Source: Myxococcales bacterium (GTDB lineage Bacteria; Myxococcota_A; UBA9042). From it: a DNA stretch of 45,095 nucleotides. Below the pieces are notes generated by a model. That model was not told where the DNA came from and ran no database searches. It saw only the letters and a program-made list of their open reading frames with translations. Numbering within the stretch: position 1 is the first letter of the stretch; every line of letters starts with the position of its first letter. The translations under genes were made by a program, and so were the position numbers. Location of the stretch: positions 1 through 45,095 of the forward strand of contig JAGSHB010000025.1 in assembly GCA_023954815.1 (NCBI GenBank), in the 5' to 3' direction. Shown piece after piece: positions 1-45,095 of the stretch.

Positions 1-2
1 GC

Positions 3-3000
3 TGCAACAAGGCGATCGGCGTCTGCGACCACCCGGCCAAGCCCGATGGTGGCGCGTGTGACGACGGGAAACCTTGTACGACCGGCGATGTGTGCGCCAA
101 GGGGACGTGTGCTGGCGACAAACCCAAGGTCTGCGACGACGGCGACAAGTGCACCAAGGACGCCTGTGTCCCTGGAAAGGGCTGCACTGCGACGCCCGAA
201 GATGGGGCCACCTGTGACGATGGCGACGTCTGCACGACGGGTGACGTGTGCAAGGCTGGCAAGTGCGCTGGTACCCCACCAAAGGACTGTGTGAGCAACG
301 ACCCCTGCCAAATCGCAGCTTGTGATCCAAAGACAGGGGCCTGCAAGAAGTCCACCTCCAAAGACGGGACCACCTGCACCGATGGCAATGCATGCGTGAC
401 CGGGCAGGCGTGCAAGGGCGGCAAATGCAGCGGCGGCCAGACCACGACCTGCAAGCCGGGCACTCCCTGCACGCCGAATATCTGCGAAAAGGGCGTCTGC
501 AAGGCGAAAAAGCTGGCAGACGGCGACAAATGTGACGACGGAAACGCTTGCACCAAGAAAGAGACCTGTCAGTCCGGAAACTGCATCGACATCAACAAGC
601 TGTGCAATGACGACAACCCTTGCACGACAGATAGTTGTGACAAAGCGAAAGGGTGCCAACACGCTGCAGCCTCTGGCAGCTGCGAGGACGGGGACGTCTG
701 CACGGTTGGCGAGGCTTGCGCGGGCGGCAAGTGTGCCGGCGCCAAGGCCAAGGATTGCGGCGACGGGACGACTTGCACGGTCGATGCTTGCGACAAGACC
801 AACGGCAACTGCACCCATGACACCAAAGCGCAGGAAGGAAAGCCGTGTAACGACGACGGCAGCGTCTGTACGCCCAACGAGTCGTGCAAGGCCGGCAAAT
901 GCCAAGGCGGCACGGCCAAAGTGTGCAAGGACGGCAAAGCCTGCACCGCGGACAACTGCGACAAGAAGACAGGCAAGTGCGTGTTCCCTCCCGCCAAGGT
1001 TGGAGCGCCCTGCGATGACGGTAGCTATTGCACGTTCAGTGATGGATGTGACGCGACTGGCAAATGCACCGGCAAGACGTTTCCGTGCGACGACAAGAAC
1101 CCTTGCACCACCGACGCGTGTGTGCCGACGACCGGCAAGTGCACGTTCACGCCCAAAAAAGCCGGGCAAATCTGCGATGACGGAGACCTCTGCACGACGA
1201 GCGACAAGTGCAGCACGACGGGTAAGTGCGTTCCCGGGACCGCCACCAACTGCAACGACGGCAACGCCTGCACCACCGACACATGCATCAAGACGACAGG
1301 CAAATGTCTCCAGTCGCCGAACAACAACTCCTGCAACGACGGCAGTATTTGCACCACCGGGGACGCATGCATCGGCGGCAAGTGCCAGTCCGGTGCAGAT
1401 GGGTCGGCGTCGACCCACGCCGGCTCGGGGAGCAGCGGCTACACAAACGGTAGCTGGAATGTTGCGCGCTTCAACGACCCGCGTGATATCGCCGCCGACA
1501 ACAAAGGTGGCTTCTACATCGCTGATCGCAGCAACCACCGGATTCGGTACATCAACTCGAGTCGACAGGTCAGCACCGCCGCCGGTTCGAGCTACGGCTA
1601 TTCGACCGGGTCGACCCTGTCCGCGCGGTTCCGCTACCCCTCCGGAGTGGCGTTCCACGGCTCGACAAATACGCTTTATATTGCAGACACCTATAATCAC
1701 TGCATTCGCAAGATCAGCGGAAGTCAGGTCGTCAATGTCGTCGGTAAGTGTGGCTATGGCTCAAGCTACTATGGGTACGCCAATGGATCAGGGACCAGCG
1801 GACGGCTGTACTACCCAGAGGCCATCGCGGCAGGGCCGGCTGGCGAAATTGTCGTGGCCGATCGTGCCAACCAGATCATTCGGCGGGTGGTCGGTAACTC
1901 TATCTCGCTGATCGCTGGTGGCCCCAAGAGCGCCGGATATGTCGACGGTCCATCCAGCTCAGCACGGTTCAACTCACCGTACGGTGTCGATGTCGCTCCG
2001 AGTGGCGTTGTCTTTGTCGCCGACAGCGGCAACGGGCGTATTCGCGCCATCCACACCAGCGGCACGGTCACCACCGTCGCCGGCGGTGGCAAAGGGTTTG
2101 CCGATGGCTACAAGTCGCAAGCTGCCTTCAACTACCCCTACGCGTTGACCTGGGTGAAGGGCAACTACCTACTGGTCTCAGACTCCAACAACCACCGTAT
2201 CCGCAAGGTCACCATGGCGGGCGTCGTGTCGACATTCTCGGGTAGCACCGCCGGGTTTACAGACGGTTTGGGCAAAACTGCGCGATTTTATTATCCGCGC
2301 GGCATCACCGCTGACAAGGTGGGCAACGCCTTCGTCTCAGACTCGAACAATCGCCGGATTCGCAAGGTGCTAAGCGGTGTTTTGACGTGCGCGGACTCGA
2401 ACCCTTGCACGCTCGACAAGTGCGATCCAAAGAAAGGCTGCACCTTCGCAAAAATCGCCGCAGGATCGGCTTGCGAGGATGGTGGCTCCTGCCAGACGGG
2501 TGGCACATGCAGCAGCGCCGGCCAATGCCTCAACAGCAAACCTAAGTGCACCGACGGAGGTCCCTGCGTCACCAAGACTTGCGACACCTTGAGCGGCGAC
2601 TGCATGTTCAAGACGGAGGGCACGTCATGCAACGACGGGAACCCTTGCACGGCGGGAGAGGCCTGCAGCCTGGGCAAATGTGACGCGACCATCTGGAAGG
2701 TGTCGACCCACAGCGGCAATGGAAAAGGCACCGTGCTCGATGGCATCGGCACGAGCGCGAGTCACTACTACCCAAGAGGGATGGGACACGACAAGCTCGG
2801 CAACACATTCGTCGCGGACTACAACGGTCACCGTATTCGGAAGATCACCGCCGGGCGTATCGTCACCACCCTCGCCGGCAGTGGCAGCGCAGGGTTCCTC
2901 AATGGCTCTGCCAAACAGGCTCGCTTTTACTACCCGACAGACGCCGCCGGTTATCCAGATGGGTCCGTCTTGGTCGCCGACCGCCAAAATCATCGGATTC

Positions 3001-4358
3001 GCAAGATCTCTACTAGTGGTGTCGTCTCGACATTCGCCGGTTCGGGATCTGCTGGATTCCTGGACGGGGCCGCCACAACCGCGCGCTTTTACTACCCCGA
3101 GAGTCTCGACGTGGGGCCCGCGGGCAATGTCTACGTCGCTGATAGCTACAACAACCGCATTCGCAAGATCTCGCCAAGCGGGATGGTTTCAAATTTCGTT
3201 GGCAATGGTTCGACTAGCTACAAAGAGGGCACAGGCGCGGGTGCGTACATCCGCCGACCCATGGGCGTGGCAGTCGCTCCGAACGGCGTTGTCTTCTTCT
3301 CGTCCTACTACCACCACATGGTGCGCAAGGCGACGCCTTCTGGGGTGACCAGCTTGGTCGGTGGCTCGACGTCTGCTGGTTTTGCCGACGGCTATGGCTC
3401 ATCGGCCCGGTTCTACTACCCAGTCGACTTGGCCGTTGACAGCAAGGGGCGCGTCTTGGTGGCTGACCGTCAAAACCATCGGATTCGCCGCATTGAAACC
3501 GACGGAAAGGTCACCACGTTGGCCGGAACGGGCAGCGCTGGGCATACCGACGGTGGGGCATCAACCGCTCGCTTTTACTACCCATATGGCGTCACCGCTG
3601 TCGGCGAGAGGGTCTATGTGGGTGACAGCAGCAACTACCGTGTACGGGCTATCAAGCCACCGGTGAAGGACTGCGACGACTTCGATCCGTGTACGACTGA
3701 CAGCTGTGCGCCGAAGACGGGCGTCTGTCAGAACAAGGCCATCGCCAACTGCTGCTCGCCGATGCCCTACAACGAGATGTTCTCCAAGAGCGCCGTGGCA
3801 GCGAAGATGAAGTTCTACACGTGCGCACCCGACAAGTTCGGTATCGAGCTCAAGAACTGCAAATTGCAGGGCGATGGCGTCGGCCCGACCAAGGGCTGGC
3901 AGGTGCACACCGACGCGTTTGTGAGTCGCTCGGCGAAGGGCGCGCTCTACTACGGTGACGGTATCGCGGGCAACTACAACTGGGGGCCCAACGCGGGCAA
4001 GGTGATGACGGCGGCCATGGTCGTGCCCAAGGACACCAAGACCAAGCTGAGTTTCTGGGTCTACTTCGACACGGAAGTGCCCCAGGCCTTCGACAAGTTC
4101 TACGTTTGGCTGTGGGTCGACGGAAAGCGGCAGCTACTCGGTGACACAAAAGCGCCGAACGCTGGCGCGCTCTGGTACAAGGGCAAACCGGGCTACACGG
4201 TCGCAAAAACGTGGTCAAAGGTGGAAATTGACGTGGCCAAATACGGTGGCAAGACGCTGCAGCTTGAGTTGACGTTCAATACAGGCGATGGCCTCAAGAA
4301 CTTCGGTGTCGGAGCCTTTGTGGACGACGTGCAGTTGCTCACGCAGTGCGGTCAGTGA
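3..4358 (+). CDS. Giant Cys-rich repeat protein with two NHL propellers and a C-terminal jelly-roll (5' partial)
   Basis: The reading frame is open from base 3, so the true start and any signal peptide lie upstream; the first internal GTG at 90 is not the start. Bases 3-1400 encode a tandem Cys-rich array of the form CDDGxxCTxxDxCxxGxC. Bases about 1405-2388 encode six NHL-type blades (ARFxxPxGIAxD ... VADxxNHRIRKI). A short Cys-rich linker follows (2389-2690), then a second set of six NHL blades (about 2700-3663), another Cys linker, and a roughly 200-residue beta-rich C-terminal domain (about 3751-4355) that resembles a MAM/jelly-roll carbohydrate-binding fold. NHL blades form beta-propellers that bind proteins or glycans. 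The likely role is an extracellular adhesin or scaffold; no catalytic motif is visible. The stop overlaps the next gene's GTG. Confidence 0.85.
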   Translation, partial: CNKAIGVCDHPAKPDGGACDDGKPCTTGDVCAKGTCAGDKPKVCDDGDKCTKDACVPGKGCTATPEDGATCDDGDVCTTGDVCKAGKCAGTPPKDCVSNDPCQIAACDPKTGACKKSTSKDGTTCTDGNACVTGQACKGGKCSGGQTTTCKPGTPCTPNICEKGVCKAKKLADGDKCDDGNACTKKETCQSGNCIDINKLCNDDNPCTTDSCDKAKGCQHAAASGSCEDGDVCTVGEACAGGKCAGAKAKDCGDGTTCTVDACDKTNGNCTHDTKAQEGKPCNDDGSVCTPNESCKAGKCQGGTAKVCKDGKACTADNCDKKTGKCVFPPAKVGAPCDDGSYCTFSDGCDATGKCTGKTFPCDDKNPCTTDACVPTTGKCTFTPKKAGQICDDGDLCTTSDKCSTTGKCVPGTATNCNDGNACTTDTCIKTTGKCLQSPNNNSCNDGSICTTGDACIGGKCQSGADGSASTHAGSGSSGYTNGSWNVARFNDPRDIAADNKGGFYIADRSNHRIRYINSSRQVSTAAGSSYGYSTGSTLSARFRYPSGVAFHGSTNTLYIADTYNHCIRKISGSQVVNVVGKCGYGSSYYGYANGSGTSGRLYYPEAIAAGPAGEIVVADRANQIIRRVVGNSISLIAGGPKSAGYVDGPSSSARFNSPYGVDVAPSGVVFVADSGNGRIRAIHTSGTVTTVAGGGKGFADGYKSQAAFNYPYALTWVKGNYLLVSDSNNHRIRKVTMAGVVSTFSGSTAGFTDGLGKTARFYYPRGITADKVGNAFVSDSNNRRIRKVLSGVLTCADSNPCTLDKCDPKKGCTFAKIAAGSACEDGGSCQTGGTCSSAGQCLNSKPKCTDGGPCVTKTCDTLSGDCMFKTEGTSCNDGNPCTAGEACSLGKCDATIWKVSTHSGNGKGTVLDGIGTSASHYYPRGMGHDKLGNTFVADYNGHRIRKITAGRIVTTLAGSGSAGFLNGSAKQARFYYPTDAAGYPDGSVLVADRQNHRIRKISTSGVVSTFAGSGSAGFLDGAATTARFYYPESLDVGPAGNVYVADSYNNRIRKISPSGMVSNFVGNGSTSYKEGTGAGAYIRRPMGVAVAPNGVVFFSSYYHHMVRKATPSGVTSLVGGSTSAGFADGYGSSARFYYPVDLAVDSKGRVLVADRQNHRIRRIETDGKVTTLAGTGSAGHTDGGASTARFYYPYGVTAVGERVYVGDSSNYRVRAIKPPVKDCDDFDPCTTDSCAPKTGVCQNKAIANCCSPMPYNEMFSKSAVAAKMKFYTCAPDKFGIELKNCKLQGDGVGPTKGWQVHTDAFVSRSAKGALYYGDGIAGNYNWGPNAGKVMTAAMVVPKDTKTKLSFWVYFDTEVPQAFDKFYVWLWVDGKRQLLGDTKAPNAGALWYKGKPGYTVAKTWSKVEIDVAKYGGKTLQLELTFNTGDGLKNFGVGAFVDDVQLLTQCGQ

Positions 4359-5461
4359 GTCGCCGGGTCTGGACGGCGAGCCTTGTTGCCGTCACCACCA
4401 TCGGACTATGCGCACCCATCGAAGCGCGCGTGCCCAGCCGCTGGGGGCGACAGCGCTGCTCGTCTGGCTCGCGGCTTTGGGGGGGCGCGCCTCCCAATAA
4501 GTTCGCGAGATGGTGTGTGCGCGAGGTCAACGGCGACTTCTTGCGCCATGGCGCTTATCGATCCTGGTATGACAACGGCCGCAAACAGGTCTTCGGACGG
4601 TACGTTCGCGCGCTCAAGAACGGCCGCTGGTACGAATGGTACGACGACGGCACGCCCAAGCGTGAGGAGCGCTGGCGCAAGGGCCAGCGCGAAGGCTGGC
4701 GAACGCGTTGGCACAACAACGGTAAAAAGCGCGACAAGGTGAGGTTTCGGGCCGGAAAACGGCATGGCCCCTATGCCGCTTGGCACGACAATGGCCTGCC
4801 AGCGGAGCGCAGTACGTTTGATAACGGCATGCCTACCGGGGCGCTCGAGGCTTGGTACGACAACGGAACGAAACGGCGCCAAGGCCACTTCATAAAGGGC
4901 CAACAAGAGGGCAAGTGGCAGCACTGGCATGCCACCGGAAAGCTCAAGCTGGAGGGGCAGTATCGCGCAGGCAAAGCTGGCGGCACGTTCCAGGCTTGGC
5001 GCGCTGATGGCAGCCGTGAGTGGCGTGGAGCCTACCTTCACGGCAAGAAACACGGCGAATTTCGGGCTTGGTTCCCCAGCGGCAAGCTGGAGTCACGAAG
5101 CTTCTATCGCTTTGGTCGGCGGCAGGGGAAGTGGCGCACGTGGCACAGCAACGGTCACATGATTCGACAGGCTTCGTACCGAGATGACGTGCTCGACGGG
5201 TTGGCTACCACTTGGAGCAAGCACGGCACCAAGCAAACGGAGACACAGTGGGTTGCGGGGAACAAGCATGGCCCACATAAGACGTGGTTTCCAAGCGGCA
5301 AACGCAACATCAGCACCGTCTATCGGCGCGGAAAGTTGCACGGCCGCTACCAAATGTGGCGCGTGGCGGGCCCGTTCAAGGCTGGCGCGTGCTATGTGTC
5401 TGGCAAAGAGGTCTGGTCGACGACCAGTGAGCCAGAAGCCCGCATGAGAGCCTGCCCATGA
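4355..5461 (+). CDS. Secreted YwqK/MORN_2-type repeat protein, 12 repeats
   Basis: After a signal peptide (MSRRVWTASLVAVTTIGLCAPIEA in two parts: a basic SRR start, then a hydrophobic core ending near A24), the protein consists of about 12 tandem repeats of close to 24 residues with the pattern GxWxxWxxNGxxxxxxxYxxGxxx. This is the pattern of the MORN_2 / YwqK 'antitoxin component' repeat. I chose GTG 4355 as the start because it makes a GTGA overlap with the upstream stop and leaves a clean signal peptide; GTG 4346 is the alternative and adds three residues. The repeats are Trp/Lys/Arg-rich, unlike the acidic Cys-rich neighbour. The family name comes from a gene-pair annotation, and nothing here shows antitoxin activity. 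Translational coupling suggests a role tied to the giant upstream surface protein. Confidence 0.8.
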   Translation: MSRRVWTASLVAVTTIGLCAPIEARVPSRWGRQRCSSGSRLWGGAPPNKFARWCVREVNGDFLRHGAYRSWYDNGRKQVFGRYVRALKNGRWYEWYDDGTPKREERWRKGQREGWRTRWHNNGKKRDKVRFRAGKRHGPYAAWHDNGLPAERSTFDNGMPTGALEAWYDNGTKRRQGHFIKGQQEGKWQHWHATGKLKLEGQYRAGKAGGTFQAWRADGSREWRGAYLHGKKHGEFRAWFPSGKLESRSFYRFGRRQGKWRTWHSNGHMIRQASYRDDVLDGLATTWSKHGTKQTETQWVAGNKHGPHKTWFPSGKRNISTVYRRGKLHGRYQMWRVAGPFKAGACYVSGKEVWSTTSEPEARMRACP

Positions 5462-6486
5462 GCGCAAATTCCACCCGCATCACCGTCGCTGCTGCCTTGG
5501 TCGCTGTCGGAGGCTTCATCGCCTGGAACGCGATGCACTCGGCCCCGCAGCGAACTGGAAGCGCCCAGCCTTCAACGCCCGCCAAGTCTGCCTCCGCCGG
5601 GACTGCCAAGCCGACGCCGGCCAAGGTCACGCCGACGAGTGCAGTGGTTGCGAAGCCGCCTCAGCCACCACCCGCGCCGCTTAAGGCTGTCAGGGACATC
5701 CCCCGCAAGAAGCTGCCGTTGGTCTCACTGGATCTCGATGGCGACGGCGTCAAAGAAGAGATGGTCGTCAAGCAACGGCAGCCAGTTGAGGGCTGGAAGG
5801 GCAAGGATCGCAAGAAAGGTCCTCGGTACACACTGGAAATTCGTGCCGCTTCTGTCGACGGCCAACCAGGGAAGGTGTTGGGTTCCGTTGAACGCTACGG
5901 CTGGAGCCAGGGATGGGCACAGATCGGGGTGCGCATTGGCGGCGGGGCGCAAATCGGCATGTTCTATTGGAGCGTGCCTGAAGCCCACGAGCCGCGTGCG
6001 AGCTATGTCTTTCTCCGCGAAGGCAAGGTCACCTGGGGTGAATTCAAGCGACTCCCTCTGCAGCTTATCGATCTGCATTTTGGTCAGATGGAGTCGGTGC
6101 TGACGCTCAGCCAAGAGCTGTTTCACGACTTCATGAAGCGTGGCACGACCGGGTTGATCCACTGGGAGGGCGACAGCTTCCAACCCAAGCTTGATGAGCT
6201 CGCCTTCGAGATTTGCGTGGTGAAAGTCCAGGAGCCAGGTGTTTTTCTAGCCGTAGTCTCCAAGGACCAGCGCGAGCTGAAGGTCATCACGAGCCTCGGT
6301 CCGCCAGGTATGCCGCTGCAGTCGGCAGGTGAGTTCAAGGTGACGCCTGCCTCCGAAGGCCCCAAATTCAGCGTGCCGACCGGCTTTGCGCTGAGCTGTA
6401 ATCGGGAGCGGGGGACCGTTCAGTACAAGTCGCAGCACTTCGCATTGAAGCAGGGTCGACTCGTCAAGGCGCAGCCCAAACTCTAA
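5458..6486 (+). CDS. Membrane-anchored protein of unknown function with a DxDxDG loop
   Basis: The ATG overlaps the preceding stop (ATGA). Residues 8-25 form a single hydrophobic segment that acts as a signal anchor or uncleaved signal peptide. An Ala/Pro/Lys-rich linker follows (about 30-80), then a globular domain of about 260 residues. At residues 92-101 the LDLDGDGVKEE motif matches a calcium-binding DxDxDG loop of the kind found in FG-GAP/VCBS and EF-hand proteins, but only one copy is visible. I do not recognise the rest of the domain. It is the last gene of the 1-6486 overlapping set and is followed directly by a stem-loop at 6493-6512, so it probably ends that transcript. Likely periplasmic or cell-surface facing. 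Confidence 0.7.
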   Translation: MSANSTRITVAAALVAVGGFIAWNAMHSAPQRTGSAQPSTPAKSASAGTAKPTPAKVTPTSAVVAKPPQPPPAPLKAVRDIPRKKLPLVSLDLDGDGVKEEMVVKQRQPVEGWKGKDRKKGPRYTLEIRAASVDGQPGKVLGSVERYGWSQGWAQIGVRIGGGAQIGMFYWSVPEAHEPRASYVFLREGKVTWGEFKRLPLQLIDLHFGQMESVLTLSQELFHDFMKRGTTGLIHWEGDSFQPKLDELAFEICVVKVQEPGVFLAVVSKDQRELKVITSLGPPGMPLQSAGEFKVTPASEGPKFSVPTGFALSCNRERGTVQYKSQHFALKQGRLVKAQPKL

Positions 6487-6492
6487 AATCAA

Positions 6493-6512
6493 ATCAATAC
6501 GCCCGTGTTGAT
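6493..6512 (+). terminator. Stem-loop just after the 5458-6486 gene
   Basis: ATCAATAC (6493-6500) pairs with GTGTTGAT (6505-6512) around a GCCC loop; one pair is G:T. It begins seven bases after the TAA stop. No uridine tract follows (the next bases are GGGGG), so this is only a terminator candidate or a 3'-end stabilising hairpin. Confidence 0.35.
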
Positions 6513-6717
6513 GGGGGCTGCAGGTCCAGCACACCGCGAACTTGCGCGTATTTGGTTGTGCCCCCGGCTTGCCAACCGAGGCGTCACGCCGCACCCTTCT
6601 TGCGATGACAATCTAGGGTCTCCTGCAACACCGATGCTGCCGGACCTCTAGCAGGCTGCGCATTGTTTCGTTTTTTCGGAGGCGGCCCCCACGGGGCGCA
6701 GTCTGCTGGGATGGGGA

Positions 6718-6756
6718 AGTCGCGGCTTGCCGCGACTGGGGGCGCTTCTAGCCCCC
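6718..6756 (+). promoter_or_regulatory. Two adjacent GC-rich hairpins upstream of the acyltransferase gene
   Basis: A perfect 8-bp inverted repeat with a CTTG tetraloop (6718-6737) is immediately followed by a 6-bp G/C stem with a 7-nt loop (6738-6756). Both lie in the probable leader of the acyltransferase-GpsA operon. They may be a leader regulatory structure, a terminator pair, or chance in GC-rich DNA. No known riboswitch consensus is recognised. Confidence 0.35.
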
Positions 6757-6831
6757 CGATAGAAGAGAACACTAGCAGAGTGCACGGGCAGTAATTCTAT
6801 TTACGCCGCGCGCTGCTAGGCGAGGAGCCCC

Positions 6832-8475
6832 ATGTTCGCGAGCCGCAATGCACGCATCTTCCAGTTCATGGACGAGCGCGAGCCGATTATTCGTGAGGTT
6901 GAGAGCCGCGTAGTCGCCGAAATTGTCGACCGTGCCGCCTCTCATCGGGACGACAGCCTGGAGTACGTGCTCAATGAAGCCGCGTTCCTAGAGATGAAGC
7001 GGCTCGCCAAGGGCAGCAGCAAGATGGACCTGCGCCCCTATGGCTATTGGCAAGACATCGCGCGCACCATCGGCAAAGCTGACGAGTCGCACAAAGTTCG
7101 CATTCTTCGCGAGTTGGCGGGTGTCTATGCCCGAGACGTCGCCGGAAAGTTCACCCCTGGCGTCTACAAGTTCGCCACACGGGTGCTGCCGGTGGGGCTG
7201 AGCGCGCTGCTTAATGCGCAGAGTGTTGAGAGCGTGCTCGGCAAGTACCGCAGCCTGTCGGAGCGCATCATCATCGAGGGAGCGACCGCCCATCTGCGGC
7301 AGCTCGCCGAGATCGGCACCTTGGTGGTCGTGCCGACCCACACCAGTAACCTCGACTCTATCGCAGTGGGTTGGGGGTTGGACGAATCCGGTCTGCCACC
7401 TGTGACCTATGGCGCCGGCAAGAACCTGTTTTCCAATCCGCTGACCAGCTTTTTCATGCACAATCTCGGGGCCTACAAGGTTGACCGGCGGATTCGGCAC
7501 GGGATCTACAAGCAGGTGCTCAAGTGCTACAGCGAGGTCCTGCTGGAGCGCGGATACCACTCGCTGTTCTTTCCAGGGGGCACCCGTTGCCGCAGCAATG
7601 AGGTAGAGACGCATCTCAAGTTGGGTCTCATGGGTACCGCGCTGAAGGCGTACACCAACAACCTGATGAACAACCGGCCAAAGCCCAAGGTGTTTATCTG
7701 CCCGCTGACGATCAACTACCACTTGGTGCTCGAGGGCGAGACCCTGATCGGCGAACATCTGCGGACCGACGGGGGCAAGCGCTACATCATCGAGGACGAC
7801 GAGTTCGCCGACTTGAGCAAGATCTACCAGTTTGCCAGCAAGACCATGGGGATGGAGTACACCATCTACCTGCGTTTTGGTGAGCCGATGGACCCCTTTG
7901 GCAACCCCGTCGACATCGCGGGCATCAGCCGAGATCCCCACGAGCGGCCCATCGATATCGAGCGCTACCTGTGGACCGATGGTGAGGTTCAGCCCGACGC
8001 CGCGCGTGATAGGGCCTACACGGTGGAGTGCGGGCACGCGGTAGCGCGGAGCTTCAAGCGCAATACGGTCGCCGTGAGCAGCAGCTTCTTGGCCGCCGTG
8101 CTCTTTGCCGCCCTCAAGGACGCCTACCCACACCTCGACCTGTACCGCCTGCTGCGCGTGGTCAAAGGGGAGTTGGTGCCCAATGAGGCGGTCTTTGGTC
8201 GTGCCGAGAGACTACAGGCCCGCCTGCGCAAGCTCGCTCGCGCGCGCAAGATTTGTCTCGGTCACGATGTTGAAGGGCTGGGAACTGCGGACCTGATCGA
8301 ACGGGGCGGCGAGGTGCTGTCGATGTACCACACGCCGCCGGTGATTCGCCGGGTCAGCAACGGCTTTGAGATTGGAAATCCGGAGTTATTGCTGTTTTAC
8401 GCCAATCGGTTGGCCAACTACGGCTTGGAGTCCGTCCTCCACGAAGACGCGATCGCGGATGGAGGTGAGGCATGA
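6832..8475 (+). CDS. Glycerol-3-phosphate 1-O-acyltransferase family protein (PlsB/LPLAT type)
   Basis: This protein probably transfers an acyl chain to glycerol-3-phosphate, the first step of phospholipid synthesis. All blocks of the LPLAT acyltransferase family (PF01553) are visible: the catalytic HX4D at H170-D175 (HTSNLD), a block II-like stretch GAYKVDRR near 215-222, the phosphate-binding FPGGTRCR at 247-254, and the block IV-like VFICPLTINY further on. About 150 C-terminal residues have no motif I recognise. At 547 aa it is longer than PlsC (about 240) and shorter than classical E. coli PlsB (about 800). An AGGAG site lies about 7 bases before the ATG. Its stop overlaps the start of the GpsA-like gene (ATGA), which links G3P supply and use. 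It could instead act on lysophosphatidate. Confidence 0.85.
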   Translation: MFASRNARIFQFMDEREPIIREVESRVVAEIVDRAASHRDDSLEYVLNEAAFLEMKRLAKGSSKMDLRPYGYWQDIARTIGKADESHKVRILRELAGVYARDVAGKFTPGVYKFATRVLPVGLSALLNAQSVESVLGKYRSLSERIIIEGATAHLRQLAEIGTLVVVPTHTSNLDSIAVGWGLDESGLPPVTYGAGKNLFSNPLTSFFMHNLGAYKVDRRIRHGIYKQVLKCYSEVLLERGYHSLFFPGGTRCRSNEVETHLKLGLMGTALKAYTNNLMNNRPKPKVFICPLTINYHLVLEGETLIGEHLRTDGGKRYIIEDDEFADLSKIYQFASKTMGMEYTIYLRFGEPMDPFGNPVDIAGISRDPHERPIDIERYLWTDGEVQPDAARDRAYTVECGHAVARSFKRNTVAVSSSFLAAVLFAALKDAYPHLDLYRLLRVVKGELVPNEAVFGRAERLQARLRKLARARKICLGHDVEGLGTADLIERGGEVLSMYHTPPVIRRVSNGFEIGNPELLLFYANRLANYGLESVLHEDAIADGGEA

Positions 8476-9476
8476 GCCGGCGCACCAAACGCACAGGATT
8501 CGGCATCATCGGGGCAGGGCGCTGGGGCATCACCCTGTCGCACGTGGTCGCTAGCCACGACAACGACACGTTCCTGTGGTGTGAAGACGCCAAGAGGGCG
8601 GGGTTGCTGCAGCGCAAACGCTCCCTGAAAAAGGCCGTGCCGGAGCTAGCGGAGCTCCACGAGCGCGTGAAGGTGACGGCTGATTTGGCAGAGGTCGTGA
8701 GCAGTTGTCACACCCTGATTGTGGCCTGTACGGCCGATGTCATGCGTGATTGGTCGCGGCGACTCGGGACCCACGTCGATGGCAGTCACGTCGTCCTGCA
8801 CGCGGTTCGGGGACTGGAACCAGCAACGCTCAAGCGGGCTACGCGTGTGCTGCGCGAGGAGACGTGCGTACGCAAGGTCGGCGCTTTGGCTGGCCCCGCG
8901 CTGGTGGAGGAGCTGCTCGCCGGGCGGCCCAATGCGTTCATCTGTGCGAGTCGCTATCCGGAGGTCGTGGCGCGGGCCCGTGAGGCCTTGGCTGGCCCGT
9001 CTGTGCGCGTGTATGCGGGCAAGGACTTGGCCGGTGTCGAAATCGCTGCGGCAGCTTCAGCCGTGGCTGCCGTCGGGATGGGTATCGCGCTGGAGTTGGG
9101 ACTGGGTCCCGCCACCCTGTCGATTCTAGGTACACGTGGCGCCGCCGAGATTGCCCGCGTCGTTAGCGCGGCGGGTGGTGACCCCAACTCTGCGTACGGG
9201 TTGGCAGGTCTTGGCGAATTGTTGGCGTTGCGTGAGTCCGAGAGCCGCGAAGTACGTGCTGGGCGCCTGTTTGCCCAGGGGAGCACACCGGCGCAGGTCG
9301 AAAAGAAGCTCGGGCGACTCGATGCAGTTGGGGCGGCACGCTCATTCGCCGCGCTGGCCGCTCACTATCACGTCCAGGCGCACATCGCAGCAGCGGTGAC
9401 GGCCCTGCTCGACGGCACGCTGGACGCGCGCGGCGCCATGGCTCAGCTGATGACCCTGCGGCAGATGAACGAGTAG
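8472..9476 (+). CDS. GpsA-like glycerol-3-phosphate dehydrogenase homologue lacking the usual catalytic lysines
   Basis: The N-terminal Rossmann motif GAGRWG (14-19), the AGPALVEE segment (140-147) that parallels SGPSFAEE, and the C-terminal GLAGLGELL block place it in the NAD-dependent G3P dehydrogenase (GpsA) family; 334 aa is the normal length. However, the conserved ATKGLE lysine is Arg here (AVRGLE, R113). The GAxKN lysine-asparagine pair aligns with S196-A197 in GVEIAAAASAVAAVG. In GpsA enzymes these lysines take part in substrate binding and catalysis, so the reaction may be altered or lost. The start has a strong GGAGGTGAGG site inside the acyltransferase gene and a 4-base overlap. 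It may be a regulatory or partner protein of the acyltransferase, or act on another substrate. Confidence 0.8.
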   Translation: MSRRTKRTGFGIIGAGRWGITLSHVVASHDNDTFLWCEDAKRAGLLQRKRSLKKAVPELAELHERVKVTADLAEVVSSCHTLIVACTADVMRDWSRRLGTHVDGSHVVLHAVRGLEPATLKRATRVLREETCVRKVGALAGPALVEELLAGRPNAFICASRYPEVVARAREALAGPSVRVYAGKDLAGVEIAAAASAVAAVGMGIALELGLGPATLSILGTRGAAEIARVVSAAGGDPNSAYGLAGLGELLALRESESREVRAGRLFAQGSTPAQVEKKLGRLDAVGAARSFAALAAHYHVQAHIAAAVTALLDGTLDARGAMAQLMTLRQMNE

Positions 9477-9485
9477 ACCCAAACC

Positions 9486-10157
9486 ATGACCCAGACTTTC
9501 CCGCGTGAAGCGAACTTTGAACGAATCGCCCTCGATCCGACGTCTTGGCTCGACTACGCGCCGAATTGGCTAGGAACTGAAGCTGCGGATGCGCTGCTCG
9601 CCGACTTGCTGGCCAACCAGACCTGGGAAGCCCGCAGCATCGTCGTGGCTGGCCGGGAGATTTTGCAGCCACGGCTCATGTCTTGGGCAGGTGAACTTGC
9701 CTATAAATACAGCGGTCTGACCATCGAGCCTCGGCCGATGGATGACACCGTGCAGGCCCTCAATGCAGCGGTCAGCGCCATCTGTGAGGCGCCTTTCAAC
9801 CATGTCATGGGCAACCTCTACAGAGACGGGCGCGACAAGGTCTCGATGCATGCTGATGCCGAGCCGGAATTGGGCAGAGACCCTGTGATTGCGGCCATTT
9901 CGCTCGGATCTGAACGCAAATTTCGCCTGGAGAGCAAGGATCGCCGGCGCACCCGCAAGCACCTGATGTTGGGGCACGGCAGCTTGGTGATTATGGGCGG
10001 CAGCTGTCAGCATCGCTGGCGACACGAGATTCCGCGGGTCAATCAGCTGCAAGAGCCGCGGGTTAGCCTGACGTTTCGTGTCCTCAAGGGCCCCCCAGGC
10101 TGGCGTGCGCCTAGGCCCGACTGGGCAGCTAAGCGTCCTCAAAAAACAGCTGATTGA
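9486..10157 (+). CDS. AlkB-type 2-oxoglutarate/Fe(II) dioxygenase (nucleic-acid alkylation repair)
   Basis: It probably removes alkyl groups from DNA or RNA bases by oxidative dealkylation. The double-stranded beta-helix iron motif is present: H122-x-D124 (MHADAE) and H180 (WRHEIPR). The 2-oxoglutarate-binding arginines R192 and R198 lie in EPRVSLTFR. The QPRLMSWAGE segment (61-70) and the NLYRDGRDKVSMHAD context are typical of the ALKBH2/ALKBH3-like branch found in many bacteria. At 223 aa it has normal length. No clear Shine-Dalgarno precedes ATG 9486, and it follows the GpsA-like gene by 9 bases, so coupled translation is likely. The last 29 bases overlap the convergent TruC-like gene. Confidence 0.88.
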   Translation: MTQTFPREANFERIALDPTSWLDYAPNWLGTEAADALLADLLANQTWEARSIVVAGREILQPRLMSWAGELAYKYSGLTIEPRPMDDTVQALNAAVSAICEAPFNHVMGNLYRDGRDKVSMHADAEPELGRDPVIAAISLGSERKFRLESKDRRRTRKHLMLGHGSLVIMGGSCQHRWRHEIPRVNQLQEPRVSLTFRVLKGPPGWRAPRPDWAAKRPQKTAD

Positions 10158-10845
10158 TGAGCCCCTGCATCTGACTGGGCGGCTCGCAGCTGATCGACAG
10201 CGGTTGCCCCGTCGTGGGGTGGTCGAACGACAAACGCTCGGCGTGAAGCAGGAGCCGAGTGACGCCCCAACGCTCCCGAAAGGCACGGTTGTAGCGTGTG
10301 TCGCCGTGGTTGGCGTCGTTGGCGACCGGGTGGTTCGCGCGGTTGAGGTGACGCCGTGCCTGATGGATTCGCCCATGGGTCAGGTCACAGCGCACCAGAC
10401 TCGCGCGCTCCACTGTCGACAGCGCTAGCGGTGTGAAATCCGTCTTTGCGGGGCGTTCCACACCGCCATCATCGCGCAGCGCTTTGTCGATGGTCACCGC
10501 CTGGTGCATCCGGCCGCGTGTGATGGCCAAGTACTGCTTGTCCCCCGCCTGCAGCGCCGCCACCCACGGAGCGAGGTCGCTGGGAGAGAAGCAGACGACG
10601 ATGCAGCCGCTGGTGCCGCGATCGAGCCGGTTGGCCAGCCACACCTTTGCGCCAAGCGTGTCCCTGGCGGCCTGTAGGAGTGCGTATTCGCGCGGCCCGG
10701 CGAATTTACTGTTGTGCGACAGCATCCCCGACGGTTTGCAGACAATCGCCGCGCTCTCATCGCGCCAGAGGATGTCGACGGGGGGATGAGCTGCCTCCGG
10801 CGCCGGCTCAGGTGCGACGCCAGACTCCGGGGACGTTTCCGTCAC
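10129..10845 (-). CDS. truC: RluA-family pseudouridine synthase, TruC-like
   Basis: It converts uridine to pseudouridine in RNA. The family's catalytic motif is present as NRLDRGTSG with the active Asp at residue 75; the usual leading His is Asn. It also shows the IVCKPSGM motif at 34-41, a HGRIHQxRRH segment and the LLLHAERLSF strand near the C terminus. The short length (238 aa) and lack of an S4 domain fit TruC (tRNA U65) rather than RluC/RluD, but the RNA target is an inference. The first 22 residues are Pro/Glu-rich and may be disordered. Its ATG overlaps the stop of the upstream amidohydrolase gene by four bases. Confidence 0.82.
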   Translation of the reverse strand: MTETSPESGVAPEPAPEAAHPPVDILWRDESAAIVCKPSGMLSHNSKFAGPREYALLQAARDTLGAKVWLANRLDRGTSGCIVVCFSPSDLAPWVAALQAGDKQYLAITRGRMHQAVTIDKALRDDGGVERPAKTDFTPLALSTVERASLVRCDLTHGRIHQARRHLNRANHPVANDANHGDTRYNRAFRERWGVTRLLLHAERLSFDHPTTGQPLSISCEPPSQMQGLINQLFFEDA

Positions 10846-11588
10846 CGGGCACGCCCTCGGATCTGCAGCCGCGTAATGGCGGGCTCCATCCGACGGGCCA
10901 CCTCAATGGCCTTTTCAGGTGTGTCGATCAGGTCCTGGCGGATCTCAAGCTCGATGTAGATGACCCCGTGCTCGCGACCGTGGCGATTGGCTGCAAAGAT
11001 GAGGCCCGTGCGGCCGCTGTAGGGCTCGTTCAACGCTGTCACGAAGCCTTCCGCCGTGAAATTGTCGGCCAATCGCTCCGCAACAGCGTCGTAGTTGTCG
11101 TACAAAACGCCGATTTCCATCTCGCGTACGTCGTCGTCGAGCTGGGGTGTAAACGAGTGGATCGATAGCAGGACCATGTCCCCGCCGGCCGCCAATCGTG
11201 CGGCCATCTCGCGGTCGATAGCGGCGTGGTAGGGCTCGTACAGCTCGCTGATCCGGCGGTCGATCTCAGCTTGGTCGAGGTCGACGTTGAAACTCAGCGG
11301 CTCGCCGTAGATCTCTCGGCGGATCAGGTCTTTATGTGCAAGATCACGATTCGGGTCCAAAACCAGACGCGAAAACCCACAGAGCACCGCGATGCAGTCT
11401 TTCAGTCGCGCGAGCTCGCGAACGACATCGGGCGCGCCGATATCCCAGCCCCAGTGGTCATCGAGCCAGCGTTGGTCTGCGTCTGACGCCGTCAGGGGGG
11501 CGGGCACCGCCTTTGATGCGTGCTCGCAGGTGATCAGCAACTGACCGCCGTAGCCGCCTGAATTACCAACAATGCTGTACGGGGCCAT
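10842..11588 (-). CDS. N-formylglutamate amidohydrolase family protein
   Basis: The family (PF05013) hydrolyses N-formyl-L-glutamate or similar N-acyl amino acids. Visible motifs are LLITCEHAS near the N terminus, HWGWDIGA, SRLVLDPNRD, LLSIHSFTP and YIELEIRQDLI, consistent with a zinc hydrolase core. I place the start at ATG 11588 because AGGACACGC precedes it as a plausible ribosome site. The longer ORF from ATG 11630 lacks one and would add 14 residues unlike the family. No other histidine-degradation gene is nearby, so hut-pathway membership is not supported. It shares a 4-base overlap with the downstream TruC-like gene. Confidence 0.82.
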   Translation of the reverse strand: MAPYSIVGNSGGYGGQLLITCEHASKAVPAPLTASDADQRWLDDHWGWDIGAPDVVRELARLKDCIAVLCGFSRLVLDPNRDLAHKDLIRREIYGEPLSFNVDLDQAEIDRRISELYEPYHAAIDREMAARLAAGGDMVLLSIHSFTPQLDDDVREMEIGVLYDNYDAVAERLADNFTAEGFVTALNEPYSGRTGLIFAANRHGREHGVIYIELEIRQDLIDTPEKAIEVARRMEPAITRLQIRGRAR

Positions 11589-11678
11589 GCGTGTCCTGTG
11601 ATGCCATTTGGCCCGCGAATCGGGCGTCATGTGGGAGAGCCAGACGAAGAGAAGGGGGAGAGCGCCCGGTGTTGGGAG

Positions 11679-12947
11679 CTAGTCTGCCGGCTTGTTGCGT
11701 TCGGCGAGGAGTAGCCCCACTGCCTCTTTGACTTGCGGCACGGAGTCTTGCGAGAGGGCTTCAACAACCTCCCAGATCTCCGCGTCGATCTCGGAGATCG
11801 GCCACCGCTGCAAGACGGCGAGCGAGTTGTAGCGAAGGGCGACACTCGGCGCAGCGAGGGTTTCGCAGAGCAGATCCGCGTGCTCACCGGGGTGCAGCGC
11901 GCAGTGCACCAACACGGGCAACACCCGGGCCTCTAGCGCCTTGGGCACCATCAACTCGTCGTCTTCAGCGCCATCGGGGCTGCCGCAGCTGTCGCACCCG
12001 GCCTGGCTGGCTGGCGAGCACAGTTCGCCCTCCCGCATCCGGCGGTGCTGGAGCGCGGCGACACTCAGCGGGGCGAGGTCGTCCAAGATGACCTTGCGGT
12101 CGATCGCCATGAGCGCCACGGACCAGGTGCCGTCATCGTCAGGCGCATCGGCGATACGCTGCTGGAGATTAGCGGTGACATCGAACTCGCACAGCAGGGC
12201 GGCCTGCCATGCCATGACCGCCTCTGGACCCTGGCCAGAGACGACCCGTTGGCCCAAGTCCTCTTTCCAATCTCGTGCGATGGAACCCCGCGGCGCCTGC
12301 GCCATGACGGCAGCGATCGCCGCAGCGAGGGTCTCGTCCAACGCTTCTGTCCAGCCTCGCTCTTCATCGGAGACATCGAGGTTGTCGTGGTTGCACAGCC
12401 GCTTCGCCAAGCGAATGACCACCATCTCAGCCGGGGTCGCGCCGTGCTGCTGTAGACAGCCCGCAAGCGCCCGTACGACGTCGGCGCCTTCGTCCACGTC
12501 GAGAATGTCACCGGCTGGACCGGCAGTGAGGGCAGCCTCTACCAGCGCGCCAACCATCGCTGAACTCGCGGCGATGACCGACTCGTCGGGCGCCTCGGCC
12601 TGCGCCTCGAGTAGCGCGGTCAGGCCACAAGCTTCGAGGATACTGATCGCAACCCATGGAATCCGTGTCGCGTCCTTTGCCGCCGTGAGCAGAAGCGTTC
12701 GGGCCTGCTCGGGGGTCAGCTCAAATTCGGCAATTCGGTCGATAATCTCGACCCGAGCGGCGTCATTCGCCTCGTCCAATGCGTCCCACAACAGCGAGAC
12801 AATGTCGTCATCATCGCGACCGTCGAGCGCCCGATCCCAGTCGACTCGCACGCCTCTCTGAAGGGAGGATAGTATGTCATCCGACGACATCGGCTCTGGT
12901 TTGGGTGCCTGCTGCGACCCGCCGAACAATCGTGAAAACAACCCCAT
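11679..12947 (-). CDS. Unrecognised acidic alpha-helical (HEAT-like) protein with a Cys cluster
   Basis: I do not recognise the family. The N terminus MGLFSRLFGG is a short amphipathic stretch followed by Pro/Glu-rich sequence. Most of the protein is helix-forming, Ala/Leu-rich with many acidic residues; repeated helix pairs such as VEIIDRIAEFELTPEQARTLLL and the C-terminal RYNSLAVLQRWP...VKEAVGLLLAE resemble HEAT/armadillo repeats. Around residues 325-340 a cluster CSPASQAGCDSCG breaks the pattern and could bind a metal. ATG 12947 is preferred because TTGAGGTG precedes it; GTG 12953 is also in frame. It lies 51 bases after the FG-GAP gene on the same strand, so co-transcription is possible. 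No signal peptide, so cytoplasmic. Confidence 0.65.
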   Translation of the reverse strand: MGLFSRLFGGSQQAPKPEPMSSDDILSSLQRGVRVDWDRALDGRDDDDIVSLLWDALDEANDAARVEIIDRIAEFELTPEQARTLLLTAAKDATRIPWVAISILEACGLTALLEAQAEAPDESVIAASSAMVGALVEAALTAGPAGDILDVDEGADVVRALAGCLQQHGATPAEMVVIRLAKRLCNHDNLDVSDEERGWTEALDETLAAAIAAVMAQAPRGSIARDWKEDLGQRVVSGQGPEAVMAWQAALLCEFDVTANLQQRIADAPDDDGTWSVALMAIDRKVILDDLAPLSVAALQHRRMREGELCSPASQAGCDSCGSPDGAEDDELMVPKALEARVLPVLVHCALHPGEHADLLCETLAAPSVALRYNSLAVLQRWPISEIDAEIWEVVEALSQDSVPQVKEAVGLLLAERNKPAD

Positions 12948-12998
12948 GAGCACCTCAATGCCGCTCCGCTGAGCAGCGCTACGTGCACCGAACTTGGT

Positions 12999-15900
12999 CT
13001 AGGGCTGGGGAACCGTCAACACGTACGCGGCGCCTTGATCGACCATCTTGCTCGTCTTTGGGGTTGCGGTGTAGCCGCTCATGACCACGACCGGCTTGCC
13101 TGCCTTCACCAGACCACCAGCGACGGTGTAGCCCAACTTGCCGCTGGGTCGATGGGATTCGCCAGCGATCGACATCATCGGATGCAGCGCCAGCCCGCTG
13201 TTTGCGTACCACCGAAACAACTCGGCGCCACCGGTGAGCGCGCCTGAGCGAACATTGCCGTTGGGGCTACCCACCAGCAGGCCAGCGCGGCCGTTCTTCT
13301 CCAAGCCTGGCACAAACGACACCGACCAACCGAATTGGCCTGCCGCCGTCTCACCGGACACGCTGAGCCGCAACTTACTGCCCGGCTGCGTCATCGGGTA
13401 GAGCTTCGCTGGCGGCTTGCCATCGACAATCGCCGTGGGCTTGAGGGTCTTGAGGTACTTGCCGGTGATCACCCACGCCGCGCCCACCGCTGCCGTGCCG
13501 TCTGAGAAGTTGTAGCCGCCCACCACAAGGTCGCCGAGCTTGTCGCCATCGATGTCAGCGCCTGAGTCCAATGAGATCCCTGCCCGCGCATTGGCTGTAC
13601 CCGCGGTGAGGACGACCTCGCGCGGTACGTTGGCCGCACAATTGGCGCCCCACCCGTAGACGATGTGCACCGTACCCTGGGCCGAAAGGCCGTGGTCTTC
13701 GCCATCGGCGCCCACCGCGAACTCATCGCAGCCGTCGCCGTCGATGTCGTGCAGCGCGGTGACCGATCGGCCCAAGTAATCATTGGATTTGGCGCCGATC
13801 TGCAGCTTGTTCGGGGCGCAAGCCACCCGGATACCCTGACTCGCTTTGGGGCGACCGTAGTACACCGCCCACCCGCCGGCGTTGGTGCGACCTGCGGCAT
13901 CCCAACTCAGCGCTGAGAGGACCAAGTCACCCTTGCCGTCGCCGTTGATGTCCATGCCCATGGCGATGCCGTCGGCGTATTGATTGGTCTGCGGTCCCCA
14001 CGCCACCCAGGAAGGGTTGGTGGTCGGCCAACCGCCTTTGTTGCCTTTGAAAATCCAGGCAGCCGCGGAGTTGTTCTTCGAAGGGCCGCACTTTGTGCCT
14101 TTGGTGTAGCCCGATCCGTGAGTGGTGGGCCTGTCATCCGCTCTCGCCATGACCGCTACATCGCGGAGGCCATCACCGTCGAAATCACCACCTGGCGCCA
14201 CCTTCCATGCGAAATAGTCATGCGCTGAATGGGAGTAGTGACCCACCGCTTTCCAAGCGGGCTTGCTGGTATCCACGCCAGCGGCGTTGCCCTTGTAGAC
14301 GTACATTGCACCCGCCCGTGTGCCGACGTAGGCAGGTTTGGCGCCAGCTGCGGCCTTGTTTGCGGGATCGAAGGGCGCGCAGACGGCGAGATCGTTGAAC
14401 CCATCGCCGTTGACGTCGCCGATAAAGCGCGAATCCCAGCCATAGCGATTGCCAGAGGCTTTGTTGGGCATTTGCAGGCCGCTCATCTTGGCGCCGGCTT
14501 TGCTCGGAACGAAATACGGGCGGCCGACGTTGTAGCCGAGAGTGTCATCTTGCCCAGCGAACGCGACCAGATCTGGCAGCTTGTCGCCGTCCAGGTCACC
14601 CACTGAATCCACAGACAATCCGAAGTAGTCACCGCCCTTGAGCCCAGAGTGGGTCTCGTTCGGTATCATCTTGGGCATCAAGCCCTTGCGACCGCTGAAC
14701 ACCATGACCGTGCCAGCGTTCACCGGCCCTTTGGGAACTTCGGCGTTGCCGCCGTGGACGAGCACATCCGGGATATCGTCGCCCGTGGCATCAGCGACGG
14801 CCACACGATAGCCAAAATAGTCGTAGTTATTCGGACCTTGGATGCTCCAGGCTGCTGATGTCGCGGACTCCACCTTGGTCGCTGGTTTGAGGCTCGACGA
14901 GGGTGCGTTGAAGATGCGTACGGCTCCGCGGCCCGGTTTTGCGGGCGATCCGCGCCAATTCAGCTGGCCGGCGACGAGCTCGTCCTGGCCATCCCCGTCG
15001 ATGTCTGCCAGGGCGATGCTGCGACCGAATTGCGTACCGTATTCGCCGGTCTTGGCGCCGGACCACATCCGCACGGGCTTGTCGGTTGGTCCACCGATGG
15101 ACTTCGCGTCCGCCTTGCGTCCGAGATAGAGAACCACGAGCCCGTCATTGGCTGTCTTGTCTTTGTAGTAGAGGCTACTGACGGCCAAATCGCAGATGCC
15201 GTCGCCGTTGGTGTCACCGGCGGCGACGTCCCAGCCGATGCGCGCATTGAAGACGGGTTTGTACACGCCCTTTGCGTCGGGAATCTCGCCGTAACGAACG
15301 ATGTCGGGCTTGTCGAGGTAGCCATCTTTGTGGCCTAGCCAGACCATGAGCGCGCCGACGGAGCTGACGATGGGTGTTTTGCCGCGGTCCTCTGCATAGA
15401 GCGCACCGCCAGCGATATCCATCACACCGTCGCCGTTCACGTCGCACACCGCGACGCCCCACCCGAGCTGGTCGCTGTTGAATGGGCCCTTCAAAATCGC
15501 CGTCGGCTTGGTGGAGAACTTGCCGCTTTTCAGGCCTTTGTAGACGTAGATGGCGCCGTTATTTGTCGTCCCCACGTCGGCCAGCGGTGCGCCCACGATG
15601 AGGTCGGCCCGCTTGTCGCCGTCGACGTCCTTGACCGTCAGACCATAGCCACCGAAGCGGGTGTCCTTGCCGGTGCCGTACAGGATTTGCGCCGGCTTTG
15701 GATCGAGACCGCCCTTCTTGCTGCGATAGAGGTAGACCGCGCCGCCGTTGTTGTCGTTGCCATCCGCTTCCGCGAGCCCCACCACGACCTCGTTGCCGCC
15801 GTCACCATCGAGATCAGGCACCGCGATGACGCGCGCGGCTTGGTAGCCATCGCCCGTCGTGGGCATCGCAACCTCCGTCGCTTTTTGAGCCGACAACCTC

Positions 15901-16988
15901 ACTTTGACGGACTTTCCGGTGAAGGTGTCCTTCACGGTCGCCATCACGACGCCAGCTTTGTTCGCACGAACACGCTTGGCAGACACCTTTGAAAAGGCCC
16001 CGGCAGGGACGGTCAAGACGTAGTGGCCTGAGCCGCCTGTTACGTTGACATCAGCCTCGCCGCCGAGCGGCACAGCCAGCCGCGGTGGTCGCGCATAGAG
16101 CATCGCGTTCTTGCGCACATGCACGACCGCAGCGGACTGCTCGCCTGTGGCGGTGTCCGTCACCTTGATCTGGTCGTCGCCGTCCTTGGAGCCAGCGACG
16201 TACTTGCCCGTGTTCTTGTTGAGCGAAGCGCCGGTCGCGTTGAGGGTGAAGCTGAACGCGAACTTGCCGGAGCCCTTCTTCACCGCGAATCCGATGGCTT
16301 GCTTGTAGCCAACCCAGGGGCTCAATGGCGCCATGGTGAGCGGTTCGACGACGGTGATGGTCGCCTTCGCAGTGCCGATGCAGCCCAAGTCCGAGAGCTC
16401 GATCTTGTCTTTCACCCCGGTTTTTGAGCCGCTGAGGTACGCCCCCGTATACTTGTTGAGCACAGCGCCGGATGCGTTGTTTGCCAACTTGTAGCGGTAG
16501 GCACCAGTGCCGCCCTTGCCGGAAAACGTCTTGAGGTCGTAGGGCAAAATCGTGCCTGAACTCGGCTGAACGACCAGGGCAGGGCTGCAGGGCTGCGGTC
16601 CTGAGACGGCATCTGGCTCAGGCCCAATGTCCTCTTCAATGTCCTTGCCGACGCTGGTGTCTACGCTGGCGTCGCTGGCCGTACCGTCGGAGGCTCCGCT
16701 GTCTGCCGTGCCGCTCGTATCGGCCGTCCCGGTGGTGTGGGTATCTTCCAGGGCCGCGTCATCCGCGCCGCTATCTTCGGTCGTATCCGCTGCAGCGTCG
16801 CTCACCTCGGCGGTGTCGTCCTGTGAACCCGAATCCGCTGGCCCGGCATCGACTTTTGTTTGCGTATCGGTCGCCTGCGTATCGGCGGGCGCAGGCTCCG
16901 TCTTTTCGGCTCCGCATCCGACCGTCAAAGTCAGTGCGAGTGCAATGAATGTCAGGGGTTGCATGATGTTGTTGGCGTGTTTTACCAT
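12999..16988 (-). CDS. Large FG-GAP (integrin-alpha-like) repeat lipoprotein
   Basis: A signal peptide ends in the lipobox LTVGC (Cys 25). About 105 residues of Asp/Ser/Thr/Ala-rich linker follow. Residues about 135-370 hold three Ig-like modules with the pattern GGTGxYRY...SGAVLNKYTGAYxSG. The rest, about 373-1329, contains 14 FG-GAP/VCBS repeats with calcium-type DxDGDGxxDLxVG loops, enough for two seven-bladed propellers (blade count is by eye, the fold is inferred). Late repeats lose the Asp loop (LEKNGRAGLLVG and the last one). The start ATG 16988 has a GAGGG site. Predicted to be outer-membrane anchored and exposed, in adhesion or matrix binding. Divergent from the 17184 operon. Confidence 0.87.
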   Translation of the reverse strand: MVKHANNIMQPLTFIALALTLTVGCGAEKTEPAPADTQATDTQTKVDAGPADSGSQDDTAEVSDAAADTTEDSGADDAALEDTHTTGTADTSGTADSGASDGTASDASVDTSVGKDIEEDIGPEPDAVSGPQPCSPALVVQPSSGTILPYDLKTFSGKGGTGAYRYKLANNASGAVLNKYTGAYLSGSKTGVKDKIELSDLGCIGTAKATITVVEPLTMAPLSPWVGYKQAIGFAVKKGSGKFAFSFTLNATGASLNKNTGKYVAGSKDGDDQIKVTDTATGEQSAAVVHVRKNAMLYARPPRLAVPLGGEADVNVTGGSGHYVLTVPAGAFSKVSAKRVRANKAGVVMATVKDTFTGKSVKVRLSAQKATEVAMPTTGDGYQAARVIAVPDLDGDGGNEVVVGLAEADGNDNNGGAVYLYRSKKGGLDPKPAQILYGTGKDTRFGGYGLTVKDVDGDKRADLIVGAPLADVGTTNNGAIYVYKGLKSGKFSTKPTAILKGPFNSDQLGWGVAVCDVNGDGVMDIAGGALYAEDRGKTPIVSSVGALMVWLGHKDGYLDKPDIVRYGEIPDAKGVYKPVFNARIGWDVAAGDTNGDGICDLAVSSLYYKDKTANDGLVVLYLGRKADAKSIGGPTDKPVRMWSGAKTGEYGTQFGRSIALADIDGDGQDELVAGQLNWRGSPAKPGRGAVRIFNAPSSSLKPATKVESATSAAWSIQGPNNYDYFGYRVAVADATGDDIPDVLVHGGNAEVPKGPVNAGTVMVFSGRKGLMPKMIPNETHSGLKGGDYFGLSVDSVGDLDGDKLPDLVAFAGQDDTLGYNVGRPYFVPSKAGAKMSGLQMPNKASGNRYGWDSRFIGDVNGDGFNDLAVCAPFDPANKAAAGAKPAYVGTRAGAMYVYKGNAAGVDTSKPAWKAVGHYSHSAHDYFAWKVAPGGDFDGDGLRDVAVMARADDRPTTHGSGYTKGTKCGPSKNNSAAAWIFKGNKGGWPTTNPSWVAWGPQTNQYADGIAMGMDINGDGKGDLVLSALSWDAAGRTNAGGWAVYYGRPKASQGIRVACAPNKLQIGAKSNDYLGRSVTALHDIDGDGCDEFAVGADGEDHGLSAQGTVHIVYGWGANCAANVPREVVLTAGTANARAGISLDSGADIDGDKLGDLVVGGYNFSDGTAAVGAAWVITGKYLKTLKPTAIVDGKPPAKLYPMTQPGSKLRLSVSGETAAGQFGWSVSFVPGLEKNGRAGLLVGSPNGNVRSGALTGGAELFRWYANSGLALHPMMSIAGESHRPSGKLGYTVAGGLVKAGKPVVVMSGYTATPKTSKMVDQGAAYVLTVPQP

Positions 16989-17183
16989 CGTTGCCCTCAG
17001 CTTCAGCGGGATCCGTCGAGGGTCGACGATAGCGCTTCCGAGCCCGGGCGCACAGCACCGATAGACCGCCCCTTCACAATTTCAACCCAATTTGGTTCGG
17101 ATTTCGGTTGACGCTCACCGGCCCGATGCTGATCCTATCTTGGCGCACATATTCGTCACCTGTGACGGATCTTCGGAGACTAC
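16989..17183. promoter_or_regulatory. Divergent intergenic region with a 14-bp palindrome
   Basis: This 195-bp gap separates the divergent FG-GAP gene (-) and the exported redox operon (+), so both promoters should lie here. TTGACG at 17108-17113 could be a -35 box for the plus-strand operon, but no convincing -10 stands at 16-18 bases. The perfect palindrome CGTCAC-CT-GTGACG occupies 17154-17167, seven bases before the GGAG site of the first plus-strand gene. Confidence 0.4.
17154..17167. promoter_or_regulatory. Palindromic operator-like or leader hairpin site CGTCAC-CT-GTGACG
   Basis: A perfect 6+2+6 inverted repeat lies between a divergent pair of surface-protein genes and just before the ribosome site (GGAG, 17174-17177) of the first gene of the 17184-22618 operon. 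TGTGAC resembles a CRP/FNR-type half site, but the spacing is too short for the usual CRP box, so the binding factor is unknown. As RNA it would make only a weak hairpin. Confidence 0.35.
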
Positions 17184-18677
17184 ATGCCCCGTCAGGTCAC
17201 CCCATCTATGTCGAGCATACGCGACGTCGCCATGGGAAAGTGGAATCGGTTTGAATTCGGACTTTTGCGGAACTCATTCGATACTGTGAAGATGCTAGGG
17301 CTCGTGTTGGCGCTCAGTGCACTGGGTTGCTCGGCTGAGCCGGCCGCAGATGCTCCGATTGGTTTTGACGGCGGTGGGGCTGATGTGGCCATGGTCGATG
17401 GCGGCGTCTCCGATGGCGGCAGTGGCGGCGACACCAGTGGCGCGCCTGATGCCGGGTCGACTGACGCTGGTCTGTCGGATGCCGGCACGGAGGACGTTGG
17501 AACGTCGAGTTCAGCCGACACGCAAGTCCCAGAAGAGGATGCAGGGCCGCAGGACGTCTTCCCTTTGAACCCTGGTTCGCCGGTCAAGGCCATCACAGAG
17601 AAAGTGAGCGCCGGCCCGTGGACGTTCGCCGCACCGAGTCACGGAGACGTGAATCTGGCGGTCAATAGCAAGGGCGAAGTGAAGCTCGTCGGGCCCTTGA
17701 AGGGGCAGGTGGATCCCATCGTAGGTGGTGCAAGTAAACCCACCGAGGTGATCCGCTTTGGCGGCATGGTGTACCTCGCTGATGCCACCGGATTGCGCGG
17801 CATTTTGAGCGGCAAGCTCAAGTTGTCACCGCTGGCGGAGTTCCTACCGAAAAAGCCGATCACGGTGATGCGAGCCCGCAAAACCGCCGCCGGCGACGAT
17901 TTGTGGCTTGTCGTGGGGGATGCGCTGCTGCTGTATCGGGGAGGCAAGCTGTTCACGGTGACGGCGCCCAAAATGCAGGTTGCTGGCGCTCACTTGACCT
18001 TCGGGGGCGACGTTGAAGGCGGCCCGGCTCTCTGGGTGGGCGGCAAGGGCGGCCTGCACGCCATCAAGGTCACGGGCGGCAAAGTTACGGCGTGGCCGTA
18101 CCTGCTCGGGCGCAAAGTGGACGGTGTGCACGTCGACGCGAAGGGGCGAGTGTGGGCGGCCAGCAAGGGCGAGCTGCTGCGCAGAGACGCGCCCGGCCAA
18201 TGGACGACCCATGTGCCGAAGCACGGTCCCAAAGCGATCTGGGGACGACCGGGCGACGCAGCTTTCTGGGTGGCCACCGAGACCATGTTGCTGCGCTGGG
18301 AAGCGGGTGAACTGCACGAGGTACAGGGGGCACCAGCGGTCGCTGATTGGCGCATCGACGCTGCCGGTCGCCTGACCGGGCTCGATCTCAAGGGCGCGCT
18401 GGTTCGCGTGCAGACCACCAAACCCGTGGCCAAGCCGAAAGTCACGTGGAAGGGCGACATCGCCCCGCTCTTCGACAACTCGTGCGCTCAGTGTCACGGT
18501 ATCGACGGGGTCAATACGAAGCTGCACTCCTCAGCCCTGTGGAAGAAGAACTTCGCAAATATTTTAAAGAATGTGGAGAGCGGCGCCATGCCGTTGTCGC
18601 CCAAACAGCCCCTCACGCCAGGCGAGATCGCGCTGATCAAGGCCTGGAAGTCCGACGGATTTAAGGAGTCGCCATGA
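17184..18677 (+). CDS. Lipoprotein with C-terminal cytochrome c-like CxxCH domain
   Basis: The lipobox LSALGCSAEP places the lipidated Cys near residue 49 if translation begins at ATG 17184, which has a well-spaced GGAG site. GTG 17286 or ATG 17292 would give a more normal signal peptide but lacks a ribosome site. An Asp/Gly/Ser/Ala linker follows, then about 300 residues with beta-propeller-like repeats (for example LWVGGKGGLHAIK and GRVWAASKGELLRR). The last 75 residues contain one haem-binding motif, CAQCH (434-438), with a downstream MPLSPKQPLTPGEIALIKAW segment typical of the cytochrome c-like domain in planctomycete-type PSCyt1 proteins. Probably outer-membrane or surface electron transfer. 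First gene of a four-gene operon; its stop overlaps the next ATG. Confidence 0.8.
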   Translation: MPRQVTPSMSSIRDVAMGKWNRFEFGLLRNSFDTVKMLGLVLALSALGCSAEPAADAPIGFDGGGADVAMVDGGVSDGGSGGDTSGAPDAGSTDAGLSDAGTEDVGTSSSADTQVPEEDAGPQDVFPLNPGSPVKAITEKVSAGPWTFAAPSHGDVNLAVNSKGEVKLVGPLKGQVDPIVGGASKPTEVIRFGGMVYLADATGLRGILSGKLKLSPLAEFLPKKPITVMRARKTAAGDDLWLVVGDALLLYRGGKLFTVTAPKMQVAGAHLTFGGDVEGGPALWVGGKGGLHAIKVTGGKVTAWPYLLGRKVDGVHVDAKGRVWAASKGELLRRDAPGQWTTHVPKHGPKAIWGRPGDAAFWVATETMLLRWEAGELHEVQGAPAVADWRIDAAGRLTGLDLKGALVRVQTTKPVAKPKVTWKGDIAPLFDNSCAQCHGIDGVNTKLHSSALWKKNFANILKNVESGAMPLSPKQPLTPGEIALIKAWKSDGFKESP

Positions 18678-20254
18678 AGAGCCTCTCGCGCGTCATTGCG
18701 CTGGCCCTCGCCCTTTGGGTGTTGCCAGCCGCGGCGGTCGCCACTCCGCCGATGAGCAATCCGCTGCAGGTGTGTCCGGTTGACGCACCCAAGCTCGATC
18801 GCTTCACCTTCCTGCGATCGCTCAGCCTCGACTTGCGCGGCAACGTGCCAACGGTCGGCGAGCTGCAGCAGCTCAAGGGGCACAAGGATGTGCCGGAGAG
18901 CACCATCGACGCGTGGCTGTCGTCCGATGAGTTCGCTGTGCAGGCTGTGCGCCGTCACCGCGATCTGTTCTGGAACAACATCACCAACGTGCGTGCGCCA
19001 GCAAATCCGACGTACTTGCGTAAGTCTGGGCAGTTGTACTGGCGCAGTGGCGGCAACGTCGCCATTTACGTGCGCGGCGATCGCGTACCGTGCCTCAACA
19101 AGCCAGCGACATGGGACGCCGACGGTCAGATCGAGTACACCGAGCAAGCCGATGGCACCAAGCGTGAGGGCTACGTGCTGGTGTCGCCGTACTGGGCCCC
19201 GAACAACAAGATCAAGGTCTGCGCGCACGACGCGCAAGCCATCAAGGTCTCCCCAGCGGGCAAGACCTGTGGCGGTTACGGCACCTACCACGACCCGCAC
19301 TGCGGCTGCGGCCCGAATCTGCGTTGGTGCCACTACGGAGCGTCGAATACGGTGCTCATGCAGTCCTTCTCCAACAGCCTCGACCGCTCTGTTGCTGAGC
19401 TTATCAAGAAGGACGCGCCCTACATCGAGCTGTTCACCAACAAGACGATGTGGGTCAACGGACCTATCGTGTTCTTCTACCAGCACCAGCTTCATCAAAC
19501 TCGAATTCGCATGGAGCCGGCGCCGTTCGACGTGAGCAAGCTGCCGAAGCTCGCCTACACCGACATCAACAAGTGGGTGGAGATTCCGCTCGGATCGCAG
19601 CACGCCGGTGCGCTAACGCACCCGGCTTTCTTGCTGCGCTTTCAGACCAACTTCGCCCGCGCCAACCGCTTCTACAACACGTTCCTCTGCCAGCCCTTCC
19701 AGGCGCCTGCGAGCGGCATCGATGTGTCGGCGGTCACGGCCACGAGCCAGCCCGATCTGCAGCAGCGGCCGGGTTGTAAGTACTGCCACGCGCTGCTCGG
19801 TCCCGTGTCGTCCTACTGGGGTCGTTGGACGGAGAGCGGCGCTGGCTTCCTCAACAAGGCGGACTTCCCAGCCACGCGGGCCGATTGCGAGACGTGCGCC
19901 AAGACCGGGCAGCTCTGCAGCACTGAGTGCCGCCGTTACTACCTGACCAAGGCCACCGCCGACCCAGAAAAACCCTTCCTCGGCATGCTGAACGCCTACG
20001 TGTTCCGGCAGGACGTGCACAAGCACTACATCGAGCAGGGACCGAGGCTCATGGCCCTCGGCGCCGTGGCTGACAATCGCTTGCCCCGCTGCGTGGCTAA
20101 ACGCACCGCTGAGTGGCTCGTCGGACGCCAGCTTCAGGGCAAGGAGCTGGAGTGGGCACAAGAGCTCGCCCTGGACTTCGTCAAGAATGGCTACCGATTC
20201 CGCTCTTTGGTTCGCGACATCGTGACCAGCGACATCTACCGGAGGGTGCGATGA
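18674..20254 (+). CDS. Exported DUF1549/DUF1588-like protein with one CxxCH haem motif
   Basis: After a Sec signal peptide (ALALALWVLPAAAVA), the FLRSLSLDLRGNVPTVGEL segment matches the N-terminal DUF1549-type signature (RLSLDLxGxxPT). Near the middle, HAGALTHPAFLL...FYNTFLC resembles the DUF1588 segment, followed by a CKYCH haem motif at 368-372. There are two further Cys clusters, CGGYGTYHDPHCGCG near 197-211 and CETCAKTGQLCSTEC after the haem site, which could form disulphides or bind metal. Length is 526 aa. An AAGGAG site precedes the ATG within the upstream gene, and the stop overlaps the next ATG. The family's function is unknown; a periplasmic or surface redox role is inferred from the haem motif and neighbours. 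Confidence 0.78.
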   Translation: MKSLSRVIALALALWVLPAAAVATPPMSNPLQVCPVDAPKLDRFTFLRSLSLDLRGNVPTVGELQQLKGHKDVPESTIDAWLSSDEFAVQAVRRHRDLFWNNITNVRAPANPTYLRKSGQLYWRSGGNVAIYVRGDRVPCLNKPATWDADGQIEYTEQADGTKREGYVLVSPYWAPNNKIKVCAHDAQAIKVSPAGKTCGGYGTYHDPHCGCGPNLRWCHYGASNTVLMQSFSNSLDRSVAELIKKDAPYIELFTNKTMWVNGPIVFFYQHQLHQTRIRMEPAPFDVSKLPKLAYTDINKWVEIPLGSQHAGALTHPAFLLRFQTNFARANRFYNTFLCQPFQAPASGIDVSAVTATSQPDLQQRPGCKYCHALLGPVSSYWGRWTESGAGFLNKADFPATRADCETCAKTGQLCSTECRRYYLTKATADPEKPFLGMLNAYVFRQDVHKHYIEQGPRLMALGAVADNRLPRCVAKRTAEWLVGRQLQGKELEWAQELALDFVKNGYRFRSLVRDIVTSDIYRRVR

Positions 20255-21114
20255 ACACCATGACGTTCTCTGGGGCTCGTATGATGGCCCTTGCCTCTAC
20301 CCTTGCCTTCGCGGCGTGTGCCGAGGCCCCGGTTCAGCAGGTCCAGACCTTGCCAGCCGCCGAAAAAACTGCCGATAAACCGGCGGAAAAGGTCGAAAAG
20401 CAGCCGGAGGCTGGCCAGGAGGCCAAGGCGACGGAGAAGTTGCCGACAGCCCACGAAAATGGTCCGCGGGTCAATCCAGACCAGCGCTCCGGCAAGGTGA
20501 CGACCGGCACCGTGGTCGATCTCAAACCACTCGACGAGCCCGAGGCGACCGAAGGCGGGGCCACTGGCGGAATCGCAGTGGGAATGGCACCGACCGATCC
20601 GCCTGCGGCTCGTGTGCGTCGCCGGATGAACATCGACCAGCTCGACGCGGCCCTGAAGCGGGTCACAGGTGGGCCGGGCTGGGTGGCGGCCAACAAGAAA
20701 AATGAGCTCACGACGCTATCGTTGACCTTGGGTAAGCCCAACTACACCGACATGACCACCGAGGACCTCGAGCCCTCGGCCCTGTTCCAGAAGTTCCTAG
20801 CTGACGCTGCTCAGTCGGTGTGCATGAAGGTTGCCGCTGGTGATATGGCGCAAAAGACCGCCAGCAAGCGCAACCTGATGCGCCATGTCAGCCCGAAGGA
20901 CACGTGGGCGAGCAATCCGAAGGCGGTCAATGCAAATCTGGCATGGCTGATGCTGCGTTTTCACAGTCGGATGGTCGCACCAACGGCGACAGAGCTAGAG
21001 CCGTGGCGATTCCTATTTGAGACGGCGACCAAAGTGTCGGGCAACAAGCCAGACCAAGCGTGGCGTACGGTGTGCGTCGCCTTGGTGGTGCACCCTCACT
21101 TCTACACGTACTGA
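20251..21114 (+). CDS. Small lipoprotein of the CxxCH/DUF1501 operon
   Basis: The start is ATG 20251, which overlaps the upstream stop (ATGA) and has a GGAGGG site. A longer in-frame ORF from 20113 would run deep into the previous gene and hide the signal peptide. The signal ends in the lipobox LAFAAC. A Lys/Glu/Pro-rich linker follows (about 25-105), then a globular region of about 180 residues without CxxCH. The final VALVVHPHFYTY resembles the end of DUF1553/DUF1585-like proteins (LLxxPxFLYY), which suggests that this gene supplies a split-off C-terminal half of the domain set found fused in planctomycete homologues. That reading is an inference; the protein itself is not recognised. Confidence 0.7.
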   Translation: MNTMTFSGARMMALASTLAFAACAEAPVQQVQTLPAAEKTADKPAEKVEKQPEAGQEAKATEKLPTAHENGPRVNPDQRSGKVTTGTVVDLKPLDEPEATEGGATGGIAVGMAPTDPPAARVRRRMNIDQLDAALKRVTGGPGWVAANKKNELTTLSLTLGKPNYTDMTTEDLEPSALFQKFLADAAQSVCMKVAAGDMAQKTASKRNLMRHVSPKDTWASNPKAVNANLAWLMLRFHSRMVAPTATELEPWRFLFETATKVSGNKPDQAWRTVCVALVVHPHFYTY

Positions 21115-21181
21115 TCGCTGTGCAAGCGGGGCACCCCGCAGCAATTCCTCGGAGCATCGCTCCACCAGATGAGGCCGGACC

Positions 21182-22618
21182 ATGAAGCATGACGACGAAA
21201 GGCTCGCTGAGTTCACCCGCAGGCGCTTCTTGCGACGCGCCATGGCTGCCGGAGCTGGCGCGCTGAGCCTAGGCGCCATCCCTGGTCCGTTGATGGACCT
21301 CGGTTGGGCAGCAAACAAAGCGGCGGCGACCTCCTCCCCCAAGGTGAAGGACCGCTACTACATCTTCTGCTACTTCTCGGGCGGCTGGGACACGCTGCTG
21401 AGCCTCGATCCGCGTGATCCGGTGAAGTTCAGCAAAGGTAAGGTCGCGGTCACGCACATCGATCCGGCGTACGAGCAGCTGAACAATCCGCCCAACGGTG
21501 GCAAGCCCGTCAAGGTGAAGGGCGCTGGCGGTAAGATCGCCGAGTTCGGCCCGTACATCGGCGATTTGGAGAAGCACTTCGACAAGTTCTCGGTCGTGCG
21601 TGGTCTCAGCATGGACACATTGACCCACGAGGTCGGTCGTCGTCGCTTCCTCACCGGCAAGCCGCCGAGTGGTCTCCTGGCGCGTGGTTCGTCCGGTGCG
21701 ACATGGCTTGCGGGCTTGCTTGGCGAGACCGAGATCATCCCCAATCTCGCGGTGCGGGTGGAGAGTTACAACACAAGTCAGCCCAACTTCGCCACGGGCC
21801 TCAAGGTCAACAACGTGCCCGACCTGCTGCGCTCGCTGAAGGTCGACAAGGCGGCGCTGTCGCCGAAATTGGAGCAGCTGGTCAATCTGACGGTGGCGCA
21901 GTCCGCCGGATGTGGGCAGGCGAAGGCCTCGAAGATGTGGCAGGGGGCGGAGACCTCACGGCAGAAAGCCCGCGCGATGGTCAATGGTGGACTCGACGAT
22001 CTCTTCGCGTTCCAGGCCAAGACGCCCGCGATGACGGCGCTGCGCAACCACTACGGCATCAAGGCGTATGGTAGTGCGGCTTTGCAGACACCTCAGGCTC
22101 AGGCGGCCATGGCGGTAACGGCGATTACGGCGGGCATCAGCCGCGTCTGCAGCGTGCAGTTTCCCGTCCTCGACGCCCACTTCGACGACTGGGCGACGAC
22201 CCACGGTCCGCAACAGCAGGCCGGATTTAACACCATCGCTCGAATGCTGGAGGACCTGCAAAAACGCAGCTATCCCGGTGGCGGCACGTGGCTCGACCAT
22301 ACGACCATCGTCGCGTTTTCGGAGTTCAGCCGTACGCCGATGATCAACCAGCGCGGCGGTCGTGATCACTCGCTGACCAACGCCTGCTTGGTGGCTGGGG
22401 CCGGTATCAAGGGTGGCCAGGTCATCGGTGCGAGCGCGGATATTGCGCTAGCTCCGACGAAGACCAACGTCAGCACCGGCGAGTCAGACAACAGCAACGG
22501 CGAGATCATCAAACCGGAGCACATCTACAGAACGCTGCTGCATGACATCGGAATTACATCCGATGTGGCGGATATGCGTGTACCACCGATCACCGCGCTA
22601 CTGAGCAAGTCTACCTAG
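21182..22618 (+). CDS. DUF1501 family protein, Tat-exported
   Basis: The N terminus carries a twin-arginine signal, TRRRFLRRA at 12-20 followed by a short Ala/Gly hydrophobic region, so the protein is exported folded. The body matches DUF1501 (alkaline-phosphatase/sulfatase-like fold): YYIFCYFSGGWDTLLSLDPRD near 58-78, a VVRGLSMDTLTHEVGRRRFLTG segment, VAFSEFSRTP near 378, and GRDHSLTNACLVAGAGI. DUF1501 proteins accompany DUF1549/DUF1553/PSCyt1 proteins in planctomycetes and relatives, with no established substrate. A GAGG site precedes ATG 21182, 67 bases after the previous gene. It is the last gene of the 17184-22618 operon. Metal-dependent hydrolase activity is possible but not shown. Confidence 0.85.
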   Translation: MKHDDERLAEFTRRRFLRRAMAAGAGALSLGAIPGPLMDLGWAANKAAATSSPKVKDRYYIFCYFSGGWDTLLSLDPRDPVKFSKGKVAVTHIDPAYEQLNNPPNGGKPVKVKGAGGKIAEFGPYIGDLEKHFDKFSVVRGLSMDTLTHEVGRRRFLTGKPPSGLLARGSSGATWLAGLLGETEIIPNLAVRVESYNTSQPNFATGLKVNNVPDLLRSLKVDKAALSPKLEQLVNLTVAQSAGCGQAKASKMWQGAETSRQKARAMVNGGLDDLFAFQAKTPAMTALRNHYGIKAYGSAALQTPQAQAAMAVTAITAGISRVCSVQFPVLDAHFDDWATTHGPQQQAGFNTIARMLEDLQKRSYPGGGTWLDHTTIVAFSEFSRTPMINQRGGRDHSLTNACLVAGAGIKGGQVIGASADIALAPTKTNVSTGESDNSNGEIIKPEHIYRTLLHDIGITSDVADMRVPPITALLSKST

Positions 22619-22701
22619 CGTCTTCGTACAATGGGCACTCTTGTCTTGTTGCGGCTCCCGGGCACGCGTAGCATGCCTTCGGCAAAAACCAGGACGAGCC
22701 C

Positions 22702-24759
22702 ATGCGTAACTTTCTCCCAGCAAACTCCGTACTTATGGTCGCGACTGCGCTAGCGCTTTGGGGCTGTGGTGTTTCGTCTTCGTCGACCCCGCCAAAGGTG
22801 ACAGGGGCCGGTGGTGACGCCACGACCGCCGCAGACAGCACGCATCAGATTTCCGATAGCCAGGAAGCCACAGACGTCGGTAGCGGCGGTGTGTGCGGCG
22901 ACGGGGTCTGCGATGACCTAGAATCCACTGCCAGCTGCCCCAAGGACTGCAAAGCCAAGCCAGGGGTTTCCGGCTGCCTCGAGAGCAAGTGCAGCAGTGC
23001 GATGAAGAGCTGTTTCGGTGACAAGACATGCGCCTTCTTCGTCGACTGTGTGGCCAAGTGCGGGGACGTGTCTTGCATTCAGTCGTGCGTCCAGCAAGGC
23101 GGCCAGCCGACGCAGGCAAGCAAGAGCGTGCTGCAATGTGGCTCGAAAGCGGGTTGCTTCAAGGACGACAAGCTGACCTGCGGCAACGGTACGTGTGATG
23201 CGGGTGAGACCGCGGCGAGCTGCAAAGCCGACTGTGGCGGCGGGCTGTGCGGCAACGGTAGTTGCGAGCCAGGTGAGGACGAGAAGTCTTGCCCATTGGA
23301 CTGTGGCAACAAGCCGCCGAAGTGCGGCAACGGTAAGTGTGAACTCGGTGAGAGCCAAAAGTCGTGCCCGCAAGACTGCGGTAGCAAGCCGCCCTTTTGT
23401 GGCGATGGTCAGTGCACCAAGGGTGAGACGCCTCTCAACTGCAAACAGGACTGTAAGGCCTACAGCTTTTGCGGCAACGGCAAATGTGAGCCCGGCGAGA
23501 CGGCGGCGAACTGCAAGAAGGATTGTGCCACCAAGCCAGCAGACCCCATCGCGTGCGCGCAAAAACATTGTCCCAAGGAGTTCGCGCTCTGCCTGGGTCA
23601 GACCCAGTGCGCACAGTTGGTGAAGTGCTTCGCAGGATGTGGCACCGATGAAAGCTGCCTGAATAAGTGCGCTAGCAGTGCAGGCGACGTGCCGCCGCCC
23701 GGATTTATGGTCTTGTCCCAATGCGCGCAGAAAAGCGGGTGCGGTGGTGAGCAGCCTCAGTGCGGCGATGGGAAGTGCGAAGGGCCGGAGGAAAACGCCA
23801 AGAGCTGTCCAGTTGACTGCCAACAGCCACCCTTCTGCGGCAACGGCAAGTGTGAAAGCCCCATGGAGAGCGCCAAGTCGTGCCCAAAGGACTGCGCCAA
23901 GCCCTTTTGCGGCAACGGCAAGTGCGATCCAGGCGAGAGCTCGCTCAACTGTGCCAAGGACTGTGGCGGCGGTAGCGATGTCCTCAAGTGCGCGCAGAAG
24001 ACCTGCGGCTCAGCCTACAAGAAGTGCGCAGGCAGCAAGTCGTGCGCCAATGCCCTCTCCTGTCTGGCCAAGTGCACCACGAGTCAGTGCATGCAGGGAT
24101 GCGCGCTCTCCGCCCAGGGAGACTTTCAAACCTTTATCGCCCTGGCGCAGTGCGCTCAGAAGGCCGGCTGCCTATCCGGCGGTGGCGGACAATGCGGCGA
24201 CGGAAAGTGCTCCGACGGAGAGAGCCCACAGACATGCCCGCAAGATTGCTCGCCCAACAAATGTGGCGATGGCCATTGCACGCCCGGCGAGACGCCCCAG
24301 AATTGCCCCAAGGACTGCAAGAAGAACCAGTGCGGCGATGGCAAATGCAACTTCCCCAACGAGACGTCTCAGAACTGTCCGAAGGACTGCAAGAACGCCA
24401 GCCTGACGTGCAAGAATTCCTGCGGCAAAAAGGCGCCAAACTGCTGGTGCGACAATCAGTGCGAGCAAATGGGGGACTGCTGCCCAGACAAGAAGTTGTA
24501 CTGTGGCGCGGCGTCTCAGTGCGGCAACGGCAAATGTGAGCCAGGTGAGACGACGCAGAGTTGCGCGAAGGACTGTCCGCCCAAGCCGGTGTGTGGCAAC
24601 GGACTCTGTGAGGCGCCGTTCGAGAGCTCGAAGACCTGCCCGAAAGACTGCGGCGCGCCGCTCAAGCCCTGCAAGACCAAGAACGACTGCACCTCAAGCG
24701 AGATCTGCTGCATCAAGGCCAACGGAAACTTCTGTGTGCCGTCCGGGCAGTGCTTCTAG
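22702..24759 (+). CDS. Cys-rich lipoprotein with 14 CGNGxC repeats and a somatomedin-B-like domain
   Basis: Signal peptide with lipobox ALWGCG. By eye I count 14 copies of the repeat CGxGxCxxGExxxxCxxDC, whose Asp/Asn/Glu spacing could bind calcium. These are interrupted by three copies of a second Cys module of about 60 residues (CxxKxC...CxxxxxCAxxxxCxxKC...CAQKxGC) near residues 92-155, 289-350 and 431-493. At about 570-602 a segment has the somatomedin-B pattern: CxxxCGxxxxxCxCDxxC followed by GDCCPDK and a final Cys. The C terminus has CCIKANGNFC. Probably disulphide-rich, outer-membrane anchored, for adhesion or matrix contact. An AGGA site precedes the ATG; 83 bases separate it from the DUF1501 gene. 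Confidence 0.83.
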   Translation: MRNFLPANSVLMVATALALWGCGVSSSSTPPKVTGAGGDATTAADSTHQISDSQEATDVGSGGVCGDGVCDDLESTASCPKDCKAKPGVSGCLESKCSSAMKSCFGDKTCAFFVDCVAKCGDVSCIQSCVQQGGQPTQASKSVLQCGSKAGCFKDDKLTCGNGTCDAGETAASCKADCGGGLCGNGSCEPGEDEKSCPLDCGNKPPKCGNGKCELGESQKSCPQDCGSKPPFCGDGQCTKGETPLNCKQDCKAYSFCGNGKCEPGETAANCKKDCATKPADPIACAQKHCPKEFALCLGQTQCAQLVKCFAGCGTDESCLNKCASSAGDVPPPGFMVLSQCAQKSGCGGEQPQCGDGKCEGPEENAKSCPVDCQQPPFCGNGKCESPMESAKSCPKDCAKPFCGNGKCDPGESSLNCAKDCGGGSDVLKCAQKTCGSAYKKCAGSKSCANALSCLAKCTTSQCMQGCALSAQGDFQTFIALAQCAQKAGCLSGGGGQCGDGKCSDGESPQTCPQDCSPNKCGDGHCTPGETPQNCPKDCKKNQCGDGKCNFPNETSQNCPKDCKNASLTCKNSCGKKAPNCWCDNQCEQMGDCCPDKKLYCGAASQCGNGKCEPGETTQSCAKDCPPKPVCGNGLCEAPFESSKTCPKDCGAPLKPCKTKNDCTSSEICCIKANGNFCVPSGQCF

Positions 24760-24883
24760 CACCTTCAATTCACCAATCGACGGGCACCGAGAAGCGGCTT
24801 TCCTTCAGGCTTTTCGGCTGGCAATTTCGGCGTGGGCACCTCATTTCGACATCGCTCAGCCTTTTCGACACTACGAGGTACCC

Positions 24884-25357
24884 GTGAACAAGCGCGATGA
24901 CGCTGTCGAGATCCAATTCGATCTCGAGACCGATGGTGAGGGTTGGCCCCCGATTCCTGTCGAGCCCATTTGGTGCACGCCCGTGCCCAGCGGCGACGAG
25001 CACTACACGGTGACCAATGTGCCGATCTTCGCGGTCGACATCTCCCGTGGGGACATCATCCGCGCTCACCGCGGCCAAGGCGGCCCGATGCGCTTTGTGG
25101 CGTTGGTGGAGCAGGGCGGTCACAGCACCCTGCGGGTCATCGTCGCCAATCCGGATGAGGTGGAGGCGGTGGCGCAATCGCTCGCGTCCTTTGGTTGCGT
25201 GGTCAACCACACCTATATCGACCAGCTGCTGACCTTGGACTTGCCGCCGGGCGTTGACTACGGCGTCATTCGCGGCTGGCTACTCGATGCCGATGCGGCC
25301 GACCGGGTCGACTGGGAAGAGGGCGCGCTCGCCGCTGTTCACCGCGTCGAGCACTAG
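24884..25357 (+). CDS. DUF4265 domain protein
   Basis: A small cytoplasmic protein of 157 aa. The segments EPIWCTPVPSGDEHYTVTNVP, IFAVDISRGDIIRA and VVEQ-like VEQGGHSTLRVIV match DUF4265, a family of about 120-150 residues without known function that is common in Actinobacteria and Myxococcota. GTG 24884 is the likely start: GAGGTACCC precedes it and it gives the family's normal length. The same frame is open back to 24503 inside the upstream gene, but that extension is a shadow. The C-terminal region (LPPGVDYGVIRGWLLDADAADRVDWEEGAL) is acidic. The gap of 124 bases to the upstream gene holds nothing else I can support. Confidence 0.75.
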   Translation: MNKRDDAVEIQFDLETDGEGWPPIPVEPIWCTPVPSGDEHYTVTNVPIFAVDISRGDIIRAHRGQGGPMRFVALVEQGGHSTLRVIVANPDEVEAVAQSLASFGCVVNHTYIDQLLTLDLPPGVDYGVIRGWLLDADAADRVDWEEGALAAVHRVEH

Positions 25358-25402
25358 CCAAATCGCCGCAAGAGCTCTGGTTTTACAGTGTATAGGATGG
25401 TT

Positions 25403-25423
25403 CTTGGCTAGGCACTAGCCAGG
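25403..25423. terminator. Stem-loop between convergent genes
   Basis: TGGCTAG (25405-25411) and CTAGCCA (25415-25421) form a perfect 7-bp stem with a GCA loop, extendable to 9 bp with one G:T pair. It lies in the 146-bp gap between the DUF4265 gene (+) and the end of the 2164-aa Cys-rich gene (-), where a bidirectional terminator is expected. No clear T-run flanks it, so this is a candidate only. The rest of the gap shows no gene. Confidence 0.4.
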
Positions 25424-25503
25424 CGCCAGACCGTTACGACGCTGGGTGGCGCCCGCGCTCGTCCGAGCCCGCTCGCCTGCCCTCTGACGCTTGGCTGAAA
25501 AGC

Positions 25504-28500
25504 CTACGGCGCCAGGCACACACCCTTCTTGCAGCTGCCGCCCTTGCCGCAGGCCGTACCGTCGTTGACGGGGGCGTTCTGGCAGCCACCGGTCGACGGG
25601 GTGCAGCTGTCGATGGTGCAGCTTTCGTCGTCGTCACAGTGCTTTGCCTCGCCGATGCACTTGCCGCCGGAACACTTACTCGACGATGTGCACAAGTTAC
25701 CATCGTTGCAGCTGCTGCTCTCCTTTGCAGGATCATGAGCGCACTTGCCGGTTTTCGGGTCGCAGTTGTCGACTGTGCATGGGTCGCCGTCGCCACAGGG
25801 TGGTGCCTTGCCGGACTGGCACTTGCCGCCCATGCATTGGTCATTGAGCGTGCAGAGGTTGCCGTCGTCGCACGCGCCATCGCTGAGCGCCGCAAACACA
25901 CACTTGCCCGTCTTGGCATCGCAGCTATCGACGGTGCACTGCTCCGTGTCGTAGCAGGCCTTCTTCGCGCCAGCCTTGCACGTGCCCTTGTCGCAGACGT
26001 CCTGCAATGTGCAGGAGCTGCCGTCTTCGCAGACTGTGCCCGTCGTCGGCGTGTGGGTGCAGCCGTTGGCCACGCTGCAGCTGTCCTTGGTGCAGGCGTT
26101 GCCGTCATCGCACGGCGCGGTCTGCTTGCCGAGGCACTTGCCGTTCTTGCACAGGTCATTGGCCGTGCAGGTGTCGTCGTCGTCGCACTTGTTGCTGTCA
26201 TTGGGCTTGTGGATGCAACCCAAGTTCACGTCGCAGACATCGTCGGTACAGGCGTTCTTGTCGTTGCAGTCCTTGACCTGCCCGGTGCATTTGCCGCCGA
26301 GACAGTAGGTATCACTGACGCACTTGCCGCCGTCGGTGCACTTGGGTGTGCCGCTCGCTGGCGGGAAGACGCAGCCCTTGTCCTTGTCGCAAGCGTTCTG
26401 CGTGCAAGGATTGTTGTCCTCGCAGGGCAGGGTGCTTGTGCCGAGGCAAGAGCCGCCCTTACAGAAGTCGCCCGATGTGCAAATGCTGCCGTCGTTGCAC
26501 TGGTTGCTGTCGTTGTTGACGTGCTGGCAGCCCTTTTCGTTGTGACAGCTATCGACGGTGCAGGCGTTGTCGTCGTCACAGTTGCGCGGCGGACCGCTGA
26601 TGCACGTGCCCTCCTTGGTGCAGCCATCGTCCTTGGTGCAGGCGTTGCCGTCACTGCAGGGCTTGCTCTGGTTCTTGTCCTGCCAGGTCACGCGGTACTT
26701 GAATGTGATGCCAGCCGGGTTGGTGAGCAGATTTGAGCCCGCTTTGCCGATGTTGGTCACTTCACAGAGCAGGCGGTTGGTGCCTTTCTTGAGCGCCGTA
26801 CCCATGGGCTGGCTCGCTACCTGAGCCCAGGGCTTCGCGGTGGTCGACTTGCCGATCAGCAGCCCATTGAGGCGGCAGATCCAGCCTTCATCGCCAGCGA
26901 CCTCAAACACACCTTTGAGCTCCTCAGCGTCCTTGGAGACCTCGAACTTCTGCTTGAAGAAGACGGTCTGATTCTTGGTCGGGTCGGTGACGATTTTCTC
27001 GTTCCAAATCCAAGTAGCGCCCTTGATGTGCGCCCACTCTGGATGCTTGTCGTAGGTCGCCACAGCTGGCTTGAGGTTGGTGGGCACCAGCACGCCGCCG
27101 TCGATCTTAAACGTCGTCGTCGCCTCGGTGTTCGTGCCGCTCACACCGCCGATGGTCACCACCACGCCTGGCTTCTCAGGCACGTGCACGCAGCCCGTCA
27201 GCTTGGAGCAGGTGTCCTTGGTGCAGCCGTTGTCGTCGTCGCAGTCCGCTGGGCCCTTGATGGTGCACTTGCCACCCACACAGATGTCGCCGCCGGTACA
27301 CGCGTTGCCGTCGGAGCACGTCGCGCCGTCGTTGTCGCTAAACACGCAGCCTTTCGTCGGATCGCACTGGTCCTTGGTGCAGGGGTTGTCGTCGTTGCAC
27401 TTGACCCCGTTGAGGCCGGTGCACTTGCCCTTGTCGCAGACATCCAGCGCCGTGCAGGCGTTGTCATCATCACAGCCTAGCTGCGAGACGCTGAAGGTGA
27501 GATCCACGCCAAAGAGCAAGCCAGCAGGATTGGATTCTGACGTCGCACCGCTCGCGCCCTTATTCGTGACTTTGCAGCGGATGGTGTTGGCGCCGAGCAC
27601 CACGATGGACGAGGCGTTGATGGTCTGGAGTTTGCCAGCACCATGCTGGGCGCCACTGTGGCTGCCGACGTTCTTGCCGTTGAGTGTACAGCTGTAGTCA
27701 TGGTCACCGGACACCGAGAAGGAGCCCTGCAGGCTCTTCGCGCTCGATGGCACCGAGAAGCTGCGCTCAAACCACACCGTCTCATCCTTTGTCGGTGCCT
27801 GAACCTTGGCGTCCCGCCAGATCCACTTGGCCCCAGTCAGGGCCGCAGTCCAGCTTGGGTGGCTGCTGTAGGTCACGACCGCAGATTGCAGGTTGCCAGG
27901 CGCTTGCTGCCCCTGCTCGAGCTTCCATGTGGTCCATGTCTGGGTCTGGAAGTCGGAGCGCACAGTGAGCTTGACAGTGCTTGTGCCCGTAGCCGGCGTG
28001 TAGGTGCAGCCGTCTTTCGCATCGCACGAATCCACGGTGCACTTGGTCTCGTCCTTGCACTCCGCCAGCGGTCCAGCGACGCAGCTGGTCTTGGCGCATT
28101 TGTCACCCTCCGTGCACGCGTTGTCGTCGTCGCACGGATCGCTGTTGGCCTTGTGGGTGCAGCCCAGCTTGGAGTCGCAGGCGTCGGTGGTGCAGTTGTT
28201 GCCGTCATTGCAGTTCAGGCCGCCACTGGAGGTGCACTTGCCGCCAGCGCAGACGTCCACCTTGGTGCACTTGTTGCCGTCATCACACTTGGTGTCGCCA
28301 GCGTTCTCGTGCACGCAACCCTTACCGACCTCGCATTTGTCCAATGTGCACAACTGCTTGTCGTCGCAGTCAGTCGTCCCATCGCCTTTGCACTTGCCGT
28401 CCTTGCACTTGTCGGCGGCGGTGCATGGCTCCCCGTCATCGCAGCTGTTTGTGTCGTCGTTGACGTGTGAGCAGCCCTTCTTCGGATCACAGGGGTCGTC

Positions 28501-31500
28501 CGTGCACTGCAGGTCGTCGTTGCAGTCGAGCACGCCAACACCCTTGCACTTACCCTGGTTGCAGCGATCGCCGGTGGTGCAGACGCTGCCGTCATTACAG
28601 CTGACTTTGTTGAACGGGAACACGCAGCCCTTTGTCTTATTGCAGACGTTGCTGGTGCAGTGGTTGCCGTCGTTGCAAGTCTTGCCGGTGCCCTTGCAGC
28701 TACCGGTCTTACAACTGTCGCCGACCGTGCAGGCATTGCCGTCGTTGCAGGAGACTGGCCCCAAGAACTTGTGCGCGCAGCCCTTGGTCGGGTCGCAGCT
28801 GTCCTTGGTGCAGACGTTGTTGTCATTGCAGCTGCGCTTTTGACCCGTGCATTTGCCCTGGTAGCAGACATCCGTGATCTTCTTGTAGTTGTACCAATAC
28901 GTTTGACTGAACGTGCACGCGTTGCCATCGTCGCACTTGATGAACGGCTTGTAGGGCGCCGCTTTGTACAAGCACTTGCCCGACAGCTTGTCGCACTTGT
29001 CCACCGTACAGACGTTGTTGTCGTTGCAGATAGCCTGCTGCGTGGCTTTGCATTCGCCGTCGTCGCAGCTGTCGTTCAGCGTGCAGAGATCGCCATCGGT
29101 GCATTCGGCGCCCTTGGCCAGCGGTTTGTACACACACACGCCGAGGTTCTTGTCGCAGGAGTCGGTCGTACACTCGTTGCTGTCGTCGCACAGCTTGGTG
29201 CCGCTGGGCAGGCAGTAGCCGTTCTTACAGACGTCCGTCAGCGAGCAGGCGTTGCCATCGTCGCATTGCTTGCCGTTGCCTGTGGCGATCTGCTTGCAGT
29301 CTCCGGTGAGCGGAACGCACACACCCTTGGTGCACGGGCTACCGTCGTCGCAGTTGGGCACGGGTCCAGACTCGCACTTGCCGTTCTTGCACGAGTCGCC
29401 CTTGGTGCATTTCTGCCCATCTTCGCAGCCGAGTTTGTCAAACGCAGGCTTGGCGCCGCATTGGCCAGTCTTTGGGTCGCAGACATCGAGCGTGCAAGGG
29501 TTGTCGTCATCGCACTTCTTCGCTTTGCCCGGCTTGCAGCCGCCGTCCACGCAGACGTCGCTGGAGGTGCAGGCGTTGCTGTCGGAGCATTTCGGGCCAC
29601 TGAGCGGCAAGAAGGCGCAGTTCCCTGTCTTCGGGTTGCACACGTCATTGGTGCATGTGTCGTTGTCCGAGCAGTTCTTGTAGATCTTACCCTTTTGGCA
29701 GGAGCCGTCCTTGCAGGCGTCATTCTGGGTGCAGAGATCGCCGTCGTAGCAAGGCGCTTTGTTGAACACAAAGTCGCAGCCCTTCACTGGGTCGCAGGTG
29801 TCATCCGTACAGGGGTTGGTGTCTTTGCAAACCACCTGCTTGCCGGGCGCACAGGCGCCTTCGGTGCAGTAGTCACCCTGGGTACACACGGACTCATCCG
29901 CTTCGCAGGCCGAGCCGTTGGGCTTGGACGAACCCTCGCACTTTCCGCTCTTCGGGCTACAGGAAAACGTCGTGCAGGCCGTATTTTTCGACGGATCGCA
30001 GATGACCACCGTGTTGGTGTCGACTTTGCACTTGTTGACCGTCTTGTCGCAGAACAGGGTGCCGTTGCACAGGTTGGCGTCTTCCTTCTTCAGGCAATCG
30101 TCGTCCTGCTGGCATTCGCAGGTGTTCTTGCCCGACGTGCATTTACCAGCGCCGCAAGCGTCACCCACCGTGCAGGCGTTGCCGTCATCGCAGACGGACG
30201 TGTTGGGCGTGAAGACGCACTTGCCAGTCTTGGGATCGCAGGTGTCATTGGTGCAGACGTTGTCGTCGTTGCAGTACAGCGGCGGCCCAGTCGTGCAGGT
30301 GCCTTTCTTGCAGGCGTCGCCCTGGGTGCAGGCGTCGGTGTCGGTGCAGATGACGTTGTCGGCGGCCAAGTTGGTTTCACACTTGCCGGTCGCGGTGTTG
30401 CAGGCGTTGAGTGTACACACGTTGCCGTCACTGCAGTTTTTCAGTTGGCTACCTTCGCATTTGCCGTCGGAGCAGCCATCCACGAGTGTGCACGGATTGC
30501 CGTCGTCGCATTTCTGAGTGTTCGCCTTGAACACGCACTTGCCGGTCTTGTCGTCACAGCTATCGGACGTACAGGGCTGGCTGTCACTGCAGAGCTTGCT
30601 GACGCCGGGGCTGCAATTACCAGCGATGCAGTTGTCGCCCAGGGTGCAGGCGTCGCCGTCTTCGCAGGTTTGTCCGCTGTTGTTTTCGTGGAAGCACAGG
30701 CCGGTGTTGGTGTCGCACTTGTCGATCGTGCAGAGCTTATTGTCTTCGCAATCGGTCGCCTTGCCGATGCACGTGCCGCCTTTTTCGCAGACGTCTTGAT
30801 TGGTGCAGGGGTTGCCGTCATCGCAGACCTCGCCCGTCGCGCTCACCTCGAACTTGCACTCGCCGGTTTCCTTGTCGCAGGTATCGACCGTGCAGGCGTT
30901 GCCGTCATCACAGTCTTTGGGCTTGCCCGTTTTGCATTTGCCCTTGACGCACGAGTCGTTCAACGAGCAGGCGTCGCCGTCATCACAGAGTGACGCGATG
31001 GCTGTCGCTGTGCAGCCGTCGGCCAACCCCACGACCAACTTCGGGTCGCACACATCCTTCGTGCATGGGTTGCCATCGTCACAGACTGTCGCGATGCCCG
31101 GCTCGCATTTGCCGTCTTTGCATTCGTCGCCCGTCGTACAGGCCTCGCCATCGTCGCAGTTCTTCGAGTTGTCGCTGTACTTGCAGCCATCGGCCTTGGT
31201 GCAGTAGTCGCTGGTACAAGGGTTGTTGTCGTTGCACTCTGGCCCCCCTTCTCCCTTGCATTTGCCCTCTTTGCAGGCGTCATTGTCGGTGCAAGCGCTG
31301 CCATCATCGCAGGCGCCTTCGATATCGGTCGTGACGCAGCCCTTGCTCGCTTCGCAGGTTCGAATGGTGCAGGGGTTCTTGTCGTCGCAGTCTCGTGGTC
31401 CACCCGGTATGCAGACGCCCGCTTTGCAAGCATCACCTTTGGTGCACGCGTCGCCGTCGGAGCAGGTCGTGTTGAGGTTGCTGTGGCTGCAGCCGTCGCC

Positions 31501-31600
31501 CTTTTCGGTGGGCAGATCGGGATCGCAGCCGTCCATGGTGCACGGGTTGTCATCGTCGCAGGCGCCTTCATCGGTCTCGCCGTCGCAGTCGTTGTCCTTG
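25504..31600 (-). repeat. Degenerate tandem coding repeats (DGNACT array)
   Basis: The Cys-rich gene is a long array of related units of roughly 105-160 bases. The DNA word GTGCAGGCGTTGCCGTC, encoding DGNACT on the minus strand, recurs exactly at 26090-26106, 26636-26652, 30170-30186 and 30890-30906, and its reverse complement occurs at 1257-1273 in the other giant gene. Identity at the codon level points to duplication or gene conversion rather than protein-level convergence alone. Confidence 0.75.
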
Positions 31601-31998
31601 CCATCGCAGACGTCGTCATCGGATTCCGTTACGCAGTCGGGCAGCACGATGTTCTTGATGCACTCGTAGATCTTCTTGCCGCCGCGACCCACGTTCTTGC
31701 ACGTGTGGTCCTCCGGGCAGTCCCCACCGCATGGCTCAGCGCACACCCCGTCTTTGCACCAACCGCTCTTGCATTCGCTATCGTCGATGCACTCGCAGCC
31801 AACCTCACCCTCACAGGGCTCAGAGGTGTCGATCCCGTCCACGATGGCGTCGACGCTGGCCATGGCCTCTGACTGACCGTCTTCCGGGTCATCAAAGCAG
31901 CCGGGCAGCAGCAACCAAACGGCGAGCAGCGGCGTGAGCACCAGACGCGTTCGGCGACATCGTTGGGCAAGGTTGGCTAGGTTTGGGCGGGCAAACAT
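25504..31998 (-). CDS. Giant (2164 aa) Cys-rich repeat lipoprotein with two galactose-binding-like domains
   Basis: The start is ATG 31998, preceded by GGGAG; the longer ORF from 32076 adds 26 residues before a clear signal peptide. The lipobox is LLLPGC. Near residue 100 there is one MopE-like CDGKDNDCDG unit, then several dozen units of the form CDDGNACTxxDxCxxGKCxxG / CxDxNPCTxDxCDxxxGC. Two domains of about 165 residues interrupt the array, near 1337-1506 and 1609-1778. They share WIWxxxxxxxPTKxxTVxFxxxFxV and later CxLNGxxxG and CxVTNxGxAG motifs, resembling galactose-binding-like N-terminal modules of rhamnosidases. Two copies suggest internal duplication. Likely an outer-membrane adhesin or scaffold rich in disulphides and possibly calcium. 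Transcription is toward the DUF4265 gene. Confidence 0.87.
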   Translation of the reverse strand: MFARPNLANLAQRCRRTRLVLTPLLAVWLLLPGCFDDPEDGQSEAMASVDAIVDGIDTSEPCEGEVGCECIDDSECKSGWCKDGVCAEPCGGDCPEDHTCKNVGRGGKKIYECIKNIVLPDCVTESDDDVCDGKDNDCDGETDEGACDDDNPCTMDGCDPDLPTEKGDGCSHSNLNTTCSDGDACTKGDACKAGVCIPGGPRDCDDKNPCTIRTCEASKGCVTTDIEGACDDGSACTDNDACKEGKCKGEGGPECNDNNPCTSDYCTKADGCKYSDNSKNCDDGEACTTGDECKDGKCEPGIATVCDDGNPCTKDVCDPKLVVGLADGCTATAIASLCDDGDACSLNDSCVKGKCKTGKPKDCDDGNACTVDTCDKETGECKFEVSATGEVCDDGNPCTNQDVCEKGGTCIGKATDCEDNKLCTIDKCDTNTGLCFHENNSGQTCEDGDACTLGDNCIAGNCSPGVSKLCSDSQPCTSDSCDDKTGKCVFKANTQKCDDGNPCTLVDGCSDGKCEGSQLKNCSDGNVCTLNACNTATGKCETNLAADNVICTDTDACTQGDACKKGTCTTGPPLYCNDDNVCTNDTCDPKTGKCVFTPNTSVCDDGNACTVGDACGAGKCTSGKNTCECQQDDDCLKKEDANLCNGTLFCDKTVNKCKVDTNTVVICDPSKNTACTTFSCSPKSGKCEGSSKPNGSACEADESVCTQGDYCTEGACAPGKQVVCKDTNPCTDDTCDPVKGCDFVFNKAPCYDGDLCTQNDACKDGSCQKGKIYKNCSDNDTCTNDVCNPKTGNCAFLPLSGPKCSDSNACTSSDVCVDGGCKPGKAKKCDDDNPCTLDVCDPKTGQCGAKPAFDKLGCEDGQKCTKGDSCKNGKCESGPVPNCDDGSPCTKGVCVPLTGDCKQIATGNGKQCDDGNACSLTDVCKNGYCLPSGTKLCDDSNECTTDSCDKNLGVCVYKPLAKGAECTDGDLCTLNDSCDDGECKATQQAICNDNNVCTVDKCDKLSGKCLYKAAPYKPFIKCDDGNACTFSQTYWYNYKKITDVCYQGKCTGQKRSCNDNNVCTKDSCDPTKGCAHKFLGPVSCNDGNACTVGDSCKTGSCKGTGKTCNDGNHCTSNVCNKTKGCVFPFNKVSCNDGSVCTTGDRCNQGKCKGVGVLDCNDDLQCTDDPCDPKKGCSHVNDDTNSCDDGEPCTAADKCKDGKCKGDGTTDCDDKQLCTLDKCEVGKGCVHENAGDTKCDDGNKCTKVDVCAGGKCTSSGGLNCNDGNNCTTDACDSKLGCTHKANSDPCDDDNACTEGDKCAKTSCVAGPLAECKDETKCTVDSCDAKDGCTYTPATGTSTVKLTVRSDFQTQTWTTWKLEQGQQAPGNLQSAVVTYSSHPSWTAALTGAKWIWRDAKVQAPTKDETVWFERSFSVPSSAKSLQGSFSVSGDHDYSCTLNGKNVGSHSGAQHGAGKLQTINASSIVVLGANTIRCKVTNKGASGATSESNPAGLLFGVDLTFSVSQLGCDDDNACTALDVCDKGKCTGLNGVKCNDDNPCTKDQCDPTKGCVFSDNDGATCSDGNACTGGDICVGGKCTIKGPADCDDDNGCTKDTCSKLTGCVHVPEKPGVVVTIGGVSGTNTEATTTFKIDGGVLVPTNLKPAVATYDKHPEWAHIKGATWIWNEKIVTDPTKNQTVFFKQKFEVSKDAEELKGVFEVAGDEGWICRLNGLLIGKSTTAKPWAQVASQPMGTALKKGTNRLLCEVTNIGKAGSNLLTNPAGITFKYRVTWQDKNQSKPCSDGNACTKDDGCTKEGTCISGPPRNCDDDNACTVDSCHNEKGCQHVNNDSNQCNDGSICTSGDFCKGGSCLGTSTLPCEDNNPCTQNACDKDKGCVFPPASGTPKCTDGGKCVSDTYCLGGKCTGQVKDCNDKNACTDDVCDVNLGCIHKPNDSNKCDDDDTCTANDLCKNGKCLGKQTAPCDDGNACTKDSCSVANGCTHTPTTGTVCEDGSSCTLQDVCDKGTCKAGAKKACYDTEQCTVDSCDAKTGKCVFAALSDGACDDGNLCTLNDQCMGGKCQSGKAPPCGDGDPCTVDNCDPKTGKCAHDPAKESSSCNDGNLCTSSSKCSGGKCIGEAKHCDDDESCTIDSCTPSTGGCQNAPVNDGTACGKGGSCKKGVCLAP

Positions 31999-32281
31999 GG
32001 AGACTCCCGGCGCAGGACAGATGTCACGCGTAAAACGAGCGCCCAGTGAAGTGGGGAAGTCTCCAGTTGGTCGCACGCAACCCAGAGGATACGAAAGCCC
32101 GACCGCTCACGACAAGCGCTAGCGACACGACGGCTAGATTACGGACAAGATGATGGGTATTCCCGGCCACCTAGCGCTCCGCTGGTGGAGCCACCAAAAC
32201 GCAGCCGACAAGGGGATCCAACCTCGAACTACGGGGCGGAGTATCAAATGTGTAGAAAAATGCAGGCGGGGAATCTCGTCC
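31999..32281. other. Intergenic region upstream of the giant Cys-rich gene
   Basis: This 283-bp gap separates the M2 peptidase stop (32282) from the Cys-rich gene's ATG (31998), both on the minus strand, so the promoter of the Cys-rich gene should lie here. I cannot name -10/-35 boxes with confidence. A perfect palindrome, TGGTGG-AG-CCACCA, lies at 32183-32196 and could be an operator or part of a terminator for the M2 gene; no T-run follows it on the minus strand. Confidence 0.4.
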
Positions 32282-34270
32282 CTACCAGCCGCACTTTTGG
32301 CCTTTATTCTGGATCTTGAGCCAGTCGTGCAAGGGCTTGAAGTACGTAAGCACCGCGCTCGCATCCATCTTGGACTCGCCCGTCGCCGCCTTAAGCGCTT
32401 CCGGCCACGGTCGGCTCAAGCCCATCTCCATCATCTCGTTCAGCCGTGCGCCGGCCTCTTTGCTGCCGTAGATCGAACACCGATGCAGCGGGCCAGTATG
32501 CCCCGCGACCTTGCACAGCGCGCGGTGCAGTTGAAATTGCAAAATGTGAGCGAGGAAGTAGCGCATGTAGGGCACCGAGGCGGCCACGTGGTACTTGCTA
32601 CCTGGATCGAAGGTCTGAACGCCCCGCTTATTCGCTGGCGCAATACCTTGATACTGCTTGCGAAGTTGCCACCAGGATGCGTTGTAATCCGCCGGCTTTA
32701 CCTGTCCGGAAAACACCTGCCAGCGCCATTTGTCGACCAATAAGCCGAAGGGCAAGAACGCGACCTTCTCGACCGCGCGCTGCATCAGGAAGTTCAGCTC
32801 CGAACGCTTCTCGCCCGGATCCAATCCGATCTTCTGTAGGTACGCGGGGGTGACAGACAGCGCGATCGTATCGCCCAGCGCTTCATGGAAGCCATCGTTG
32901 GCGCTGTTGGTGAATAGGGTCGGCTGTGCCTTGTAGGCCCGTTGATAGTAGTTGTGGCCGAGTTCATGGTGCACCGTCACGAAGTCCTCTTCGTTGATCT
33001 CGACACACATTTTCACCCGCAAATCGTCCTGCCAGTCGATGTCCCAAGCGCTGGCGTGACAGACCACCTCGCGATCCTTTGGCCGCCGAAGCATGGAGCG
33101 TTTCCAGAACGTCTCTGGCAGCTTGGCGAGGCCCAATGAGACAAAGAACGCTTCGCCGTAGCGCATCATCTGGGTCGGAGTGGTCTTCCTCTCGACCAGA
33201 ACGTCCGTCAGCGTGCGGGTCTTCTTGCCTGCCGCCGCTGGCTCGGGGCGCAGCAGATCCATCCGGTACAGCCAGTCCTGCGCCCACATGTTGCCGAGCA
33301 TATGCGCTGGAATCGGACCGCTCTCCGGCACCGCATCGCCGTACTTGGCATGCAGCCGCGAGCGGGCGTAGCAATGCAGATCTTTGTACAACGGGCTGAC
33401 CTGGTGCCAGAGGCGATCGACTTCCTTGGCGAAGGCGTCAGGCTCCATGTCGTATCCGCTACGCCACAGCTCTCCGAGATCAGAAAAACCCATGGCCTTA
33501 GCGCCCTTGTTGGCGAGGTCGACGTAGCGCACGTAGCGCGCTCCCGGCGCTTTTCCACCAGCGGCTCGCCAGCCTTCCCAGGCTTGCGCGATGGCCTCGG
33601 GATCGTCGCTCTTTTGCAAGATCGTCGACAGCGCTCCCAGCGTGAGATGCTTGTTCGGGAGCTTGGACCACGCCTTGCCATCGACTTTGCGTTTGCCGTA
33701 CTCCGCGCCCATCTCGGCCGCGAGTTTGGCGAGGGCCTTGCGGTCGGTCTCTTTGGCCGGGCTGGGCAGCGTCTGCGCTGTGCGTAGCAGCTTCAGCTTG
33801 CGTTTCGCCGCGACGGGTAGCTTCAAGTCTTTGTAGCGATTGGCTTCTGTTGCGCTCTCCGCGACAAAGGCCATCACCGCTTCTTCTGCGCGGGCGGATA
33901 GGAGCTGGGTGTCGTGTGAAATGTGCGTGGACTTCACCCAATCCGTACGCTCACGGTGAATCCAAAGATCGAGCAGCTGCTTCTCCGTGCGTTTCAGAAA
34001 CGCCATGGCCTCTGCAGCGGTGGGCGCTGCCGACGGCTTGGCTGCTGATCCCGCCGGTGCGGTCACGGATGTAGCAGAGCTCACCGTCGACGCAGACTTT
34101 GCCGCAGAGTCTGTCGCTACGGGAGTGATCCGCTTTGTGGGCTGCGCAGCGTCCGGCCCTTTGGCCTTTTCGCCACAACCGAGTGTCATTGCCAAGGTCG
34201 CCACGAACGAACAAGCGAGTAGAACCGACGGCCTACGAATGCGATCGTTGAAATGGGTCACACTGCGCAT
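32282..34270 (-). CDS. Peptidase M2 family (angiotensin-converting-enzyme-like) lipoprotein
   Basis: A zinc dipeptidyl carboxypeptidase homologue that would trim dipeptides from peptide C termini outside the cytoplasm. Signal peptide with lipobox MTLGCG near residue 32, then an Ala/Ser/Thr-rich linker. The zinc site is intact: HHELGHNYYQ near residues 433-442 and NDGFHEALGD, with the Glu exactly 24 residues after the second His, as in ACE. The ACE-type substrate and catalytic region KYH...PYMRYF, HILQFQLHRALCK, GPLHRCSIYGS and SRPWPEALK is also conserved. The 662-aa length equals one ACE catalytic domain plus leader. The ATG has an AAGGAG site six bases upstream. The neighbouring HAD gene is 105 bases upstream on the same strand. 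Confidence 0.92.
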   Translation of the reverse strand: MRSVTHFNDRIRRPSVLLACSFVATLAMTLGCGEKAKGPDAAQPTKRITPVATDSAAKSASTVSSATSVTAPAGSAAKPSAAPTAAEAMAFLKRTEKQLLDLWIHRERTDWVKSTHISHDTQLLSARAEEAVMAFVAESATEANRYKDLKLPVAAKRKLKLLRTAQTLPSPAKETDRKALAKLAAEMGAEYGKRKVDGKAWSKLPNKHLTLGALSTILQKSDDPEAIAQAWEGWRAAGGKAPGARYVRYVDLANKGAKAMGFSDLGELWRSGYDMEPDAFAKEVDRLWHQVSPLYKDLHCYARSRLHAKYGDAVPESGPIPAHMLGNMWAQDWLYRMDLLRPEPAAAGKKTRTLTDVLVERKTTPTQMMRYGEAFFVSLGLAKLPETFWKRSMLRRPKDREVVCHASAWDIDWQDDLRVKMCVEINEEDFVTVHHELGHNYYQRAYKAQPTLFTNSANDGFHEALGDTIALSVTPAYLQKIGLDPGEKRSELNFLMQRAVEKVAFLPFGLLVDKWRWQVFSGQVKPADYNASWWQLRKQYQGIAPANKRGVQTFDPGSKYHVAASVPYMRYFLAHILQFQLHRALCKVAGHTGPLHRCSIYGSKEAGARLNEMMEMGLSRPWPEALKAATGESKMDASAVLTYFKPLHDWLKIQNKGQKCGW

Positions 34271-34375
34271 CGGCGGCTCCTTCAGAGGGTCGGAGCGTCC
34301 ACCCTACGGCATGGCGCGACCTACGCAACCCACCACCGGGCAGCGGTCCTCCTACAGCGTCACCGACAGCGCTGG

Positions 34376-35827
34376 CTATGCCGGTTGCACCAACATCCTG
34401 TGCAGGCCCGCCAGTCCCACCTTGTCAGCCGGGGCTATCACCGGTTGCTGCACCCGGAGACGCGCGTGCGCTTGGAGGTCACGAATGGCGCAGACATGCC
34501 GGCTGACCGAGCGCAGGTGATGTGCCCGTTTCGCGTGCAGCTCGTCTTCGATTCGACCGAGCCTGGCGAGCCGGTCAAACGCCAGCGGACGTCTCTTGAG
34601 CGAGGCGCCGTTGTAGTCTTCAACTGCCATGGCGATCGTTTTATGAAGTTGGTCCAAGGCCGCGTTCACCGCCGCTACTGGTACGGTGACTTCGGCGTAG
34701 GCCTTGGCCCGTAACCGTTCGTGCTTTTCGATCGCGGCTAGGGAGTGCGTCGCCTCTGCATGTAGTGCAGACGCCGACATGGTACGCGCTTGCGCGGTGG
34801 GTTGCGCCGATGGACGTACGTCAGCAGAAGTGATGGATTGCAGTGGTGAACGCTGCAGGACGATTGGTGAAAACGGATGCTGCGTGTTGACGTCGACCAC
34901 ATGGGTGAAGTGGCGTGCCCAGTCCTGATCTTCACCGTGGCCCGTATCGGTAATTCCCACGGTCTCCACCGTTGGGCTATCGAAGTCGGGAAATAGGGCA
35001 CGCAGCTTGGGTACTTTCGCGGCTGCGGCATTGTGAACAACCGCAGCGGGCGCGGCGATCTGGCGGGGCAGGGTGTCCATGCCGTGACGCCAGTCGACGC
35101 GGTAGGGCGCACTCATCTGCCCCTCATGAATCGGCACGCTCGTGTGCAGCACATGGTCTACGCCCAGCCGCTCCTTTGCGATCTCCGCGGTGGGTAGGGG
35201 CGACGCCGTACTCAACACGATCTTCAGCTTTGGATAACGTAGCCGCAATGCGTCGAGGTGCGCGCGTGTGAAGACTTGCAGTGACTCGTGGCGGTCCCAC
35301 ACGAGCGCCGCCAAGCGCCGCAAGATGGGCATGGGCGCCTCTGATAGATGCTGCATCGCGACTTCGCGCGCTGTCCGTTGGATGGATTCAACTACGTCCG
35401 GGCCGTACTGCCGAAACGCTAGGCGGCGTGACCACGCCGCGCGTGATCCTAGCTTGACCCCGAAGAGGTACCGCAGTCCTGGAACGGCCCACAGACGCGC
35501 GCCGCGACTCACATAGCGGGCCATAACAGCGGGGTGCTTGCCGTCGACCCGAAGTCGCCCGACACCGCGTGGCTCAAAAACACGTTCGCCCCAATGCTGC
35601 CAAGCGATGACCTCCCAACCGAGCAGCTCGCCCATGTTCACCCCACGGTGAATCGTACGATCGAGGTCAAACACGAGGTAGCGGGTCTCGGCGGTCACCA
35701 CGGACGCAAGCAGTTGCGTGGCATCGACTGGTCCCGAGAATTGGGTCAGCCGGGAAACGAGCCTGTATGCGTCGGCGCGGGGCCCCCCGGTTGCTTCGCC
35801 TTGCCTGTGAGCTGTGTTGATCGTCAT
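34376..35827 (-). CDS. HAD-superfamily hydrolase with long C-terminal helical extension
   Basis: The phosphatase motifs are visible: motif I VFDLDRTIH with nucleophile D54 and acid/base D56; motif II ending in S206 (KIVLSTASP); candidate motif III lysines K271/K274; and motif IV TVGITDTGHGED with D294 and D300. Between motifs I and II a helical cap of about 150 residues fits the HAD-I/phosphoserine-phosphatase-like class. After about residue 310 there is an Ala/His/Arg-rich helical region of roughly 170 residues with no family I recognise. The substrate is unknown. No signal peptide, so cytoplasmic. A perfect AGGAGG site with 6-base spacing precedes ATG 35827, suggesting good translation. Confidence 0.75.
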   Translation of the reverse strand: MTINTAHRQGEATGGPRADAYRLVSRLTQFSGPVDATQLLASVVTAETRYLVFDLDRTIHRGVNMGELLGWEVIAWQHWGERVFEPRGVGRLRVDGKHPAVMARYVSRGARLWAVPGLRYLFGVKLGSRAAWSRRLAFRQYGPDVVESIQRTAREVAMQHLSEAPMPILRRLAALVWDRHESLQVFTRAHLDALRLRYPKLKIVLSTASPLPTAEIAKERLGVDHVLHTSVPIHEGQMSAPYRVDWRHGMDTLPRQIAAPAAVVHNAAAAKVPKLRALFPDFDSPTVETVGITDTGHGEDQDWARHFTHVVDVNTQHPFSPIVLQRSPLQSITSADVRPSAQPTAQARTMSASALHAEATHSLAAIEKHERLRAKAYAEVTVPVAAVNAALDQLHKTIAMAVEDYNGASLKRRPLAFDRLARLGRIEDELHAKRAHHLRSVSRHVCAIRDLQAHARLRVQQPVIAPADKVGLAGLHRMLVQPA

Positions 35828-36106
35828 CGATGCCTCCTACGTCGCGGACGATAGAGCAACCCTCACGATTTTGCGGTCATAGCTTGGTCACGATGCGTCA
35901 TGGTCTGGTCACAGCGCGTATTTCTCTTGTCACTTGGAGGCCATTGTTGTTTGGCAGCGGCCCTCCATCTCTGGGTCAGTACGCTGGGGAATCTGCACGG
36001 AACGAAGGCTGGACGCCGCTCGGAGTGGGTGCCATCGTGCGACCATGGACAGCGAGCGGCTGGACCGGGCCCCGCCGGCGACGGACTGCAGTACAGGAGC
36101 ACGAAT
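35828..36106. other. Divergent intergenic region, HAD gene / IYD-like gene
   Basis: This 279-bp gap lies between divergent genes and should contain both promoters. I see no clear -35/-10 pair, no strong palindrome and no small ORF I would defend, although an open frame runs through part of it on both strands. Confidence 0.35.
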
Positions 36107-36775
36107 ATGGCGTCTGACGGCCACATCTCCTTGCGGTATCAGCGTCCGGCGGAGAGCGACATGCGCGTACAGGCCGCCAAGCTGCTCTCGGAACATCAAA
36201 GCCGGCGCTCCGTTCGACACTTCAGCTGCGATCCGATTCCACTAGATGTCCTTCATGACTGCATTCGCGCCGCTGGTCTGGCTCCGTCTGGCGCCAACAA
36301 GCAACCATGGACGTTCTGTGTCGTCACAGATCCAGCGCTGAAGACTCAGATTCGCGACGCAGCTGAGGCCGAAGAGCGCGCGTTCTATCGTGGTAGAGCG
36401 CCGCAGTCGTGGCTCGACGATCTCGCCCATCTCGGCACGGACCACAACAAGCCCTTCTTGGAGGAGGCGCCGGCGCTGGTGGTGCTCTTCGCTCAAAATC
36501 GCGGCGCAAACGGCAGCAAGCACTACTACATCAGCGAATCAGTCGGCATTGCGGCGGGGTTCTTCATTTCGGCGCTGCATCGCTGTGGCCTGGTGACTTT
36601 GACCCACACACCGAGTCCGATGAAGTTCCTGGGTGAGCTGTTGGGCAGACCCGCTAGCGAGCGCGCCTTTTTGCTGCTACCGGTGGGTTACCCTGCAAGC
36701 GACTGTGAAGTCCCTGACATCGAAAGAAAACCATTTGCCCAGATCTGTGTGGGCTATCACGCGGGCGCCAAATAG
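36107..36775 (+). CDS. Nitroreductase-fold protein of the iodotyrosine deiodinase (IYD) type
   Basis: An FMN flavoprotein, probably a reductive dehalogenase of halotyrosines or a related substrate. RRSVRHFS at 33-40 and APSGANKQPW at 59-68 are the flavin-binding segments. The substrate-binding triad that marks IYD is present with the right spacing: E90-xxx-Y94 and K115 (21 residues after the Tyr). The C-terminal half LVTLTHTPSPM...LLLPVGYPASD...VPDIERKP also follows IYD. ATG 36107 is chosen because AGGAG lies just upstream and it gives a normal family length of 222 aa; the ORF open to 35900 has no such site. It precedes a DUF4345-like gene by 22 bases, probably as one operon. Confidence 0.83.
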   Translation: MASDGHISLRYQRPAESDMRVQAAKLLSEHQSRRSVRHFSCDPIPLDVLHDCIRAAGLAPSGANKQPWTFCVVTDPALKTQIRDAAEAEERAFYRGRAPQSWLDDLAHLGTDHNKPFLEEAPALVVLFAQNRGANGSKHYYISESVGIAAGFFISALHRCGLVTLTHTPSPMKFLGELLGRPASERAFLLLPVGYPASDCEVPDIERKPFAQICVGYHAGAK

Positions 36776-36797
36776 GCACCGCCCTAGGAGGGATCTT

Positions 36798-37346
36798 ATG
36801 ACGACACCCGACGCGCCGTCTCCGTCCAATGTTGAGCCCCTCCCCCAAGGTGGCCCCAAGGCTCAGGCACCCACCGATGGGGCTCCGAAAGTTCGCAAGC
36901 CCATGGCTGCCCACACGTTGGCTCGCGTCGTTCTGGGGGTGAACGGGGCGATCTGGTTGGTTATTGGCCTTTGGGCCTTGGCTGATCCGGCAGGCTTGCT
37001 GGACATCATCGACCTGCGAGCCGAGAGCCCACTTGGGCGGCTAGAGATTCGGGCCATGTATGGCGGGTTCGGCGTTGTCATGGGGCTGCTCCACGGTATC
37101 GCGGCGTCCCGGGTGGTCTGGCTTACACAGGGTGTTTTTGTCTCCGCCAGCCTCACGGCGGGACTCCTGGCCGGGCGCCTGCTCTCTGTCGCGGTTGAGG
37201 GCGTGCCGGGGCCAACGGGCTTGATGTTGATCGGGCTGGAGTCATCGGACGTAGCGGTGTCGTTCGTGGCACTTTGGCGCTTGTTCGTCGCCGCCCGCGC
37301 ACAAAAGAAGGCCGCAGCGTCGGCCAGCGCAACAGTGAGTGGCTAA
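36798..37346 (+). CDS. DUF4345-like small integral membrane protein
   Basis: The protein has 182 aa. The first 35 residues are Pro/Ala-rich and cytoplasmic-looking. Four hydrophobic segments follow: VLGVNGAIWLVIGLWALAD, AMYGGFGVVMGLLHGIAA, a third around WLTQGVFVSASLTAGLLAG, and a fourth around SSDVAVSFVALWRLFVAA. The RxMYGGFGVVMGLL segment between helices matches DUF4345, a four-helix inner-membrane family of unknown role. GGAGGGATCTT before ATG 36798 is a strong ribosome site; the upstream in-frame extension to 36633 overlaps the IYD-like gene in another frame and is rejected. It ends 22 bases before the convergent MFS gene. Confidence 0.75.
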   Translation: MTTPDAPSPSNVEPLPQGGPKAQAPTDGAPKVRKPMAAHTLARVVLGVNGAIWLVIGLWALADPAGLLDIIDLRAESPLGRLEIRAMYGGFGVVMGLLHGIAASRVVWLTQGVFVSASLTAGLLAGRLLSVAVEGVPGPTGLMLIGLESSDVAVSFVALWRLFVAARAQKKAAASASATVSG

Positions 37347-37368
37347 CCGAGCGAGCCGCTTCCGGCGT

Positions 37369-38538
37369 CTACACTTCGGTCGGTTTGCCGCCGCCGAGCC
37401 GATGCTCCATCAGCACCCACAGGCCCATCGCGATCAACGCGAACGTTGCGGTTCCGCTGAGCATGGTGCTGTCGCCCCATCGATCGGCGACCAGCCCAAG
37501 AAGCGGCGGCGTCGCCAGAAAACTCAGATCCCACAGGCCGGTAAACAGGGCAAGCGCGGACCCACGTAGGTGGGCTGGCGCGCGGGTCGCGACCTGGCTG
37601 GTTAGCACTGGAAAGCCGATACCGTGACCGAGTCCGCCGAGTAGCCCGGCGAGCTGGAAGGTCGACGCATCCGTCGCCGTGGCGAGCACCAGCGCACCGG
37701 CGACTTCAATACCGAGCGCTGGAATGACGAGATTGGCGGGCCCGAGACGATCGGGCATACGCGCGCCGAACAGGCGAATGCCCACAGCGCCCAGAGCGTA
37801 GGTAAACCAAAATGACGACGGATTGCTCAGCCCCCGGGCTTGGGCGGTCACCGAGGCGAAGGACATGAACAGCACGACCATTGATGCGAAGACCAGGGTC
37901 GCCAACCAAGCCGGCCAGAGGGCAGGGCGGCGCAACTCGGCGAGCACAGCGCGCCACGGCGGCGGCGATGGTAGGCGGAAGTCCTTGCTCTCATTGACCA
38001 TGGCCAGCGGCACAAGGCTGAGCAGCAGCAAGCCGCCCATCACGGGCAAGAACCAACGAATGTCTGAGCCCGAGACGCCGGCGACCTCTGATAGCGGATT
38101 GATGGCCAGGGGCACGAGTCCGGAGATCCCGAACAGTGCGATGCCCTCCGTACGGCGGCTGTCCGGAATCAGATCGGTCGCCAACGTGAAGTAGCCGGTA
38201 AACAGCGCCCCGGTTCCCGCGCCGAAGACGACCCGCAAGCCGATAATGAGTGCGCCCACGCTGTCCACGAGGGCCATACCGACCATGGCCACCACCATGG
38301 TCAACGTGCCCACCACCAAGGTCGGCTTACGCCCCCATCGGTCCAGGCTCCAACCGACCGCCGGTCTCAGCAGCAGCCCGCCGACCGCGGCGCTGGCCAT
38401 CACCACACCGATCGCCAGCCGGCTGCCGCCCAGAAACGCGAGGTACAGCGGCAACAGCAGCATCGTAGACCAGCCCACCGCCTGAAGCAGATGAGCGGCG
38501 ACCAGGAGGTTGAAGTCGCGGGTCAGCAGACGCGGCAT
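37369..38538 (-). CDS. Major facilitator superfamily (MFS) transporter
   Basis: An inner-membrane carrier with about 12 hydrophobic helices over 389 aa. The loop 2-3 signature is visible as GWSLDRWGRKPTLVVG, and a related GLVADRWGDS appears late in the protein in the position of the second-half signature. The substrate cannot be read from sequence; the general pattern resembles drug/sugar efflux MFS proteins. I prefer ATG 38538, with CGGAG about 10 bases upstream, over GTG 38559, which lacks a ribosome site. The gene converges on the DUF4345-like gene and follows the MopE-type gene by 115 bases on the same strand. Confidence 0.85.
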   Translation of the reverse strand: MPRLLTRDFNLLVAAHLLQAVGWSTMLLLPLYLAFLGGSRLAIGVVMASAAVGGLLLRPAVGWSLDRWGRKPTLVVGTLTMVVAMVGMALVDSVGALIIGLRVVFGAGTGALFTGYFTLATDLIPDSRRTEGIALFGISGLVPLAINPLSEVAGVSGSDIRWFLPVMGGLLLLSLVPLAMVNESKDFRLPSPPPWRAVLAELRRPALWPAWLATLVFASMVVLFMSFASVTAQARGLSNPSSFWFTYALGAVGIRLFGARMPDRLGPANLVIPALGIEVAGALVLATATDASTFQLAGLLGGLGHGIGFPVLTSQVATRAPAHLRGSALALFTGLWDLSFLATPPLLGLVADRWGDSTMLSGTATFALIAMGLWVLMEHRLGGGKPTEV

Positions 38539-38653
38539 GGGGACCGTACTCCGGATCACGCGGCGTTCGCATCGCAGACCAGTGCGCGTCGCCGTTCACA
38601 TGGAGGCTCACCCCGCCCTCAGCACTGCCTTGGAGGACGCAGGATCGCCGCTG

Positions 38654-41497
38654 CTAGCGGCACATCTGGGTGCGCTGGCTGGTGACCGACGTTTTGCAGG
38701 TCTTGACGAGCGGGTAGTCCAGCGATCCGTCCCACTTGTAGTCCGAGATCCAGGTGCTGCTGGTGCCGCAGGAGGGCGCGCTTGACTGCCAGCCCGACGG
38801 ATCGGCCACGCACTCGGCCTTGTCGCTGCACAAGAACCCCTTGCAGATGTGCTTGGGAGCGGCTTTCACCGTCCAGCGCTTCTCAAACGACTTGGAGCAG
38901 TTGTAGTCCCAGCTGCCGCACTTGTTCTTGACCGAGTACCAACCCGTCGCTTGTGGCTTGGCTTTGTAGTCCGTGTCGCAGCAATCGCCGCCGCCTTTGA
39001 GGCAGGTGCTAGGCTTGCCTACGACCACCATATTGGCATCGCACCAGCCGTCGTTGTCGTTGTCGCAGCCCTCGTCGACGCCGGATTTACAGTTGTTGTC
39101 TTTGTTGTCGCAGATCTCTTTCGCGCCCGGGTTGCGTGACTTGTCCTTGTCAGCGCAGTCGTACTTGCCCTTGGGGCAGACCGCCGGCGAGCCGACCACG
39201 GTCATGTTCTTGTCGCACCAACCGTCGCCGTCATCATCGCAGCCTTCGTCGACGCCGTTCTTACAGTTGTTGTCCTTGCCGTCGCAGATCTCTTTGGCGC
39301 CCGGATAGTCGTACTTGCCGCCCTTGTTCGGGTCGTCGTTACAGTCTCCGCCGCCATTCGGGCAAATTTTCGGCTTGCCGATCACCGTCTTGCCGGCGGC
39401 GCAGTAGCCATCCCCATCGTTATTGCAGCCGGTGTCCGTCTTGCCGTCGCAGTCGTTGTCCTTGCCGTCGCAGACCTCGGTCGCATTGGGGAAGGTGGTC
39501 TTGCCGGTGGTTGGATCGTCGTTGCAGTCGCCGCCCTTGGTCGCGATGAAGCCCTTGACGTCGCCCTTGTCGCAGAGGCACCTCTTGCCGATCTTCTTGT
39601 CGCCGTAGCCGTCGCCATCCGCGTCCATGTAGTAGTCGACGCAGCCCTTGCCATCTTCTTCGTCCGTATCGCCGTTGCAGTCGTTGTCCATGGAGTCGTA
39701 GCAGATCTCCTTGAACCCGGGGCTCATGGCGTAGACGTCGTCATTGCAATCGCCGCCCTTGAGCGTGGTGTAGGGCGCCTCGGCGTCGCAGAGGCAGGCG
39801 CTGACCTTGGTCGAGCCGTAGGTGTCCTTGTCCTTGTCGGCGTACCAGGTCTTGCAACCGACCGCGTCGGCTTCGTCGGTCGCGCCGTTGCAGTTGTCGT
39901 CGATGGTGTTGCAGGCCTCTTTGACGCCTGGATTGATGGCGGTCTTTTTATCGTCGCAGTCACCGCCCTTCTTCGCTTTGAATGACTCCAGCGGTGCGCA
40001 CAAGCACTTGCCCTTGCCAGTGCCGAACTTGTCGCCATCGCCATCGAGGTAAAAGGTCACGCAATCCTTGGCGTCGACGTCATTTTGGCTGTTGTTGCAG
40101 TCGTCATCTTTGCCGTTGGCGCAGATCTCTTTCGCCTTTGGATTGACGAGCTTGTCGTCGTCTTTGCAGTCGGAGTTGTCGGTGACAGGAAAGGCCTTGC
40201 TTGGACCGCACAGGCATGTGCCCTTGACCGCGCCGAACCCGTCGCCGTCGACGTCTGGGTAGTGCTGCTTGCAGCCGATGGGGTCCTCGGTGCCGGGGGT
40301 GTCTGTGTTGCCGTCGCAGTCGTCGTCCAGCTGGTTGCCGCAGGTCTCTTTCTGACCCGGGTTGATGGCTTTTCCGCTCTTGGCGCTGTCATCGCAGTCG
40401 CCCACGCCTTTGGGGCACCACGCGGGCAGCGCGCCGCTCTTGTTGCAAGCAGCGATGTCAGCTGTGCAGCCCGCCGGCAAGCCCACGATGGTGATGCCTG
40501 CAGCACAGAACCCGTCGCCGTCATCGTCGCAACCCTCGTCGGTTTGGCCGTCGCAGTCGTTGTCCTTGCCATCGCAGGCTTCAGCCACTGGCGTCAGCGC
40601 GTCGCAGGTGTCCTTGCCTTCTGTGCAGGTCTTGGTGCCCTTGCACGCACCGAACGCGTTGCTGATTTCGCAAGGGCCCGCCGGTAGGTCTTCGTCTGTC
40701 TGCCCATCGCAGTCGTCGTCATTGCCGTTGCAGGTCTCGGCCGCAGGTTTGGCCGCAGAGCAGCCACTGAGGCCGGCAACTGAGCATTGGCGCACACCGC
40801 TGCACACACCGGACGTGTTGATGACTGTACAAGCCGACTCGTAGCCGACCTCCACCGCTTTGTCCGAGCACCCGCACATCCCGCTGGACTTCACGCACTG
40901 TTTGGACTTCCCCTTTGAGCCCGACGCTTCTTTGCAGCCGTAGCCAGCGGGGCAATCCTTGTCCGCCGCGCAGGCACCAGCACAGAAGGAAGTGGTTCCG
41001 CCGTCGGAGTTGTAGGGGATGCACAGGGCGCCGCTCGCCAACTTCTCGCATGCGGCATCGTCGGTGCATGGCAGGCAGAGTGCCCCCATCTTGGGGAGGC
41101 AAACGAATACTGTGTCTTGCCCTGGGGCCTGTTCGCACTTCCAACCGCCGGGGCAGCAGTCTGTGCAGGTCTTTGTGCAGCGTTTGCCCTCGGCCGTATC
41201 GATGCAAAATCCGCTATCGCAGTCGTCGGGGCCTGCACACTTCGCGCCGGGTTCGCCGGAAATTGGTTCTTTGGGAAAGCCGCATGGGTCAGGAGCGACA
41301 TCTACGGAGGCGCCGTCGATGGGACCGGAGTCTACCGCCGCACCGTCGTTGTTGAGGTTGACGTCAAATCCCACGCCGTCGGTCGACACATCGGACGCGC
41401 CCGAGCCGCTGCCGCCCGGATCGGTGTCGGGGTCGCTTCCGCAGGCTGCGAGCAAGCTGAGTGCTACGAGAAGGGGGATGATTTGATTGCGAAACAT
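38654..41497 (-). CDS. MopE-type Cys/Asp-rich repeat lipoprotein (947 aa)
   Basis: Signal peptide with lipobox SLLAACGSDP, then a Gly/Asp/Ser/Ala linker (about 20-68). Residues 70-210 are a Cys-rich region with no named family. From about 240 to 850 there are roughly ten units of CDGKDNDCDGxTDEGCDDDGDGxC and GGDCNDDxxxxxPGAxEICDGxDNNC, the putative metal-binding MopE repeat (PF11617 type). Acidic loops such as DDDGDG suggest calcium. The C-terminal 90 residues are Trp/Ser/Cys-rich without repeats. Methylococcus MopE binds copper, but its copper ligands cannot be assigned here. The ATG has a TTGGAGCC site. Probably an outer-membrane surface protein. Confidence 0.85.
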   Translation of the reverse strand: MFRNQIIPLLVALSLLAACGSDPDTDPGGSGSGASDVSTDGVGFDVNLNNDGAAVDSGPIDGASVDVAPDPCGFPKEPISGEPGAKCAGPDDCDSGFCIDTAEGKRCTKTCTDCCPGGWKCEQAPGQDTVFVCLPKMGALCLPCTDDAACEKLASGALCIPYNSDGGTTSFCAGACAADKDCPAGYGCKEASGSKGKSKQCVKSSGMCGCSDKAVEVGYESACTVINTSGVCSGVRQCSVAGLSGCSAAKPAAETCNGNDDDCDGQTDEDLPAGPCEISNAFGACKGTKTCTEGKDTCDALTPVAEACDGKDNDCDGQTDEGCDDDGDGFCAAGITIVGLPAGCTADIAACNKSGALPAWCPKGVGDCDDSAKSGKAINPGQKETCGNQLDDDCDGNTDTPGTEDPIGCKQHYPDVDGDGFGAVKGTCLCGPSKAFPVTDNSDCKDDDKLVNPKAKEICANGKDDDCNNSQNDVDAKDCVTFYLDGDGDKFGTGKGKCLCAPLESFKAKKGGDCDDKKTAINPGVKEACNTIDDNCNGATDEADAVGCKTWYADKDKDTYGSTKVSACLCDAEAPYTTLKGGDCNDDVYAMSPGFKEICYDSMDNDCNGDTDEEDGKGCVDYYMDADGDGYGDKKIGKRCLCDKGDVKGFIATKGGDCNDDPTTGKTTFPNATEVCDGKDNDCDGKTDTGCNNDGDGYCAAGKTVIGKPKICPNGGGDCNDDPNKGGKYDYPGAKEICDGKDNNCKNGVDEGCDDDGDGWCDKNMTVVGSPAVCPKGKYDCADKDKSRNPGAKEICDNKDNNCKSGVDEGCDNDNDGWCDANMVVVGKPSTCLKGGGDCCDTDYKAKPQATGWYSVKNKCGSWDYNCSKSFEKRWTVKAAPKHICKGFLCSDKAECVADPSGWQSSAPSCGTSSTWISDYKWDGSLDYPLVKTCKTSVTSQRTQMCR

Positions 41498-41801
41498 GTG
41501 ACGGCTCCAAGGGACGTTCGGCCGGGCACCCTAGCAGATCCAATTGACAACGCGATAGATCGGCCGCGCCAATGGCCGGCCGGCGGGGTTCGTGTTCCCC
41601 ACCCGCGCCCTGTTCCGTAGACACCTGTTCGAGATGCGGCCCGCTTGGCGCGATGATTGTTTCGTCGTCATTGCGACATGCCACGGACCAAATGCTGTTC
41701 GTGAGATTGCCAATTGGCCCACAGGTCCGCGAACTGGTGGGTTCGGCGGCGGGCGACTACAATGTGTCGCCGCGCTTGTTCGTGGAGACGGGGGCTCTGA
41801 T
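41498..41801. other. Divergent intergenic region, MopE-type gene / metzincin gene
   Basis: This 304-bp gap should hold promoters for both genes. TACAAT at 41758-41763 matches a -10 box for the plus-strand protease gene, but the sequence 17 bases upstream (TGGTGG) is a poor -35. TTGACA at 41545-41550 has no -10 partner at normal spacing. A GGCCGGCC palindrome lies near 41577. The frame of the protease is open through this region but lacks coding character. Confidence 0.35.
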
Positions 41802-42584
41802 ATGCCACATCGCCTTTCACGCCCCTTACATAACAGTTTGTTTCGCGTCACTTCTCGAAATTGCCGGCGCGCTATTGTCTGGCTCGTTGCGTTGATGATG
41901 GGGCACGGGAGCCTGACCGCTCTCGCCTCTCTACCGAGCGCACCGAGTGGCACCAACCCCCAGCCATGCAAGCAGATGCGTTGTGTCCCCCTGCGCATTC
42001 ATCTCCATGCGGGTCCTTCGCTGCAGGCTCGCCAAGCCGCGTTGCGTCACACCCGCCGGCAAATGCGCTGGGCCAATGCCCGGTTTGAGACGCTGGGGAT
42101 TCGACTCGTGGCCACCGAACTGGTCTGGCTCACTGCATCGGCTGCCCGCGTGGATTCGGGGACCAAGCGAGACCAAATCGGTCGTTTCGCCTGGAAGAAG
42201 GGCGCCATCTTGTGGGTGGGACCCACAGCGCTTGTCGACCTGAACGGCCATACTGTCCGGCATGGCGTTCACTGGCGCGACCGCAAAGACCAGCGCGGCG
42301 AGCTCCGGAGGCGGCGCTGGGTCATTGTCGCGCGTACGCCCTACGTTTTTGTTCTGGCCCACGAACTCGGCCACTACTTCGGACTGCCGCACAGCCGCGC
42401 ACCGCGCAGTCTGATGAACAAGCGGAGTACCCCGGGAAGGCCGGGCGTTCGCGACTGGCGGTTCACCCGCAAAGAGGGGCAGCGCGTCCAGCGTCGATTG
42501 GGGCAGCTGCGCCGGGCTGGCACGCTCACGCTGCTCAAGCGGATGCCTGCCATCGACCCGCTCAGCAGCCCAGCACGCCATTGA
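41802..42584 (+). CDS. Small secreted metzincin-like zinc metalloprotease
   Basis: The zinc motif is complete: HEXXHxxGxxH at H187, E188, H191, G194 and H197 (HELGHYFGLPH), with a Met-turn candidate at M205 (SLMNKRS). This pattern defines metzincins; closest in style are the short matrixin/archaemetzincin-like bacterial proteases, but I cannot assign a subfamily. ATG 41802 gives a basic N terminus and a hydrophobic segment (AIVWLVALMMGHG) that serves as a signal peptide. The ribosome site is weak, and the frame is open upstream to 41592. The protein is unusually basic (Arg-rich) for a secreted bacterial protease. It stands divergent from the MopE-type gene and 31 bases before the P-loop gene. 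Confidence 0.72.
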   Translation: MPHRLSRPLHNSLFRVTSRNCRRAIVWLVALMMGHGSLTALASLPSAPSGTNPQPCKQMRCVPLRIHLHAGPSLQARQAALRHTRRQMRWANARFETLGIRLVATELVWLTASAARVDSGTKRDQIGRFAWKKGAILWVGPTALVDLNGHTVRHGVHWRDRKDQRGELRRRRWVIVARTPYVFVLAHELGHYFGLPHSRAPRSLMNKRSTPGRPGVRDWRFTRKEGQRVQRRLGQLRRAGTLTLLKRMPAIDPLSSPARH

Positions 42585-42615
42585 CCTAGCAGGAGGCCAA
42601 CTGCAGGCTGCGGCC

Positions 42616-44034
42616 ATGAGTCATGCCCACCTTGTTGTCGGTCCTGTTGGCGCAGGCAAGTCGACATTTGCCGCTCAACTTTGCCGGCACCATCGCGCCT
42701 CGGTGCTCAATCTCGACGAGTGGATGGCTGCGCTCTTTTCGCCTGATCGACCTGTCACCAGGCGTCTGCCCTGGTATGCGGCGCGCGTGGGTCGCTGTGT
42801 CGACCAGATAGCGGAACTTGCAGACACGATCCTGGGGGCGGGTTCCGATGTGGTGCTGGAGGTGGGGCTGCTGCGCGCCGAAGAGCGGGCCAGCTTCTTC
42901 GGCAGACTCGATGCACGCGCCCACGCGTTCACCCTCTACGTGCTGGACGCCCCTGAGGCGGCGCGACGTGCGCGTGTGGCAAAGCGTAACGTTGAACAGG
43001 GCAGCACCTTCGTCATGACCGTGTCTCCCGACGGTTTCGACCTCGCCAACCACGCATGGGAGCCGCTGGCCGAGGTGGAGACCGAGGGGCGCGATGTCGT
43101 GTGGCTCGATTCATCGCGCCCCATCGCTGTGCCCACCGCGGCCGTTCGGCCCCAATGGTCGCGGGCTGATCCAGGCAACGCGTCGCACCCTCCGCTGGTC
43201 ATCTCAGATCCAGCGCAGGGCGTGCTCACCTGCGTCACAACAGACGACATCGACGAAGCGACGGCGACTGCCTATGGCGCGACGGTCGCGCGTCACGTCA
43301 CGCGGATGGACCAACGGACTGAGCCCTGGTTTGCGTTGCTCGATGCGTCACACAAGTCGTTTGTGTCGCTTGCGGCGCAGCGAGCCTTCAGCGGCGGGCA
43401 GCTGGCAGCGTTCGACGGCGCCAACATCGCAGGTTGTGCGGTGGTGTCGACTCAGTGGGCCTTCGATCACCCCCCGCGCCCTGGGATGACGATGTTTCGG
43501 GAGCGCATACCGGCTTGGCAGCATTGCGGCGGCGAAGGGGCGATGTGGCCAGCCGTGGCGCTGCTCGCCGGCAGCACTGGCGCGGGTAAAACGACCATCG
43601 CGCATTGGGCACTGGCGACCCACGCCGCCATCCCGTTTTCCATCGATGACTGGCTGGCCCGACTCTTTGGCGACGACAAGCCGGTAGATGCGAGTTTCGA
43701 CTGGTACATGGAACGCATCGGGCGAGTTGAGGCGCTGCTGATGGTCTTGGGCGCACAATTGCTCGCAGCAGGCGCGTGCATCACGTTGGACCTGGGCCTG
43801 TCCACGCGGGCGCATCGCGCGAAGTTCTCGGCCTGGGCAAAATCAGTGGGTGCGACCTCGTGGATCGTCTACGCGGACGCCGACCCAGATGAGCGGTGGC
43901 AGCGCGTGCAGCAGCGTAACGAAGACAGAGGAGCCACCTGGCGCCTCGACGTGACTCGCGGGATGTTCGACTTCATGGAGTCGCGATTCGAGCCGCCCAC
44001 TGAACAAGAGGGACGCGTCATCTGGATGAGCTGA
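42616..44034 (+). CDS. Protein with two tandem P-loop kinase-like (AAA_33/zeta-type) domains
   Basis: Two homologous halves each carry a Walker A motif: GPVGAGKST at 9-17 and GSTGAGKTT at 319-327. Each is followed by the same layout: LDEWMAALF / IDDWLARLF, a helical stretch with the RxxWY / [11 protein letters not shown] segment, VLEVGLL / TLDLGLS, and a VxKRNxExG / VQQRNEDRG lid-type segment. This matches the AAA_33 / zeta-toxin-like small-molecule kinase group and indicates internal duplication. The region about 175-310 between them is different and I do not recognise it. The substrate is unknown, and both ATP sites look intact. Cytoplasmic. An AGGAGG at 42591 is too far from the ATG to be its ribosome site; AGG at 42606 is weak. 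Confidence 0.75.
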
Positions 44035-44110
44035 GTGTTGGCATCGCCCAGTGACAATCAATAGCGGGGGGGCAATAGTGGCGGCGGGTTTTTCCCACCG
44101 AGGACGCACC

Positions 44111-45095
44111 ATGACCACACCGACCGCATCAGCCTCATTCGACCGCGCAGGGCTGCAACGCCTGCTCGATCACGACAACATCGACACCAGAGACGCCCTC
44201 CGGGAGCTGTTTCGGGGCGAGCTGTTCACCCCACGGTTCAACATCTCCATGGCCGAGGAGCGAGAGCTCGCGCTCCAGCGTCTCCAGGCGATCTGTGACA
44301 ACAAACTCATCAGCGTGTTGGATTTTAAGACCAACCCGCAGCGAATCTTCTCCGTCCACGAGACCGTGGGGATGATGGATGGCTCGACCGCGACCAAGAT
44401 GACGGTGCAGTTCAACCTCTTCGGCGGCACGGTCCTCAAGCTGGGTACCGACAAGCACCACGAGCTGCTTGTCAGCGACATCGACACGCTGACGTCCATC
44501 GGCTGCTTTGGGTTGACGGAGCTAGGTTTTGGCAACAACGCCGTGGAGATGCGTACCACAGCGACCTACGACAAAGAGACGGACGAATTTATCGTCCACA
44601 CGCCCGACACCCTCGCGCGGAAGTACTGGATCACCAACGGCGCGGTTCACGCCCACTACGTCGTGGTCTTCGCGCGCCTGCTCAATGACGGCAACGACGA
44701 GGGCATTCACGGATTTGTGGTGCCGATTCGTGACAAGGAACGCAACGTGCTGCCAGGCGTCACCGTGTGGGACATGGGCTACAAGATCGGCGTCAACGGG
44801 GTCGACAACGCCTCCATCGGCTTCGACAACGTTCGAATTCCACGCGATTACATGTTGGACACAACCTCGACCATGAGCGCAGAGGGTGTCTTCGAGAGCT
44901 CGGTGCGCAGCAAGCGCGGCCGCTTTCTCAAGCTGGCCGATCAGCTGCTAAGCGGCCGTCTGTGCATCGCGGCCATGACGTTGGGGAGCACGAAGGTCTG
45001 CCTGGACACTGCGATTCGTTACGCCAGCGGTCGCTTGGCCGTTGGGCCCACGGGCAAGAGCGACACGCCGATCATGGCCTACCAACTGCAGCAGC
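44111..45095 (+). CDS. Acyl-CoA dehydrogenase/oxidase family protein (3' partial)
   Basis: A FAD enzyme that oxidises acyl-CoA thioesters at the alpha-beta bond; the frame runs off the window end after 328 codons. Visible family segments are [13 protein letters not shown] (CoA/FAD region), [54 protein letters not shown], and the helical [17 protein letters not shown]. The TELGFGNN and [15 protein letters not shown] forms and the long N-terminal lead resemble acyl-CoA oxidase-type (ACOX) enzymes more than short-chain dehydrogenases. The catalytic Glu region is beyond the window. GAGGAC precedes ATG 44111. It follows the P-loop gene by 76 bases and may be independent. Confidence 0.88.

Follow-up and report, generated by a model that had tools for sequence, protein, structure and literature searches.

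The four genes at positions 17184–22618 of the 45,095-nt window (the whole stretch of DNA that was analysed, from a Myxococcales bacterium) very probably encode a module that elsewhere forms a fused protein, here split over separate genes and accompanied by a DUF1501 partner. The initial annotation had proposed such a split of a fused cytochrome protein over three genes, outside its usual planctomycete setting. In essence the split reading holds, since natural single-chain equivalents occur in related Myxococcota of the same bacterial family and in Vibrionaceae; the setting is ordinary for Myxococcota.

Organization of the locus and features of the four products

Coordinates and features were re-derived from the sequence. 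The genes (g1 to g4) all lie on the + strand, the g1/g2 and g2/g3 junctions are ATGA overlaps, as had been described, and g3 is separated from g4 by a gap of 67 bp. A scan for promoters and terminators gave signals at chance level only.

The first gene, g1 (17184–18677, + strand), encodes a lipoprotein. Its lipobox is followed by a variable linker rich in Asp and Ala, then by propeller-like repeats, and the protein ends in a mono-haem cytochrome c domain. Its true start is probably later than that of the ORF as given, near 17287; the lipobox cysteine (LSALGC, 17328–17330, + strand) is C49 of the ORF as given. Homologues support both the cytochrome domain, which matches Pfam Cytochrome_CBB3 (E = 3e-6; 27.9 bits versus a cut-off of 27), and the haem c site CAQCH (18483–18497, + strand). 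CxxCH is found in 50 of 58 g1 homologues, and M469, the distal Met in an MP motif, is nearly invariant in them. With domain, CxxCH and distal Met all present, g1 would classify as a class I like c-type cytochrome. For the xLWxGxxGL repeats we can only infer a propeller because the Reg_prop signal is weak (a match in 1 of 13 family members, at 0.048).

The g2 product (18674–20254, + strand) is a cysteine-rich, mono-haem protein with a predicted Sec signal, a DUF1549-like N-terminal part, a DUF1588-like centre and a DUF1585/DUF1553-N-like end. Its haem c site, CKYCH (19775–19789, + strand), is located at the start of helix 369–382 in the AlphaFold model (pLDDT 93.4). C368, C371 and H372 are invariant in 74 homologues, CxxCH is kept in 79/79 full-length homologues and many further cysteines are invariant. 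A relationship to DUF1549/DUF1588 proteins had been claimed in the initial annotation; kinship stood, in that it recurs among homologues and in profile–profile comparisons, whereas the scores of g2 itself stay under the Pfam cut-offs. Specifically, g2 matches DUF1549/PSCyt2 (PF07583) at E = 3e-5 (24.4 bits, below the cut-off of 29.8), DUF1588/PSCyt3 (PF07627) at E = 0.13 (13 bits, below 27) and DUF1585/PSD2 (PF07624) at E = 1e-5 (25.6 bits, just below 25.8); E-values for DUF1549, DUF1585 and DUF1553 range from 1e-5 to 6e-4, none reaching the cut-off, and the DUF1553 match is confined to the last residues of the protein. Among 21 g2 homologues, DUF1549 is matched in 20, DUF1585 in 17 and DUF1588, weakly, in 9. 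The kinship of g2 to DUF1549/DUF1588/DUF1585 proteins is thus real, though weak in g2 itself and under the score of a Pfam member. Searching for fold relatives with the g2 model returned nothing at E ≤ 0.001, phycobilisome linker domains being rejected as too weak (best Z 3.8), and a PDB sequence search with g2 gave no significant match.

The g3 gene (20251–21114, + strand) starts at the ATG at 20251, whereas the mechanical ORF began at GTG 20113. It encodes a second lipoprotein, DUF1587-DUF1595-like by profile comparisons, whose lipobox cysteine (FAAC, 20317–20319, + strand; C23) is invariant in 21 homologues though the lipobox is non-ideal at −3. The protein carries an RxNxDQL motif, and its C191 and C275 do not vary among homologues. 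A Pfam search with g3 alone produced no match; within its family, weak PSD5 (DUF1595) matches occur in three of the 21 members, the best at 0.0031.

The product of g4 (21182–22618, + strand) is a DUF1501 protein (PF07394; E = 7.6e-28, 98.2 bits versus a cut-off of 27) with predicted Tat export. The twin arginines R13-R14 (21218–21223, + strand) lie within TRRRFLRR and are at least 90% conserved, and 72 of 76 homologues have RRx[FLVIW] close to the N terminus. The lipoboxes, haem motifs and export signals that had been noted for the four products were therefore all recovered. Cytochrome c assembly and TatC genes are present in the source genome, so the means to attach haem and to export by Tat exist in it.

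Predicted fold of the DUF1501 protein

A structure model of g4 (pLDDT 92.1) predicts an alkaline-phosphatase-superfamily fold: in a fold search it matched the Xanthomonas (Xac) NPP 7n1s with Z 20.0 over 246 residues at 3.1 Å rmsd, followed by other NPPs, phosphatases and sulfatases, and the list also includes MCR-1, LtaS and BcsG. Candidate metal ligands are D70, D331, H333, E381 and Asp395-His396 (GRDH; 22364–22369, + strand), all invariant in 67 homologues; g4 resembles Xac NPP and the sulfatases both in predicted fold and in invariant Asp/His residues. It apparently differs from the superfamily, whose nucleophile is Ser, Thr or formylglycine, in the residue at the register of that nucleophile. 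NPP-type relatives in related genomes have the motif T-x-P-A-H-x4-T-G, the first Thr of which is the nucleophile in the NPP family; g4 apparently has His149 (21626–21628, + strand; likewise invariant in the 67 homologues) where the nucleophile should be, with the same spacing to TG. The residue equivalence is drawn from motif register, because profile alignment of g4 with NPP and sulfatase families (6 and 7 sequences only, from related genomes) gave no match; a PDB sequence search with g4 found no significant match either. With His149 instead of a nucleophile, g4 could be something other than a hydrolase. If g4 works with His at this position, its chemistry would be a novelty for a superfamily that has been studied very closely.

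Fused relatives and the probable position of the split

Seven single proteins of 767–871 aa from related Myxococcota (L138, L137, L128, L136, L027, L020 and L028) contain, in this order, an N-terminal cytochrome c motif, a g2 region and a g3 region. In hhalign comparisons with the profile of these proteins, g2 aligned to columns 217–585 (E = 3e-44) and g3 to columns 608–747 in the C-terminal part (E = 2.6e-9), whereas reversed and column-shuffled control profiles gave E-values of 0.2–0.8. A DUF1501-like gene is located behind at least four of the seven. The fused proteins thus share with g1–g3 the parts, their order and the kind of partner; they differ in being encoded by one gene and in having no recognised propeller.

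Proteins of the canonical DUF1592 type (DUF1587-DUF1595-DUF1592-DUF1588-DUF1585) are also related: g2 aligns with their DUF1588-DUF1585 part (E = 9e-24, against 0.2–0.6 for reversed and column-shuffled controls) and g3 with their DUF1587-DUF1595 part (E = 8e-5), and the order of the parts is therefore reversed, the N-terminal part matching g3 and the C-terminal part g2. Two such proteins are encoded elsewhere in the source genome, each followed by a protein that, by our reading of its sequence, is DUF1552-like and not DUF1501. One of the canonical proteins (C72) is the second match to g2 in this genome; no second copy of the operon with g2 was found there. Profile–profile kinship would place g2 and g3 with the PSCyt proteins as a superfamily.

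In planctomycetes, DUF1549-DUF1553 proteins are arranged with DUF1501, and the order cytochrome-g2-g3 followed by DUF1501 resembles that arrangement. PSCyt1-DUF1549-DUF1553 proteins of planctomycetes and Verrucomicrobia share with the operon the DUF1501 partner and an exported haem protein and, as in g2, a DUF1549-like start and a DUF1553-N/DUF1585-like end; the g3-like part would be C-terminal in them. They are single polypeptides in contrast to the three genes described here, all their domain matches in g2 are under the Pfam cut-offs, and the operon adds a propeller-like part on the cytochrome and two lipoproteins. The cut between g2 and g3 would accordingly fall inside a DUF1553-like stretch.

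Distribution and conservation

Of the 53 genomes in the initial search, 16 (counting the source genome) have full-length or long g2 relatives (E ≤ 4.6e-87), and 19 have matches at E ≤ 1e-3; g3 and g4 lie behind g2 in each of the 16. When 84,980 species genomes were scanned, 80 loci were kept; their genomes bear the labels Myxococcota, Deltaproteobacteria, Proteobacteria or unplaced bacterial MAG, and one that of Rhodobacterales. Because the scan used exact back-translated patterns, it can overlook distant homologues from other phyla. A cultured carrier, Paraliomyxa miuraensis, was also found, with the order g3-g4-g2. Of 379 genomes sampled from the phylum, a g2 profile match of some kind is present in 202 and one at E ≤ 1e-80 in 81. 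The module is thus common in the phylum, a large group of soil and water bacteria, and not displaced from planctomycetes, and this, together with the canonical DUF1592-type proteins in the same genome, contradicts the initial view of its setting.

The four genes had been read as one system, and their association indeed recurs: g2, g3 and g4 stay together in 61/61 loci with full flanks, 15 of which have no detectable g1. The gene orders are g1-g2-g3-g4 (39 loci), g2-g3-g4 (13), g1-g3-g4-g2 (7) and g3-g4-g2 (2). Chance juxtaposition of the four genes is ruled out by this conserved association. Distance matrices of g2, g3 and g4 are correlated over 70 loci (r = 0.82–0.88; permutation maximum 0.17), a correlation to which species phylogeny contributes.

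Divergent from the operon lies the gene of a giant FG-GAP-repeat lipoprotein (12999–16988, − strand; FG-GAP E = 2e-52); the source genome has no other full-length copy. In 26 of the 48 loci that could be assessed, a relative of this protein is encoded next to the module in divergent orientation; nearly all more distant loci lack one, which makes it a lineage-specific partner. Neither this neighbour nor the g1-g3-g4-g2 order variant had been noticed in the initial annotation. Once the largest cluster of neighbour genes, which consisted of antisense shadow ORFs, had been discarded, clustering gave nothing apart from FG-GAP but groups covering 2 to 4 loci.

Plasmid-borne fusions in Vibrionaceae

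A tblastn search of plasmids with the fused protein identified giant relatives in Vibrio maritimus BH16 (2327 aa) and Photobacterium sp. DA100 (about 2299 aa), which match the fused-protein profile at E = 8e-103 and 5e-111, respectively. Both contain LamG, cytochromes, the g2 and g3 parts and, with a score below cut-off, a propeller of the sugar-dehydrogenase (GSDH) kind, and a DUF1501 gene directly follows each. The Vibrio protein has CBM96 and a GbpA_2 domain, whereas the PA14 and CBM35 matches of the Photobacterium protein are both below cut-off; on the Vibrio plasmid tatABC lies about 3–4 kb upstream of the giant gene. These proteins are therefore like the operon in propeller, cytochromes, g2/g3 parts and adjoining DUF1501, and unlike it in being single polypeptides of ~2300 residues with carbohydrate-binding modules, with tatABC nearby in Vibrio. 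In these fusions propeller, cytochrome, g2 and g3 are united in one chain, and the fusions point to carbohydrate.

Carbohydrate-binding modules have also been described on PSCyt proteins of Verrucomicrobia, for which no function is known (He et al., PMC5615132). The polysaccharide direction derives from the Vibrionaceae fusions and this literature and not from the Myxococcota loci, where no carbohydrate-binding module or sugar enzyme was found in the operon and the flanks name no substrate.

Possible function of the module

We give roughly an even chance to the reading that the four products act as one envelope-anchored di-haem/metallohydrolase module on a polymer, probably a polysaccharide, the substrate and reaction being ones that we infer. 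That polymer or polysaccharide processing is the task of the module is suggested more tentatively, as somewhat short of even. The lipids of g1 and g3 would anchor the assembly in the membrane, and the g1 propeller, with the FG-GAP lipoprotein where present, would bind the polymer, most likely a polysaccharide. The g4 product would be folded and metallated in the cytoplasm, exported by Tat and, in a complex with the products of g1–g3, would act on the polymer or its substituent through a two-metal site. An oxidative step would involve the haems of g2 and g1 as acceptors or donors of electrons, exchanged in one direction or the other with the respiratory chain. The two single haems may be only an electron relay, and no catalytic redox site was identified.

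Among the alternatives, maturation of the envelope or of exopolysaccharide, in which DUF1501 would modify the cell's own glycan and the haems would serve redox sensing or cross-linking, is unlikely but fares best. Envelope polymers are decorated by alkaline-phosphatase-fold enzymes such as MCR-1, LtaS and BcsG, all three on the g4 fold list. DUF1501/DUF1800 pairs have been described beside bacterial chitin synthases, with which the genes are co-located and co-transferred (PMC5122149). Nevertheless, no polymer synthase was found among the conserved neighbours in 80 loci, and DUF1800 as a partner gave no match above cut-off in 28 related genomes.

A little less probable still is that the cytochromes feed electrons outward to secreted oxidative enzymes, LPMOs for example, as proposed for Cellvibrio Cbp2D, with g4 as an accessory. 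Mono-haem, exported, CBM-bearing relatives are known, but no LPMO or other secreted oxidase was found among the conserved neighbours, and the strict tie to DUF1501 would be left unexplained.

We consider it quite improbable that the module is degenerate or structural, a scaffold or adhesin acting with the FG-GAP protein, in which g4 would lack a nucleophile and the haems would be structural. The replacement of the nucleophile by His149 (by register), the FG-GAP lipoprotein adjoining the operon in those 26 loci and the richness of g2 in invariant cysteines are compatible with such a role. Against it, and in favour of chemistry, stands the conservation of the sites: the haem motif is strictly invariant in g2 and nearly so in g1, and g4 keeps its candidate metal ligands without exception.

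Least probable, by a small step, is that the module uses haem to oxygenate lipids or polyisoprene, similarly to RoxC, a group of lipoproteins that carry an additional haem at the N terminus: the RoxC model NF051462 does match the N-terminal part of the seven fused relatives (best E = 1.4e-10), but with 23–40 bits against a cut-off of 900 and over positions 1–164 of 812 only (lipoprotein and first haem), g1, g2 and g3 have no match to it and two RoxC proteins that were assayed had no rubber oxygenase activity (PMC10837239). Identity as a rubber oxygenase was rejected, as the similarity stops at the first haem domain.

Returning to the envelope-anchored polymer-processing module, its boldest form would be a phylum-wide five-part outer-envelope machine, composed of an FG-GAP adhesin, a propeller-cytochrome, a haem core of unmatched fold, a lipoprotein and a DUF1501 enzyme with His at the nucleophile position, that couples electron transfer to attack on a polymer. 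We regard this extension as improbable; to our knowledge, such coupling is not known in any described enzyme system.

Planctomycetes and Verrucomicrobia are rich in PSCyt, PSD and DUF1501 proteins, for which we know of no function. Rhodopirellula baltica has 41 copies each of the PSCyt2 and PSD1 domains, which have been linked to redox reactions by inference only (PMC2754498). Within the portion of the literature on DUF1501 and DUF1549/DUF1553 that our incomplete search covered, no description of the operon was found, which does not prove priority. For this protein family the Vibrionaceae fusions offer a direction for the substrate, carbohydrate, and the Myxococcota locus offers a four-part form open to piecewise testing: the giant protein is broken into pieces of 290–530 residues and, since the pieces are separate and one host (P. 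miuraensis) is cultured, each of them can be produced, deleted and assayed on its own.

Gene order and relatives of the module

An alternative order, g1-g3-g4-g2, in which the gene for the mono-haem PSCyt-like protein (g2) is placed after the DUF1501 gene (g4), was found in loci from Paraliomyxa, in Sandaracinus-type loci and in others (L099, L102-L106, L108, L109, L111 and L112, of which L106 is cut); wherever the cytochrome lipoprotein gene (g1) was undetected in this group, the order was g3-g4-g2. The structure of the g2 product (18674-20254; model m15c8e6c0211b) was predicted with confidence, and a PDB fold search with it returned no significant match. Taken jointly, its two ends show only a weak resemblance to phycobilisome linker domains (Z 3.8; sequence E 0.23).

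Among the fused relatives, a Vibrio maritimus plasmid (L163, 4982-17459) encodes a 2327 amino acid LamG/CBM96/GbpA_2/cytochrome/PSCyt protein together with a DUF1501 protein, and a tatABC set lies a few kb 5' of these two genes. In seven fused PSCyt proteins (L138, L137, L128, L136, L027, L020 and L028), the N-terminal part comprising the lipoprotein and first-haem regions matched positions 1-164 of the RoxC model (NF051462). RoxC is a group of putative rubber dioxygenases for which, to our knowledge, no activity is known.

Neighbouring genes

Divergent from g1 is the gene of a giant FG-GAP lipoprotein (12999-16988, - strand), the sole full-length copy within its genome; this divergent neighbour is kept in 26 of the 48 testable loci. 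Directly 3' of g1-g4 lies the gene of a cysteine-rich lipoprotein (22702-24759, + strand) with many CGNGxCExGE repeats; a similar gene was found at the equivalent place in only 3 of the 80 loci.

Elsewhere, two large proteins of this bacterium are rich in Dictyostelium CTDC repeats: 90-4358 (+ strand; E = 9e-33), which also contains NHL repeats, and 25504-32076 (- strand; E = 7e-94). A full-length peptidase M2 of the angiotensin-converting-enzyme type is encoded at 32282-34270 (- strand; E = 1.5e-211), and a 947 amino acid protein at 38654-41497 (- strand) carries nine MopE-type copper-binding motifs.
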